This document shows positions 1 to 64,000 of a stretch of DNA of 64,000 nt, in pieces. The stretch comes from Sipunculus nudus (taxonomy: Eukaryota; Annelida; Sipuncula; Golfingiida; Sipunculidae). Each line of letters starts with the position of its first letter. Position 1 is the stretch's first letter. A model generated the notes under the pieces. That model did no database searches. It saw only the letters and a list, made by a program, of their open reading frames with translations, and was not told where the DNA came from. The DNA lies in the NCBI GenBank assembly GCA_026874595.1, contig CM049315.1, positions 60,076,889 to 60,140,888 on the forward strand. Direction: 5' to 3'. Both the position numbers and the translations under genes were made by a program.

Positions 1-3000
1 CTGTATATAAAATTATTTAGAAACTTCTCAGGGATCTTACCAAAACCCTGTAAGTGTTAAAGAACATAGGAATTGACAAGCAGGAAAGACTGTGAGATTT
101 AGCTCCCATCAGTTCAAACTTTGACTGTTGGAACTAAATGAATCTAATATGTAAACCAAAGTGACAAACACATTTATCAAAAGACATTATGTCAAGCCTA
201 CCCTGAGACAAACAAGGACACCATTTCAGTGTTATCTATGATGCATGGTTCTTCATAAAATCAGACCTTTGGAACCAAGGGTACTCTATGCACCCACACA
301 TGCATACCAGAGCTCCATAGCTGTCCCTGCCTTTACAGTTACAGGTTAAGTAAATAAATTTTTTAGCAGGTGGTTTCATTAAGTACAGGGTGCATTGAAT
401 CCAGAACAGAGACTGGGCCTGATGTCACTGTCTGGTGCAAAAGTGTGACTTCACAGGCAAAAATTCAGAAATAACTTAAGCTTAGCAATATATGTTGTTT
501 TTCTTCCCTAAAAATTTGAACTGGCAGTGTGAGAAATAGTAGGCTTTCGATGAGATCTATAGCATGTTTGGCACAAGGGTTTTCCCCTGTAGCTGACATC
601 CCTGCTGAGTTGACAGTGCTCATAGATGTGCCAAGAGCTTTTGAACAAATCACTCAACCTCATGTCTTTTGTGGAAAAATAAAAAGAACAAATGTTTTTC
701 TTCCAGGAACTTGTTTCAGTTTATAGACAAATCTAAATTGACAAATTGTCTGAAAGAGTTATATAATATAATGAGATTTGGAATATGTCTGCTTGACCTA
801 CACTGTCCAGGAAAAACACAAATATAAGACTCATTCACAACAGAAAAAGTGATTACATATCAAATTGTAGTCACCATGAATACTTCAAATCTCTCTGTCT
901 AGCTGAAGGATAGTCATTCAAAAGTAAAACGTGTGCAGTCATCTGCCACCACAAATGATGAAATAAACTGAAATAATTATGCTGATTCAATGTGATGAAC
1001 AGCAGAAAATATAAATTATTTACCAACCGGCTTTGTGTTAAAACTTCATGAAGAGTTCAGCTACAGTATACAACAGATGCTGAGAAATGACAAGTACTTT
1101 CAAAAGTTAATATATCAAGTGCTGGTAACAAGGATGAGAACTCACACCCGGGACAATAAATCAATAAGAAATTAATGTGATAATATCCAACATTTCTGGC
1201 ACAGAATGCTATTTTTTTTTTATTTGCTGAGGATAGCCAGCAACCTCTACAACAGCCAGCATAATATTGGCCTAGAGATAAACTAGCATATGCTGGTAAT
1301 TCTAACACCCAAAGATTCCCAGGGTTGTAGTTTTTCACAGCTCAAACAAGTTATTCAAAGAAAATATGGGCAAAATCTATTTAAAATATCATCATCCAAG
1401 TCTGTAGTGATCTTTATTCCTAGTGGCCTGAACAGCTTGTATGAAAGTACGGCAGCCATAGTATGGCATTGAAACATGCTTTTTAAGTATGAAATGACCA
1501 ATTTCTTAATTTTAATCTTTTAATTAAGGTGTATTTAAAGGCATACAAAGGACAAGATCTTTATTATGAAATACATGACAAAGTACACAGACATGGCAGA
1601 ATATAAGGTACCCGAATATATCTTTAACTTCTGGGATTATAGTCAATTTATGAAATAAGGTAGATAAGGGTCCATGACATAGCAAAAGACTATTAACGCA
1701 GTCTTAATGTTTAACTTCAAAATCCTGTAATGATAATTATAATTCAATTCAAATTGATTGAGAATGTATGGTATAACAGAAAATAAGAATAGTAGTTAAG
1801 CAGCTAGTCACTATAATTCAAGTCTGTTTACTAAATGACTTGTTGCCTTAAATTGACATTATACTACTGAGTCTTTCACTCTGTCTCTTTAAAATGTTAT
1901 CACTGAGCCATCATTAATGGAGTAACATAACCCAGAACCAGGAAATAACTTTCAACAGCTCTTTCATTATGATGTCACCCATTCTTGGGACCAAGTTATA
2001 CTTAGCTACAGCTTGAGTTGTGAAAGATGTAAGAAACATATTTGACTGTTTTCTCATATTTTGATTTAATCACAGATGGTACGAAATAACATCCATTCCT
2101 ATTAGGCAAAAAAAAAGTATGGTTCTCACGCTGCATCAATTTTGACCCACAGTATCAGAATTTTTATTTTGATTTTCATCTTTCAAGAAGATAAAATAAT
2201 ACAATTTTGATCAGATTTCCTTTGCTATGTAGTTCTTTTACCTGTTTAGCAAAAAATTCTGTTACTATCATGCTTTTCCCTGACCATATGACATTTTTAT
2301 CAAAACATACAAAAAAAGGTAAAAAAAATTGCTTGCCCGCAATGATTTTTAAAAAAAAAGTGCTGAAGAACCAAACCTTTCTTTTTTTAACTTGTGCATG
2401 CATTTTTCTCTTTATAATCACTGCTTTTGAATGTTTTAACTGCCAGTGTAAAAATCATAAAATACATTCAGAAAAAAAGATGCAGTCACACACCAGGGTG
2501 TTTTCAATACAAATGCCTGTTTCTGCATGTTTATTTGTGATGATTGTCATGAAAGTAAGACAGCATAAACAAATCTGGTCTAAAGATACAGGTTTCCTGT
2601 AGATCACCTTGCACTAAGTCCATGTGGATAGGAGATGATTATAAGCATCCATTATTCCCCGGAGAGTGGAAATAAGCGCTTCCATTATCTAATAAGAGTA
2701 GGGACAGACAGTAGTGGAATCTACAGTAATAATAAGTGATTTTATTAATAATAAGTATTTTTATTTTTATTAAATGATTATATCGATGATCAGTTTTCTT
2801 TCATAATTGATTAAATTTGATTGCATTTTTTGCATAATGGACCACAAACAATTATGTATCCACATACAAGGTAGTCACATTATACAGACAAAATAAATTA
2901 TGTCAGATATTAATTTAAGGTTTCATTTAATTCATGTGAGAGAACTCTTGAAAAGTCTACCAAATATAAATAATAACTTCATACCAAAGGTTACTATGCA

Positions 3001-5594
3001 CACATATATGTTATAGAATTATTACACATGTTAGTAAATATGTAGGCTTGTATATCAGCTGTGCAGGTCTTTAAATGGTCAAAAATTTCATACTCCATTA
3101 CAACAGATCAATTCTGATTATTGATGGGTTAAGAGGTCAAATAATTTTTACTGATGATAGATCATGAAATTACAAATGATTCCCAACTCTATAAAGAAGA
3201 TACATTATATATAAACCCATTAACTGGGCATTTTATCAGGGTTTAAAATGAGATGAAGACTGTTCGCTTTTTATATTGATAAACCTGTGGATATTTTGGG
3301 GGTTTAATATTTGTGACACATTATTGTTTATATAAATGGACTTTCAGATTTTAAAAGCTCTTTGACTGGTTACATGGATTATTGTTAGATTTCTAAAAGA
3401 TAGACTGATGTAAGGAAGATATGAAAGATGAATTAAATGTATGTTTGAAGGCAAGGAAGTTGTTCCTAAAGAAGCCATACGTTGTTAGTCACAGAAGTGG
3501 CACAAAAGGGGTTTGGAACCTCCCCCCCCCCCCCCTCTTTTCAGCCGCGGCAACCAACCGAAGGTATTATATTTGTCCTTGAAACATATTTCTATATTGA
3601 TAAACCCGTGGATCTTTTTGGCGGTTTAATATCTGTGACACAGTATTGTTTATATAAACAGAAACTTATGCAGGTCCCATGCAGCTTCTTTGGATAGTTT
3701 ATGTGATACAACTGTTTCCACTTGGTGCAATCATTTTTTCAACATTATGCAAAAGGATTAACCTGGATGAATACGGGATATCGCTAATGCAGCTTCTCGT
3801 GTAGATGGAGGAGAAAAATGACCGGCTGGCACAGCGGGAAGCTTGTTTGTGCAGGCAAGCGTGATTCAGCCGGACACTCATTAACACAGATGAAACTGAC
3901 AGTCCCCTCTTTGATAGCTTATACGCGCTATGGAATCTCTTTAATTAATATGATCATTAAATAAATACGAGGTTACAGTTGTTTCGTACCATAATTATCA
4001 TAATTCAGGGAAACTTGCAAAATATAACATTTATCAATGACTAATGACCCTGTGTAAGTTTCCCTTATATCAACCGCTACACGGCAGTTGATTCAAGATC
4101 AAATTCTAATGCAAACTGTGCCGAATGCAGAATTTTCTTATGTCTTTTCATGTTCTGTATTATGGTTTAGCACAGCAAAATAAATATGATGAATAATAAG
4201 TATCAGGATGATCGGCAATTAAAAACACTATGTCCAGTGCCCACACTGCTGTGTTGAATGAATGGGCTGGTCAGGCTGGACGCTAGGGGCACTAGTTGTT
4301 TGCCTGCAGTTTTTAAAGCAGGCAGTCATTTGCTGCCTCCACACACAAGAGTATCGGTATTAGCGATATCTCGTTTTGGGGGAGGTCACATAAAAAATGA
4401 TTGCCAAGAGATTGAGTGTCACATGATTTTCACATTTACTGACCATGCACGTTGGTCAGTGACTGGGCTGAATCATCTCTCAGAATGTCATGTCAAACAT
4501 GCTTAAATCCGTCAGTGACAGCAGGGGTTATTAATATGCGCAACAGACCTTAATCCTGCAGTGCAGATCACAAAGTGACCACGCAGGCATTCCAGTCTTT
4601 GCCAAGGTTCGTCTGTTTTCGGGTGGTAACCTCCATGCAATTCAAAAACCACATAAAAATCCCTCAAAATGATGTGTACATTAAAAATTATTCATTCTCA
4701 TATCAGCAAGGTCACGGAGGGTCAGTGAGGGAACAAAAACCTTTAAAAAGAGGTATCAAACAGTGTCATACACAACACGGTCTCCGAGAATTCACAATGA
4801 GGACGAAATTCCTTTTAGAAGTAAATTAGATTATAAAAGTTAATCCTCAGTCGTTTTTTTATCTTCCAGTCTTTGAATATGATTTTACAACTGATTCCTA
4901 CCACTAGAAATAATATATTCTACATAATCTCATCTGACATCAACTATCACTGATGCAGTGTAAGTGCATGTTGTCACAGTGACAAGTCAATAGAAGTTAA
5001 TGTGTGGGCGTGGACATAAACATAGGCTCTACTTACATAGTACCGGTATGTGGATGGGTTGGTATGTACATTAAGTTAATGCTGATACGTTATAGATTAT
5101 ACAAAGCAGACAGTCACGGTGACAGCTTGACCAGTGCCAGCACTGAGAGATCAGATACACGGCTGTCAGATGACCTGGAATAAACCTGGACTGCAGTGTT
5201 GGCAAAACAGATAAAAATTCACGGGCGTTCTGTCTTTACTTACCCTTATTGGAATCAAAATCAGTAAAATCCTGTCCGGACGAACTGGACGCCATTTTTC
5301 TGGGGTTTTCCATTAATTTCCCCTCATTTCGCTCAATGTTTTAGCCTCAATCTGTTTGCAGCATCATCGCTTCCCGTCAGAGCTTGGTGGCCATGATCTA
5401 CATCGATTGGATTTCCTAAATCAAGTGCTCATCCGATCGGTTAAGTTCGGCTATTATCGGCAGTAATCGGAATTGTAGGAAATCTCTCTATTATCGCTCA
5501 CAACAACGCGACTGTGGGGAAGATATGTGTTAGCTGTAGGCCGGATAGTTAATTAATCCTTAACGACGATAAAAAGATTAATCTAGTTGTTAAG
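1..5594. other. Upstream region of EXOSC9, no supportable gene
   Basis: This AT-rich stretch has only short open frames of low-complexity composition, with no recognisable domain or conserved splice pattern on either strand. It contains a C homopolymer near 3523-3535 and an imperfect direct repeat (listed separately). The last few hundred bases, where GC rises and ATCGG-type words recur (about 5400-5475), are the likely promoter and 5' UTR area of EXOSC9. No TATA box or start site could be placed. The AT-rich part could be the 3' UTR of a gene lying outside the window, but nothing shows this directly. Confidence 0.4.
3267..3660 (+). repeat. Imperfect direct repeat pair, about 70 bp each
   Basis: Two copies of a segment reading TATTGATAAACC-(T/C)GTGGAT, followed by a GGTTTAATAT-TGTGACACA-TATTGTTTATATAAA core, occur at about 3270-3340 and 3590-3660. 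The copies are roughly 320 bp apart in the same orientation, with scattered mismatches. They are not related to the other repeats seen in the window. Confidence 0.6.
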
Positions 5595-5660
5595 ATGAAA
5601 GAAGTACCGTTGTCACTCTGTGAAAGGAGCTTCATACTAGACGCCATCAGCCAAAAAAAG
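5595..5660 (+). CDS. EXOSC9: EXOSC9 exon 1
   Basis: Codes residues 1-22, starting MKEVPLSLCERSFIL. It ends in phase 0 before the donor GTATAA. This exon was too short for the supplied long-frame list and was found by its match to the conserved N-terminus of the family. Confidence 0.95.
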
Positions 5661-8600
5661 GTATAAACTATAATATTAATCATTAAACTTTCAATGCTTG
5701 ATCAGTTCACATGCAGTCATAATACTCGCACATAATATACAGTAGAGCGTCGTTATCCGAAAGCCTCGAGGAACAAGCCTTTTGTTCGGATAAACGATTG
5801 ATCAGATGAACGATTTCGCATGAAATTGCTCTGAGAATCACTGTGATTAGGCCTACCGCCGAGTTTGGGACATTATCATATACTGACTGACCCAAATTGA
5901 TTAAGCTAGCCCCTGATAAACGTGTGACGATATATTATAACATTTTTCGATCAATTTAATAAATTTATTATATAGTACACATTATTATATAATAATTTAA
6001 TTATTGGTAAACAGCCCTGCGCTGAAAACAATCGGTATCGTACCTACATCTTGTCACGCGTGGCTGCCATGATAACTGGAATGACCTGCCATGACCTCAA
6101 AAGTGCTGTCATCTTTCGGCAGATAGGTTAACTACGGGAACCTTTATACACTTTTTGTACTGTATTTTTATTGAAAGGATAAGTGAGAGGATCGGTTGAA
6201 TGCATAAGTTAACAAGTTAATGTACACAGTTTTATTTCAAATAAATGAAACAAAACGTAAATGTCACTGATCTTAGATCTTTCAACGTTAAATTCTCAGG
6301 CGAGGTCAGCTGGCTAGGTACCCATGTCAGGTCTTGCAAGGATGGACAGCTTGTCATCAACTGACAGGACATGGCCTTTACGTGACTGCATTGACGAGTA
6401 AGAGTTAACAGTATGTAAAAATTCACGTGGAGAATAATTAGGATGAGCAGGAAATTGTGTTGACATTGTCTATCACAATGGTTTAATCAGCTTCGTAGCA
6501 TGGTTGATATAAAGCTCGGACTTCCTCAGTGCAGTCATAAGCAGCGATTCTAGCTCATCAAAATTCCCTTATATTGGGCAGAAATAATCTGGCCAATAGA
6601 CTTTGTGAGTAAATAACCGAGGCGCACATAAACTCAATTAATGATCGTGTTGTACTCAAGGCCCTGGCGACTACTGGAACGAAGATCAAAGCTACCGGAT
6701 AATCCTTTAAAGCCACCGTAATCAAAGCTGAGCCGAGGACTATACGGATCGGCGAGGCTGATTTATTACACCTACAACCTACGGTTGTCTACTCGGTCAT
6801 GGTCTGTTGTAACATTTTGTTGGTGCAGTTAAATTACCCCAGCCTGGACATTCTGATTAAAGGGAGGACAAGCTGGACAACTCAGGCCAGCGTGGCAGTG
6901 TTTTCACACCTACTGCCTACACTCGGGTGCACTAATCATTCGGCAATATGTATCACAGCTGATGTGGCTTCTTTTTTTTTGAATCAGACGTTCTGTTATA
7001 CCATTTTTATTCTAGATTTTTTTGTCATCGCTCAGATTTCGGATAAATGGTCAAAATTTAGTTTTTTTTATTTTGGATGAACAATTTATCGGATAAATGG
7101 TGTTCGGATATTCGATGTTCTACTGTAATCTTATTTTCTATGCACTGAAAATGTGAAATATTAAAGCCTAAGCTGAATAATATGCTCCCAATTTGTTCTC
7201 ACTTCTGAGGGTGTTGGGAATTCTGTTTACAGCTTGGGTAACATGTTAAAGAGGGCAATATATTTGGGAACCGGTCATTTCTTCAGCCTTCACTACAGTT
7301 GATTTGTCACGAAAGGAAAATGGTGACGAAGTGACCGTCATGATACATATGTGGGACTTGGCCTGGCACATTCGTATAATCAACAGTTCAAATGCAGAAT
7401 TACAGAATAGTGAAATATGGCCAGGATACATGTTAGTTACGGCAAAAAAGTGTTTATACTCTGCAAAGGTTCATTAGCTCAGCTGACTATAAGTCATCTG
7501 AGCTATTGTCGTGGTCCATAGTCCGTTGTCTGTCCATCCGTAAAATTTTGCAGGTTTATACCTCCTGGACAGCTTTCTTGATTTTATGACAGGTGGCGCC
7601 ACCTACATTCGAGTTTACACTGCAGACATCCAAGCTCATATCTCGGGAACCGTTTGACCAATTTGGCCAAAATCGGCATGTGTATAGATCTCATATAGCT
7701 CTTTATCATAGACAAAACTGGAGGGGCCACCTGCAACCACTTTTGCACAGCGTCCATCTGTTTGTCTGCCGTGGGCTAACATCACTCATATCTCAGTAGT
7801 GGTTTGATTTATATGCCTTAAATTTTGCATATGTATACAACTTCGACAGCTTTCTGGATTTTGTGGTAGGTGGCACAACCTACATACACGTTTCGGCTGC
7901 AGACATCCATGCTCATATGCAACACACCTCACTCTATTTCCCCTTGTCCCTCAATCCATGCCTCACTTCACTGTTCCACTCTGAATTTGGCGGATACACA
8001 GTCGCTTGTCTACTACCCATATTCTAGTTGTAATATTATTTAGGGCTCTGCTTGACAAGTGGTGCCCTATAGTGATCACCATGTCAGTTCGTCCTTCCGT
8101 ACTTCCATCAGTGACATGCGCGATAACTCAACAACAACATACAGGGATGATTGGTACCTATCAAGGCTCCAGACCTTTTGAATTACAGACTTGTCAGAAT
8201 TCAAATATGGCCACCACAGCCCAATCGCTGATTTTCTTTCGCGTGTGATGACTCAACAATAACAAACTGCAGCTTTCCAAAATTCACAAGGATGATTGGT
8301 ACCTATGAGAGCTTCAGACCTATCAACTTACAGACTTGTAGGAATTCCAATATGGCCGTCACAGCTCAATCACTGATTTTCTATCGCCCATGATACCTCA
8401 ACAACAACAAACTGCAGATTTCCCAAATTCACAGGGATGATTGGTACCTATGAGGCCTCCAGACCTTTCGAATCAAAGACTTATTGGAACTCCAGTATGG
8501 CCACCACAGCCCAATTGCTGATTTTCTTTCACAGGCGATAACTCAACAACAACATACTGCAACTTTCCCAAATTCACAGGAATGATTGGTACCTATGAGA

Positions 8601-11600
8601 GCTTGAGACCTATCAAATTACAGACTTGTCTGAATTCCAGTATGTCTGCCACAGCCCAAATGCGGTTTTTCTTTTGCGCACAATAACTCAACAGCAACAT
8701 ACTGCAGCTTTTCCAAATTCACAGGGATGATTGGTACCTATAATAGCTCCAGACCTATTGAATTACAGATCTGTCGGAATTCCAATATGGATGCCACAGC
8801 CCAATCGCTGATTTTCTTTCACAGGCGATAACTCAACAGCAACATACTGCAGCTTTCCCAAATTCACAGGAATGATTTTCACATATGAGGGCTCCACACC
8901 TTGTGAATTACACACCTGTTGGGATTCCAATATTGCCAGCATAGCCCAATCGCTGATTTTCTTTCGAAAAAAATAACTCAGCAGCAACATACTGCAGCTT
9001 TCCCAAATTCACAGGGATGATTATTACCTATGACGGCTCCAGACCTATTGAATTACAGACTTGTTGGAATTCCAATATGGCCACCACAACCCGATTTATG
9101 GGTTTTTCTTCTCGGCAATAACTCAACAAAAATATACTTTAGCTTTTCCAAATTCATAGGAATGATTAGTACATATGAGTGCTCCACACCTTGTGAATTA
9201 CACACCTGTTTGGATTCCAATATGGCCACCACAGCCCAATCACTGATTTTTTTTCACGCCCAGTAACTCAACAATAACATACTGCAGCTTTCCCAAATTC
9301 ACAGGGATGTTTGGTACCTATGAAGGCTCCAGACCTATCGAATTACAGACCTGTCGGGATTCCAGTATGGCCATCACAGCCCAATCACTTATTTTCTTTT
9401 GCGGGCGATATCTCAACAAGAATATGCTTGATCTTTATCATTTACACAGAGATGATTGGTACCTATAAGGGCTCCAGACCTATTGAATTACAGACCTGTC
9501 GGAATTCAAGTATGGTCACCACAGCCCAATCGCTGATTTTCTGTCACGCGCAATAACTCAACAACAACATACTTCAGCTTTCCAAAATTCACAGGGATAA
9601 ATTGGTACCTATGAGGATACTATCCCTATCAAATTACAAGTCTGTCCGAATCCCAATATGGCCACCAGAGCACAATTGGGATTTTCTTTTAAGCTCGATA
9701 TCTCAACAAGATCATGCTTGATCTTCTTATTTACAGAGAGATGATTGGTACCTATAAGGGCTCCATCTTTATCAAATGGCAGACCTGTCAGAATTCTAAT
9801 ATGGCCACCAGAGCACAATTGTTGATTTTCTTTCACACCCTGTATATCTCAACAAGAACATGCTTGATCTTTCTCAAACTCACGGTGATCATTGGTGCCT
9901 ATGAGGGCTTCTGACCTATATAAATACAGACTTGCTCCAAATCAAATATGGCCAACATAGTACAATCAGTGATTTTCTATTTCACACATTATTTCAGACA
10001 TATCTTCTTTAATATAATTTGAATCAGTAGGATTTTTTCCTTCATGCATATGGATAAAAACCTGTTTTTGTATTTCATATTTTTTCAACGTTAACCTACA
10101 CTTTTCACCCATATGTAAACTAGTCCATCACTACCAGAAATGCAGGGCCCTCTAAGGACCATTGTCCAACCACATCTAGTTAAATTCATAACACTTGAAA
10201 TATGCTTAAATATGTCCAAAATTGATCATTTATAGGATTTTACTTCATTTCACAATAACTTTTATTAGGCTTTGTACTACTAAAATCTTAGATTGCTAGC
10301 TATGAAAAGTGCATCTAGCCAGAAATTCTAGCTTTTGCAAACTTGGTTTTCAAACAGGGTATCTGAGGAATACTGTGCTTGCCTTTATATTAGCAGGGTT
10401 GAATTTTTGCGGTTTTTGTAATTTTAAAAGTTTCAAGGGGGTTCCTTTTTTTTTTTTAGTTTTATGAAACTATAAACTGTTGTGTCCAAATTATTTCATA
10501 AACCACTGATTTCACTATTATCTAGGCCTATTATTTCTCTGTCCGGATATCGCATGCTGGGCCAATGCGTACGGGAAGCATTGACCCCGCGGGTTGTAAT
10601 TAGTTCACGGCCAAAGCTCATGCAATCAAACAACTCACATGTCATTAAAGTGTGAGAAACCAACCTGTAACTACATAACGGTGTAATAAATTTGTTCAGG
10701 GAAACTGTCTTGATAAGGGTATCTTTCTCCTTAATTAACAGACGTGTCGTAATCACCTGCTCGTCGATCAAAAGGGACGCCTGTAGGTAGCCCCCATGTG
10801 GCAGGATCAAAGGCCGGGATGTGCCCAGAATAATATGAGTGCCGTTAATGTTGCAAATCACTTCTGTGTGGGTGGAAGAAGAAACCGTATTCAGTTTTTA
10901 CAGTAAAAAAATCTGAAGCCAAACATCATATTCCACTGTTCTAGGGCAATTTGGCCCCATCATGAACAGTGATCTTTCAAATATATTCAAATATTCACAA
11001 GATCACTAGCCAATCAAACATTGTTTGGCGCGTCATAATTTCGTCAGTGACAGCATGACTCCTTTATACAGTTACAAGGGGGCCTTACCCAAGCAGCTAT
11101 GTTCACTACTTAATGACAAATTTTATTCATTAACAATAACTAAATACGGCACAATGTGAAAGAGAACCTTCTACTTAATATTCATTTTAAGCAGCACTGG
11201 ATGTCATCTAGCATGGCACACATACACATAATTTTTAAATATTACTGCCCGGCGGGCATTGACATTTTCCATTTATGGTGGGGGGGGGGCAGGAAAAACT
11301 CCTGGGCGCGCCCGCTGGTGTCAGCATATTCCTGTAAAGGGTCACGGTTTTGCAAATAATCCAACCGATATTAATATAAATGGGCCCAGTTATTCTCCCC
11401 GAATCACATAAAGTATATGCACCAGACTCGATGGACATCACTATGTGGCCGAAGATTAATCACAACTGTTGCCAACTATCATCAGCTTCTGAAATTAATG
11501 ACCATGGCCTGGTATATATGCATTCAAAACTGCATGGTTTAAATTTCGCAGTAGGAGAGACTGTGAATATTGTGAATTTGAAACCACTGCAAATAAGAAG

Positions 11601-14600
11601 ACAACCACAGTATATATTATATATTTTACAGGCTTTAGTCTATGAGATTGATTGTTTATATTAAAAATGACGTTTCTTTTTTATTAATATTGTGTGCTGT
11701 TTTCAGAGACTTGACGGTAGAGAGGCGTTTGACTACAGACACGTGAAGATCACATTTGGTATAGACAGAGGCTGCTGCACAGTGGAACTGGGAGACACAA
11801 GGTTTGTATCCAAGGGTAGCCTAGCTAGTGGTCAAAGTTCAAATCCTGCCAGGGCATCAAAGGTCTACTGGAGGATTCTCACCTTTGTCTAAGTTACCTA
11901 GTTCATGTATTCAGGACCTATAAAAGTGGTTGTAATTGTGGATTGGTTGCTACTGAGGTGGTCGCAAGGTAGGGTTCCACTGTATATAAAACTGAAATCC
12001 AGGAGGTTTACTAAAACATTCTTATCGTGAGGTTACTTTCACCTTTGTTCAGCAGACACTGACACAGACAGCCAAAGTACCCAATTCATTAAAAAGTTGT
12101 ATTGACTGGCTCAGTGAATGGAAAATACCAGAACACATCTTATATTGCATGGTTAATACACATGAGACCTATGACCTCTACACTGTTTAGACACTTATCA
12201 GTAAACCTATGTGGTCTGCAGATGATTGAATGGTATTTTAAGTTACCCCTAACCTGAATGTTAAATTTATAAGGGTGCCACTGGATTGCAGGTTAGTGGT
12301 TGTGATTATCAGTACTGAATTTTAAAGTGCAAACTGCATACAGAATATGTAACAGAAACCTAACAGAAACCCCCCACATGTGTAGAAAGGATTATATTAA
12401 GGTACATAATCAATTGCCATAATATCTGTATTATCTCATGCTACGAGTTCATTTTGCTGAATACAAAATTCTGACTCGCAGTCTCCAAATCACCAGTGTT
12501 ATAAGTTGTTATAGTTCTGTGTGTGAGTAAACAGAAACCACATGTGTATTTACCATAACAAGACTGCATGACCATGAGGTCTGATCATGCCATGCACAAC
12601 AACAAGCAGAACAAACATAAAGGAAGAAACAGGAGAAACCCAATCTGATGCTTGAAAAATCTTGATTTGTTAAGTTGCCTGGTATGGCCACCAGGTGGCA
12701 TGCACACAGAGCTTATTTCAACTCATGTACAATTGATTTTAAAATGAAGTATTGGCATACAGCATAAATTTTAAGGAGAACACACTATATTTCATATTAA
12801 TTTGCATAGGTCCCCTTAAAGAATGTGAGATGTGTTGGCTGAATGATGGTTTTATTGACAGGGTCCTTGTCCAGGTATCATGTGAGGTGGCAGAACCAAA
12901 ACAGACCCGTCCCAACGAGGGCCTCCTGTTTGTCAACCTGGAGTTATCACCAATGGCAGCTCAGCAGTTTGAACCGGGAAGGTAATTCCTGCCTATTATT
13001 TATAAAGTGGCTGTAGTGTGTATTTGGAACAAAAGCCAACCTATTGCTTCCATATGAGGCAGTTATCAATCACACACCTTGATCAAAGGATAATGTTCCT
13101 GAGACACTGTTTCTTTTAACAAATAGCAGGACGACTGAAGTTTATTCTATGCTCTTATTGAGGCCAATAATAGGATGGGTTAAATGAAGAATGACAATCA
13201 ACCACCTATGAAGTAATGTAATTACTCTGCAAGTCAGGTTGTAATAGAAATATATAGAAATGTTAGATTTAACCATTCTTGCAGACTTCTGGCAATTTTC
13301 CATTTGGTTTTATACATATTTGATGAGTAAATCTGTGAATTTGCCTTTTTTTGTCACCTTTCTTTAAAGGTCACCTGATCTTAATTAGTTTTTCATACCT
13401 GAACGGCAAGGCTATTGCAGTTTATCCTTATTTGAATTCAAATTGATATTTCATGTCAAATATACAAGTATTATTCTTAAAAATTTCTTGGAACAAAACA
13501 AGTATGGTTTTGTCTAATTTATTTCAGAACAACTATAATTAAGTACTTTTATAACCTTACTCATATTTCATTATCCTGGCAATACGGTAATTCCCTTATT
13601 TTTCCTTAATTCTACAAGTCTTCACTGGGTATACTGCAGACATTTTATATACAAATATCATAAACAACAAAGACACTACTTTCCTTAATTTACCTGGTTA
13701 TATTAATAGATATATGTGAAATTTATGATTGATTAAGTCATCTCTATATAATACTCTATATACCCTATTTAATATTTCATAAAGATCCAACGAAAACTGA
13801 TCGGGATATGAGTTATAACATTAAAGTACCGAGTTTAAAAATTCAGAGTGTGAAAACCTAAGATAAATCTGAACAGGAAGGGGGGGGGGGGTGTTTTGTG
13901 TCAACCTAATGTAAACAGGAAAGGGTTAAAATTGATACTTTAATAATTGTATCGCCAGACATAGTCTGGAGATACTATGGTTTAGGCACGGTTGCGCCGC
14001 CGCCGCCGCCGCAGAGATTTCTTTTGGACACAATAACTCAAAAAATATTTCAAGGATCTTTTTCAAACTTGACACATTTATAGATATAGGTGAGAGGACA
14101 AAGCCTATTTAAAATGGGGTCATGACCTCAACTAGGAGAGTGACCTTGACCTTGAATAGATCCATTTTTGGGGAAAATCACACAAATTCTTAAAAATCTC
14201 AAGAAATATTTCATGGATTTATCCAAAAATCAAGTTGGACAAAGATCTTGGATAGTGATGTCATGTACCGGAAAGTGGTGGTGCCACCTAGTATTCTTTT
14301 TTTGTTTTTGTGCCGTTTAATACCCCCATCATTGCCACTTGACAGTACTTTTAGCATCACAAGTCAAAAACTGATTGACAGATTTCTTTAATATTATGCA
14401 TGTACATAGGTATGGGTAATGGGATGATGTATAGTAAAATTGGGGTCATGACCTTTCCTTTGAGAGTGGCTTTGACCTTGAATATTACCATATATGGTGA
14501 AAATCACATAAAATCATGAATATCTTAAAAAGGGATGCATGGATTGGTCCAAAAATCAAGTTGACGGAAGATCTTGGATAGTTTTGTCTTTTGCAGAAGA

Positions 14601-17600
14601 TAGGTGGCGCCACCTGTTGTCCTTTTCTTGTTTTTTGCGCCTTTGAATACCCCATCATTGCCACTTGACAGTATATACTGTGAGCATTATAAGTCAAACA
14701 GTAATGGACAGATTTCTTTCATGTTATGCATGTATATAGATATGGTTTATGGAATGAGGTATATTTAATTTTAAATTTAATTTTAAAATTTAATTTAATT
14801 TAAATTATTTTTTTCAAATGTTGGATATTTTGGAATGCAGTTTATTGATTTGGGGTCATGACCGTGACTATGAGAGTGACCTTGACCTTGAATATTCCCA
14901 TATTTGGTGAAAAACATAAAATCATGAATATCTTAAAAAGGGCCACTTGACAGCACTGTGAGCATTATAAGTCAAAAACTAATGGATGGATTTCTTTTAT
15001 ATTATGCATATACATAGATTTGGATTATGGGATGAGATATATTTAAATTTGGGTCCTGACCTTGCATATGAGAGTGGACTTGACTTTAAATATTGCCATA
15101 TATGGTAAAAATCACCAACAATCATGAAAATCTCCAGTGAACCTGGGGGATTGCTTCAGCTAGTGGTCTGCACATGGTGTTGCATCATGTTTTTCCAAAC
15201 ATCAGCAGTTCTGGGCCATGGTCAGATTCTATAAATAGATATGATGGTCAGTGATAAATGAATTAGTGCACTGGGTGTACCACAGAGTCACAACTGGATC
15301 ATTTTCCTTTGAGAGTGGTCTTGACCTTTTCCTATACATAGCCATGTAGCAGCCTTCACATCCACCCCTCTAATTACCCAACCCACTTCACACTCCTCAA
15401 CCAGCAACTCCATCACCCCCCTCCTCGTTAAAGAAAATTATCAACCCCCTGTTACACACTTACACTAACCATTTTCACATCTCTCCATCTCTCTGAAATC
15501 CTGTCTGTCCATCTCTCTCTTTCTTTCTGCTTTACTCTATATTATTCTCAAACAAGTTACTCCAAACATACATATACAACTCAATACATCATTAAATATA
15601 TACTTCTATTTATACATAACCTTTTACATAACAATTGCCTTCACTTTAAATATTACTATATTTTGTAGAAATGTTTCTCACATTCATTGCTAAAATACAA
15701 ATACATCACATTATATCAACAAAATACCACAAAACCTCATTTGTCTGGCGATACTATGGCACCAGCGGTGCCAAGAAATGTCTAGTTAAGTTATAACCAT
15801 AACAGTGTTTAATGTCAGAGTCTGAACTGAAGGCTGTCATAATAATATTATCAAGGGTTGTCCTCCATTAAAGTACCGAGTGTAAAAATTCAGAGTGTGA
15901 AAACCTAAGATAAATCTGAACAGGAAGGGGGGTGTTTTGTGTCAACCTAATGTAAACAGGAAAGGGTTAAAACTGAAGGCTGTCATAATAATATTATCAA
16001 GGGTTGTCCTCCTGATTTCCATATTTTGAACAATGTAAGAATGCAAAATTTTCCCATTTGTTTAAGTTTGGTTATTAGGTATTATTAGGTCACAACTGTA
16101 TATTCATGCAAAACCATGAAAAAAACCTAATACTCTGCATTGCTACAAGATTACTTTCATGTTTTTAGCTAAGCTGACTATAAGTCATCTTAGCTATAGT
16201 GATGGTCCTTTGTCTGTCGGCCAACCTGTCATTCATTCACAGGGTAAATTTTGAAACCGTTGGACCTATAAATCCAAAATTCAACATACATTTAGATGTT
16301 TCTAAGTTCATCTACCAAACCCATAACTCCATCACCGTGACTTCATACTATTGAGAAATTAAGGAAAAACAAATTTTCCATAAAAAAAACTATTGTAACA
16401 CTTGAAGTCTTCTGTTTAAATCTGAAATTTAAAATCAAAAGCTAGAAAAAATAGGCTATTTATTAAAACTTTGGGAGAGGCTCTGTTGTATTCACTTGCA
16501 TTGTCAGGCTGCAGGCAGCCAACTTCTGGTCACTGAAGGTCACCTATGCCAGGGTAACTGATTTGCAAATTGGTCACTTGGGGGATCCACTGCTGTCACA
16601 GGTGAACAGTTATTCTCAAGTCACCCCTTCCCCTTCCTGAAATAGTAATTCAAAGCGTAATCCAGAATGCCATGTCCTGGTCATGAAGCATTTTAAAAGA
16701 AATCAATATTCATTTAAATAAATTTAACAAATTGAAATATAAATTAAATCCATCAGTATGTATAAATTGATAATGTATGAGCCAGATTATGGATATATAA
16801 AGGGCAATTCAGAATTGTGAATTCTAAGTCAAGTTTTATATCAGATATTTATTGATTTGTTGTAAGATACATTTATGTGGAAAAAAATAAACACATTCGT
16901 ATGCATAATGTTGTGTTATCTGACAAAATTAGGGATATATAATGATGCAATTTAGAATTGTGAATCAACTTAAATATTCAGATATATATGTTATTTTGGA
17001 AATGTATAACAATTATAAACTTGAAAAAAATTGATGTAATAAAAGAATGAAGATCAAATGCAAAAATTTGTTCAATATTTTCTTGCATTAACAGAATGGG
17101 ATATAAGTGGATAGCTTTGTTTGTAATGTATGTATGTGGAGAGGTGTTTTGTTATTCCAACCATTTCCCCCATCCCCTGCCATTGATTCTGTGCAACTGG
17201 GACATCAGTTTTATTGCAAATGTATAACATTTATAAAATTAAAAAATATATATATAAGGAGTAAACCTAAGATCTAATGGAAACAGATATTCATGCCTCC
17301 TGTGAAAGGGACATATAGTGATCAGCTGTTTGTCCATCATCTCTCTGTTGATCATTAAATATATAATAGTTATGAAATTTTTTCATAAACACTGTTGAAA
17401 TAACTTTCATATGCTGTATGTATATGGATTTAATTCTGAGAATTGAAAGCAACTTGTATTTTCAGATGTGTATAATATTGCAAATGTATACAATTTATAA
17501 ACTTGAAAACAATTTGATATAATATAAAAATGAGGATCCATGCAATAATGTATTCTTCTTTTTCCTGCCCATAAGCTGATAAAGTGATCAGCTTTGCTTT

Positions 17601-20600
17601 CTACCTGTAAGGTTTTTTTTTTCCTGTAAGCACTGTTGAATCCAATTTCATATCCTGTATGTATATGCAGAGCTGTGTTTACTCTCACCATTCTCCCCAC
17701 CCTCCACCACCATCAAGTGCTTACATCTGTGCACTGGGGACATTGAGTTAGTATTGCAACTGTTTACATTTTATGAAATTGGAAAAAACTGTTCCCTAAC
17801 TTATCAATGTAAACCTATCATATCAACCAACCATGGCCTATGTTACCTGTTCCTCTCGGACAATATCTCCTTTTGTTATTATTTTAGATTTTTACCTTCA
17901 AGGACAACTTCAGCTGAGCACTGTGACCCATGGGTCCCTTGTTTCAAGAGACACTCCTAACTACATACAATGTTCTACACTAAAAATCTTTAAATTTCAA
18001 AATGCATTGATTGTTCCAGGCAGACAGATTATGGAGTAGAAATCAACAGGTTGTTGGAGAGATGCATCAAAGAATCGCGCTGTGTGGACACAGAGTCACT
18101 GTGTATAATGGCAGGAGTGCAGGTAATGTATCCACAGCCAGACAAAACTCACAACTTGTCCAGTAAATATTGATGTATTTTGATGAAGGTTTTTAAAATA
18201 TTTTTGATGAAATGTTGTGGAGGGGTAATGTAACACCTCAAGACATCCTAGTCTAATTTGAGGATTTTCTTTCTTTGCTGAGAACCACAGCCTCCTTCAT
18301 TCCAAACTCACATGTGATGCCACCATGGAGCTGGTAAACTGTAGGGTTGTTTCAACATACTGATATATTGATACATATCAACATGCCGCATCCACATGAG
18401 GTTACTGATACGCTTTGTATGTTGTATCAATATATCGATGAAACACAACTATTGCTTACAAATATAGATACAAATATAGATACCCTAATCTAAACTAAAA
18501 TATGAACTTATTAAAAAGCTTAAGCGTCTTATTTTTTTATGTTGGCCTGTAAGACTTTAATAAGATCACAAGTATTGTTGTTTGATCAACCAGATGAGGG
18601 ATGTAGGTATACACTTGTCGTTGCTTCCATGACAAGCCAGCTCGTGTGGGCTATGGTAGAAGGATTACACTTGTTAGATTCCAGTTGATGCTAATTTTTA
18701 CTTATCTGCCATTAAAATATGTATTACATGTTTTTGTATCCGTCAAAACAAAGTTTTGCAGATACTATGTTTTTAACTGGGTTCTGCCGCCGCTGAGTTC
18801 ATTTCTGGAATAGATCTCTGAGACCACTGGACAGATTTTTTCTACATTGATGTTCAGACTGCAGACATCTCAGGACTGGTTTGACTTATCGACCCAGAAA
18901 TTTTGCATGTGTATAGATCTCACATAGCTCTTTATCATACACAAAACTGGTGGCGCAACCTGCAACTATTTTTGCACAGGGTCCCTCTGTTTGTCTGCCG
19001 TAGCATAAAATCTCGGCAATGGTTTGACTAATCTGCCCAAAATTTTGCATGTAAATACATCTTTGATAGCTTTCTTGATTTAACGGCAGGTGGCACCACC
19101 TACAGTTATGTTTATGCTGCAGTTATCCATGCTAATATCTATGGACTGGTTTGATATATCCCCTTGAAATTTTGCATGTGTATAGATCTCACATAAGTCT
19201 TAATCATACACAAAACTGGTGGTGCCACCTGCAACTATTTTTGCACAGCATTCATCTGTTTGTCTGCCTATGGATAAAATCACTCATATCTCGGCAGTGG
19301 TTTGACTTATCTGCCTAAAATTTTGCATGTATATACATCTTGGAAAGCTTTTATGATTTTATGGCAGGTGGTGCCACCTACATTTATGTTTACGATGCAG
19401 ACATCTATGCTAATATCTCAGGACTGGTTTGACGTATCCCCCTGAAATTTTGCATGTGTATAGATCTCACATTGCTCTTAATCATGCACAAAATTGGCGG
19501 CACCATCTGCAACCATTTTTAGCTCAGCTGACTTTAAGTCATCTAAACTATAGTTGTGGTCCATTGTCCGTAGTATGTCCGTCTGTCAGTCCGTCTGTCT
19601 GTAGATGTGGCACGTTTTGAAACCGTAAGACCTAGGAATCCAAAATTCGGCATCATATTAGATGTCCCCAAGATCTCCTTCCAAGCCGAAAACTTGGTCT
19701 TTGCCACTTCGTTCCTTCAAGAAATAAAGGAAAAACCTTTTTTTATTAAAAAACCATTTTCACACTTCAGGACTGCCTAATATCACAACCACTCATCTGT
19801 TTTTTCCTCATATTAACCATAAATATTCCTCTATATAGATCCTATGTACATGCCAGAAATTAGGTCTGTATTATAGAATTTTAAAAAGTTATGGGCTCAA
19901 ACATAATGCATTTTGTAAAAAATCGGGAAAGATATTTGATCACTTAACATAAAAAATGTTAAAGCTAAGGACTTTTTTCCAGTAATATATCTTTAATTAA
20001 TCAAAATTAAATTGTATACCCAAAATTAGATCAAAATCTGTTAATTGTATCCGCCAAAACAGAGTTTTGCGGATACTATGTTTTCAGCTGCACGCCGCCG
20101 CCGCCACCGCGTAGGTGTCCGGAGAACTCCTACGTAACCGCTGGGCGGAATTTTACGAAACCTGGGATTATGTTCGGGTCACATGTGAACTGCTGCGCCC
20201 CAATTTTGTTTTGACCTCTGACCTTTCCTCTGCGCTCTGCATTCGTTTGTGCGTCTGTTTCCACACATAAACCCACATATCTCCGGAACCATTTGACGGA
20301 TCAGGAAATTTTTTTTGCACAAATGTAGCCCTTGGAGAGCTTTATAACATATACAAAAAATGGTGGTGCCACCTGCAACCATGTTTGCACAGTGTCCATC
20401 TGTTTGTCTGCCTTGGGTTAAAATCACTCATATCTCTGCAGTGACTTGACTAATTCACCTGAAATTTGGCATGCGTATACATCCTGGATAGCTTTTCTGA
20501 TTTTGTGACAGGTGGCGCCACCTACATTCACGTTTACACTGCAGACATCCAAGCTCATATCTCGGGAACCGTTTGACCGATCAGGAAAATTTTTTTGCAC

Positions 20601-23600
20601 AAATGTAGCCCTTGGAGAGCTTTATAACATACACAAAAAATGGTGGCGCCACCTGCAACCATGTTTACACAGTGTCAATCTGTTTGTCTGCCTTGGGTTA
20701 AAATCACTCATATCTCTGCAGTGACTTGACTAATTCACCTGAAATTCGGCATGCGTATACATCCTGGATAGCTTTTCTGATTTTATGACAGGTGGCATCA
20801 CCCACATTCACGTTTACGCTGCAGATATCCAAGCTCATATCTCGGGAACCGTTTGACCGATTGGGCCAAAATTTTGCATGTGTATAGATCTCACATAGCT
20901 CTTTATCATACGCAAAACTGGTGGCGCCACCTGCAGCCATTTTTGCACAGCTCTTGTCTGTTTGTCTGCCATGGGATAAAATCACTCATATCTCGGCAGT
21001 GGTTTGACATATCTGGCTAAAATTTTGCAGGTTTATACATCCCCGACAGCTCTCTTGATTTTATGACAGGTGGCGCCACCTGCATTCTAGTTTATGCAGC
21101 AGACCTCCAAGCTCATATCTTGGGAACCGTTTGACCGATTAGGCCAAAGTTTTGCATGTGTATAGTTCTCACATAGCTCTTTATCATACGCAAAACTGGT
21201 GGCATCACCTGCAACCATTTTTGCTCAGCGTCCATCTGATTGTCTGCCATGGGCTAAAATCACTCATATACATGTAGTGGTTTGACTTATCTGCCTTAAA
21301 TTTTGCATATGTATACAACTTGGATGGCTTTCTGGATTTTGTGGTAGGGGGGCAACCTTCATACACAATTTGGCCACAGACATCCATGCTAATATGCAAC
21401 ACTTCACTCTATTTCCCCTTGCCACTTAATCCATGCCTCACTTCACCTGTTCCACTCTGATTTACACGTAGTCACTTGTCGACTACCCGTATTCTAGTTT
21501 TTTAAAAATATTAGCAAAAATAAAAAATTTTTACCTTAAACTTTGCCCAACTTTGACCATTCTATTCTTATAAGTACATTTGATTTAATTTTCACAGCCA
21601 GTTTACATATAAATTTAATCTGATGAATTTTGAAATTTGAAAGTATAAGCTCAAAAAATAGTGTAGCTATTGAAGTTTTTTAGAAGCCTTAATGTATTTG
21701 CATTTTCTAGCATCATGACCCTACTTTTGTTTACATGGTAATCCAAAAATTGGCATAATGTTAGAAGTAATAGTAAATATTTATATTCTTCCATACATTT
21801 CATATGTACATACCAAAATTTAGGTCAGTATTGCATAATTTGGTGAAGTTATGGGCCCAAACATAATGCACCTTGTAAAAAATCAGGATATATATTTACT
21901 CACTTATCATAAGAATGGCTGAGACTTTTTTTTCAGGGATATAACTTCATTTAATCAAGATTCAATTGTATACCGAAAATTAGATCTGAAATTTGCAAAT
22001 TTGTTTTAAGTTATTAGCATAAATATAAAATCAGTACCTTAAATTTTGCCCAACTTTGGCCATGGCAAGATTTTTTCCTGTAAGTACTGTGGATGTTATT
22101 TTCACAGCATGTACACTTAAGGATTTAATCTGTTAAAATCTGAAATTTGAAAAATAAAAGCTGCAAAATTAGGCTAGTTATTGAATTTTTTTTTTTTTTG
22201 AGGCTCTTGTTGTATTCCCTTACATTGTCAAGCAGTCCACTTTGGTCACTGTAGGTCATTCAGTGCAGCTCTCTTTGCTCCCCAGACTGTTATGTAATCC
22301 CATCACTGGGGCAAGCCCTCTCTCTTGTTGAGCTTGATCAGGCTGCCAGCATAAATACCACAGGGAGCCTTTCTCAACCCCCCCCCCCCCACCCCATTCT
22401 GTTGACAGACCTGTACTCTAAACAAGATGAATCTTATAATTTTACATTTTTTTCAGTGATGAACAGTAACAACAGAGACCCCTCCCCCACCCACCCCTTC
22501 AATACACAGGACTAATAAACAAGACAAAGCTGATAATTTTAATGTTAAATAAATTCTTTTTGTTGAGACAGTTTCGATTTTTTTAAAGAAAAAATGTTTA
22601 GGAATTTAATCCTTATATTCAAATGTGATAAAATATTAGGACCTAATGTAAGTGCTAACTGACAAGATTTAAGAAGATATAAATACTTGGTAGCATTTCA
22701 TTCATATCTCTTAAAGTTGGCGGGCCTAGGTGTGAATAACACTGTTAAACTTAGTTTTTAAAATTAGGAATTTTGATCAAACTTTGTGGGATTAATTTTT
22801 AACTCATATGGCCATATATTTAACTTTTGAAAACTTAATTACCTTCACACATTATTTGTTTATGAAATGGAACTTTTATATGACACTCACCGTAGGCCCA
22901 TTTTTTCCCTTGGTGCATCACTAAATGGTTTCAGGCCAAAGGTTTCATTTATTACACAGTCCATATGCTTTAGCTCATGTCCATTATTCTATAATTTACA
23001 GAGTTTCATTCAAGCTGGGCCATTTTCTCTTAGCTTTTCAAATGGTAAAATACTTGGAAAAACCATAAGAAATAAAAATATTTTGTAGTTACTAATATTT
23101 TCCAAAATTCCGCTGAGCGACGTGACCCATGGGTTCCTTGTTGTTTGTATGCTGTGGGATAAAATGGCTCATATACAAGCAGTGGTTTGACTTATCTGCC
23201 TAAAATTTTGTATATATATATATATTTATATGTAAACAACTTGGATAGCCATCTGGATTTTGTGGCAGGTGGCGCCCCCTACATACACATTACAGCTGCA
23301 GACATCCATGTTAATATGCAACACGACCTAACTCTATTTCCCCTTGCCACACAATCCATGCCTCACTTCACCCGTTCCACTCCGATTTTGGCAGATACAT
23401 GTAGTCGCTTGTCAACTACCCCTATTCTAGTTTCATTTTGTGCTCTCAGTAGGGCCATGTATTTCACTTTATAATCAATTACTTTATATCTGATTGTTTT
23501 AAATGAAAGCAAAACATTTTCTTATGGTTCATCTATGCCTGTTTGAAAAAAAGGTTAAACTAATTCTCATCCCTTGGGGAAAATCAGAATAATAAAATAA

Positions 23601-26600
23601 GAATATGCCATCTTTTTCAAATGATGTGGTTATGCATAGCCATCTTCAGCTGAGCACAATGACCCATGGGTCCCTTGTTTAAAAGATGCAACTGGCCATT
23701 TTTGACACTAACCGAAGAATATTCCCCACAAATGCTCAGAAATTGTATCCCCCTGTTGTCATGAAGCAAAGACACCCAACTGTATGAAGAAAAAGTTAAT
23801 ACCTGTACCACGGCAGCTGGACATTGTCACCTGATGAACCGATGAGGCATAACCGGCGGTAATGATTTGGATCCATCATACAATTTGATTTATATATATA
23901 CTTATATATAAGTCCAACCAATGTAGAGATATGAGTGATTTTATCCAAAGGCAGATGAACAGATATAGGCTGTGCAAAATGGTTGTGGGTGGCACCACCA
24001 TTTTAAGTGTATGTTATAAAGCTATCCAAGGGCTACATTTGTGCAAATTTTTTAGCCTGATCGGTCAAATGGTACCCGAGATATGTGGGTTTATGTGTGG
24101 AAACATCCGTACAAATGGATGCTGGGCAGAGAGAAAAGGTCAGAGGTCAATCAAAAATGAGGGGGCAGCAGTTCACATGTGACCCTATCATAATTCCAAA
24201 TTTAAAAAAAAATTCTGTCCAGTGGTTACAGAGGAGATCTCAGGAAACCTATGCAGCGGCGGCAGTGTGCAACTGAAAACATAGTGTCCGCAAAACTCTG
24301 TTTTGGCGGATACAATAAGCATATCATCAATATGTATCGGGCATATAGTTTTAAGTGTATAGCAATATGTATGATACCTGAACAGGCTGACCCATACCTA
24401 GCCCAAATGAACTGTGACACATTTTTAGCTTAACTATAGCGATGGTCCTTTGTCGATCATCTTTGTGTCTGTCTGTCCATTACACCAGCATGTTTTGAAT
24501 CTGTTGGACCTACGAATCCATAATTTGACAAACAATTAGGCGTGCCTAAGTTCTCCTATCAAACCTTAATTTGGAACACTGTACCAAAGTATTTTCCTTG
24601 AGAAATTAAGAAAAAAAATTTCCATTACAAACCTGATTTTACACTTCAGGACTTCCATACTGGTATATCAAAATCATTTGTCTGTTTTTATTTGTATTTG
24701 GCATAAAGATATCCTCTGTATATTTCTTATGTACCTGCCAGAAATTAGGTCAGTATTACCCAATTTTATAGAAGCTATGGACCAGAACATTAGGTACTTT
24801 ATCAAAACAGCAAGAAACATATTTCCTTACCTAACATGATAACTGTTGAAGCTAGAGATTTTTTTTCAAGAATATAAATTTAATTAATCAAGATTTAATT
24901 GTAAAATAGCAATAAGATTAGAATTTTGTATTATCTAAGTTATTAGCATAAATGTAAAATCAATACCTTAAATTCTGCACAATTTGACCGATGCACATTT
25001 TTTCCTGTAAGCATTGTGTTAATTTTCACAACATATACATTTAAGGGTATAAGGAATATGAGGATAAATTCAGTTGAATCAAGTCATAAGTTAACATTAC
25101 ACAAGTTTAATTTCTTTTTCAAGACCTCAAATTGGAACCTGTTTCTCCAGCATTGATCTTTAGCTTCATGGGTAAATTAATCTGATCTGACTGGGGAAAC
25201 AGAAGGCCTTTTACACTTGATAATTTTCCTGAATGTCCATCCATCTGAACATTCCCTTATGGCTTTTAAGATGTCTGGATATATATATATATATATAAAT
25301 ATATATATGGACAGTATATATCAGACATTTGTAGGCTGTTGTATACCATACTGACCTTCATCTGTGCATTGTCCTATGTTATTGACTACTTGTTATGTAT
25401 GTATGTATAGGTGTGGAAGGTTCGTGTGGACATTCACGTGCTGAACCATGACGGGAACATTGTGGACTGTGCCAGTGTGGCAGCCATCACAGCACTGGCC
25501 CACTTTAGGTAAATATGAAGAAGTATGTCTGCCTGTTGTAATTTAGATACTCTTGTATCAGTGGTAATTACTCTGTGTACGGGTGTTATTCTTCATGTGT
25601 GAAGTGAGGCAGTGGCAGTGTGTAGCAGGAGCAGCGTGTAGTAGGAGCAGTGTGGTATGGGCAGTGTGTGGTAGGGGCAGTGTGTGGTAGGGGCAGTGTG
25701 TGGTAGGGGCAGTGTGTGGTAGGGGCAGTGTGTGGTAGGGGCAGTGTTTTGTAGGGGCAGTGTTTTGTAGGGGCAGTGTGTGGTAGGGGCAGTGTGTGGT
25801 AGGGGCAGTGTGTGGTAGGGGCAGTGTGTGGTAGGGGCAGTGTGTGGTAGGGGCAGTGTGTGGTAGGGGCAGTGTTTGGTAGGGGCAGTGTGTGGTAGGG
25901 GCAGTGTGTGGTAGGGGCAGTGTGTGGTAGGGGCAGTGTGTGGTAGGGGCAGTGTGTGGTAGGGGCAGTGTGTGGTAGGGGCAGTGTGTGGTAGGGGCAG
26001 TGTGTGGTAGGGGCAGTGGTTGGTAGGGGCAGTGGTTGGTAGGGGCAGTGTGTGGTAGGGGCAGTGTGTGGTAGGGGAAGTGTTTGGTAGGGGCAGTGTG
26101 TGGTAGGGGCAGTGGTTGGTAGGGGCAGTGTGTGGTAGGGGCAGTGTGTGGTAGGGGCAGTGGTTGGTAGGGGCAGTGTGTGGTAGGGGCAGTGTGTGGT
26201 AGGGGCAGTGTTTTGTAGGGGCAGTGTTTTGTAGGGGCAGTGTGTGGTAGGGGCAGTGTGTGGTAGGGGCAATGTGTGGTAGGGGCAGTGTGTGGTAGGG
26301 GCAGTGTTTGGTAGGGGGCAGTGTGTAGGAGGAGCAGCATGTGGTAGGGGCAGGGGTATTGTGCCATGTAAATTGCATACTTTCAGTTATACAATTGCTC
26401 AGTAAAATAAATCACCCAGTGTCAAAGAGAATGAGTATTGCAACTTCATTTATCAGTTTACCCAGGGTACTCAAAGGCTTTTTAGTGACCCTTTTTGAGG
26501 TCCTTTAAACAGTCTCCATCAGAGGTAACTCTGCTATATGCTTTGCTACAGTTACCTCTGCTAAGGGCTTTGAGCTATCTTTCTTTGACGTGGTCATGAT

Positions 26601-29600
26601 CCATGTCATCAGTGAGATAACATGGCTCACTTTAATTTAAACTGGAAAATTCTAATGGTAGCTACTTTGAAACATTTTCCAAACAGTGTTATAATTAGTA
26701 GATTCTTGATGCGTCATTCAGTCAGCAACTTTTCAAAATTCAGCAGAGTTTGCTTAAAAGATATTTTAATGAATTCCTGTTTGGATACAGGCATTTAAAA
26801 AGATTTCATTTTCATGGTGCTGAATGTCATAACTCAGTGTTGATTATGTTTTAATTATTTCAAATAGGAGACCAGATGTAACCATCTCAGGGGAGCAAGT
26901 TACAATAGTGAGTGTATAATCAGTTCCTGCTTCAATGAATGGTCAATCTGGCTACTCTGTGGTTCATACTCTAAACCATTCATCCAGGTGTCAAAAAGGT
27001 CTATCAGTGTTACTTGACTTGTAGATTATTATTATTTATGAAAGTTTTGTGTGAAAGCAGATTTAATAAAAATAATAATTATAATAATAATAATAATATT
27101 TTATTTTTTAAGTGTAAAATCTTAATTGATATTTATTTTTTACCTTGACTTAATTTCCAAGGTTGTATACCCCATAGCCTAGTAATAATTATTGCTCAGT
27201 TGTGTGGCGTGGGGGAGGCTGCCAGTGATAGCTTGGCTACATCTACTGGTCGTTATATCATTGTTTCTGATATACCTTTTTATTATAAGTAATTCTTATG
27301 TACTTCAGTTATAATATTGTAAGCAATATCTGTGTTTCTGGTGACTTTTAAATGATTAAACCTAACCCTATCACATGTGTTTTACACTGAATGTAATGTA
27401 GATTGGATTGTATAATTGATCATGTATATGATGATATATTTCAGCACTCATTGGAGGACCGTGACCCTGTACCACTCAGTGTACACCATATGCCTTTGTG
27501 TGTTACATTTGCTTTCTATGAACAAGGGTAAGTACTTTCATGTAGATGTACTGATCAGCTACCTGCTGTATCTATTTTACATTACTTTTGTCATTAGGAG
27601 GATAGATTTATCTATGATTCACATGCCTCTCTACAATAAGTAGATGAAAAAGGGAATTTGCCTTCTCAGTACAGATTCACTCCAGAATTTAATCATTTTA
27701 AAAGGTTCACATTTCAGACCTAGGTTTCATTAAAATCCCTGGAACCATTTTTTAGTATCTTACTGACCAAAAATCCTGCTTTAATTTCATGCAGCTTTAA
27801 ATAGACCAGACTAAACCACATTATATATAGGTGTCTGTATGTAGGCTGCTTTTGTACACTCTGTACAGCAGATTTTAAATTTATATTGAAGGTACATTAA
27901 AAAATTATTGATTAATAATCAGTCAGTGGTCTTTTTATTTCTTTTAATCATTGAACTTGATTTTACAACCAAATCTTACCATATATATTTATATATATGT
28001 ATAAAATTAATTACCAGTTTTATCTGTAAATAAATGTAATATCATTATTGCTTGGATTTTACAGTTCAGATTTATCTGTATTGAAATTTTTGTCTCTGAC
28101 AACAAATTATTGCAATCAATCTATATCTTTTCAGAAAATATGTCCTGATTGACCCTACTGACAAAGAGGAACAGGTAATGGATGGAAAGATGGTAATAGG
28201 GATGAATAAACACAGAGAGATATGTACAATGCAGCTGGCAGGCAGCATGCTGGTAAACAAAGAACAGGTCAGTGTCAACACCTCCACCCAGTCCTCTCCC
28301 TTTTCTTTCCCCTTCACCTTACTTCATCCCTATTTCTCCTCCCTTTATCCACAGGGTCATAAGTTGTATCTTGCTTCTGTGGTTCAGGAGTAGAGCCCAG
28401 GACTTAAAGCCGGGAGATCTAGAGCTCAAATCTCAGCGGAGGCAATGAGATATTTCCTGGTCAGCCCCCACCATGAGTGAGCACTCTGCAGGCTTAATGG
28501 GAAGGCTGTACCCAACAGCTGTGTTTCACACCCAAACGAGTGCGCCTTTGAGGGGTACCTCAGTGGTATGACCCAGCAATGGGGATACTGTGGTTGGCTT
28601 GTTATTTGTGATGGTTTCAAATTCGCGATATTTACGGTAAGGAAAATGCCACAAAATTGAAACCACACAGATATGAAACCTTGCTGTCATGGGAAAATAG
28701 TAACCAGGTGGCAATATTGGACATAAGTGGGAAATGAATATAATCCAAATGACGTTCATGTTGATCGCTACATGCGATGTGTTCACGATCTAGTTTTTTA
28801 TATAAAAAAAAGGCTTGGTTCTCACCTGCAGTTCTGCATGTCTGATTTTATTTATTAAATTGCTATCGCAAAATGTTTGCTTGCGGTCCAACTGCTTTAA
28901 CTCCCCTTCCTTATGCTTTGTTGGCTGTCGGTCAATCTGATCATTTGCCGGTTAGAGTACCTCTGCTCTTTCTTCACATTCACACTCACGGGTATGAGGC
29001 AGACCTTCCGCGCACGCCGCTTCAGGGATATGGCCCCTTCCTTAACCAACTTGTTATTTCCATTGAATGATGTTTCTGTTAAGTAATCCGAACATGATAT
29101 GATCAAGGTAGAGTGGAGGGCCCTATTTATATTGATATATAATGGCCAAGCTATGAAACCAATGCCCCTTTGAAGCGGCATCGCAAGGTTCAGGCAGTGA
29201 CGGTCATTGTTGTTTGAGCAAAACTTAACTTTGTGTAAAAGAGAATTCATACCTATTTTGGTGTTTATTAAAAATATCAATATATATCCCGTCGTCAAAA
29301 TGGAACCCTGTGAAACTTTGAAAAATTGCTGGAGCGTGAAAATTGAGCCCCGTAAATATAAAGCCAACTACAGTAATTAAACACCCAGGGCCCACAGGTG
29401 CAGTAGTTACTAGGCCTGGTTAACACCAGGATATAAAATGAGAATCAGTGTGTGATACTGCCCTGTCAAGGAGTCTGAAACCAGAATGCAATTCTGTAGA
29501 CGTACATATACTTATTTAAGGTAGCATTAAAAAATGGGGGCGGTAACATCCAACAAAAAATATTTTAAAAAAAAGTTTTATCCTCGAGTGTCATATAACT

Positions 29601-32600
29601 ATATGCCATAGATCTTTTTCAAACTTTACTTTTGTATAGATATGAAGGAGGAAATGAAGCCTATTTAAAATGGTGTAATGATTTTTATCAGAAGTGTGAC
29701 CGTGACTTTGTATAGATCCATCTTTGGTGAAGATTATACAAAACATTAAATATCTCAAATGAGGCCAGACTGATTATTCTGAAAATGAGGTGGAGAGGTG
29801 ATATTGGATCACTTTGGTTTTGTGTTGCCACCTCCAACCCGTTTTCTACTTCTGTAGCATATACCCATCACTGCCACTTTACAATGAATAGATTTCTGCC
29901 AGGTTGTGCACATTCATAGATATTGTAAAGAATGAATCCTATTTAAACTGGGATCATGAGTGTGACCTTTACCTTTACTAACGCCATACTTGATTAAAAA
30001 CCACACAAAACATTAGATTTGTCAGTAGTCCTAGTCTGATGGAATTGTTCTGAAAACCATAATGACCAAAGAAGACTTTAGCTGCCACCTGCACTCCTCT
30101 CTCTCTCTCTGTTTTTGCCACATGCCTGCCCACCTCTGCTAATAAATTACAAGTGAGCAGTATTAAACTCAGAGTCAAACTAATAGACTGATTTCTAAAA
30201 TATAAAGTTTGCGTGTGCATAGATGTGTATGTTGGATAGCAGTATACATTGGATAAGACAGGTATCATGTCAAGATAGAGAGAAGGGGTTCTGTTCTTAA
30301 GTCTGGTAGTTGTAGTTGTATCAGTAGTTGTACCAGAATCAAGGGCTGTGTATGATTTGTACCTAAGTTGTCCTACACGCACCATGATCCAGTCAGGAGA
30401 GGGATTTCAGAGGGGGGCAAAGAGGAGCTGCTTTTTAATGTGAATTAAAGAGGGTAACATTAAAATGCCTTAAACATTAAATTTCACTAGATGTCTGCAA
30501 TAGCTTAGCTATCACAAGGGAAGCAACAATGTGTAGAGCCCAGGGATTTCTGTTTTAATGGAAAAACAGATGGGAAAGCGGAATTAGGGTTCAAAAACAG
30601 AATTCTTTAAATACATGGAATACAGTGGAAAGTAAATGAATACTGCAAATGAAGACATTTTTTGAAAATATACAGCAAAAATCTTCCTGACTGTGCCAAC
30701 CATTTTCCAACAGCAAAATTTATCAATTTCGGCTCATAACTGCTACAGTAAGTGCCAAGCCTTGATATTATGACCATGTCAAAACTGATGATATTGTCAG
30801 TGTCATGACATTCGATTTTGCAGTGGTGGCATGTAGTGGTAACCAGTAGAACCAAATTAAGAATTGTTCATGTTCACTCTTTTGAACCAGTAATCTTTTA
30901 CACAGCATAAAAGGAACAATTACTGCCAAGTAATGTGAAAATTCATGGGGTGTAAGAGACCCAGTTGTGGTCTTGCATAACCATATCAGTGAAGCAACCA
31001 TATCAAAACCTAGCGGGAAAGCATGATGATACTGCATGCCATTGTGTCTCTGAGGCAAAAAGACCAATAATATTAATCAACTGGTTTCATACATTTGAAA
31101 TACCGGTAATCACCAGTATGCAACTTAGAAGACAAAGTACTGGTATAGGTCACTATTTATCTAATTACAATGATGACCAACTGTTTGGCTGGTTCTGTGA
31201 CCACAAGGGCCATTTATCACTTATGTGAAGGACCCTTCATAAGTTCAGTTTTAAGTGTATATGATTAACAAACACATCAGTGACAGCTGTAGTTTTACAA
31301 TTTATTGCATTTAAACTATATTATAATGAACACTGAAGGTATCATTATCATCCAAAACCCCTATATCTAAATTAATCCAAAAAATTAATATATGACCCAA
31401 TAAAGTGTGCATTATTTTAAACCTGGTACTGTGATCTTTCTGATGGTATATATGTTTTTGCACTTTTCATTCATTTTCACATAATTATGTAACATTTTGT
31501 AAAAATTTGGATTTTTAAAAGAAACACTATTTTAAGCACTCAGTAACAGTATGCCACTTTTTTGTGGAATAATATTGAAATACATGACAGTATCTGAAAA
31601 ATGTTTTTTGGTTTTCCTCTACTTGTGTCTTTCTTGTTGTAAAATGAAATTTTTAAATTTTTATTGATCAAAATTTACAATTGCTGTCTTAGGGTAGACA
31701 GAAACATAAAAGAGGAAAAACAAAAAAAAATCTTTTTCAGGTATTGTCATGAAGTTTAATATAAGTCCACCAAAGAGTGACTTACTATAACTGGGTCCCT
31801 CAAATAGTGTACCTTTCAAAATCAAGTGAAAAAAAATATGTAAAAAATATGTAAACTAGAATACGGGTAGTCGACAAGCGACTACGTGTATCCGCCTAAA
31901 TCAGAGTGGAACGGGTGAAGTGAGGCATTGATTGAGTGGCAAGGGGAAATAGAGTGTTGCATATTAGCATGGATGTCTGCAGCCAAATTGTGTATGTAGG
32001 TTGCCCCCCCCCTACCACAAAATCCAGAAAGCCGTCCAAGTTGTATACATATGCAAAATTTAAGGCAGAAAAGTCAAACCACTACATGTATATGAGTGAT
32101 TTTAGCCCGTGGCAGACAAACAGATGGACGCTGAGCAAAAATGGTTGCAGGTGACGCCACCAGTTTTGCGTATGATAAAGAGCTATTTGAGAACTATATA
32201 CATGCAAAACTTTGGCCCAATCGGTCAAACGGTTCCCAAGATATGAGCTTGGATGTCTGCTGCATAAACTAGAATGCAGGTGGCACCACCTGTCATAAAA
32301 TCAAGAGAGCTGTCGGGGATGTATAAACCTGCAAAATTTTAGGCAAATATGTCAAACCACTGCTGAGATATGAGTGATTTTATCCCATGACAGACAAACA
32401 GACAGGAGCTGTGCAAAAATGGCTGCAGGTGCGCCACCAGTTTTGCATATGATGAAGAGCTATGTGAGATCTATACACATGCATAATTTTGGCCCAATCG
32501 GTCAAACGGTTCCCGAGATATGAGCTTGGATGTCTGCAGCGTAAACGTGAATGTAGGTGGCGCCACCTGTCATAAAATCAGAAAAGCTATCCAGGATGTA

Positions 32601-35600
32601 TACGCATGCCAAATTTCAGGTGAATTAGTCAAGTCACTGCAGAGATATGAAGGATTATAACCCAAGGCAGATGAACAGATGGACACTGTGCAAACATTGT
32701 TGCAGGTGGCGCCACCATTTTTTGTGAATGTTGTAAAGCTCTCCAAGGGCTACATTTGTGCAAAAAAATTTTCCTGATCGGTCAAACGGTTCCCGAGATA
32801 TGAGCTTGGATGTCTGCAGCGTAAACATGAATGTAGGTGGCGCCACCTGTGATAAAATCAGAAAAGCTATCCAGGATGTTTACGCATGCCGAATTTCAGG
32901 TGAATTAGTCTAGTCTCTGCAGAGATATGAGTGATTTTAACCCAAGGCAGACGAACAGATGGACACTGTGCAAACATGGTTGCAGGTGGCGCCACCATTT
33001 TTTGTGAATGTTGTAAAGCTCTCCAAGGGCTACATTTGTGCAAAAAAATTTTCCTGATCGGTCAAACGGTTCCCGAGATATGAGCTTGGATGTCTGCAGC
33101 GTAAACATGAATGTAGGTGGCACCACCTGTCATAAAATCAAGAGAGCTGTCGGGGATGTATAAACCTGCAAAATTTTAGGCAAATATGTCAAACCACTGC
33201 TGAAATATGAGTGATTTTATCCCATGGCAGACAAACAGACAGGAGCTGTGCAAAAATGGCTGCAGGTGCGCCACCAGTTTTGCATATGATGAAGAGCTAT
33301 GTGAGATCTATACACATGCAAAATTTTGGCCCAATCGGTCAAACGGTTCCCGAGATATGAGCTTGGATGTCTGCAGCGTAAACGTGAATGTAGGTGGCGC
33401 CACCTGTCATAAAATCAGAAAAGCTATCCAGGATGTATGCGCATGCCAAATTTCAGGTGAATTAGTCAAGTCACTGCAGAGATATGAAGGATTATAACCC
33501 AAGGCAGATGAACAGATGGACACTGTGCAAACATTGTTGCAGGTGGCGCTACCATTTTTTGTGAATGTTGTAAAGCTCTCCAAGGGCTACATTTGTGCAA
33601 AAAAATTTTCCTGATCGGTCAAACGGTTCCCGAGATATGAGCTTGGATGTCTGCAGCGTAAACATGAATGTAGGTGGCGCCACCTGTGATAAAATCAGAA
33701 AAGCTATCCAGGATGTTTACGCATGCCGAATTTCAGGTGAATTAGTCTAGTCTCTGCAGAGATATGAGTGATTTTAACCCAAGGCAGACGAACAGATGGA
33801 CACTGTGCAAACATGGTTGCAGGTGGCGCCACCATTTTTTGTGTATGTTATAAAGCTCTCCAAGGGCTACATTTGTGCAAAATAAATTTCCTGATCAGTC
33901 AAACAGTTCCCGAGATATGTGGGTTTATGTGTGGAAACAGACGCACAAACGGACGCAGAGCGCAGAGGAAAGGTCAGAGGTCAAAACAAAATCGGGGCGC
34001 AGCAGTTCACATGTGACCCGAACATAATCCCGGGTTTCGTAAAATTCCGCCCAGCGGTTACGGAGGAGCTCTCCGGACACCTACGCCGCCGCCGCCGCGG
34101 CGTGCAGCTGAAAACATAGTATCCGCAAAACTCTGTTTTGGCGGATACAATTATCAGAAAGATCACTTTATCAGGTGCAAATAATGTATACTTAATGGGG
34201 TTTAATATTAATGGTCCATGGAAACCTCTCCACCTAAGCCTCCCAGTTCCTTGGACCCACCGCCTGCCAGGAGTTTCACTAGCTGTCACACATGAGTGAC
34301 TTCCAGTTCTGATGTCATCTCACAGTATTGGATGATCTTTATGCTTAGTGGTCTGGTTATTTTAGTCTTCTTTTTTATATTCCAGAATTCATTTTGAAGC
34401 TGTATTTTAATTGTATCCCCAGACAAAGTCGGGGGATACTATGTTTTCCATCCGGTCCCGCCGCCCCCGCCGCCACCGCCGCCGCCGCCGCCGCATATAA
34501 ATCTTGTTGGCGCTATAACCCAAAAAATATTTCACAGAACTTTACCAAACTTGGTATATATATAGATATGGTTAAGAGGACGACGCCTATTTAAAATGAG
34601 GTCATGACCTTTACTAGGAGAGTGTCCTTGACCTTGAATAGGTCCAATTTTAGGGAAAATCACACAAATTCTTTAATATCTCAAGAAATCTTGCATAGGT
34701 TTATCCTAAAATCAAGTTGATGGAAGATCATGGATAGGGTTGTCATGTTCCAGATACTGGTGGCGCCACCTATTATTCTTTACTTGTTTTCATGCCGTTT
34801 AATACTCCCAAAATTGCCACCTTACAGTACTGTGAGCATTATAAGTCAAAAACTAATGGACAGATTTCTTTTATATTATGCATATACATAGGTATGGGTC
34901 ATGGGATGATGGTTATTTAAATTGGGGTCATGACCTTTCCTATGTTAGTGGCCTTGACCTTGAATATTGCCATATATGGTGAAAATCACACTCCTCTTAT
35001 GATATCTCCAGTGTTGATAGCCATATAGATTTCAAACATGACTTATATATGGCCCACCACTAAAGTAAGAACCCTATAGGTTCTAGGGTCATGAGGTCAA
35101 AGGTCAAGGTCACTGGACTGGCATTTTAAAATATACTGTGGATGCATTTTAAGCCAAACTTTCATCCCAGGTCTTCCATCTTGAATATATAGCTCACTTG
35201 CCAATAGTGGATGATCCATAGAAATTTTGGGGTCACAAGGTCAAAGGTCAAGGCCACAGGAGCTATCTGTCCAAAAATTAGTTTCTGGATGATAATTCCT
35301 TCTTTTATTGATGTTTGGATTTCAAACTTGACTTGTATTTGACCCATTGGAAAAGCAAGACCTGAATTGATTTTGGGGTCATGAGGTCAAAGGTCAAGGT
35401 CACAGGAAACCTCTTTAAAAAGGTTGTGGATGCAATTTCAGCCAAACACTTCATCTCAGATCTTTCATCTTGCACATATAGTTCACCTGCCAAGAGTGGA
35501 AGACCCCTATCAATTGTGAGGTCACAAGGTCAAAGGTGAAGGTCACAGGAGCCATCTGTCCAAAAATTAGTTTCTGGATGATAATTCCTGCTTTTATTGA

Positions 35601-38600
35601 TGTATGGATTTCAAACTTGACTTGTATATGTCCCATTGAAAAAGCAAGACCAAAATTGATTTTGGGGTCATGAGGTCAAAGGTCAAGGTCACAGGATACA
35701 TCTTTAAAAAGGTTGTGGATGCAATTTCAGCCAAAAAATTCATCTGAGATCTTTCATTTTGCACATATAGTTCACCTGCCAAGAGTGGAAGACCCCTATC
35801 AATTTTGAGGTCACAAGGTCAAAGGTGAAGGTCACAGGAGCCATCTGTCCAAAAATTAGTTTCTGGATGATAATTCCTTCTTTTATTGATGTATGGATTT
35901 CAAACTTGACTTGTATTTGACCCATTGGAAAAGCAAGACCCGAATTGATTTTGGGGTCATGAGGTCAAAGGTCAAGGTCACAGGAAACCTCTTTATAAAG
36001 CTTGTGGATGCAATTTCAGCCCAAAAATTCATCTGAGATCTTTCATCTTGCACATACAGTTCACCTGCCAAGAGTGGAAGACCCCTATCAATTTTGAGGT
36101 CACAAGGTCAAAGGTGAAGGTCACAGGAGCCATCTGTCCAAAAATTAGTTTCTGGATGATAATTCCTGCTTTTATTGATGTATGGATTTCAAACTTGACT
36201 TGTATATGTCCAATTGGAAAAGCAAGACCCAAATTGATTTTGGGGTCATGAGGTCAAAGGTCAAGGTCACAGGACACATCTTTAAAAAGATGTGGATGCA
36301 TTTTCAGCCAAACATTTCATCTCAGATCTTTCATCTTGCACATATAGTTCTCCTGCCAAGAGAGGAAGAACACTATCAATTGTGAGGTCACAAGGTCAAA
36401 GGTGAAGGTCACAGGAGCCACCTGTCAAAAAAAATTAGTTTCTGGATGATAATTCCTGCTTTATTGATGTATAGATTTCAAACTTGACTTGCATATGTCC
36501 CATTGGAAAAGCAAGACCCAAATTGATTTTGGGGTCATGAGGTCAAAGGTCAAGGTCACAGGACACATCTTTAAAACAATCAAGATCACAGGACCAACAT
36601 CTTCAACAAGACTGTGGATTGTGAGATGGAAGAAACAATAAATATGCCAAGTGTCAGTATATGCTGCCAAAATTGGGGGGCTGTTCTTAAAGGGGGGGGG
36701 GGCCTCCTATGTCTGGGGATACTCTGGCACCTGCCGTGCCAAGAAATGTCTAGTTATTAATTATTCTTGAATTTTTCAGGTGTTAAGGTTCTCTAACATT
36801 GCAGTGGTTAAAGTATCAGCCATGACAGAGCTCATACAGAGGGCCTTGGATAATGACACCAAAGCCAGGTGGGTAGCAAAAGTTAAATATGCCAGTTCTA
36901 ATGCACTGAGCCTGAGACTTAAATTTATTCATTGTCTCAGTCTCTCACTCTCTTGCATTTCACTCTCTCATGCCACAGGACTTCAGTCTCATGCATTCCG
37001 ACATATGACAACCATACCCATATTTTTCATTCAACGAAGCTTTAAACTTGTTTGCTTAAATATAATCATGAAAATTTGCTCATGTGATATTTTGTCCATG
37101 TCTTTGTCAGCTTATATGGGTATGTGGTTATTACATGAATATTATCAAAACAGTTTCCTTTACTTCCTTTTTAAATGATACTGTTTTTCTGGCTTGTTTG
37201 ATCAGCCAGGCAGACTTATGAAATGCTTACACTGCCCTTTTCCTCCTGTGTATAATTTGGGACATGATTTTACACTTGGCCATCAGTAATGAGTCAACTC
37301 AGTCTGATGAAGTTTGACAATTTAAGTGGACAAAACTGTTACAACAAGTAGGTTCTTTGTGGTAAAGTGTGAGTACTGTTTCAGCATTCATCTAATCCTG
37401 CCATTTTGCAAGATTTACCTGAATCATTGTTATAACAGAAATTAAATTTATGCTTGTTACCTAGTGACACTTTGTAACACTAATTTGATTTGCTTTATGT
37501 AGAATTCACTATTACAAGTGCAAGTTAACGTATACAAATAACAAATGAGAATTACACTTGACATCAATTCAAATAAGCTGAAGTTGCAAAATTCGTAAAA
37601 AAAAAAAAAAATCAATCAAGATTTGCATACAGGTACATATGACATGATATGTGTGTGTAAGATATACCATTAACTCATAAATAGAGTCTTAGAGACTGCA
37701 CCCTGCTTGGTTCACCTGGGTAGGGAGTTTCAACTACAGCGGTGCCTGTCAGTGTGAACCAGTAAACAAAGCACATGATAAAAGACATATCCCTAAATAT
37801 ATTACATGGGTGTTACAAGGAATGGGTAGAGGTTTGATGTGTCACTACATCTTTACTTAATCAGAGCTGCTGGAGAGAGGTTTGGGTTTGCTGCATCTGT
37901 AGATGTTACCAAGGTTACAGTGACCCAGGCCAACTCAGAAACCATAGATACAGTGAATGTTGACAACAATGAGGACAGGGAGACTGAGGAGAGCATGGAA
38001 GAAGATGAGGAAGATGAGATGTATCCTTATCATCAACTTAACTCAGTTTACTTCTCTGTTTTGTGCTGATTGACTTTCTCTCTCACTGACTAAAATATGA
38101 TTAAACAAAATTGAATGATAGCCATAAATGGAATATTATTTTACAGTCTTTTCATATATATTGGTTATATATACATCAACATTTATATCAAATATTGTTA
38201 TCCTGGAAATCAGTGCTGGAAAAAATTAATGTATTTTTAAAGTCCTTTTTTTTTTTGGTTAATTTATTTTTTTGTTATATGTGGCCCGCCAGAGACCATA
38301 AGGATGGTCCATGGTGTCCTCAGGGAGAAAAGTTTACCCACCTCTAAATCATACTGCCATAAGAAGAGTATCATCAGCATCAACTTTATAGATTTTCATA
38401 AAATATGTTAAACGATTGTTTATCTCTACTAATATACCCACACCAATATACCATATATATTAATGCTCTCCCATTACTTCATTTCAGACTGCTTTTGTTC
38501 AATGTTTAAGTTAACCATTAAGCTATCATCAATATTTTGCCATTTTAGATGTCTGATTTTTAGGAGAGGAGAAGTTTTCTTCAAATATGACAGTTAATAT

Positions 38601-41600
38601 GCAGTGTGATCATAAGTATAAAATTACCAGCTTGTTTATTTTCTTGCAGTAAGAACCTAGCATTTTGTCCATATTATCATTGCATTTTGATTATATAGGT
38701 GTTAAGTTAGTAGAGTTTACAAAAGTTTACCTGCAGTAAATATGCATATATCATATTGACCTTAATATATCTCAGTGGAAGCACTTCTGATGTGAAGATA
38801 CTGGTAAGTAAATAATGTATTGTGCTATTGTTAATATTTGTTTATACTGTATTTTTTTTAATATGAGATTGAATTTCAGCCTTTGTCTGTCTCCTAACTG
38901 GTTATAAGTGTGGTGTCCTGTGTTAGTGTTTGAGCAAGAAACCTGAAATTTTGCTGGTTCATCAGAGGCATTTATCCTTGTAACCTGAAAATTTGATCAT
39001 GTGTCTTTTTAACTGTTCACTACAGGAAAAAAATGAGAAGAACACAGCCTGTTGCATATGTCTATAATATCATCATATTGTTGGCCTATACCTCCCTGAT
39101 TTACTGTGTTTAATTTTAGTAATTTTTTTTTTAAAATATATAAATACTAATATGCAGACCTAAAAGTGTCCATTAAATGGTAGGACTTGACTGAAGTATT
39201 CCACTGAATAAATATCACCCCCCCCCCCACCCACCCAAGCTGAGCATATGTGACCATTGGCCTTTTTTTCCATGTGTGAGAGCACAGATTTACATGTGAC
39301 ATGCATGATGTTTTCAGGCACCAGGTACAGGGCAGATAGGAGAGGGAGGCCCCAGTACCTGGGAAACTGATGAAGAGGCAGCCACAGAGATTATGGTGGA
39401 ACAGAGGCTGCAGCAGCTCAGAGCACAAGATAACGAGGAGGAGCCAATCCTCATCAGCACAGGTAAATACTTACTATTGAGGAGTCCATCCTCATCAGCA
39501 CTGGTAGATACAAAAGAGGAATCCATCCTCATCAGCACAGGTAAATACTTACTATTGAGGAATCCATCCTCATCAGCACTGGTAGATACAAAAGAGGAAT
39601 CCATCCTCATCAGCACAGGAATATACAAATGAGGAATCTATCCTCATCAGCAAAGGTAAATACCAATGAGGAATCCATCCTTATCAGCACAGATAAATTC
39701 CAATGAGGAATCCATCCTCATCAGCACAGGTAAAATACAAATGAGGAATCCATCTGCATCAGCACAGGTAAATACCCATGAGGAATCCATCTGCATCAGC
39801 ACAGATAAATACCAGTGAGGATCCATCCTCATCATCAGCACAGGTAGATATCAATGAGGAATCCATCCTTATCAGGACAGAAAAATACAAGAGGAATTTT
39901 TCATCAGCAGCACAGAAAAATACAAGACTCATCAGCACAAAGCATGCTAAATGCATTTTGAATCAATAGGTTTAGCAGATGGTGTTCTGTATCATCAACT
40001 AGAGAAGACTGTGTTATGTATCATCAGGTAGTACAGACTTTACAAATCATAAGATATTATGGACTGTGTTACGTATCATCAGGTAGTAGACATCTGGTAA
40101 TACAGACTTTATAAAACAAAAAATATTATAGACTGTGTTATGTATCATCAGGTAGTAGACATCAGATAATACAGACTTTATAAATCATAAGATATTATGG
40201 ACTGTGTTCTGTATCATCAGGTATTAGACAGCAGGTAGTACAGACTTTATAAATAATAAGATATAATGGACTGTGTTATGTATCATCATTTAGTGCACAT
40301 CAGGTAGTACAGACTCTATAAACCTTAAGATACCAGGACTGTGTTCTGTATCATCAGCTAGCAGACATCAGGTAGTACCGACTTTACAAATCATAAGATA
40401 TTATGGACTGTGTTATGTATCATCAGGTATAAGACAGTAGGTAGTACAGACTTTATAAATAATAAGATATTATGGACTGTGTTATGTATCATCATTTAGT
40501 GTACATCAGGTAGTACAGACTCTATAAACCTTAAGATACCAGGACTGTGTTCTGTATCATCAGCTAGCAGACATCAGGTAGTACAGACTTTACAAATCAT
40601 AAGATATTATGGACTGTGTTATGTATCATCAGGTAGTAGACATCAAGTAGTACAGACTTTATAAAACAAAAAATATTATGGACTGTGTTCTGTATCATCA
40701 GGATGTGTAGACTGTGTATTGCATCAGCAGTTAGTATAGACTGTGTTTTTGTATTATCGGGGGATCTGAGCATTTTATCATCAAGAAGTACAGACTATGT
40801 TTGTATTATCAGGGAGTACTGGTGGCAGTGACAGTGAAGAAGACGATGTGGTCATCTTGGACCAAGAAGATTTTGGTTTCACTAAAAGGTAAAACAAATG
40901 TTAATATCAGAGTGGCCAGGTTAATGTGGTGACTTGCTGGTGAGGGGGTGATTTCATGTAAATATGACATGTGCATTTAAAAAAGACGGGAAAAGAAAGA
41001 TGGTGGTTTGTTTACTGAAAGTAATTAAATATAAAGATCAGGAATGCCTACATGTACCTCCACCAAGGTCCCAATCAGACTTACACACCTCCAAAGTTGG
41101 ATCACAGGTTGGTAAGCTCCAGAACTGGTACAGAGGCAGTCCCCAAAACCAATGAATGGTCCTAGCCCTCAGGCAGGACATAAATTGCATCCACACCAGC
41201 ACAGGTAAATACTAATAAGGAATCCATCCTCTGCACCACCTGTATTTTCAAACAGGACAGAAAATTCTCTGCAAATAAGAAGGATGATTTTATGATCCAG
41301 ATAACCTCTAAAATTCAATAAACTGTTCCTTGGATGTTACCTAAACCCTTAAGAAAATTCTTTCAAAATCTGTTCATAATTTAGTACCAGTAGTCAGCTG
41401 AGCTTTAGTGGTGGCCTTTTTTAGTGAACCTGTGAGCTTATGCTATGGCATGACATAGTCTGTACCTTAACCCATACTATCAACAAACCAGCAGGAGCTA
41501 GCATCACCAAATCTGTGGCAGACTGCCAACTGTATCAGATTATGCAACAGATCAAGAGTTTACTAAGTGTGTCCAGGTACAGGTTAATAGTTCATTCAGT

Positions 41601-42775
41601 GCAGTACCTGCAGCTAGCAATTAGCTTCACCAGACTTTGGGCAACTGCCTGCTAGCTTGGTCAGGCAAATGCACCTGACTCAAGAGAAGTTTAATGTATC
41701 TGCCTGAAATTTTGGCCTACCAATGCATTTTTTATGGCTTTCTCAAACACAAGGATGGTGTTGCCATCTAAAATGATTTTTGCACAGTGTTAATACCTGC
41801 ATATTTCTCATGAGGTATTTTATATATCAGCCTGAAATTGTTCATATCTGTAACTATAGAATAGCTTTATTGTTAACAAGACTGGTGGTGCCACGTACAT
41901 GTTTTTTTTCACAGTGTGTGTCCCTGCTTATTTCTCAGGAGGGATTTGACATAAAATACTGAATTTATGCATGTCCATACATCTTGGATAGTTTTGTTGT
42001 ATACAAGACAATTGTTATTGGGTTTCATGCATCTGTGCACAAAGCCCAAGAGTGGTTTGAAGTATCTGCCTAAAGTTTGCATTTCCTTAATCTTCGATGG
42101 CTTTCTCATACACAAGACATATGGTGCCACCTACAATCATTTTGTGTTGTGTACTTCCATGCCAGTATTTCAGGAGTGAAGTTTGTGTAAATGGTGCTTA
42201 TACTCTGGTTCAAAATGAATACTTGCATTGTACTTATACATGTCACACATGTACTTGAAAAGTAATGGTCAAGCATGGGAGCATTATACCTGATGTATAT
42301 CCCATTGCAAGGGTTCGCATTAGGCTTGTAGGCCTTGTTCTGTCATCTGCCAGGACATATAAAAAGGCACAAATGAAAACCATTCAAGCTTAATTCAGAC
42401 ATGTTATTTTGTATGCAGTTAGTTAAAGATTTTACAAGTAATAACCATACCTGAAAATAGGTCACTGTGACCTCATTCCAATTAGAAATTGAGCAAAAAT
42501 CTCACTTCTGCATGGAAAACCTCTTGTGGCATTTCAAGAGAGCCTGTTATCAAAATCACTTTTGTCATTTTGTTAATATTTAGCATAAAGCTTTGTATAA
42601 GAAACAGCCCTGTATTAATTATAATTATAGTGGAGTGTTGTCTGCTCTTGTTTGTTACAGTCATCCTGAAAAACAAAGTGGCCCCAAACATGGCATCAAG
42701 AGTATAGACCTCACACAGGCACTCAAGAAACCAGACAAGAAGAAAACCAAGGCTGCAGCAGCCAAGAAAAGATGA
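5595..42775 (+). CDS. EXOSC9: EXOSC9, RNA exosome core subunit (Rrp45/PM-Scl-75), 14 coding exons
   Basis: RNase PH-type subunit of the hexameric ring of the RNA exosome, the 3'-to-5' RNA processing and decay complex of nucleus and cytoplasm. In animals this subunit is structural rather than catalytic. Exons: 5595-5660, 11707-11801, 12862-12981, 18020-18122, 25411-25508, 26868-26907, 27445-27527, 28135-28267, 36780-36868, 37865-38020, 38776-38803, 39318-39462, 40813-40888, 42661-42775. All introns are GT-AG, and the joined frame is 1347 nt (448 residues; human about 439). Residues 1 to about 280 form the RNase PH fold, with family blocks MKEVPLSLCERSFIL, the GIDRGCC strand, LNHDGNIVDCAS and EDRDPVPLSVHHMP. 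The tail is acidic, holds SDSEEDDVVIL (391-401), and ends in a Lys-rich segment (432-448) that resembles a nuclear localisation signal. The start has A at -3 and matches the family N-terminus. AATAAA signals lie at 42961 and 43290. The protein is recognised by similarity to the human protein from memory; no search was run. Confidence 0.96.
5740..7125. mobile_element. Pogo/Tigger-like DNA transposon copy with TA target duplication
   Basis: The two ends are inverted: the left starts CAGTAGAGCGTCGTTATCCG and the right, reverse-complemented, starts CAGTAGAACATCGAATATCC. Both ends are bounded by TA (5738-5739 and 7126-7127). This CAGTAGA..TCG..ATCCGAA terminus is characteristic of pogo/Tigger-type Tc1-mariner elements, which duplicate TA on insertion. 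Inside the 1386 bp no transposase with a DDE triad could be read, so it is probably a non-autonomous or decayed copy. It lies in EXOSC9 intron 1. Confidence 0.8.
7475..8027 (+). mobile_element. Chimeric Helitron-like element (family C 5' end, family A core and 3' end)
   Basis: It begins with the family C 5' hairpin TAGCTCAG...CTGAGCTA and continues directly into the family A core (with a GGTGGCGCCACC box at 7592). It ends with the family A terminus: inverted subterminal repeat GGCGGATAC, a hairpin and TATTCTAG at 8024-8027. The switch of family occurs near 7540. Confidence 0.65.
8039..10179 (+). mobile_element. Helitron/Helentron-like element (family G) with a 145-bp tandem core
   Basis: The 5' end carries AGGGCTCTGC and a hairpin closing with GCCCT, followed by ATAGTGAT and GTC-rich words. 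The core is about 12 tandem copies of a 145-bp unit (for example GATGATTGGTACCTA at 8146, 8291 and 8436). The 3' end carries the inverted subterminal repeat GCAGGGCCCT, a small hairpin GGAC-catt-GTCC and then AACCACATCTAG followed by T. No protein is encoded. It lies in EXOSC9 intron 1. Confidence 0.7.
8141..9920 (+). repeat. 145-bp tandem array, about 12 units
   Basis: Core of the family G element. Each unit holds ATTGGTACCTATGA.GGCTCC, then a GAATTCCAATATGGCC block and a CAATCGCTGATTTTCTTTC block. Units differ by scattered substitutions, and later units are more diverged. Confidence 0.9.
10180..11706. other. Remainder of EXOSC9 intron 1
   Basis: Mostly unique AT-rich sequence. A more GC-rich stretch at about 10496-10870 has a 121-codon open frame on the - strand with no recognised domain, and this was not called as a gene. 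A G homopolymer lies at about 11281-11290. A dispersed repeat sits near the 3' end of the intron (see 11550-11640). Confidence 0.5.
11550..11640 (+). repeat. Dispersed repeat shared with 28575-28650 (inverted)
   Basis: A segment containing GTGAATTTGAAACCACTGCA and ACAACCACAGTAT recurs in reverse orientation at about 28578-28645 with roughly 80% identity. At the second site it forms the distal part of a SINE-like copy, so this is probably a 3' fragment of the same element. It lies only about 65 bp before exon 2. Confidence 0.6.
11707..11801 (+). CDS. EXOSC9: EXOSC9 exon 2
   Basis: Follows the acceptor TTTTCAG and codes RLDGREAFDYRHV..GIDRGCC..ELGDT. The final Arg codon is split (AG|G) across the donor GTTTGT. 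LDGR and the GxDxGCC strand are typical of RNase PH-fold exosome subunits. Confidence 0.96.
11812..11960 (+). repeat. Possible tRNA-headed SINE remnant
   Basis: Contains TAGCCTAGCTAG, resembling a Pol III A box, and GTTCAAATCC, matching a B box. The spacing of about 20 bp is shorter than in a tRNA, so the head would be deleted or the match fortuitous. It starts about 10 bp after the exon 2 donor. Confidence 0.3.
12510..12590 (+). repeat. Dispersed repeat shared with 56085-56150
   Basis: TTTACCATAACAAGACTGCA and TGACCATGAGGTCTG here match TTTACTATAACAAGGCTGCG and TGACAAGAGGTCTGG in cyclin A intron 8. Both copies are on the + strand. The family is not recognised. Confidence 0.55.
12862..12981 (+). 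CDS. EXOSC9: EXOSC9 exon 3
   Basis: Completes the split Arg and codes VLVQVSCEVAEPKQTRP..GLLFVNLELSPMAAQQFEPG. The next split Arg (AG|G) falls at the donor GTAATT. The NLELSxMAAxxFEPGR block is diagnostic of the Rrp45 branch. Confidence 0.97.
12982..13818. other. First part of EXOSC9 intron 3, unique AT-rich DNA
   Basis: No open frame, RNA gene or repeat structure of note was seen. It is ordinary intronic sequence. Confidence 0.5.
13819..13931 (+). repeat. Near-identical direct duplication, copy 1
   Basis: About 110 bp starting CATTAAAGTACCGAGT and ending AACAGGAAAGGGTTAAAA recurs at 15866-15972. The copies differ by one or two substitutions and by the length of an internal G run (about 12 versus 6). 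Confidence 0.85.
13946..15785 (+). mobile_element. Helitron/Helentron-like element, family B (copy B1)
   Basis: The 5' end ATTGTATCGCCAGAC folds with GTCTGGAGATAC and is followed by a (CCG)n run. The core contains GGGGTCATGACC and GACCTTGACCTTGAAT blocks in about 3-4 diverged copies and a GGTGGCGCCACC box at 14603. The 3' end has the inverted subterminal repeat GTCTGGCGATAC, the hairpin TGGCAC-cagcg-GTGCCA and AGAAATGTCTAG followed by T. It is non-coding and lies in EXOSC9 intron 3. Confidence 0.75.
15825..16012 (+). repeat. Duplicated flanking segment (Y1-X2-Y2)
   Basis: A roughly 41-bp segment, AACTGAAGGCTGTC through GGTTGTCCTCC, occurs twice (15825-15865 and 15971-16012) around the second copy (15866-15972) of the 13819 duplicate. 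The layout X-[B1]-Y-X-Y implies a tandem duplication of X-Y before or after B1 inserted between X and Y of the first unit. Confidence 0.8.
16166..17943 (+). mobile_element. Helitron/Helentron-like element, family C (copy C2)
   Basis: The 5' end is the hairpin TAGCTAAGCTGAC-tataa-GTCATCTTAGCTA followed by ATAGTGATGG and GTCTGTC. The 3' end has the inverted subterminal repeat TTCAGCTGAGC, the perfect palindrome GACCCATGGGTC and CCTTGTT. The interior is AT-rich with loosely repeated blocks (TTGCAAATGTATAACATTTATAAA types) and no coding frame. It ends 76 bp before EXOSC9 exon 4. Confidence 0.65.
18020..18122 (+). CDS. EXOSC9: EXOSC9 exon 4
   Basis: Follows the acceptor TTCCAG and codes QTDYGVEINRLLERCI..CVDTESLCIMAGVQ, ending in phase 0 at the donor GTAATG. 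The CxDTESLCxxAG block is conserved in EXOSC9. Confidence 0.96.
19520..23142 (+). mobile_element. Family C element (C1) nested in A1 and itself carrying A2
   Basis: The 5' hairpin TAGCTCAGCTGACTTTAAGT is followed by GTCCGT/GTCTGT words. The 3' end has CGCTGAGC, GACCCATGGGT and TCCTTGTT. Its own body is interrupted at 20044-21497 by a complete family A element. The interrupted text resumes with AT-rich body sequence that also occurs in the C4 copy at 24426. Confidence 0.65.
20044..21497 (+). mobile_element. Complete family A Helitron/Helentron-like element (A2)
   Basis: It starts ATTGTATCCGCCAAAACAGAG, with the hairpin GTATCCGC..GCGGATAC, and a CCG run follows. The core has repeated blocks of about 140 bp, each with a GGTGGCGCCACC or similar box (perfect at 20511, 20642, 20920 and 21069). 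The 3' end is a degenerate inverted subterminal repeat (CTCTGATTTACAC..), a hairpin formed by GTAGTC..GACTAC, and CCGTATTCTAG followed by T. 1454 bp, non-coding. Confidence 0.75.
23600..23680 (+). mobile_element. Family C 3' end fragment
   Basis: TCTTCAGCTGAGC, the palindrome GACCCATGGGTC and CCTTGTTT form the same 3' terminus as in C1 and C2. No matching 5' end lies directly upstream, so this is a solitary 3' fragment. Confidence 0.55.
23918..24316 (-). mobile_element. Family A 5' fragment (A6), minus orientation
   Basis: Reading the - strand from 24316, it begins ATTGTATCCGCCAAAACAGAG with the usual hairpin. Family A core sequence follows until about 23918, with no CTAG end. It is truncated at its 3' side. 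Confidence 0.65.
24426..25050 (+). mobile_element. Family C 5' fragment (C4)
   Basis: TAGCTTAACTATAGCGATGG lacks the inner half of the usual hairpin but is followed by GTCTGTCTGTCC and the AT-rich body shared with C1. No GACCCATGGGTC end is present, so the copy is 3'-truncated. Confidence 0.55.
25411..25508 (+). CDS. EXOSC9: EXOSC9 exon 5
   Basis: Codes VWKVRVDIHVLNHDGNIVDC and ASVAAITALAHF with a split Arg at the donor GTAAAT. LNHDGN is a hallmark of RNase PH-fold exosome subunits. A 16-bp minisatellite begins about 90 bp downstream. Confidence 0.97.
25598..26360. repeat. 16-bp G-rich minisatellite, about 47 units
   Basis: The unit is TGTGTGGTAGGGGCAG, with variants TGTTTTG, TGTTTGG and TGGTTGG in the first half and decayed units at both edges. 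The period of 16 is not a multiple of 3, so all three - strand frames stay open and give three overlapping His/Pro/Thr/Leu-rich frames of 228-269 codons. These are by-products of the satellite, not genes. It sits in intron 5 close to the exon 5 donor. Confidence 0.95.
26868..26907 (+). CDS. EXOSC9: EXOSC9 exon 6 (40 nt)
   Basis: Short exon between the acceptor AAATAG and the donor GTGAGT. It codes the split Arg, then RPDVTISGEQVTI, and joins in phase 0 to HSLEDRDPVPL in the next exon. Confidence 0.93.
27445..27527 (+). CDS. EXOSC9: EXOSC9 exon 7
   Basis: Follows the acceptor TTTCAG and codes HSLEDRDPVPLSVHHMPLCV then TFAFYEQ, with a split Gly at the donor GTAAGT. The DPVPLSxHHMP block is strongly conserved in EXOSC9. 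Confidence 0.97.
28135..28267 (+). CDS. EXOSC9: EXOSC9 exon 8
   Basis: Codes the split Gly, KYVLIDPTDKEEQVMDGKM and VIGMNKHREICTMQLAG, then SMLVNKEQ, ending in phase 0 at the donor GTCAGT. DPxxxEExVMDG and MNKHREIC match the family. Confidence 0.97.
28376..28690 (+). mobile_element. SINE-like element with tRNA-like head
   Basis: The head GGTTCAGGAGTAGAGC..GACTTAAAGCCGGGAGAT and AGCTCAAATCTC resembles a tRNA-derived A-box/B-box pair. It is followed by a central part GTGTTTCACACCC..GAGTGCGCCTTTGAGG. Both head and central part recur in reverse at 44465-44719. The distal part (AACCATCACAAATAAC.. on the - strand) also occurs at 11550. The layout fits V/Meta-type SINEs known from molluscs, but the exact family was not determined. 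Confidence 0.6.
28873..29560. other. Intron 8 segment with overlapping open frames, no gene called
   Basis: A 156-codon - strand frame (28897-29367) and a 65-codon + strand frame lie here. Neither has a recognisable domain, splice pattern or composition suggesting selection. The area may be an old transposon remnant. Confidence 0.4.
29580..30110 (+). repeat. Diverged family B core fragment
   Basis: ATAGATCTTTTTCAAACTTT, ATAGATATGAAGGAGGAAAT and GCCTATTTAAAATGG match the family B core at 14055-14130 and 34535-34600. A second, weaker unit follows. No termini are present. A (CT)n run is at about 30096-30110. Confidence 0.55.
30111..31855. other. EXOSC9 intron 8, unique part
   Basis: AT-rich sequence with no called gene. 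Open frames of up to 135 codons on the - strand look random. Confidence 0.45.
31856..34151 (-). mobile_element. Complete family A Helitron/Helentron-like element (A3), minus orientation
   Basis: On the - strand it starts ATTGTATCCGCCAAAACAGAG at 34151 with the hairpin and (CCG)n run (34082-34100). It ends CTCTGATTTAGGCGGATAC, hairpin GTAGTCGCTTGTCGACTAC and CCGTATTCTAG at 31856, followed by T. The core has perfect GGTGGCGCCACC boxes at 32556, 32705, 32836, 32985, 33393, 33673 and 33822. About 840 bp is tandemly duplicated at very high identity (from about 32340 and 33180). It is inverted relative to A2. Confidence 0.8.
34410..36753 (+). mobile_element. Complete family B Helitron/Helentron-like element (B2)
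   Basis: The 5' end ATTGTATCCCCAGACAAAG folds with GTCGGGGGATAC and is followed by a long (CCG)n run at about 34456-34493. The core has blocks like B1 and then a 289-bp tandem array. The 3' end has the inverted subterminal repeat CTATGTCTGGGGATAC, the hairpin TGGCAC-ctgcc-GTGCCA and AGAAATGTCTAG followed by T. It ends 26 bp upstream of EXOSC9 exon 9. Confidence 0.8.
35090..36600 (+). repeat. 289-bp tandem array with nuclear-receptor-type half-sites
   Basis: Core of B2. The 19-mer AGGTCAAAGGTCAAGGTCA occurs exactly at 35094, 35384, 35673, 35962, 36251 and 36540, a spacing of 289-290 bp. It reads as AGGTCA-A-AGGTCA-AGGTCA: a DR1 pair plus an abutting third half-site. A second, less perfect cluster (AGGTCACAAGGTCAAAGG-type) lies about midway in each unit. 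Confidence 0.9.
36780..36868 (+). CDS. EXOSC9: EXOSC9 exon 9
   Basis: Follows the acceptor TTTTTCAG and codes VLRFSNIAVVKVSAMTELIQ then RALDNDTKA, with a split Arg at the donor GTGGGT. A Helitron-like element ends only 26 bp before the exon, so little of the original intron remains upstream of the acceptor. Confidence 0.95.
37865..38020 (+). CDS. EXOSC9: EXOSC9 exon 10
   Basis: Codes RAAGERFGFAASVDVTKVTV, then a variable stretch ending in the acidic run ETEESMEEDEEDE. The donor AT|GTATCC is weak by consensus, but it is the one that keeps frame with exon 11 (split Ile). Confidence 0.85.
38776..38803 (+). CDS. EXOSC9: EXOSC9 exon 11 (28-nt micro-exon)
   Basis: Sits between the acceptor ATCTCAG and the donor GTAAGT and codes the split Ile followed by GSTSDVKIL. 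Its frame joins exons 10 and 12 exactly. Family similarity is low in this tail region, so the call rests on splice sites and frame. Confidence 0.75.
39318..39462 (+). CDS. EXOSC9: EXOSC9 exon 12
   Basis: Codes APGTGQIGEGGPSTWETDEE then AATEIMVEQRLQQLRAQDNE and EEPILIST. PGTxQIGEG matches the human protein. The donor is ACAG|GTAAAT. The last about 24 nt plus the donor are copied again and again downstream in intron 12. The frame stays open past the donor for about 170 nt, so use of a downstream donor copy at 39541 would add 26 residues in frame. Confidence 0.92.
39440..39960 (+). repeat. Minisatellite derived from the exon 12 / intron 12 junction
   Basis: The end of exon 12 with its donor (GAGCCAATCCTCATCAGCAC, AG|GTAAATAC) is repeated about 11 times as GAGGAATCCATCCTCATCAG plus CACAGGTAAATACAAAT in units of about 39-43 bp. 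At first these are paired as 78-bp units. Several units keep the GTAAAT donor (39541; about 39731 and 39769 in variant form), while others have lost it (GGAATA at 39618, GATAAA). A stray unit lies at 41197-41233 in intron 13. Confidence 0.92.
40007..40812 (+). repeat. 69-bp minisatellite ending at the exon 13 acceptor
   Basis: The unit GACTGTGTTATGTATCATCA-GGTAGTA..ACAGACTTTATAAATCATAAG begins at 40007, 40062, 40131, 40200, 40269, 40337, 40406, 40475, 40543, 40612 and 40681, with degenerate units to 40793. Every third unit is most alike (for example AACCTTAAGATACC at 40321 and 40527), giving a 206-207 bp higher-order period. The true acceptor GACTATGTTTGTATTATCAG|GGAGTACT aligns with the unit, so it is its last copy. 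Confidence 0.9.
40813..40888 (+). CDS. EXOSC9: EXOSC9 exon 13 (acidic/SIM-like exon)
   Basis: Codes the split Gly, then STGGSDSEEDDVVILDQEDF and GFTK with a split Ser at the donor GTAAAA. The SDSEEDDVVIL block parallels SDSEEEEMIIL of the human protein and has the form of a SUMO-interacting motif (hydrophobic VVIL next to an acidic, phosphorylatable run). The acceptor is the last member of a tandem repeat. Confidence 0.92.
41197..41233 (+). repeat. Isolated copy of the exon 12 junction repeat
   Basis: CCAGCACAGGTAAATACTAA and TAAGGAATCCATCCTC reproduce one minisatellite unit, including the donor, about 1.2 kb away and beyond exon 13. Confidence 0.8.
41421..42339 (+). mobile_element. Helitron/Helentron-like element, family D (copy D1)
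   Basis: The 5' end is TTAGTGAACCTGTGAGCTTATG. The 3' end is AGGGTTCGCATTAGGC with a hairpin of GGC..TTGTAGGCC and CCTTGTTC, carrying the inverted subterminal match (GCGAACC/GGTTCGC in the better copy D2). The core has several diverged blocks with GATGGTGTTGCCA-type boxes. It lies in EXOSC9 intron 13. Confidence 0.55.
42661..42775 (+). CDS. EXOSC9: EXOSC9 exon 14, C-terminus and stop
   Basis: Follows the acceptor TTGTTACAG and codes a split Ser, HPEKQSGPKHGIKSIDLTQA and the basic end LKKPDKKKTKAAAAKKR, then TGA. The basic end resembles the Lys-rich C-terminus of human EXOSC9. Confidence 0.92.
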
Positions 42776-42960
42776 CAAGCAGCTGATTTACAATCCAACA
42801 GTGTTCTTATACTGCCTGCCTGTCTAGTGCAGCTCATCCACCTTATGACTGTGATCTCAGGTTGCTGTGATGGTAGTAACATCAACATTACTCATGAACA
42901 CAGGAATCAGTAAAGTTGATCATGATTATATATAAAGCGATGAGTTTATATCATTGTATC

Positions 42961-42966
42961 AATAAA
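42961..42966 (+). terminator. EXOSC9 polyadenylation signal (proximal)
   Basis: AATAAA lies 186 bp after the EXOSC9 stop. A second AATAAA is at 43290-43295, so two 3' ends are possible. Confidence 0.6.
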
Positions 42967-43738
42967 GGGTCTATATATGCAGGCATTACTGCTAGGTGGT
43001 TCCCATGCTAACGTCAGAAAGAACTAAGAGTATTTCAGCACCAAAGAAATCTTGTAGAGAGCTTAATTCAGTGCCCTGGGATATGACAGGATTTATGCTG
43101 ATTAACAACACCTACAAACAAGGTATCTTGGAGAGCTGGTCTTTTGTAGACCCAGCCTCATAACTTCAATGTGATGAAAAATTAACCTCAAAAGGAAGCA
43201 TCAGTACAAATACTTCAGTGCAAAGATATTTGCTGTGGATTTTATGTTGAATACATCATTAAACATCATTTGTATGGATTCTGTGGAATAATAAAGGGAC
43301 TACAAAATGTCTTAAAATTGTTTTTTTTTTCTACATTGAGGGCATATTTTAGCTGAATTAATTGTTAAGCATGTAAATGCATTTAACTCAGGGAGACTAT
43401 TAACAGATGGTATATAGCCAAAGTCTTGGGATATTGTGGCAACTGTTTAGGCTGTGTTTCCATGTATGCTTGCATGCATGAAATCAGCTTATGTGCAAAT
43501 TTGCATGGAAATTCACTCTTATGATTTATTAACTGTGGTGTTTCCATGTTGTCAGAGAATATGCGTGAAGAATGCTACAGGAGCAATCAGAAGCACACAG
43601 GGGTGTTATGTAGTCATGTTTGCATCAAGTTTCATTGCTGTACAGTTTCATATGCAGGTAACAAACTTTTCCTTTTAGTTTTTAGTCTTAAAATGGAACA
43701 GTGATATTGAAGAAGGGTGATTCTATTGAAGTAGACTA

Positions 43739-44060
43739 ATTATCCCCTGCCTCAGAGGAGCAGGGGATATAGTGATCTGCTCCTTCTGTCTGTCCGTCCA
43801 TAAACAATTTTATGTGATGCTTGAAAAGTTTTACTTTGGGTCTCCAGAGCTGATTAGGTTTTAGTCACACTTTGATGATTTTTTTATTTTTTATGATTTT
43901 TTTTATACAAAATATTTTATATTTCATATGTGACTTTATTTCTCAACAAGTTTAACTGGGATCTACTTCTTATTGGAGTAGCAGGTGCATTTTAAGGGTT
44001 TCCAGAGTTGATAAGGTTTTGGTCACACTTGAATGATTTTTCGATTTTTATAAGCCCATC
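43739..44060 (+). mobile_element. Family E 5' fragment with strong hairpin
   Basis: The perfect hairpin ATCCCCTGC-ctcagagga-GCAGGGGAT is followed by ATAGTGATC and CTGTCTGTCCGTCC. This is the same order of 5' modules seen in families C and G. A short AT-rich body follows, and no matching 3' end was found. Confidence 0.5.
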
Positions 44061-44064
44061 TTGG

Positions 44065-45170
44065 ACGGGATGTATTATGGTATACCTAAAGTATTTTCGT
44101 CCATAGATCTGTCTGTCTGTCGATTAACTTTTAGTGTAGTTGCGATAGCTAACCAGGGCTTTGATGGATTTTTATGAAACTCACCATAACTACTTAACAA
44201 TAGATTATTCTACCTGAGTTCGATTTAAGATAAAATCCCCTCATATTTAAATGAGGTCAGAGGTCACAAGGCTACTTTGTGGTGTCACCGCAATAACTTA
44301 CAAGGAATATGATGGACTTTGATCAAACTCAGCAAAATTTTTTTTAAAGATTTTTTTGTTTGAGGTAACTGCCTCCAATTTTTTTATGCTTTGATTAACT
44401 AAGTATATGTACATCTGCAGAGATCCATTTCCGGTTATGGACTACACGACAGTGGCTTAAATTAGTTTTTTTCCAGGTTTCAACTAGGTTCAGTATACTA
44501 CTGCTGTGAACCCTGGATATGTGTCATCCCTTTTACTGGGTCACAACACCAAGGAACCCCCAAAAGGCACACTTGTTTGTGAGTGAAACACGACTAATGA
44601 GCATCTGGGTGGATCCTTGGTGGGGTCCGACCACGAAAATCTTACCGCCTTGGTTGAGATTCCAACTCACAATCTCCCGTCTTTGAGTCCTGCGCTCTTC
44701 CCCTGAGCCATGGAAGCAGGTGACTCAGCAAAAAAATTAGTCAATATAATATCTTGCCTATTTAAATTTCCAGCAAAATCCACACATATTTAATAAGGTC
44801 AGAGGTCACACAAATTTACTTGCCGAAAAACTTATGGATTTTCATGAAACTCAATAAACATATATATCTATAAAATCCACGCATATTTAATGAGGTCAGA
44901 AGTCACCAGATACACAACAGGGGTATTGTGCTTTTGTTATGAATTGTTTTATACAAAATTTTATACAATATATATATATATACACCTAATTATAATAGTA
45001 GGTGCATCCTGTAAGCCACTTTCCATATTGGCAGCATTTTAGGTTCTCTGATTTAGCCTGTACAGTGTTTTTGGTCAGTTCTGTGACAGTGAGGTGTGTG
45101 TGTGATTGTGTGTACACCTGTCTCACATTCCCGTTTGGCGGGGGAAACAGTCCTCTTGACATTTTATAGT
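44065..45170 (+). mobile_element. Possible family F element interrupted by a SINE-like copy
   Basis: CCCATCTTGGACGGGATG, then TCTGTCTGTCTGTCG words, open the segment. ATTTAATGAGGTCAGAGGTC blocks repeat in the body, and CATTCCCGTTTGGCGGGGGA near 45127-45146 resembles an inverted 3' terminus. The ends are not confirmed by a second copy. Confidence 0.35.
44465..44719 (-). mobile_element. SINE-like element, minus orientation
   Basis: On the - strand the head CCATGGCTCAGGGGAAGAGC fits a Pol III A box and GAGTTGGAATCTC a degenerate B box. The central part GTGTTTCACTCACAAAC..GTGTGCCTTTTGGGGG matches the copy at 28376 (+). Two independent copies in opposite orientation support a mobile element. Confidence 0.65.
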
Positions 45171-45229
45171 ACTATATATAAAGCAGTCATTGGCCAGCAT
45201 CACTTAAGCATCTTTATTATCCAACAAAC

Positions 45230-45420
45230 AGATGAAGGATCGTTTTGATTTTTAGGTCACACTCAGCGTTAAAGGCCAAGGACACAGGACCCTCTTCCTG
45301 AAAAAGTTTGTGGACCCATATAAAGCCAAACCTTTTGACTAAAATCTTTCATCTTGCACATATGGCTCACCCACCCACGGATGAAGAATCCTTTAGATTT
45401 GGGGTCATTGTTTGACATCC
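45230..45420 (+). repeat. Diverged copy of the 289-bp family B core unit
   Basis: TTTAGGTCACACTCAGCG, AGTTTGTGGACCCATATAAA and CTTTCATCTTGCACATATGG match the array unit at 35090-36600. Confidence 0.6.
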
Positions 45421-46115
45421 GTCCTATGTTCATTTCCATTGTTTTATGTCCCTCTCCCCATTGTTTGATGTCCCTCTCCCAATGTTCATTTTCATGGTTT
45501 TACGTCCCTCTGCCATTCTACATTCACCTCATATTGGTTTCCATGGTTTAACATCCCTCTCACAATGTTAGTTTCCATTGTTTGACATCCCTCTTCCCAT
45601 GTTCATTTCCATTGTTTTATGTCCCTCTCCCCATGTTCATTTCCATGGTTTTACGTCCCTCTGCCATTCTACGTCGTCGTCATATTGGTTTCCATGGTTT
45701 TACATCCCTCTCCCAATGTTAGATTCCATTGTTTGACATCCCTCTTCCCATGTTCATTTCCATTGTTTTATGTCCCTCTCCCCATGTTCATTTCCATGGT
45801 TTTATGTCCCTCTGCCATTCTACATCCACCTCATATTGGTTTCCATGGTTTAACATCCCTCTCCTAATGTTAGTTTCCATTATTTGACATCCCTCTCTCC
45901 ATGTTCATTTCCATATTTTTACGTCCCTCTCCCCATGTTCATTTCCATTGTTTTGTCCCACTCCCCATGTTCATTTCTATGGTTTTACGTCCCTCTGCCC
46001 ATGTTCATTTCCATTGTTTTACGTCCCTCTCCCTATGTTCATTTTAATTGTTTTAAGTCCCTTCTCCCCATGTTCAATTCCGTTGTTTTATGTCCTTCTC
46101 CCCATGTTGGTTTCC
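45420..46115 (+). repeat. 34-bp minisatellite with 151-bp higher-order period
   Basis: The basic unit TGTTCATTTCCATTGTTTTA plus TGTCCCTCTCCCCA repeats about 20 times. GCCATTCTAC..ATATTGG landmarks at 45512, 45663 and 45814 show a 151-bp higher-order unit of mixed 34-bp and longer subunits. Open frames crossing it are repeat by-products. Confidence 0.9.
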
Positions 46116-49043
46116 AGTTTCTCTGGTGCAGAGATTGGTCTAAATCTAGAAATTGTCAAAGAAATACTAGAATCAGATATTTTATCTGGTCAGCTTTGCT
46201 TGACTAAAAGGATACATATAACCAAACTTTGTTAAATTTATACTGGGACAAAATTAATAAAAAAATGCCCAAAATTGGGACTCAAACTCTGTGTGAAAGA
46301 TAAGTGTTTAAAGTTGGTGCCCTGGAATGTTAAACAACCTCCTTTATCCCTGGAAACTTAAGTTGAAATTAATAAAACACCCTTGGACATGGTAATATTA
46401 CAGTCTGTAATCACAAATCTAGATGACTATAGGTCGAGCTCTTGCTGGAAGTTGAACAGACAGAGGGACAAACAAAACATATTGTCTGTTTTCTATCAGT
46501 TGTATGATTTTCAGAGCAGTTGCTGAGAAGTTGTGGCCTGTTGAATGACATATATCAGACAAAAGAACAAGCAATCAGACAAAGCTGACAACAAAAGACA
46601 GACAAATTGACACATTTGAGATAACATTACTAGATCACCTTATGGAGAAAGTGAAGAGAAACAAAGTGAGCTATAGTTTATGTAGGTAAGGTTAACAATT
46701 TCGGTAATATGGCCAAAAAAATGATATGTTGTAGTTTTTTCAGTGCAGCACCCCCAACTGGTCATTTTCCAAAAATAAAAAATCACTTTCAAGATATACT
46801 GTTAGACATAAGATGTATCAGTTTCAAAACAATTCCTGTAAACAAGTGCAAGCCTCTAGGGTATGCTTATGTGATATCTTGAAATAGCTTGTTTGACAAG
46901 GATGTGCAAGATTTTGCAAGACTTGCCATTGGATCACTTAGAACTCCACAGGAGATACAACATGCAAAAAACTAGACCTCTCTAGCTTCAAAACTGACAA
47001 AGAAAAAAAAACATTTTTTTTTCGAATATGATGAGTTCCCCAAAATGCCAAACCATGGTTACAGCAGATTTGAGGCAGCTCCACATCAGAAAAAGGCCAT
47101 GACATGTTGAACAAAATGAGCTATATTTATTGGTAATGATATGACTGAAGGAAAATTGAAGGAAAAGCTATTTTGTAGTTTTTAGCTCAGTTAACAAAGT
47201 CAAATGACGAATAGTTAGCGCTTTGTCCATCTTCAGTTGGAGCGTCTGTTAGGAGGGCACAAATCGTAACAGCTGGACCTAGAAAACTTCTAAGTGAAGA
47301 TCCAGGGAAGTCAATAAAGAATCTCCTTGGAAACTTGAAATTAGGTCAGTATGACCTATATCCTCCGAGCTATGGGACTTGTAAGTACCCCCCAGAATCA
47401 TCAAAAATCTGATACATAACCTCCAGTATCTTAATAATTAATGCATGGGTTGTTATGCATCTTTCCATGAATATTGACCATGACTTGTTTTGTCAGTTTC
47501 TTAAGACTGGTGGTCCCACCTGTATTTTTTCTAATTTTTACGATTTTTTCTGTTTATGAGATGTTCAAAAGACAGCTATTATGTCAGTTTCTAAGCTGTG
47601 GTTTCATCCAGTGTCCTAGAAACCCAGTGTAATTTTTTATTATGATTGGTTTCTTCAGTTCCTGAAGACTGGATGCCACCTGTATTTTTTATGAATTTTT
47701 TTTAGACTTATTTTGAGACTGCCAAATTATATTGATACTATCAGATTTGCAAACGTGGTTTCATCTTTGTCCTGAAACCTTGTGTTGTGTATTAGCGCCC
47801 CACTTGAACAAGCGGATGCCCCATATATTTTACCCTGTCCATCAGTCTGTTAGTCTTTCTGTTTGTCAGTAAAATTTGTTTCCTGATGATAACTCCAGTT
47901 TGAGTTGCATATGGATTTCAAACTTGACTTATATATGGCCCACCTCTAACACAAGTACTCTATTGATTATAGGGGTCATACGGTTAAAGTTCATGGTCCA
48001 ACATATTTAGAAGACTGTAGATGAAATTGTCAATGAAATTTGTTTCCTGAAGATAACTCCAGTTTGGATTGACATTTAGATTTCAAACTTGACTTATACA
48101 TGACCTACCAATAATGTAAGAACTCATCTGATTTTGGGGTCAAAGGTCAAGATCACAATACCCACTTCTTTAAAAAAGATTGTGGATGCATTTCAAGTCA
48201 AACTTTTCATCCCAAACCTTCAATCTTCCATGCGGTGCACCTGCCAATACAGGGTTCCTTTTGATTTTTGGGTCACTAGGTCAAAGGGCCCATTCATTGA
48301 CAAATTAGTTTATGGATGAAAATTCAAGTTTGGGTACAGGTTGGCTTCAAACTGATCTCAGGACCCATATTTAGAACTAAAGAAAAAACTTATAAAACAA
48401 TCCTTAGACAAATTCTGCTGAGTGTTGAGACCCTTAGGTGCCTAGTTTGAGGACTCAAATATTTGCACCAAAGACTCAGACTCAGAGATATTCCGAGGTA
48501 TTCTATCAAAATCATAACATTTCAGAGAAACTGCGACAAAATGCTGGCCTCCAGGCTGCCATATGTCATACAAGACCATTCAGGGAGGGGAATTAGACAA
48601 CTGATGAACAGACTGACACATCTGGAATGACAGAGGACCAGATCATGTCCATATGGGGGGGGGGGGGGGGAAGAGGGAATAAAAATGAGCTGTGGTTTGT
48701 ATAAATAGGATATTTTTTACAAAGTTATGTGAACAATAAGATTTTGAGGTTTTTCAATTACCTTGAAGCTAGATTAACCAAAATCAATAGGCTTCTGGGA
48801 CATAACAACTGTGCAAGTTTCAGAGAAATTGATTGAAAATTGTGACCTGCAGAGCAGTGCAGACAAACAAAGAATCAATCATCATGCTTGCCAAAATCAA
48901 AAGATTTCTGCAAACAACAGCAACCATGGTCCAACGCTATAAATTTATCTATGAACACCTTTCAGGGAAATGGCAAGTGGAGCGAAGTCTTTGTCCTGTG
49001 ACATCGCAACTCACTCTAAAGATGGCTGCATGTTACAGGTCTT
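46116..49043. other. Intergenic DNA with decayed element fragments
   Basis: A family C-like 5' end (TAGCTCAGTTAACAAAGTCA at about 47183) is followed by GTCC words. A 289-bp-array-like unit (TTTCCTGATGATAACTCC, GATTTCAAACTTGACTTATA) occurs at about 47880-48350. Two related segments occur at about 46540-46640 and 48590-48700. A G homopolymer lies at 48656-48670. No gene was found. Confidence 0.5.
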
Positions 49044-51762
49044 TTTAGCGAACCTGTGAGCTTGTGCGATGGCGCAGCGTCATCCGTCCGTCGTCAGCCG
49101 TCCGCCGTCCAGGGCTGGCTTCCCGCAATCCATGGCTGTAAGTCAGAAACTGTCTGAGCTAGCAGCTCCAAATTACATGTAAGAATTCGTCACATCTGAA
49201 ACTTGTTGCGATGGAGCTTATTATTGGGTTTCTGCATTAATTTAGATATTATAGAGAAAAAACTTAAAAACCTTTAAAAATCTTCTTCTATCCAGCCAAA
49301 TTGTCCAATATTTCACAGAAATGATCCCTGGAACAATCTCTCTCAAGTTTGTTCGAATGGTTCCAGTTCGGAGATTTTTGGCCGAGTTACAGGAGGTTGA
49401 ACTTAGTCATCTGTCCAAAAAAGTACACTAAAATTAAAATCTAAGAAACCGCTAGAGCTATAACAACCAAATTTTATACCAATGTTTGACACATATGTCA
49501 TATCTGATTTTGAGGTATTGGTGGCGCCACCTACATTGATGTGTTTTTTACAAGCGAAACTGTAATTTTAAACTCTTCTAGCTTATACACTGATTTATGA
49601 TGAAACTGTTCAGCTGATTGGTTTAAACTTTACAAGAATTATTCTATGCTTAGGGTTCTGCCAGTTTTATAAGAATAGATTGGGTAAATACAGTTTTAAA
49701 AAAGCATTGTAGCCAATTGACAAAGGCTTTCTGTATTTGAAAACAGATTTGACTTCATGCAGCCAAGTCAAGAGGTCACTCAGTACAAACAGGTGGGGTC
49801 CAGACATCACCATGGCAACTGACCTGGCTGGGGGGGGGGTGTCTAGACAATGTGTCCAGACGTCTAGAAACAGCGTCTGGACGTCTGGACACATGTTTAG
49901 ATGCAGAATTCCCAGATTATTGGAACTATATCTTTCAACTATTTGAAAAAACTTGGTTAGCATTTTAAGCGAATGGGTTTATCATCAGGTCACATGTGAA
50001 CTGCTGCGCCTTCATTTTTGGTTGACCTCGGACCTTTCCTTGCTGCCCAGTGTCCATTTGTGTGTCTGTTTCCACACATAAACCCACATATCTCAGAAAC
50101 CGTTTGACCGATCAGGCTAAAAAATTTTGCACAGATGAAGCCCTTTGATAGCTTTATAACATACACTGTTGCAGGTTGCGCCACCATTTTTGCACAGCAT
50201 CCATCTGTTTATCTGCCTTGGGATAATATTACTCATATTTCAGCAGTGGTTTGACTTATCCACCTAAAATTTTGCAGGTTTATACATCCTGGACAGCTTT
50301 CTCGATTTTATGACAGGTGGTGCAACCTACATTCACATTTACTCTGTAGACATCCAAGCTCATATCTTGGGAACCATTTGACAGATTATGCCAAAATTTT
50401 GCATGTGTATAGATCTTACATAGCTCTTCATCATAGGCAAAACTGGTGGTGCCACCTGCAACCACTTATGCACAGCGTCCATCTGTTCATCTGCCTTTGG
50501 ATAAAATCACTCATATCTCAGCAGTGGTTTGAGTTATCCTCCTTAAATTTTGCAGTTTTATACATCCTGTACAGGTTTCTCGATTTTATGACAGGTGTCG
50601 CCACCTACATTCACATTTACTCTGCAGACATCCAAGCTCCTATCTCGGGAACCGTTTGACCAATTAGGCCAAAATTTTGCATGTGTATAGATCTCACATA
50701 GCTCTTCATCATAGGCAAAACTGGTGGTGCCACCTGCAACCATTTATGCACAGCGTCCAACTGTTCCATCTACCTTAGGTTAAAATAACTCATATCTCAG
50801 CAGTGGTTTGACTTTTCCACTTGAAATTTTACAGGTATTTTACATCCTTGACAGCTTTTTCGATTTTATGACAGGTGGCACCACCTACATTCACATTTAC
50901 TCTGCAGACATCCAAGCTCATATCTCGGGAACCATTTGACTTATTTGGCAAAAAGTTTGCATGTGTATAGATCTCACATAGCTCTTCATCATAGGCAAAA
51001 CTGGTGGTGCCATCTGCAACCACTTATGCACAGTGTCCATCTGTTCATCTGCCGTGGGATACAATCACATATCTCAGCAGTGGTTTGACTTATCCACCTG
51101 AAATTTTGCAGGTTTATACACCATGGACAGGTTTCTCGATTTTATGACAGGTGGTGCCACCTACATTCACATTTACTCTGCAGACATCCAAGCTCATATC
51201 TCGGGAAACTGTTTGACCGATTAGGCCAAAATTTTGCATGTGTATAGATCTCACATAGCTCTTCATTATAGGCAAAACTGGTGGCGCCACCTGCAACCAC
51301 TTATGCACAGCATCCATCTCTTGATCTGCCTTGGGATAAAATTACTCATATCTCGGCAATGGTTTGACTTATCGACCTGAAATTTTGCAGGTTTATACAT
51401 CCTGGACAATTTTCTCGATTTTATGACAGGTGGCACCACCTACATTCACGTTTAAGCTGCAGACATCCATGCTAATATGCAACACACCACGCTCTATTCC
51501 CCTTGCCACTAAATCCATGCCTCACTTCACCCGTCCCACTCTGATTTATGCGGATACACATAGTGGCTTGTCGACTACACATATTCTGGTTTTAAAATTT
51601 TCTAGTCCGAAACTTGCAGGTCAGAAAGTCCATTTTGCTGAAATCATAATGACTAAGTTAGATATGCAGGACTTCGGAGGATCAATATTAAATTTTAAAA
51701 ATAAACCTCCATTCATACTCCGAAACTTTGCACAGGTTCGCATTAGGCCTGTAGGCCTTGTT
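49044..51762 (+). mobile_element. Family D element (D2) carrying a nested family A element
   Basis: The 5' end is TTAGCGAACCTGTGAGCTTG followed by GTCCGTCCGTCGTC words. A GGTGGCGCCACC box is at 49520. The 3' end is AGGTTCGCATTAGGCCTGTA then GGCCTTGTT: the inverted subterminal repeat (GCGAACCT/AGGTTCGC) and the hairpin AGGCC-tgta-GGCCT. Positions 49987-51589 inside it are family A. Confidence 0.6.
49987..51589 (+). mobile_element. Family A element (A4), 5'-truncated
   Basis: It begins abruptly at GGTCACATGTGAACTGCTGC (internal family A sequence) and contains about five repeat units of the family A core. It ends CTCTGATTTATGCGGATAC, a hairpin and CATATTCTGG. The CTGG end in place of CTAG still fits the CTRR rule of Helitron-type 3' ends. 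Confidence 0.65.
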
Positions 51763-52126
51763 TTTAAAGAGTATACAAATATGCTATACTTCATCATCCC
51801 AGGGTTGTTAAAGCTAGAATTAGCACCAAAATTTAATTACTCGGGAGGTTTTCAAAACTGATCTAGAGTCAATTTTCAAGAGCACGTTATACCATTTTTC
51901 AGATATCTTGTAAATACACTCAGAATAGAAAAAATAGCTTCGCTCAGGTAAAAGGCTTTTGTACAGTTGAAGGGTTGCATATACCTAATTTAGCAGTATT
52001 TTGTGCAAAGATGCCTGCCAAAAATGTTATTTGCCAACCCTTTCTCAAAATAGCATCTGAGAAGATAGATTTAATGGAAAAGATTTAATGAAAAAGATTT
52101 AATGGAAAAGATTTAATGAAAAAGAA

Positions 52127-54486
52127 ACAAGTGGCCAATGGGCCATGACGCTCAGCTGAATTCAAGGAATGTTGAACAATGAGCAAAATGACTGCCAGAG
52201 TGCAAACAAATCATGAATTTTGTGAAAAGTCCTTAGAAATGGGTTTCAGTGGGATTTTGGACAGATGACAACTTCATTTGAAGGTCTCATAAATAGAAAA
52301 AAATGCGTAAAAATTTGAAAAAAATACAGGGAGTGCCACCAGTCTGCAGGAACTGATGAAACACTCCTTGATCAATATATGTCCAAAGAATCATGGCTAT
52401 CAAGGCATTAGTTATTCAGATACTGGAGCTTTTGTTTGTATCAAATTTTTAATTATTCTTGGGGGTATTCATGAGCCCTATATCTCCCTGGATGTCAAGT
52501 AAGAAGATTCTAGGTAAAGCAGTTACAGTTTTCAGCATGTTAACAGATGACCACTTCATTTGAAGGTCTCATAAATAGAGAAAAAATGCCTAAAAAATTG
52601 AAAAAAATACAGGTGGCGCCACCAGTTTGCATGAACTGATGGAACACTCCATGATCAATATGCCTGCAAAGAATCTTGGGAGATCAATGCATTGGTTATT
52701 CAGAAACTGGAGTTTTGTATCAAATTTTTAATTATTCTGAGGGGTACTTACTACAATGGATATGGGTAACAGAGACCTAATTTCATGTTTTCACAGACTT
52801 TCCTAATTTCATGTTTTCACAGACTTTTCATGAACCTCCCTTGATGTCAAGTTAAAAGAATCTAGGTCCAGCGGTTACAATTTGTGCCCTGTTAACAGAT
52901 GACAGCTTCTTTGAAGCTCTCAAAAATCAAGAAAAAATGTTGTAAAAATTGAAAAAAAATACAGATGGCGCCACCAGTTTGCAGGAAATGATGGAACATC
53001 TCATGATCAATATTCATGCAAAGAATCATGGTGATCAATGCAGTGGTTATTCAGATACTTGAGCTTTTGTATCAAATTTTGCATTATTCTGGGGGGTACT
53101 TCAGAGCCCCATAGCTCCAAGGATATGGGTAACAGACCTAATTTCAGGTTTTCAAGAAGATTTTTCATGGACCTCCCTGGATATTAAGTTAGAAGATTCC
53201 AGGTCCAGTGGTTAGGATTTGTGCCCTGTTAACAGATTACAGTTTCATTGAGGTTTGAAAAAAAAAAGAAAAAAATTTGAAAAAATACAGGCAGCGCCAC
53301 CAGTCTGCAGGAAGTGATGGAACATCCCATGATCAATGTTCATGCAAAGAATCTTGGTGATCAATGCAGTGGTTATTCAGATACTTGAGCTTTTGTATCA
53401 AATTTTGCATTTTTCTGGGGGATAATTCAGAGCTCCATAGCTCTAAGGTTTTGGGTAACAGACACCTAATTTTCAGTTTCCAAGAAGACTTCATTGGCCT
53501 CTCTGCATGTCAAGAAAGAAGATTCTAGATCCAGCCGTTATGATTTGTGCCCTGTTATCAGATGACCGATTCTTTTAAGGTATCAAAAATAGAGAAAGAA
53601 AATTGTAATATATAGAAATAATACAGTTGGCGCCACCAGTCTGTAGAAACCGATGAAACACTCCATGATCAATATCCATGCAAAGAATCATTGTGATCAA
53701 TGCATTAGTTGTTCAGATATTTGAGTTTTTGTATCAAATTTTCATTATTCTGGGGGGTACTTCAGAGCCCCATAGCTTGAAGAATCTGGGTAACAGACCT
53801 AAATCCAGGTTTCCAAGGAGACTTTTCATGGGCCTCCCCGCATGTCAAGATAGGTCCAGTTGTTACGATTTGTGCCCTGTTAACAGATGACTGCATCTTT
53901 TAAGGTCTCAAAAATAGAGAAAAATCGTAAAAAATTGAAAAAAATACAGGTGGCGCCACCACTCTGCACAAACTGATGAAACATCTCATGATTTATATGT
54001 ATGCCAAAAATCATGACCATCAGTGATGTAGTTAATAAGATATTGAAGTTTTTGTATGAAATTTTTTACTATTCTGGGGGGGGGGGGGGGTACTTTTGGG
54101 CCCCATAGCTTGAAGGATATGGGTAACAGAGACCTAATTTCTGGTTAAAATGGACACTTTTCATAGGTCTCTCAGAATATCAAGAATGAAGATTCTAGGT
54201 CCAGTCTATGATTTGTGCCCTGTTAACAATGTCCACATTTTTTAAAGGTCTCAAAAATAGAGAAAACAATTCATAAAAAAATCGAAAAAATACATAGCTC
54301 GAAGGATATGGGTAACAGAGACCCGATTCCAGGTTTCCAAGGAGATTTTTCATGGACCTCTTTGGAAGTAAAGTAAGAAAATTCCAGGTCAAGCGGTTAC
54401 GATTTGTGCCCTGTTGAGATTGACGGACGGCCGGACGGACAAAGAGTGATCGCTATAGCTCAGATGACTTGCAGTCAGCTGAGCTA
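52127..54486 (-). mobile_element. Family C element (C3) with a roughly 330-bp tandem core, minus orientation
   Basis: On the - strand it starts TAGCTCAGCTGACTGCAAGT with the hairpin to CTGAGCTA at 54486, then ATAGCGATCACT and GTCCGTCCGGCCGTCCG. It ends TTCAGCTGAGC, the hairpin TGGCCCATTGGCCA and CTTGTT near 52127. The core has about six units, each with a GAAAAAAATACAG box next to GGTGGCGCCACC (perfect at 52612 and 53949, variants at 52328, 52964, 53288 and 53625). Confidence 0.7.
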
Positions 54487-54644
54487 AAAACACTGCAAGA
54501 GAGTTCAAGACATCTACATAATATATCCAAGCAAAATGTCATTTTATGTCAAAAGACTGGACTAATATTGCAGAAAGGGGATTGGGGGGGGGGGGGATTG
54601 TAAACTACTACTGAAAATAAAAACAAGATATTGATAAAAATTAG

Positions 54645-54650
54645 TTTATT
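54645..54650 (-). terminator. Candidate polyadenylation signal of cyclin A
   Basis: TTTATT on the + strand reads AATAAA on the - strand, about 1.05 kb after the cyclin A stop. If it is used, the mRNA ends less than 160 bp from the C3 element. Confidence 0.45.
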
Positions 54651-55703
54651 ATGACTTCAACTAAAATGATGACATCACAAACATACAGGACCTAAAACTA
54701 CTTCCATGCAAACCAGTTGTCCCTAGCTGGAACAGCCTCAATGGTAATCTGACGAGGTTAACGACGCAATAAATATGGCAGTGATAACCAGAAAACCCCA
54801 TCAGGTTACAATTCCTAATGCCTTTTGATACTTTCACACATTTTACAAAAAGAGTACACAATTGTTAAATTTAAAAATTTTGAAATGATATGATGAAGTC
54901 AACTGAAATGATTACCATGTAAAATGAAATACTGCCTCAGGCAGCAGATTAAGAATTCATTTAGTTACATTTTAACAAGGATTGAGGACTTAATAAATTT
55001 AGAAATAGATATTTCAATTTGTGATATCAACAGACAAACATACAAGTGGACAGGAGGCTGAACCAAATGTGACACCCTTAAACTGTACAAATGTATCTAT
55101 ACAGTCTTCAACTTCCAATGCTGCCTATACGTATCCCAGCATGCGGTTAATATGTATTTACAATGTGAGAACATGCACTTGTGCGAATTACATTTCATGA
55201 CAATGATACTTAACTAACCAGCTGTTTATTTCAAACTTCATAAAACATTCACACCCTTGCCTCTCACACAAAAATACCTGTCCTATGCCCTCCTGTTTAA
55301 GGCTAGATCTCACAAAAATATTCCTAATTCAGTCAATGTCTGTCACAGGCAATGAAGACTTGGTATATTGCAGCCAAGTGCAAAGCACCCAATCTTTAAC
55401 ATGGAAGATAATTTGACGAGACTATCACACAGATTCACTAAAGACCTGAAGATTGTATACATTAAAAGTTCGCACCAGGTAAAGAAGTTGTTATAAAAAT
55501 AAACTATTTCTCCTCTTGGTGTTAAATAAATTAGAGATAAAACAATTTATACAAGACTTTTACATATCAACAGAATTCAACCAGCAATCCAACAACTGTA
55601 TGACCAGCGCCTCCCTAGGTTAACTTGGTACCATGTGACCCAATCAGCGGAGGCCGCCCAACCGGAGTATTACAAAACACCAGACATAACCATGGTGTCG
55701 TTG
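54651..55703 (-). other. Probable cyclin A 3' UTR
   Basis: Unique AT-rich sequence between the stop codon and the candidate AATAAA. No large repeat is present, in contrast with the DNA just downstream, which fits a transcribed and retained region. The extent is inferred. Confidence 0.45.
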
Positions 55704-55752
55704 TCAGTGCAGGCCTGATGTGGGTGGACACAATAACGCCACTTGGTGGTAT
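55704..55752 (-). CDS. CCNA2: Cyclin A exon 9, C-terminus and stop
   Basis: Follows the acceptor TTCCTTCCAG. It completes the Lys codon and codes [15 protein letters not shown] then TGA. KYHxVxLLxPP matches the C-terminus of cyclin A in animals. It was found only by joining frames across a 1.6-kb intron. Confidence 0.9.
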
Positions 55753-58700
55753 CTGGAAGGAAAACAAAACCATTTAATCCAGTATGAAATATTCAACTAA
55801 AAAAAATCATTCAATCCAATGCTGAAACTTAACCAAAATTCATTAGTGAAAGCTGCACATTGATTTGCAGCTAAGTATTAATATTGGCACATTCGTTTTA
55901 GAGCTGCATACAGTAATGCCCAGACTTAATGGGACATAATCAGGATCAATATTATGTCTATTTTTTCACACTATCAGTTCAGTTTTGCTTTATGCAAAGG
56001 TTTCCTAGTAGAACCATCCCAGCACACATTTCCTCACATACGACATTTCAACACCTTGTTATGACCATGCATGTTGGTAAACAGCCAATGTGAGTCTGTT
56101 TACTATAACAAGGCTGCGTGACAAGAGGTCTGGTTAATAGGGGCAACACGCATTGTTTCAGCTTGTAGAAACATGTATTATATTTTTTTGGCCAAGTCAG
56201 TCAGGGCATCTCCTGACTAACATGTTGAGGCTCCGTGCTGCACATGACCCCATGCACTGTGATTATGTTGACACCTGCAAACACGCCTGGTGCACGGTTT
56301 TCAACACTCATTTACAGGATGAGCAAACATTTTCAAGGCAATGTTTTGGCAGGTACATATTTATTTTAAAGGCACGAAACTATTTTTTGTGTTAATTCAA
56401 CATGCTTTATAGGTGATTGGTCCCCTGTAAATGTCAAGTCCCACTAGGCAAAAGCTTTAGAAACTAGAAAACTTATCTGGGAGTTAAAAAAAAATTTCTA
56501 GCTATACTTCACTGGGCCATCCACTTATGTTTGTGGCCCAAATATCCCAAATCATTCTAGAATGCCATCAACATGCTCAGTGCCAGAAAGGCCCTTCTCT
56601 CACTTAAGATATTATCCATGTAGGTTTTGTTCACACATCAGTATTGGTTGAAGAGTGCTGGCTCTTTCCATTATACATGGATCCCCCCTAAACGAAGCAA
56701 ATCCAATTTAGGCATAAGATTTGGTTCTCAGGCACCTTTTTTCAGAAATCAGTGCGTAAGGGCGACTTTATTTTTAACTTTTTTGATGTTCTGATAAAAA
56801 TGTTATATGATCAGGGAAAATCATGGTAACAATTGTTTTGCTAAATTGTTAAAAGTATACATTACAAAGCAAATCTCTAAATTGTATTCATCTTCTTGAA
56901 AGAAATGCCCGAGTTGCTGGAGCTCGTAATTGGCAAGTTTCTACTAAAAATCAAATTTTTTTTGTTGCAGGGGGTTAAAATTGACACGCATGGTGCCTGA
57001 GAACCCTCCCTTTTTTTTGGCCTATCTTAATTCCCTTCCCATACATGGGTTCCTGCATGGGACCATCATGGGGACTTTAACTCTTGCAGAGGTTTATTTT
57101 TTGGGGCTGCATGCAGAAGCTGCATGCCTTATATCAATTGCAGGTATGTGCCCTTATCTTTCGAAAAGATGAAAGAGCTGACAAACTAAGCCTGCACGAG
57201 AGAAAATATGATGAGTCTTCACGTTACGGGCAGGGGGCCAATTTTAGGGGCAGAGTTGCAGAAGACAGCCACCATTAAAGTACAGCTGGTGTGAAAATAT
57301 GCAAATAAGGTTAAACATGAAGGTCACCAGGCTTCCTACTTACTTGGCTTGCTTATACTTTTCCCTGATCGCTTGCTGGGGGTGACTGGGTGCATTAGAG
57401 AAGGTGTTCATGAGATGATGGAGGCATTCCTTAAAGTCTGACGTACTGTAACCAGTCGTTTCTTCCAATATCCTTGGCTGCATAAGAAAACATGCAACTT
57501 AGTGCTACAGACAGATCAATAATTTGACAAACAATATCATATATGCTGTCCTAGTATTAATTTTAGTTTTAAAAGTTTAAAGTAAAAAGTATGGTTAAAA
57601 AAAATAAATCAGTTATTACTTAAAAGGATTTTATGGTTTGATGCATAATATTCTGTAAAAACAACTGAATCATGATAAAAAAAAACATTTCAATTACACA
57701 TGGCTCCTCATGGTGGTGCTTCACGGAATACAATCCTGTCTAATGAAAGGATTACAGGAATTAGAATGCAACTGCTGCTTTAGAAGTACTTTTGAATAGA
57801 AAGCTCTGCTACACCTACCCATGGTTCATTTCCTAAAGTGTGGTTGGCTAGACAGACTGCTGCTGCTGCTGTTACACTGGGTATGTGCTGCAGGTAAGTC
57901 TCAGCATCTACTAAGCTCAGCTCTGCCAAGTACTGAAAAAAAAAACAAAGAAAAAATACACCTTTGCTGCTTTAAATGATCATCAACAAATTAAACTGTC
58001 CATCTGTATGAATTTACAGAATAAGCATGTTCCTCACACACACAAATATATATTTATATGGAATCAATTTAAATGCCACTGAAGTCCTGATGACCAGGTT
58101 ATACACCCAAGTATTCCTTAGATTTAAATAATAACTTTCAAGGTCCTATTTGAAAAAAATATTTTGATGGGTTTTCATGACTGATCAGGAAGACGCAGTG
58201 GTATGGGTTTTCAGCATTGTGTTAGTTTAACAGTTCATTTGGCGACTATTCGAGTTTAACAGTTCATTTGGAGACTATTCGACTAAAATTAAATATATTA
58301 AATTTTTTGTTAAGGCCCTGTAGACAAAATTAAGTTGTTTATCAATCTGGCCGGTGTCATTTAGGTTTCTCATTCACTAGCAATCCTGGTTCTGGTTTAC
58401 TCTGTAATTGTTCATCAGTCTTGTGGAGTTTTTGCTTTAATTAAACAAATAAATTACATAATGGAGAGTAAAAATAGCCGAATATTTAGTTTGAATAGAT
58501 ATGAAGAAGAGTGATAACCTGGGTATGTTTTTTTAATAGATATTTAAATGATTTCATAAAGCACTAACCGAATTATTGTGTTGATTATTTTTGTTTGTGA
58601 TACGCCTTGTAGCCTTCTACACCATCAACACTTACCATAGCTAGGGATTGTGTTCTCTCATCAGCTTCTATGGTTTTGAGGAACTTTTCACAGAAACAGT

Positions 58701-61700
58701 TGACAGTTGGCACCGCAACATCAAAAGACAGCACCTTCAGTATCAAATGCTCCATACGCAGCACCTGAAATTCAAGAAGAATAAGTCAATTCAGGAAAAG
58801 GCCTATTTAAGAGTACTCAAGACAACCATTAGAGTAAAAAAGTCTTGGCATGAACTTATTACAGTAAAATATCACAATTAACACTTGAAAAACCTTGACA
58901 CCTGATGGAAGGTTAAAATCACTTGAAGAAATAAAATGTTTTTAAAATTTACGGGTAAACCTAATTACACTTCTGTCTGCAAGATACTTATAAGCTGAAG
59001 CTGGACTGAATGACAAGCACTGTCACCCACCTGTTTCTTTGTGTAAGTGTCATCTGTGATGAACACAAACTCCCCAACATCTGGGGGATAGATCTCTTCA
59101 AACTTCCTGTAAACAAATATATGCAGGATTATTGACTTTTTGCCAAAGTTCTTATCTGATGATCACTACCAACTTGTGCTCAAAGCTGCTACTTATACCG
59201 AATAGTTACTATTTTTAAAACTTGAGGTACAGTCCATCTATTATGCAGCTCATATTATACACACTGGCAACTATCTGATGTTAGTTACATACTGTAAAAA
59301 AATAGTTTTTCAAAGATTTAACAAAACATTGCTGGAAAATAACAGACACTGTGGCACCCCCTCCCCCTAAATTTAAAGCAGAATTATTGAAAATATGGTT
59401 AATGACTATGTGATTTATATTTTAACAGAAAGAAGCATTAGTCCAGGGTATAGGGTTCATATTATATACGTAGGAACTTACGCAGCCAAGAACATGCTGG
59501 CAGCCCCTACAAGTTGTAGCTTCCCTCGTAGAACAGACATCTGAGACAAGAAGCGATCAATGTAGTTGACAGACAGACATAGGGTTTCCCTGTGAAGCTT
59601 ATACTCCTCAGCTACTTCCACCAGCCAGTCGACGAGGATGCACCGCATGCTGTTTGTGATATCAGGCTGCTTCTTCATGTAATGAGGCTTGGGTTGATGC
59701 CGCAACTACAAAATAAATGTCCGTAAATTTACATACATAGGTTACATACACCTTGTAAAGCTGTTAGACCATCTACCATCGTATAACTTAAACATGGTCT
59801 TGCATTTAATTTTATTGCTCCTATGGAAACCAACAGCTATCTGTCTAATCATTTTAAATACTAAACTCATTTATGAAGTATGCTCATTTTATAAAAATTT
59901 CAGGTTTATTTAGGACTTTCTGGGTGCCTTATTTCTAACCCCCCCCAACCATCTTTACATTCAACCAATTAGAATAATTTTAAATAATTACACCTTAAGC
60001 TAAGACCAAAGTCTTGAAAGGCTCCAGTCCTTTTGCGAGTAAATAAAAAAAAAAAACTTTTTTTTAAAGTATTATGACAAGAAAAGCTTTATATAGTAAA
60101 CTCAAATGTACAACTACAACAGTAATTGCATACCTCACATTCTCTTAGGTATCTATAGATTTCTGCAGAGTATTCAGGAACTGTCAGGATCTTGTTCATA
60201 CGCTCTTCCTCCGTGTCTAGTGTATCTGATGAGTGACATGATGAAATATCTAACACCATGGGAGATTCTGAAAAATAATCAAGTACAAACCATTTAATCT
60301 GACACTAGCAATATGGCCTGGGAGAGCCTTTGAATTTTTTATCACAAACATGAAAAAATGAAGGGCTCCTAAAGCAATTAAATTAATACAACTAACTAAA
60401 CACTGACATGGATTGTGTAGCACATGCAAAGTTATTTAACGTCACATGCAAATGCAAAGAAAATATTCAAAATGCATGGCTTTACAAATGCATTTGCAAA
60501 TGAATCCCCGGAAGGTTAAAATATAACTAACCAACAAAAACCTTTTATAAGAGATTAAAAGACTCATCAAGCTTATGAAACATTGTGGTAACACATCAGC
60601 AAAATGTTTCAAAATAATTATTTGCCTACCATATGTTTATTTTAAATGTGAACAAAAGTTAAGCAAAAAGACCAGATTAAAAAGGACATTCTGCAAAAGT
60701 ACCTTACAACATAGGAAATGACAAGGATCCAAACTATTCCACTGCTCCCGGAGCAAACGGTAACCAATAACGGCCATTTCAGACGGGCCTTGTTGACATG
60801 CACCTTGTTGACACATGCAAGTGCTGTGTCAATACATTCAGGTCAAATGTGCTCGCAATCCAGGGTAATTCTGGTAACCCAGAGTTTACCAATTACGGAA
60901 CCCCCCCCCCCCCTTTCAATTATATGTACAACTATAGAATATCTGAGACCTCTAGCGGTAGCAATATAAAAAGGGGGTTTTCTACCACAGTTTGTAGCTT
61001 TTTAAGCCTTATTTCATGTTTCGTTCTTAATTTTATATTAATAATTTGTCAAGCCCATCAAATCGTTTTGTTCTGACAGTTTCTTTCAATGTAAAGTGTC
61101 CCATTTGAGACTTTAACTGCACCCGAATTTTCGGTCATTGTTTTATTTAACTTCATAAATACACCATTTATACATACCAGCAATGGGAGTGTCTTCTATT
61201 ATGATAGGTTCTGGCTCTCTTGTCCTGGCATTTGGCAAGACTGTCGTCTGCTCAGCACAGACCATATGGACTTCTGAGGGGAATGACTGTGTAGGAATGA
61301 CTTGATCATCAACATGAATACTGAAACCTTGGGTCTGCAGGGATGAGGTGGGGACACTGAACGCAGACTTTTTGCTTTGACATGGTGCATTGTTTACAAA
61401 ACCAACTTGGCCCTCTGTTGAAAGGCCCTGCAACATAGAAAACAATCCAAAATAATTTTAAATAATTACAGAAGCGCTTAAAATGTATAAGCATATGTTG
61501 TCCTGACCTTAATTTAATCAGAGATTTTAAAATATATTAAGAGAAGACTTTACTTTTTGAAAGTTTAACCTGCAAAAATGCACGACTTACCTTCGGTTTG
61601 GCTGCTCTTGAAGGTTGGATTCTTGTTTGGTTGGTTATAACCCCGAGGGCGGCTCTCTTGGTTGCTGGTGGTTTGCCCTGCATATCTCCACCTTTAGTTT

Positions 61701-61788
61701 TCCTTAATGCAGGGTGTGAAGAGTTCTCTGCACCGTCTTGGTGGATTATGAAGCCGGAGGTAGCGGTGTTTCCAAAGAGGGTCGACAT
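55704..61788 (-). CDS. CCNA2: Cyclin A (CCNA2 type), 9 coding exons
   Basis: Regulatory subunit that activates CDK1/CDK2 in S phase and at mitotic entry and directs them to substrates. Exons, 5' to 3' on the - strand: 61788-61591, 61427-61178, 60267-60134, 59705-59482, 59106-59031, 58764-58636, 57932-57819, 57477-57344, 55752-55704. All introns are GT-AG, and the joined frame is 1308 nt (435 residues; human 432). Seen in the sequence: D-box RAALGVITN (45-53); ABBA motif FSIHVD (101-106); N-terminal cyclin box with MRCILVDW (214-221), the hydrophobic docking patch that reads MRAIL in human; K270 and E299, the usual CDK contacts; and a C-terminal cyclin box ending [11 protein letters not shown]. 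The start has A at -3. It is assigned to the cyclin A family with high certainty. Invertebrates usually have one cyclin A, so the CCNA2 symbol reflects synteny with EXOSC9. Confidence 0.96.
55753..57343. other. Cyclin A intron 8
   Basis: Holds the dispersed repeat shared with 12510 (at about 56085-56150). It also holds a perfect 14-bp inverted repeat, GGTTCTCAGGCACC, at about 56732 and in reverse at about 56990, which could mark a small MITE of about 270 bp. No gene was seen. Confidence 0.45.
57344..57477 (-). CDS. CCNA2: Cyclin A exon 8
   Basis: Codes [40 protein letters not shown] and YKQA plus two bases of a Lys codon at the donor GTAAGT. Reading through the donor gives TAA at once, so intron retention would make a shortened C-terminus. 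Confidence 0.95.
57819..57932 (-). CDS. CCNA2: Cyclin A exon 7
   Basis: Follows a long pyrimidine tract and CAG. It codes [20 protein letters not shown] then [18 protein letters not shown], in phase 0 at the donor GTAGGT. Confidence 0.96.
58636..58764 (-). CDS. CCNA2: Cyclin A exon 6
   Basis: Codes [40 protein letters not shown] and LAM, in phase 0 at the donor GTAAGT. RMEHLxLKVLxFD closes the first cyclin box. Confidence 0.97.
59031..59106 (-). CDS. CCNA2: Cyclin A exon 5
   Basis: Follows the acceptor TTTACAG and codes the split Ala, then [20 protein letters not shown] and YTKKQ, in phase 0 at the donor GTGGGT. The KxEE and YPPxV motifs are typical of A/B cyclins. Confidence 0.97.
59482..59705 (-). 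CDS. CCNA2: Cyclin A exon 4 (cyclin box, docking patch)
   Basis: Codes [60 protein letters not shown] and [14 protein letters not shown], then a split Ala at the donor GTAAGT. The hydrophobic patch M-I-L-W and the Gln of KLQLVG are kept, with Cys at the Ala position of MRAIL. Confidence 0.98.
60134..60267 (-). CDS. CCNA2: Cyclin A exon 3
   Basis: Follows the acceptor TTTTTCAG. It codes [20 protein letters not shown] through [15 protein letters not shown], in phase 0 at the donor [16 protein letters not shown] corresponds to the helix that packs on the cyclin box in other cyclin A proteins. Confidence 0.94.
61178..61427 (-). CDS. CCNA2: Cyclin A exon 2 (ABBA motif)
   Basis: Follows the acceptor TTGCAG and codes residues 67-149, including GFSIHVDDQ (human: AFTIHVDEA). 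It ends one base into a codon at the donor GTATGT. Confidence 0.92.
61591..61788 (-). CDS. CCNA2: Cyclin A exon 1 (start, D-box)
   Basis: Codes residues 1-66, [19 protein letters not shown].. to RAAKPK, and ends in phase 0 at the donor GTAAGT. It contains the destruction box R45-A-A-L-G-V-I-T-N53, preceded by Lys. Confidence 0.92.
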
Positions 61789-62110
61789 GTTGCAACGGAT
61801 CCCAGACTCAAGCTATGCACTGTCCGAGGTTCAAGCAGAGGTTTTCCTGGATGCTACAGGTTGAATTGCATCAAAATTGCACAGTTCACACGCTTACTGG
61901 CTCGACCAACTTCGGTTGAAGCAGCTTCAAGCCCTTTAAAGTAAAGAATTGGCCGAGAAAGCTCAAATTTTGGACTTGTTAGCTGCAGAGAACTTACAAC
62001 GAGCGGCTACAGGTCAGTAGCAGCTGAGATCGTTAAATTCCCCGCGAGCTAACCAAGTGGCCAATCAGCGTGCAGCTGGCTCCCGAGTCACGATGCAACT
62101 GCCTCGACTG
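61789..62110 (-). promoter_or_regulatory. Candidate cyclin A promoter and 5' UTR
   Basis: Two CCAAT boxes lie upstream of the start: ATTGG at 61948-61952 (CCAAT on the - strand) and CCAAT at 62061-62065 (+ strand). A TTTAAA lies about 13 bp downstream of the first. Cell-cycle promoters, including vertebrate cyclin A, commonly combine NF-Y-bound CCAAT boxes with a CHR element, but no perfect TTTGAA was placed here. The region is also clearly richer in GC than its surroundings. Confidence 0.45.
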
Positions 62111-63184
62111 ACCTCGTTCCCATATATTGCGGGAGATTTTGAAGTCCGGTCCGCTTCCGGCGAACTAAATAAAAATGAGATTTACACTGTGATTTTCCAA
62201 GTTGTATTCTTCTTACTTTCCGAATATGAAAAATTCAATACTTTATCATGTGAATTTTGATAAATTTTACAATTAAAGCGAAGAAATAGTAGCTCGGCTA
62301 AACCCGTGAAATTGATTGACCTGATTGCATATTTAGATCAACTGTCTTGTAAACATGAAACACGTGTAGTGACTTGCAGCAACCACCGGGCGCGCGCGTC
62401 GCAAACAGACGGATTAATTCTATTTATAATAGAAGGTTTTAAAGAGAAAGGACCGCACTGCAATAATAAGGGCTAAACATGTTACGATCACTGTGTGAAC
62501 AAGCCGAATACGTGTAAGCGATGTGAAAAGAACTACAAGGGTTCAAGACAAGAATTGCATATCAAACGAGAGTGCCCCGCCCACCTGCATTTGGTCTGGA
62601 GCTTGTTTACAATTGTATGACAGGCGGTTCACAAATATATACAAGTTATAACATGATATGAGAATGCGTGGTTGGATCAAGGTGTTGGCTGCCAATGCTA
62701 TATATAGAAACAAGGGCCTACAGCCGGTATTAACTTAGTAATAGCAACGTGCCCATTTATAAATGAGGGTTTAAGGGTTGGAGAGCTCGATCTTGCCAAG
62801 GACTTGTTTAGGTCGGACATAATACAGTATGTTAGTAGGCCTGGTATCTGGAAATTTCAAATTAACAAAATAAATTGTTTTGGGCGTTTGTCATCATTTA
62901 CAGGTGTTAAAGTGAACTTTGCAATTGTATGTTGGGGGGGGGGGGGGCATATAGCCTATATACCATCTGCATATAATTGCTCATTGAACAAAGTTCAGTA
63001 TAGGGCCTATGTCACTTTTACAGTCTGAGCGGTCAAATATTTGGCCATTCTAGCTTGGTCTCCCATGAGTTATAGATATTGCGTTCTGGCATATTGTACC
63101 TACCATCGGGAGTGCAGGCCTCAATTATATAAGATGGCATGTGGTAAAATAAAAATATTTATAATTATACATCATATAATAGCC

Positions 63185-63240
<56 letters not shown>

Positions 63241-64000
63241 TAGGTCTATCTATTATTGTTAAAATCATCGTGTTTTTTTTATTTTTCATAAGTATATATA
63301 TATATAGCTAGGCGCAACATGAATTCAAAAGGAAGTTATTGCGGGACAAGAGATGACATTTGCGTTGTTTGCAGGACATTTCAAGTGGTTTAACAACCGG
63401 TCTGTCAGGACCAGCTCATGTCGCCGTGGAGTAGTTCTCAAGTAGGCAACAATGGCCCGCCCTCATTTCCAAATTAGCAGAAGCGTGCACCCTGGCCTGA
63501 GCTCCTGTCAACCAACCTGATGACTTTTCCGTTCTCTTGTTCATGTTACGCGCTAGTGCGCCCTAATTTGTGGACAAGAGCGCATTACCATTGACAGAGG
63601 ATCGCTTGTGTGACACCAGAAAAGATCAGCTGTTGTGAATTGTTTTTGTAAAGTCATACACAAACCAACTGCAAAAGGCAAATCCGGGAATGTTAACTGC
63701 AAACAAATTAGAACAGAGACAACTGTTAAGTTCGGTGAAAGGAACAGGTTATATTGCGCGAAGTCAATAGCGTCCCCACCCCTACAGAAAACTAAAGTTT
63801 ATAAAATCATTTATGATAGCAGTGATCTGATATTTCTCTCATTGTTATGTATTAGCGTAAATTATGGATAAAGGGAACCGGCTGCGGCTTGGTAGTAGAA
63901 GGGATTAAACATATTTAAGATGGGGCCTGAGCCAAAGCAGGGTGGTGGGCTCAGCCAAGAAAAGTCGGGAAGACGGCAAAATGGTTAAGATTAATGCTAA
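62111..64000. other. Upstream flank of cyclin A, no supportable gene
   Basis: Contains a CG-rich patch (GGGCGCGCGCGTCGC at about 62390), a G homopolymer at about 62934-62947 and a (TA)n microsatellite. Open frames up to 78 codons look random. Confidence 0.45.
63187..63237. repeat. (TA)n microsatellite
   Basis: About 25 uninterrupted TA dinucleotides. Confidence 0.98.

Follow-up and report, generated by a model that had tools for sequence, protein, structure and literature searches.

EXOSC9 intron 12 is probably a two-sided mirage, formed by ordinary turnover of two independent minisatellites

The 64,000-nt stretch of DNA analyzed here (the window) carries on its plus strand, from position 5595 onward, a gene detected by tblastn with the human EXOSC9 protein sequence. 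Its identity as EXOSC9/RRP45 is borne out by the assembled protein, whose best PDB match is a solved RRP45 chain (E 2.8e-138). Based on tblastn, splice sites and reading frame, the gene encodes 448 residues in 14 coding exons, and the original prediction was right in its gene identity, its exon numbering and its coordinates for exons 12 and 13. Exon 12 ends with ...DNEEEPILISTG, exon 13 starts with STGGSDSEEDDVVILD, and the final exon is rich in lysine. The exons of concern here are:

39318-39462, plus strand: exon 12, placed by tblastn, splice sites and frame, and by the PDB match of the assembled protein
40813-40888, plus strand: exon 13, encoding the acidic SDSEEDDVVILD, with its first 7 nt inside the acceptor-array match described below
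42661-42778: exon 14, with the stop codon

Two other introns of the gene display features of their own. Intron 10 (38021-38775), with the donor GTATCCTT and a CCTTAAT shortly upstream of its acceptor, looks like a minor-spliceosome (U12-type) intron by its resemblance to the consensus. In intron 5, a G-rich 16-nt unit, GGCAGTGTGTGGTAGG, is repeated about 46 times (25614-26353).

Intron 12 is 1,350 nt long, and 88% of it is covered by tandem arrays detected by TRF at the thresholds used. At its donor end TRF delineates an array spanning 39447-39925 (period 37, 12.7 copies), the start of which lies inside exon 12. A single regular expression recovers 12 copies in register, the true exon 12 end included, with successive spacings of 41, 37, 41, 37, 37, 37, 37, 38, 37, 39 and 37 nt; this count excludes a thirteenth, degenerate match with its end at 39940. 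The elements of the donor-side family are:

39428 to the end of exon 12: the last ~35 nt of the exon, encoding about DNEEEPILISTG, the exonic member of the array; the repeat families reach back to 39428
39463-39925, plus strand: mirage array of the donor side, in which a ~37-nt unit is present 11 times in register within the intron (TRF, register and shuffle test)
39463-39540 and 39541-39618, plus strand: recent 78-nt tandem duplication, with one difference in 78 nt, at 39484
41188-41252, plus strand: stray donor unit on the far side of exon 13, within intron 13 (best blastn E 2.3e-9), holding an exact 16-mer of the unit

The GT at the donor position is kept in eight of the 12 register copies, including seven of the 11 intronic ones (39503, 39540, 39581, 39655, 39729, 39767 and 39843). 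The earliest of these, 39503, lies 41 nt downstream of the true donor, reads CTG/GTAGAT and shifts the frame; the copy at 39540/39541 had originally been taken for the first extra donor and is in fact the second. From -3 to +6 the donor at 39540 does not differ from the true one, and the exon end plus donor agree with this copy in 30 of 33 columns. When the last 30 nt of exon 12 were compared with their own intron, the score was 36, against a maximum of 26 among 200 Markov shuffles. Each of the other 11 EXOSC9 donors tested was equaled or exceeded by at least eight of 200 shuffles, the closest being 38020 (8/200), in a test that predated the inclusion of exon 11 in the gene model and hence counted 38021-39317 as one intron. 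In a similar later test the two sides of exon 11 scored 15 and 24, below their own shuffle maxima. The newest copies are the near-identical pair listed above and the others have diverged, pointing to turnover within the array; the likeness of the copies to the exon drops with distance (Spearman -0.71, p 0.015, n=11). Since the shared exon text belongs to the coding tail and the similarity falls with distance from it, we infer that the donor array was copied from exon 12.

Most donor units (39436-39880) also contain a GAGGA...TCCTC inverted repeat, which is already present in exon 12. Folding of the first 231 nt around the donor is more favorable than that of shuffled sequence (z -4.0), mainly through this short hairpin within the units; the hairpin could have served as a seed for slippage, and we draw nothing further from the fold. 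No Rfam family matched at gathering scores within 36000-46000 of the window. The stray unit in intron 13, overlooked in the original prediction, sits at a place for which simple slippage does not account.

The remainder of the intron is largely taken up by a second array:

39980-40812, plus strand: acceptor-side array, ~69-nt unit with a 206-nt higher-order period (TRF, repeat search and shuffle test)

Ten upstream copies have an AG at the acceptor position, the copies having been located by requiring it. The segment 40776-40819, comprising 37 intronic and 7 exonic nt, shares 36 of 45 alignment columns with the array, with a score of 43, better than chance as judged from the maximum of 29 among 200 shuffles; the other 11 EXOSC9 acceptors tested all fell within their own shuffles. 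It had been proposed that the 69-nt unit ends exactly at exon 13. The match does reach the acceptor, but the regular units stop at 40702 by TRF, and the final ~110 nt up to the true acceptor are degenerate. An origin of this array from exon 13 is only possible, because the match enters the exon by just 7 nt and the first 18 nt of exon 13 alone find no match in the array (score 10; ten best shuffles 18-23).

Thus, the repeat structure is real and both splice junctions are represented in the arrays of intron 12, neither match being reached by any of 200 shuffles. A common origin of the two arrays was rejected upon direct comparison (score 22; maximum of 100 shuffles 31). In the 1.43-Gb assembly both occur at one place only, by searches that give lower bounds, and the exact 16-mer CAGCACAGGTAAATAC has four sites, all within EXOSC9 and one of them in intron 13. 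A mobile-element origin was likewise rejected, as these searches showed no dispersal of the unit and met both arrays at this locus only.

Repeats of this sort have precedents. Minisatellite-like duplications of intron-exon boundaries in the amphioxus globin genes have been termed “mirages”, after the Adh gene (PMC3087553). In these genes the repeats involve boundaries of both types, 5' and 3', AG/GT signals occur in many copies, and haplotypes differ, one gene having six versus three units; splicing appears regular by RT-PCR, and a role in intron gain was proposed (PMC3087553). In amphioxus PGBD5, boundary repeats adjoin exon 3 and exon 4 with counts that differ between two assemblies and with little evidence from mRNA, and the Adh and troponin C mirages are reported to yield no aberrant mRNA (PMC3902484). 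The original prediction, which knew of no described case with both junctions amplified, is weakened on this point by these reports of 5' and 3' amplification in amphioxus (PMC3087553, PMC3902484). EXOSC9 intron 12 is a mirage, a kind already described. Like the amphioxus mirages of Adh, the globins, troponin C and PGBD5, its tandem units span the boundary (about 35 exonic nt on the donor side and 7 on the acceptor side), carry splice signals in many copies and have minisatellite unit lengths. It is unlike them, as described in the globin and PGBD5 reports, in that arrays occur at both ends of one intron and jointly make up nearly all of it. In the mirage literature searched, we found no intron with both ends amplified and no mirage outside lancelets. 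The cases named there are all cephalochordate, whereas the host of this EXOSC9 gene is probably not. Innexin searches of the assembly yielded 24 matches, of which 10 are near full-length, and a lancelet-type GFP probe gave no match, an empty answer that is uninformative by itself; these searches suggest a protostome-like animal and not a lancelet, short of proof. A lancelet host, first suspected on account of lancelet chromosome numbers, is therefore not supported. A haemocyanin probe for a mollusc likewise gave no match, which carries no information.

More distant parallels come from other systems. In human segmentally duplicated genes, minisatellite expansion at exon-intron boundaries, with units averaging 30 bp, alters exon and intron length (PMC2812944); those repeats were compared across paralogues and have transcript support, while the EXOSC9 case is a single place in one assembly. 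Introns have also been gained via tandem duplication of an AGGT-containing segment, in one case across an existing intron-exon boundary (PMC4974935). As in that process, the tandem duplications in EXOSC9 carry ready-made splice signals; unlike it, they appear to have enlarged an intron rather than created intron 12. Intronic minisatellites in Caenorhabditis elegans have been linked to alternative splicing and are not presented there as copies of the junctions of their own gene (PMC4039745).

Based on the above, we consider it probable that intron 12 is a two-sided mirage, in which two independent minisatellites arose by ordinary repeat turnover with no need to invoke function, and in which mostly 39462 and 40813 are used. 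Under this proposal, local tandem duplications that included the boundary of exon 12 and its donor would have founded the donor minisatellite, and separate duplications adjoining the exon 13 acceptor would have founded the second, independent one. Both arrays would then have grown by slippage or unequal exchange, with the duplicated junctions being tolerated as long as each end retained one good site. The spliceosome would mostly join 39462 to 40813, with 39540 having at most a minor share. By analogy with amphioxus, we infer that the extra splice sites are silent, and the arrays are probably harmless to splicing.

We then examined the coding consequences of the extra sites by translating all 88 pairings of the eight GT donors with the 11 AG acceptors. 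Only two remain open to the natural end, namely the normal 39462 to 40813 and the pairing of 39540 with 40813, which adds 26 residues:

39541-39546, plus strand: sole extra donor in frame with the exon 13 acceptor, adding GKYLLLRSPSSSALVDTKEESILIST

The suggestion that the donor copy 78 nt downstream keeps the frame and would insert 26 residues therefore stands. The accompanying idea, that copy number would govern a family of isoforms, can largely be dismissed for this allele: with two of 88 pairs open, and one of these normal, such a family is unavailable and just one extra isoform is available. The frame of exon 12, continued into the intron, runs to a stop at 39630, and that of exon 13, followed backwards, to one at 40767. 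The acceptor ladder was rejected as a source of in-frame isoforms, since none of its 10 upstream copies offers an open path.

A SUMO-interacting motif in the C-terminus of EXOSC9/Rrp45 is reported to be required for senataxin binding (PMC8683630, PMC10605189). Intron 12 interrupts the stretch PILIS...SDSEEDD, which by eye resembles the human tail APIILSDSEEEE, with PILIS paired to human PIILS; HMMER aligned the PILIS region otherwise. The view that the amplified exon text belongs to a conserved part of EXOSC9 goes back to this pairing by eye. We regard the stretch as a candidate SUMO-interacting motif. The 39540 insert ends with KEESILIST(G), an echo of EEEPILISTG, and the ILIS core would be repeated at this SUMO-interacting-motif-like site. 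Given a donor identical from -3 to +6 and surroundings that agree in 30 of 33 columns, some use of 39540 would not be surprising.

These features allow an alternative in which the repeats form a functional splice ladder, with 39540 and 39462 both being used to yield, alongside the normal protein, a 474-residue EXOSC9 in which another hydrophobic segment, ESILIST, precedes the acidic stretch and binding to SUMO-modified partners is altered. In its favor are the uniqueness of 39540 to 40813 as the only extra in-frame pair, the identity of this donor to the true one over -3 to +6, the echo of the motif in the insert and the reported need for the C-terminal motif of EXOSC9 in senataxin binding (PMC8683630). 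However, one length in three would keep the frame anyway, the copy one higher-order step further on, at 39618, already lacks the GT, and the amphioxus mirages are reportedly spliced normally; furthermore, the motif assignment goes back to the by-eye likeness to the human tail, which HMMER did not align. We therefore regard the functional ladder as improbable. A more elaborate version strikes us as very unlikely: turnover of the array would make and destroy in-frame donors, so that individuals would carry one or two hydrophobic SUMO-binding cores, tuning the link between the exosome and SUMO-modified partners such as senataxin, and the same junction-seeded process would operate at thousands of introns. 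Alternatively, the repeated donors and the AG/GT-bearing copies might mediate recursive splicing, with stepwise removal of the intron, or buffer the splice sites against mutation. CAG/GTA is indeed found in six of the 10 upstream acceptor copies, but an intron of merely 1,350 nt, the loss of frame with all extra donors but one, and the fact that a second good donor is a competitor and not a back-up render this extremely improbable.

A different kind of alternative is that contact between arrays and junctions arose by chance, in an array-rich genome where intronic arrays run into exon ends with no origin from the junction itself. Tandem arrays account for 22.7% of the EXOSC9 intron sequence, and TRF arrays touch one of the 26 EXOSC9 junction sides where circular shifts predict 4.8 (P = 0.97), a count in which the degenerate acceptor end of intron 12 escapes TRF. 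A preference of arrays for junctions is not supported by these figures, which are compatible with chance contact, and junctions are not favored targets but merely unspared. Against chance contact, about 35 nt of exon text lie within the donor unit, placing the exon end inside the array and not beside it. Hence, we find chance contact unlikely for the intron as a whole, though it may hold for the acceptor array.

As a control, 40 other exons of the same genome were hand-picked for shortness (34 of 138 kinase and six of 150 helicase search rows), so that the resulting rate is rough. Among their 80 junction sides, three scored at least 30 (L062, L086 and L074), of which L074 was excluded on visual inspection, being a plain intronic duplication with two copies and away from the junction. 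A wider pass, which overlaps the first set (40 loci plus 12 earlier ones), covered 53 donor and 54 acceptor sides, 107 in all, and returned 11 rows. Set aside were L029 (four rows; a repeat within a stretch that reads open), L058 (no better than its shuffles), L063 (a dispersed 279-nt repeat with an unclear exon edge) and L088 (AT-rich and marginal). Four loci were kept:

L062: donor ladder, 65-nt unit with 17.4 copies in the fetched stretch; the exon end ...TACTCCACTAAG, followed across the junction by GTAGATACAC, lies inside the unit
L086: acceptor ladder, three upstream AG copies, such as GTATTGTGACTTCCAG
L056: array beside the junction, starting 8 nt into the intron
L079: array beside the junction, with the similarity stopping 15 nt before the exon

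The sequence GTAGATACAC is present in 17 copies in the L062 stretch. Thus, ladders with splice signals were observed at two of the 107 sides, and arrays adjoining the junction at two more.

The main news would be a host other than a lancelet. A two-sided mirage in what is probably a different phylum, together with the further cases in the same genome, suggests a general route of intron lengthening, and the same route may furnish spare splice sites and sometimes new introns. Intron 12 also offers a natural setting in which to see how the spliceosome selects one of several identical donors lying close together.

Tandem units of ~278-280 nt, several with GTGGCGCCACC, were additionally observed in the window at 18867-21340, 32090-33919 and 50183-51478, and the unit apparently occurs at another locus too (L063). 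Of the helicase loci L031-L055, which are mostly bacterial-looking, only L033 and L036 were used above. One set of helicase matches, with equal scores and lying in long open frames, was repeated across many small contigs (C61, C62, C66, C69, C72, C74, C77, C83, C89 and C90), which look like several near-identical bacterial genomes, perhaps those of symbionts.
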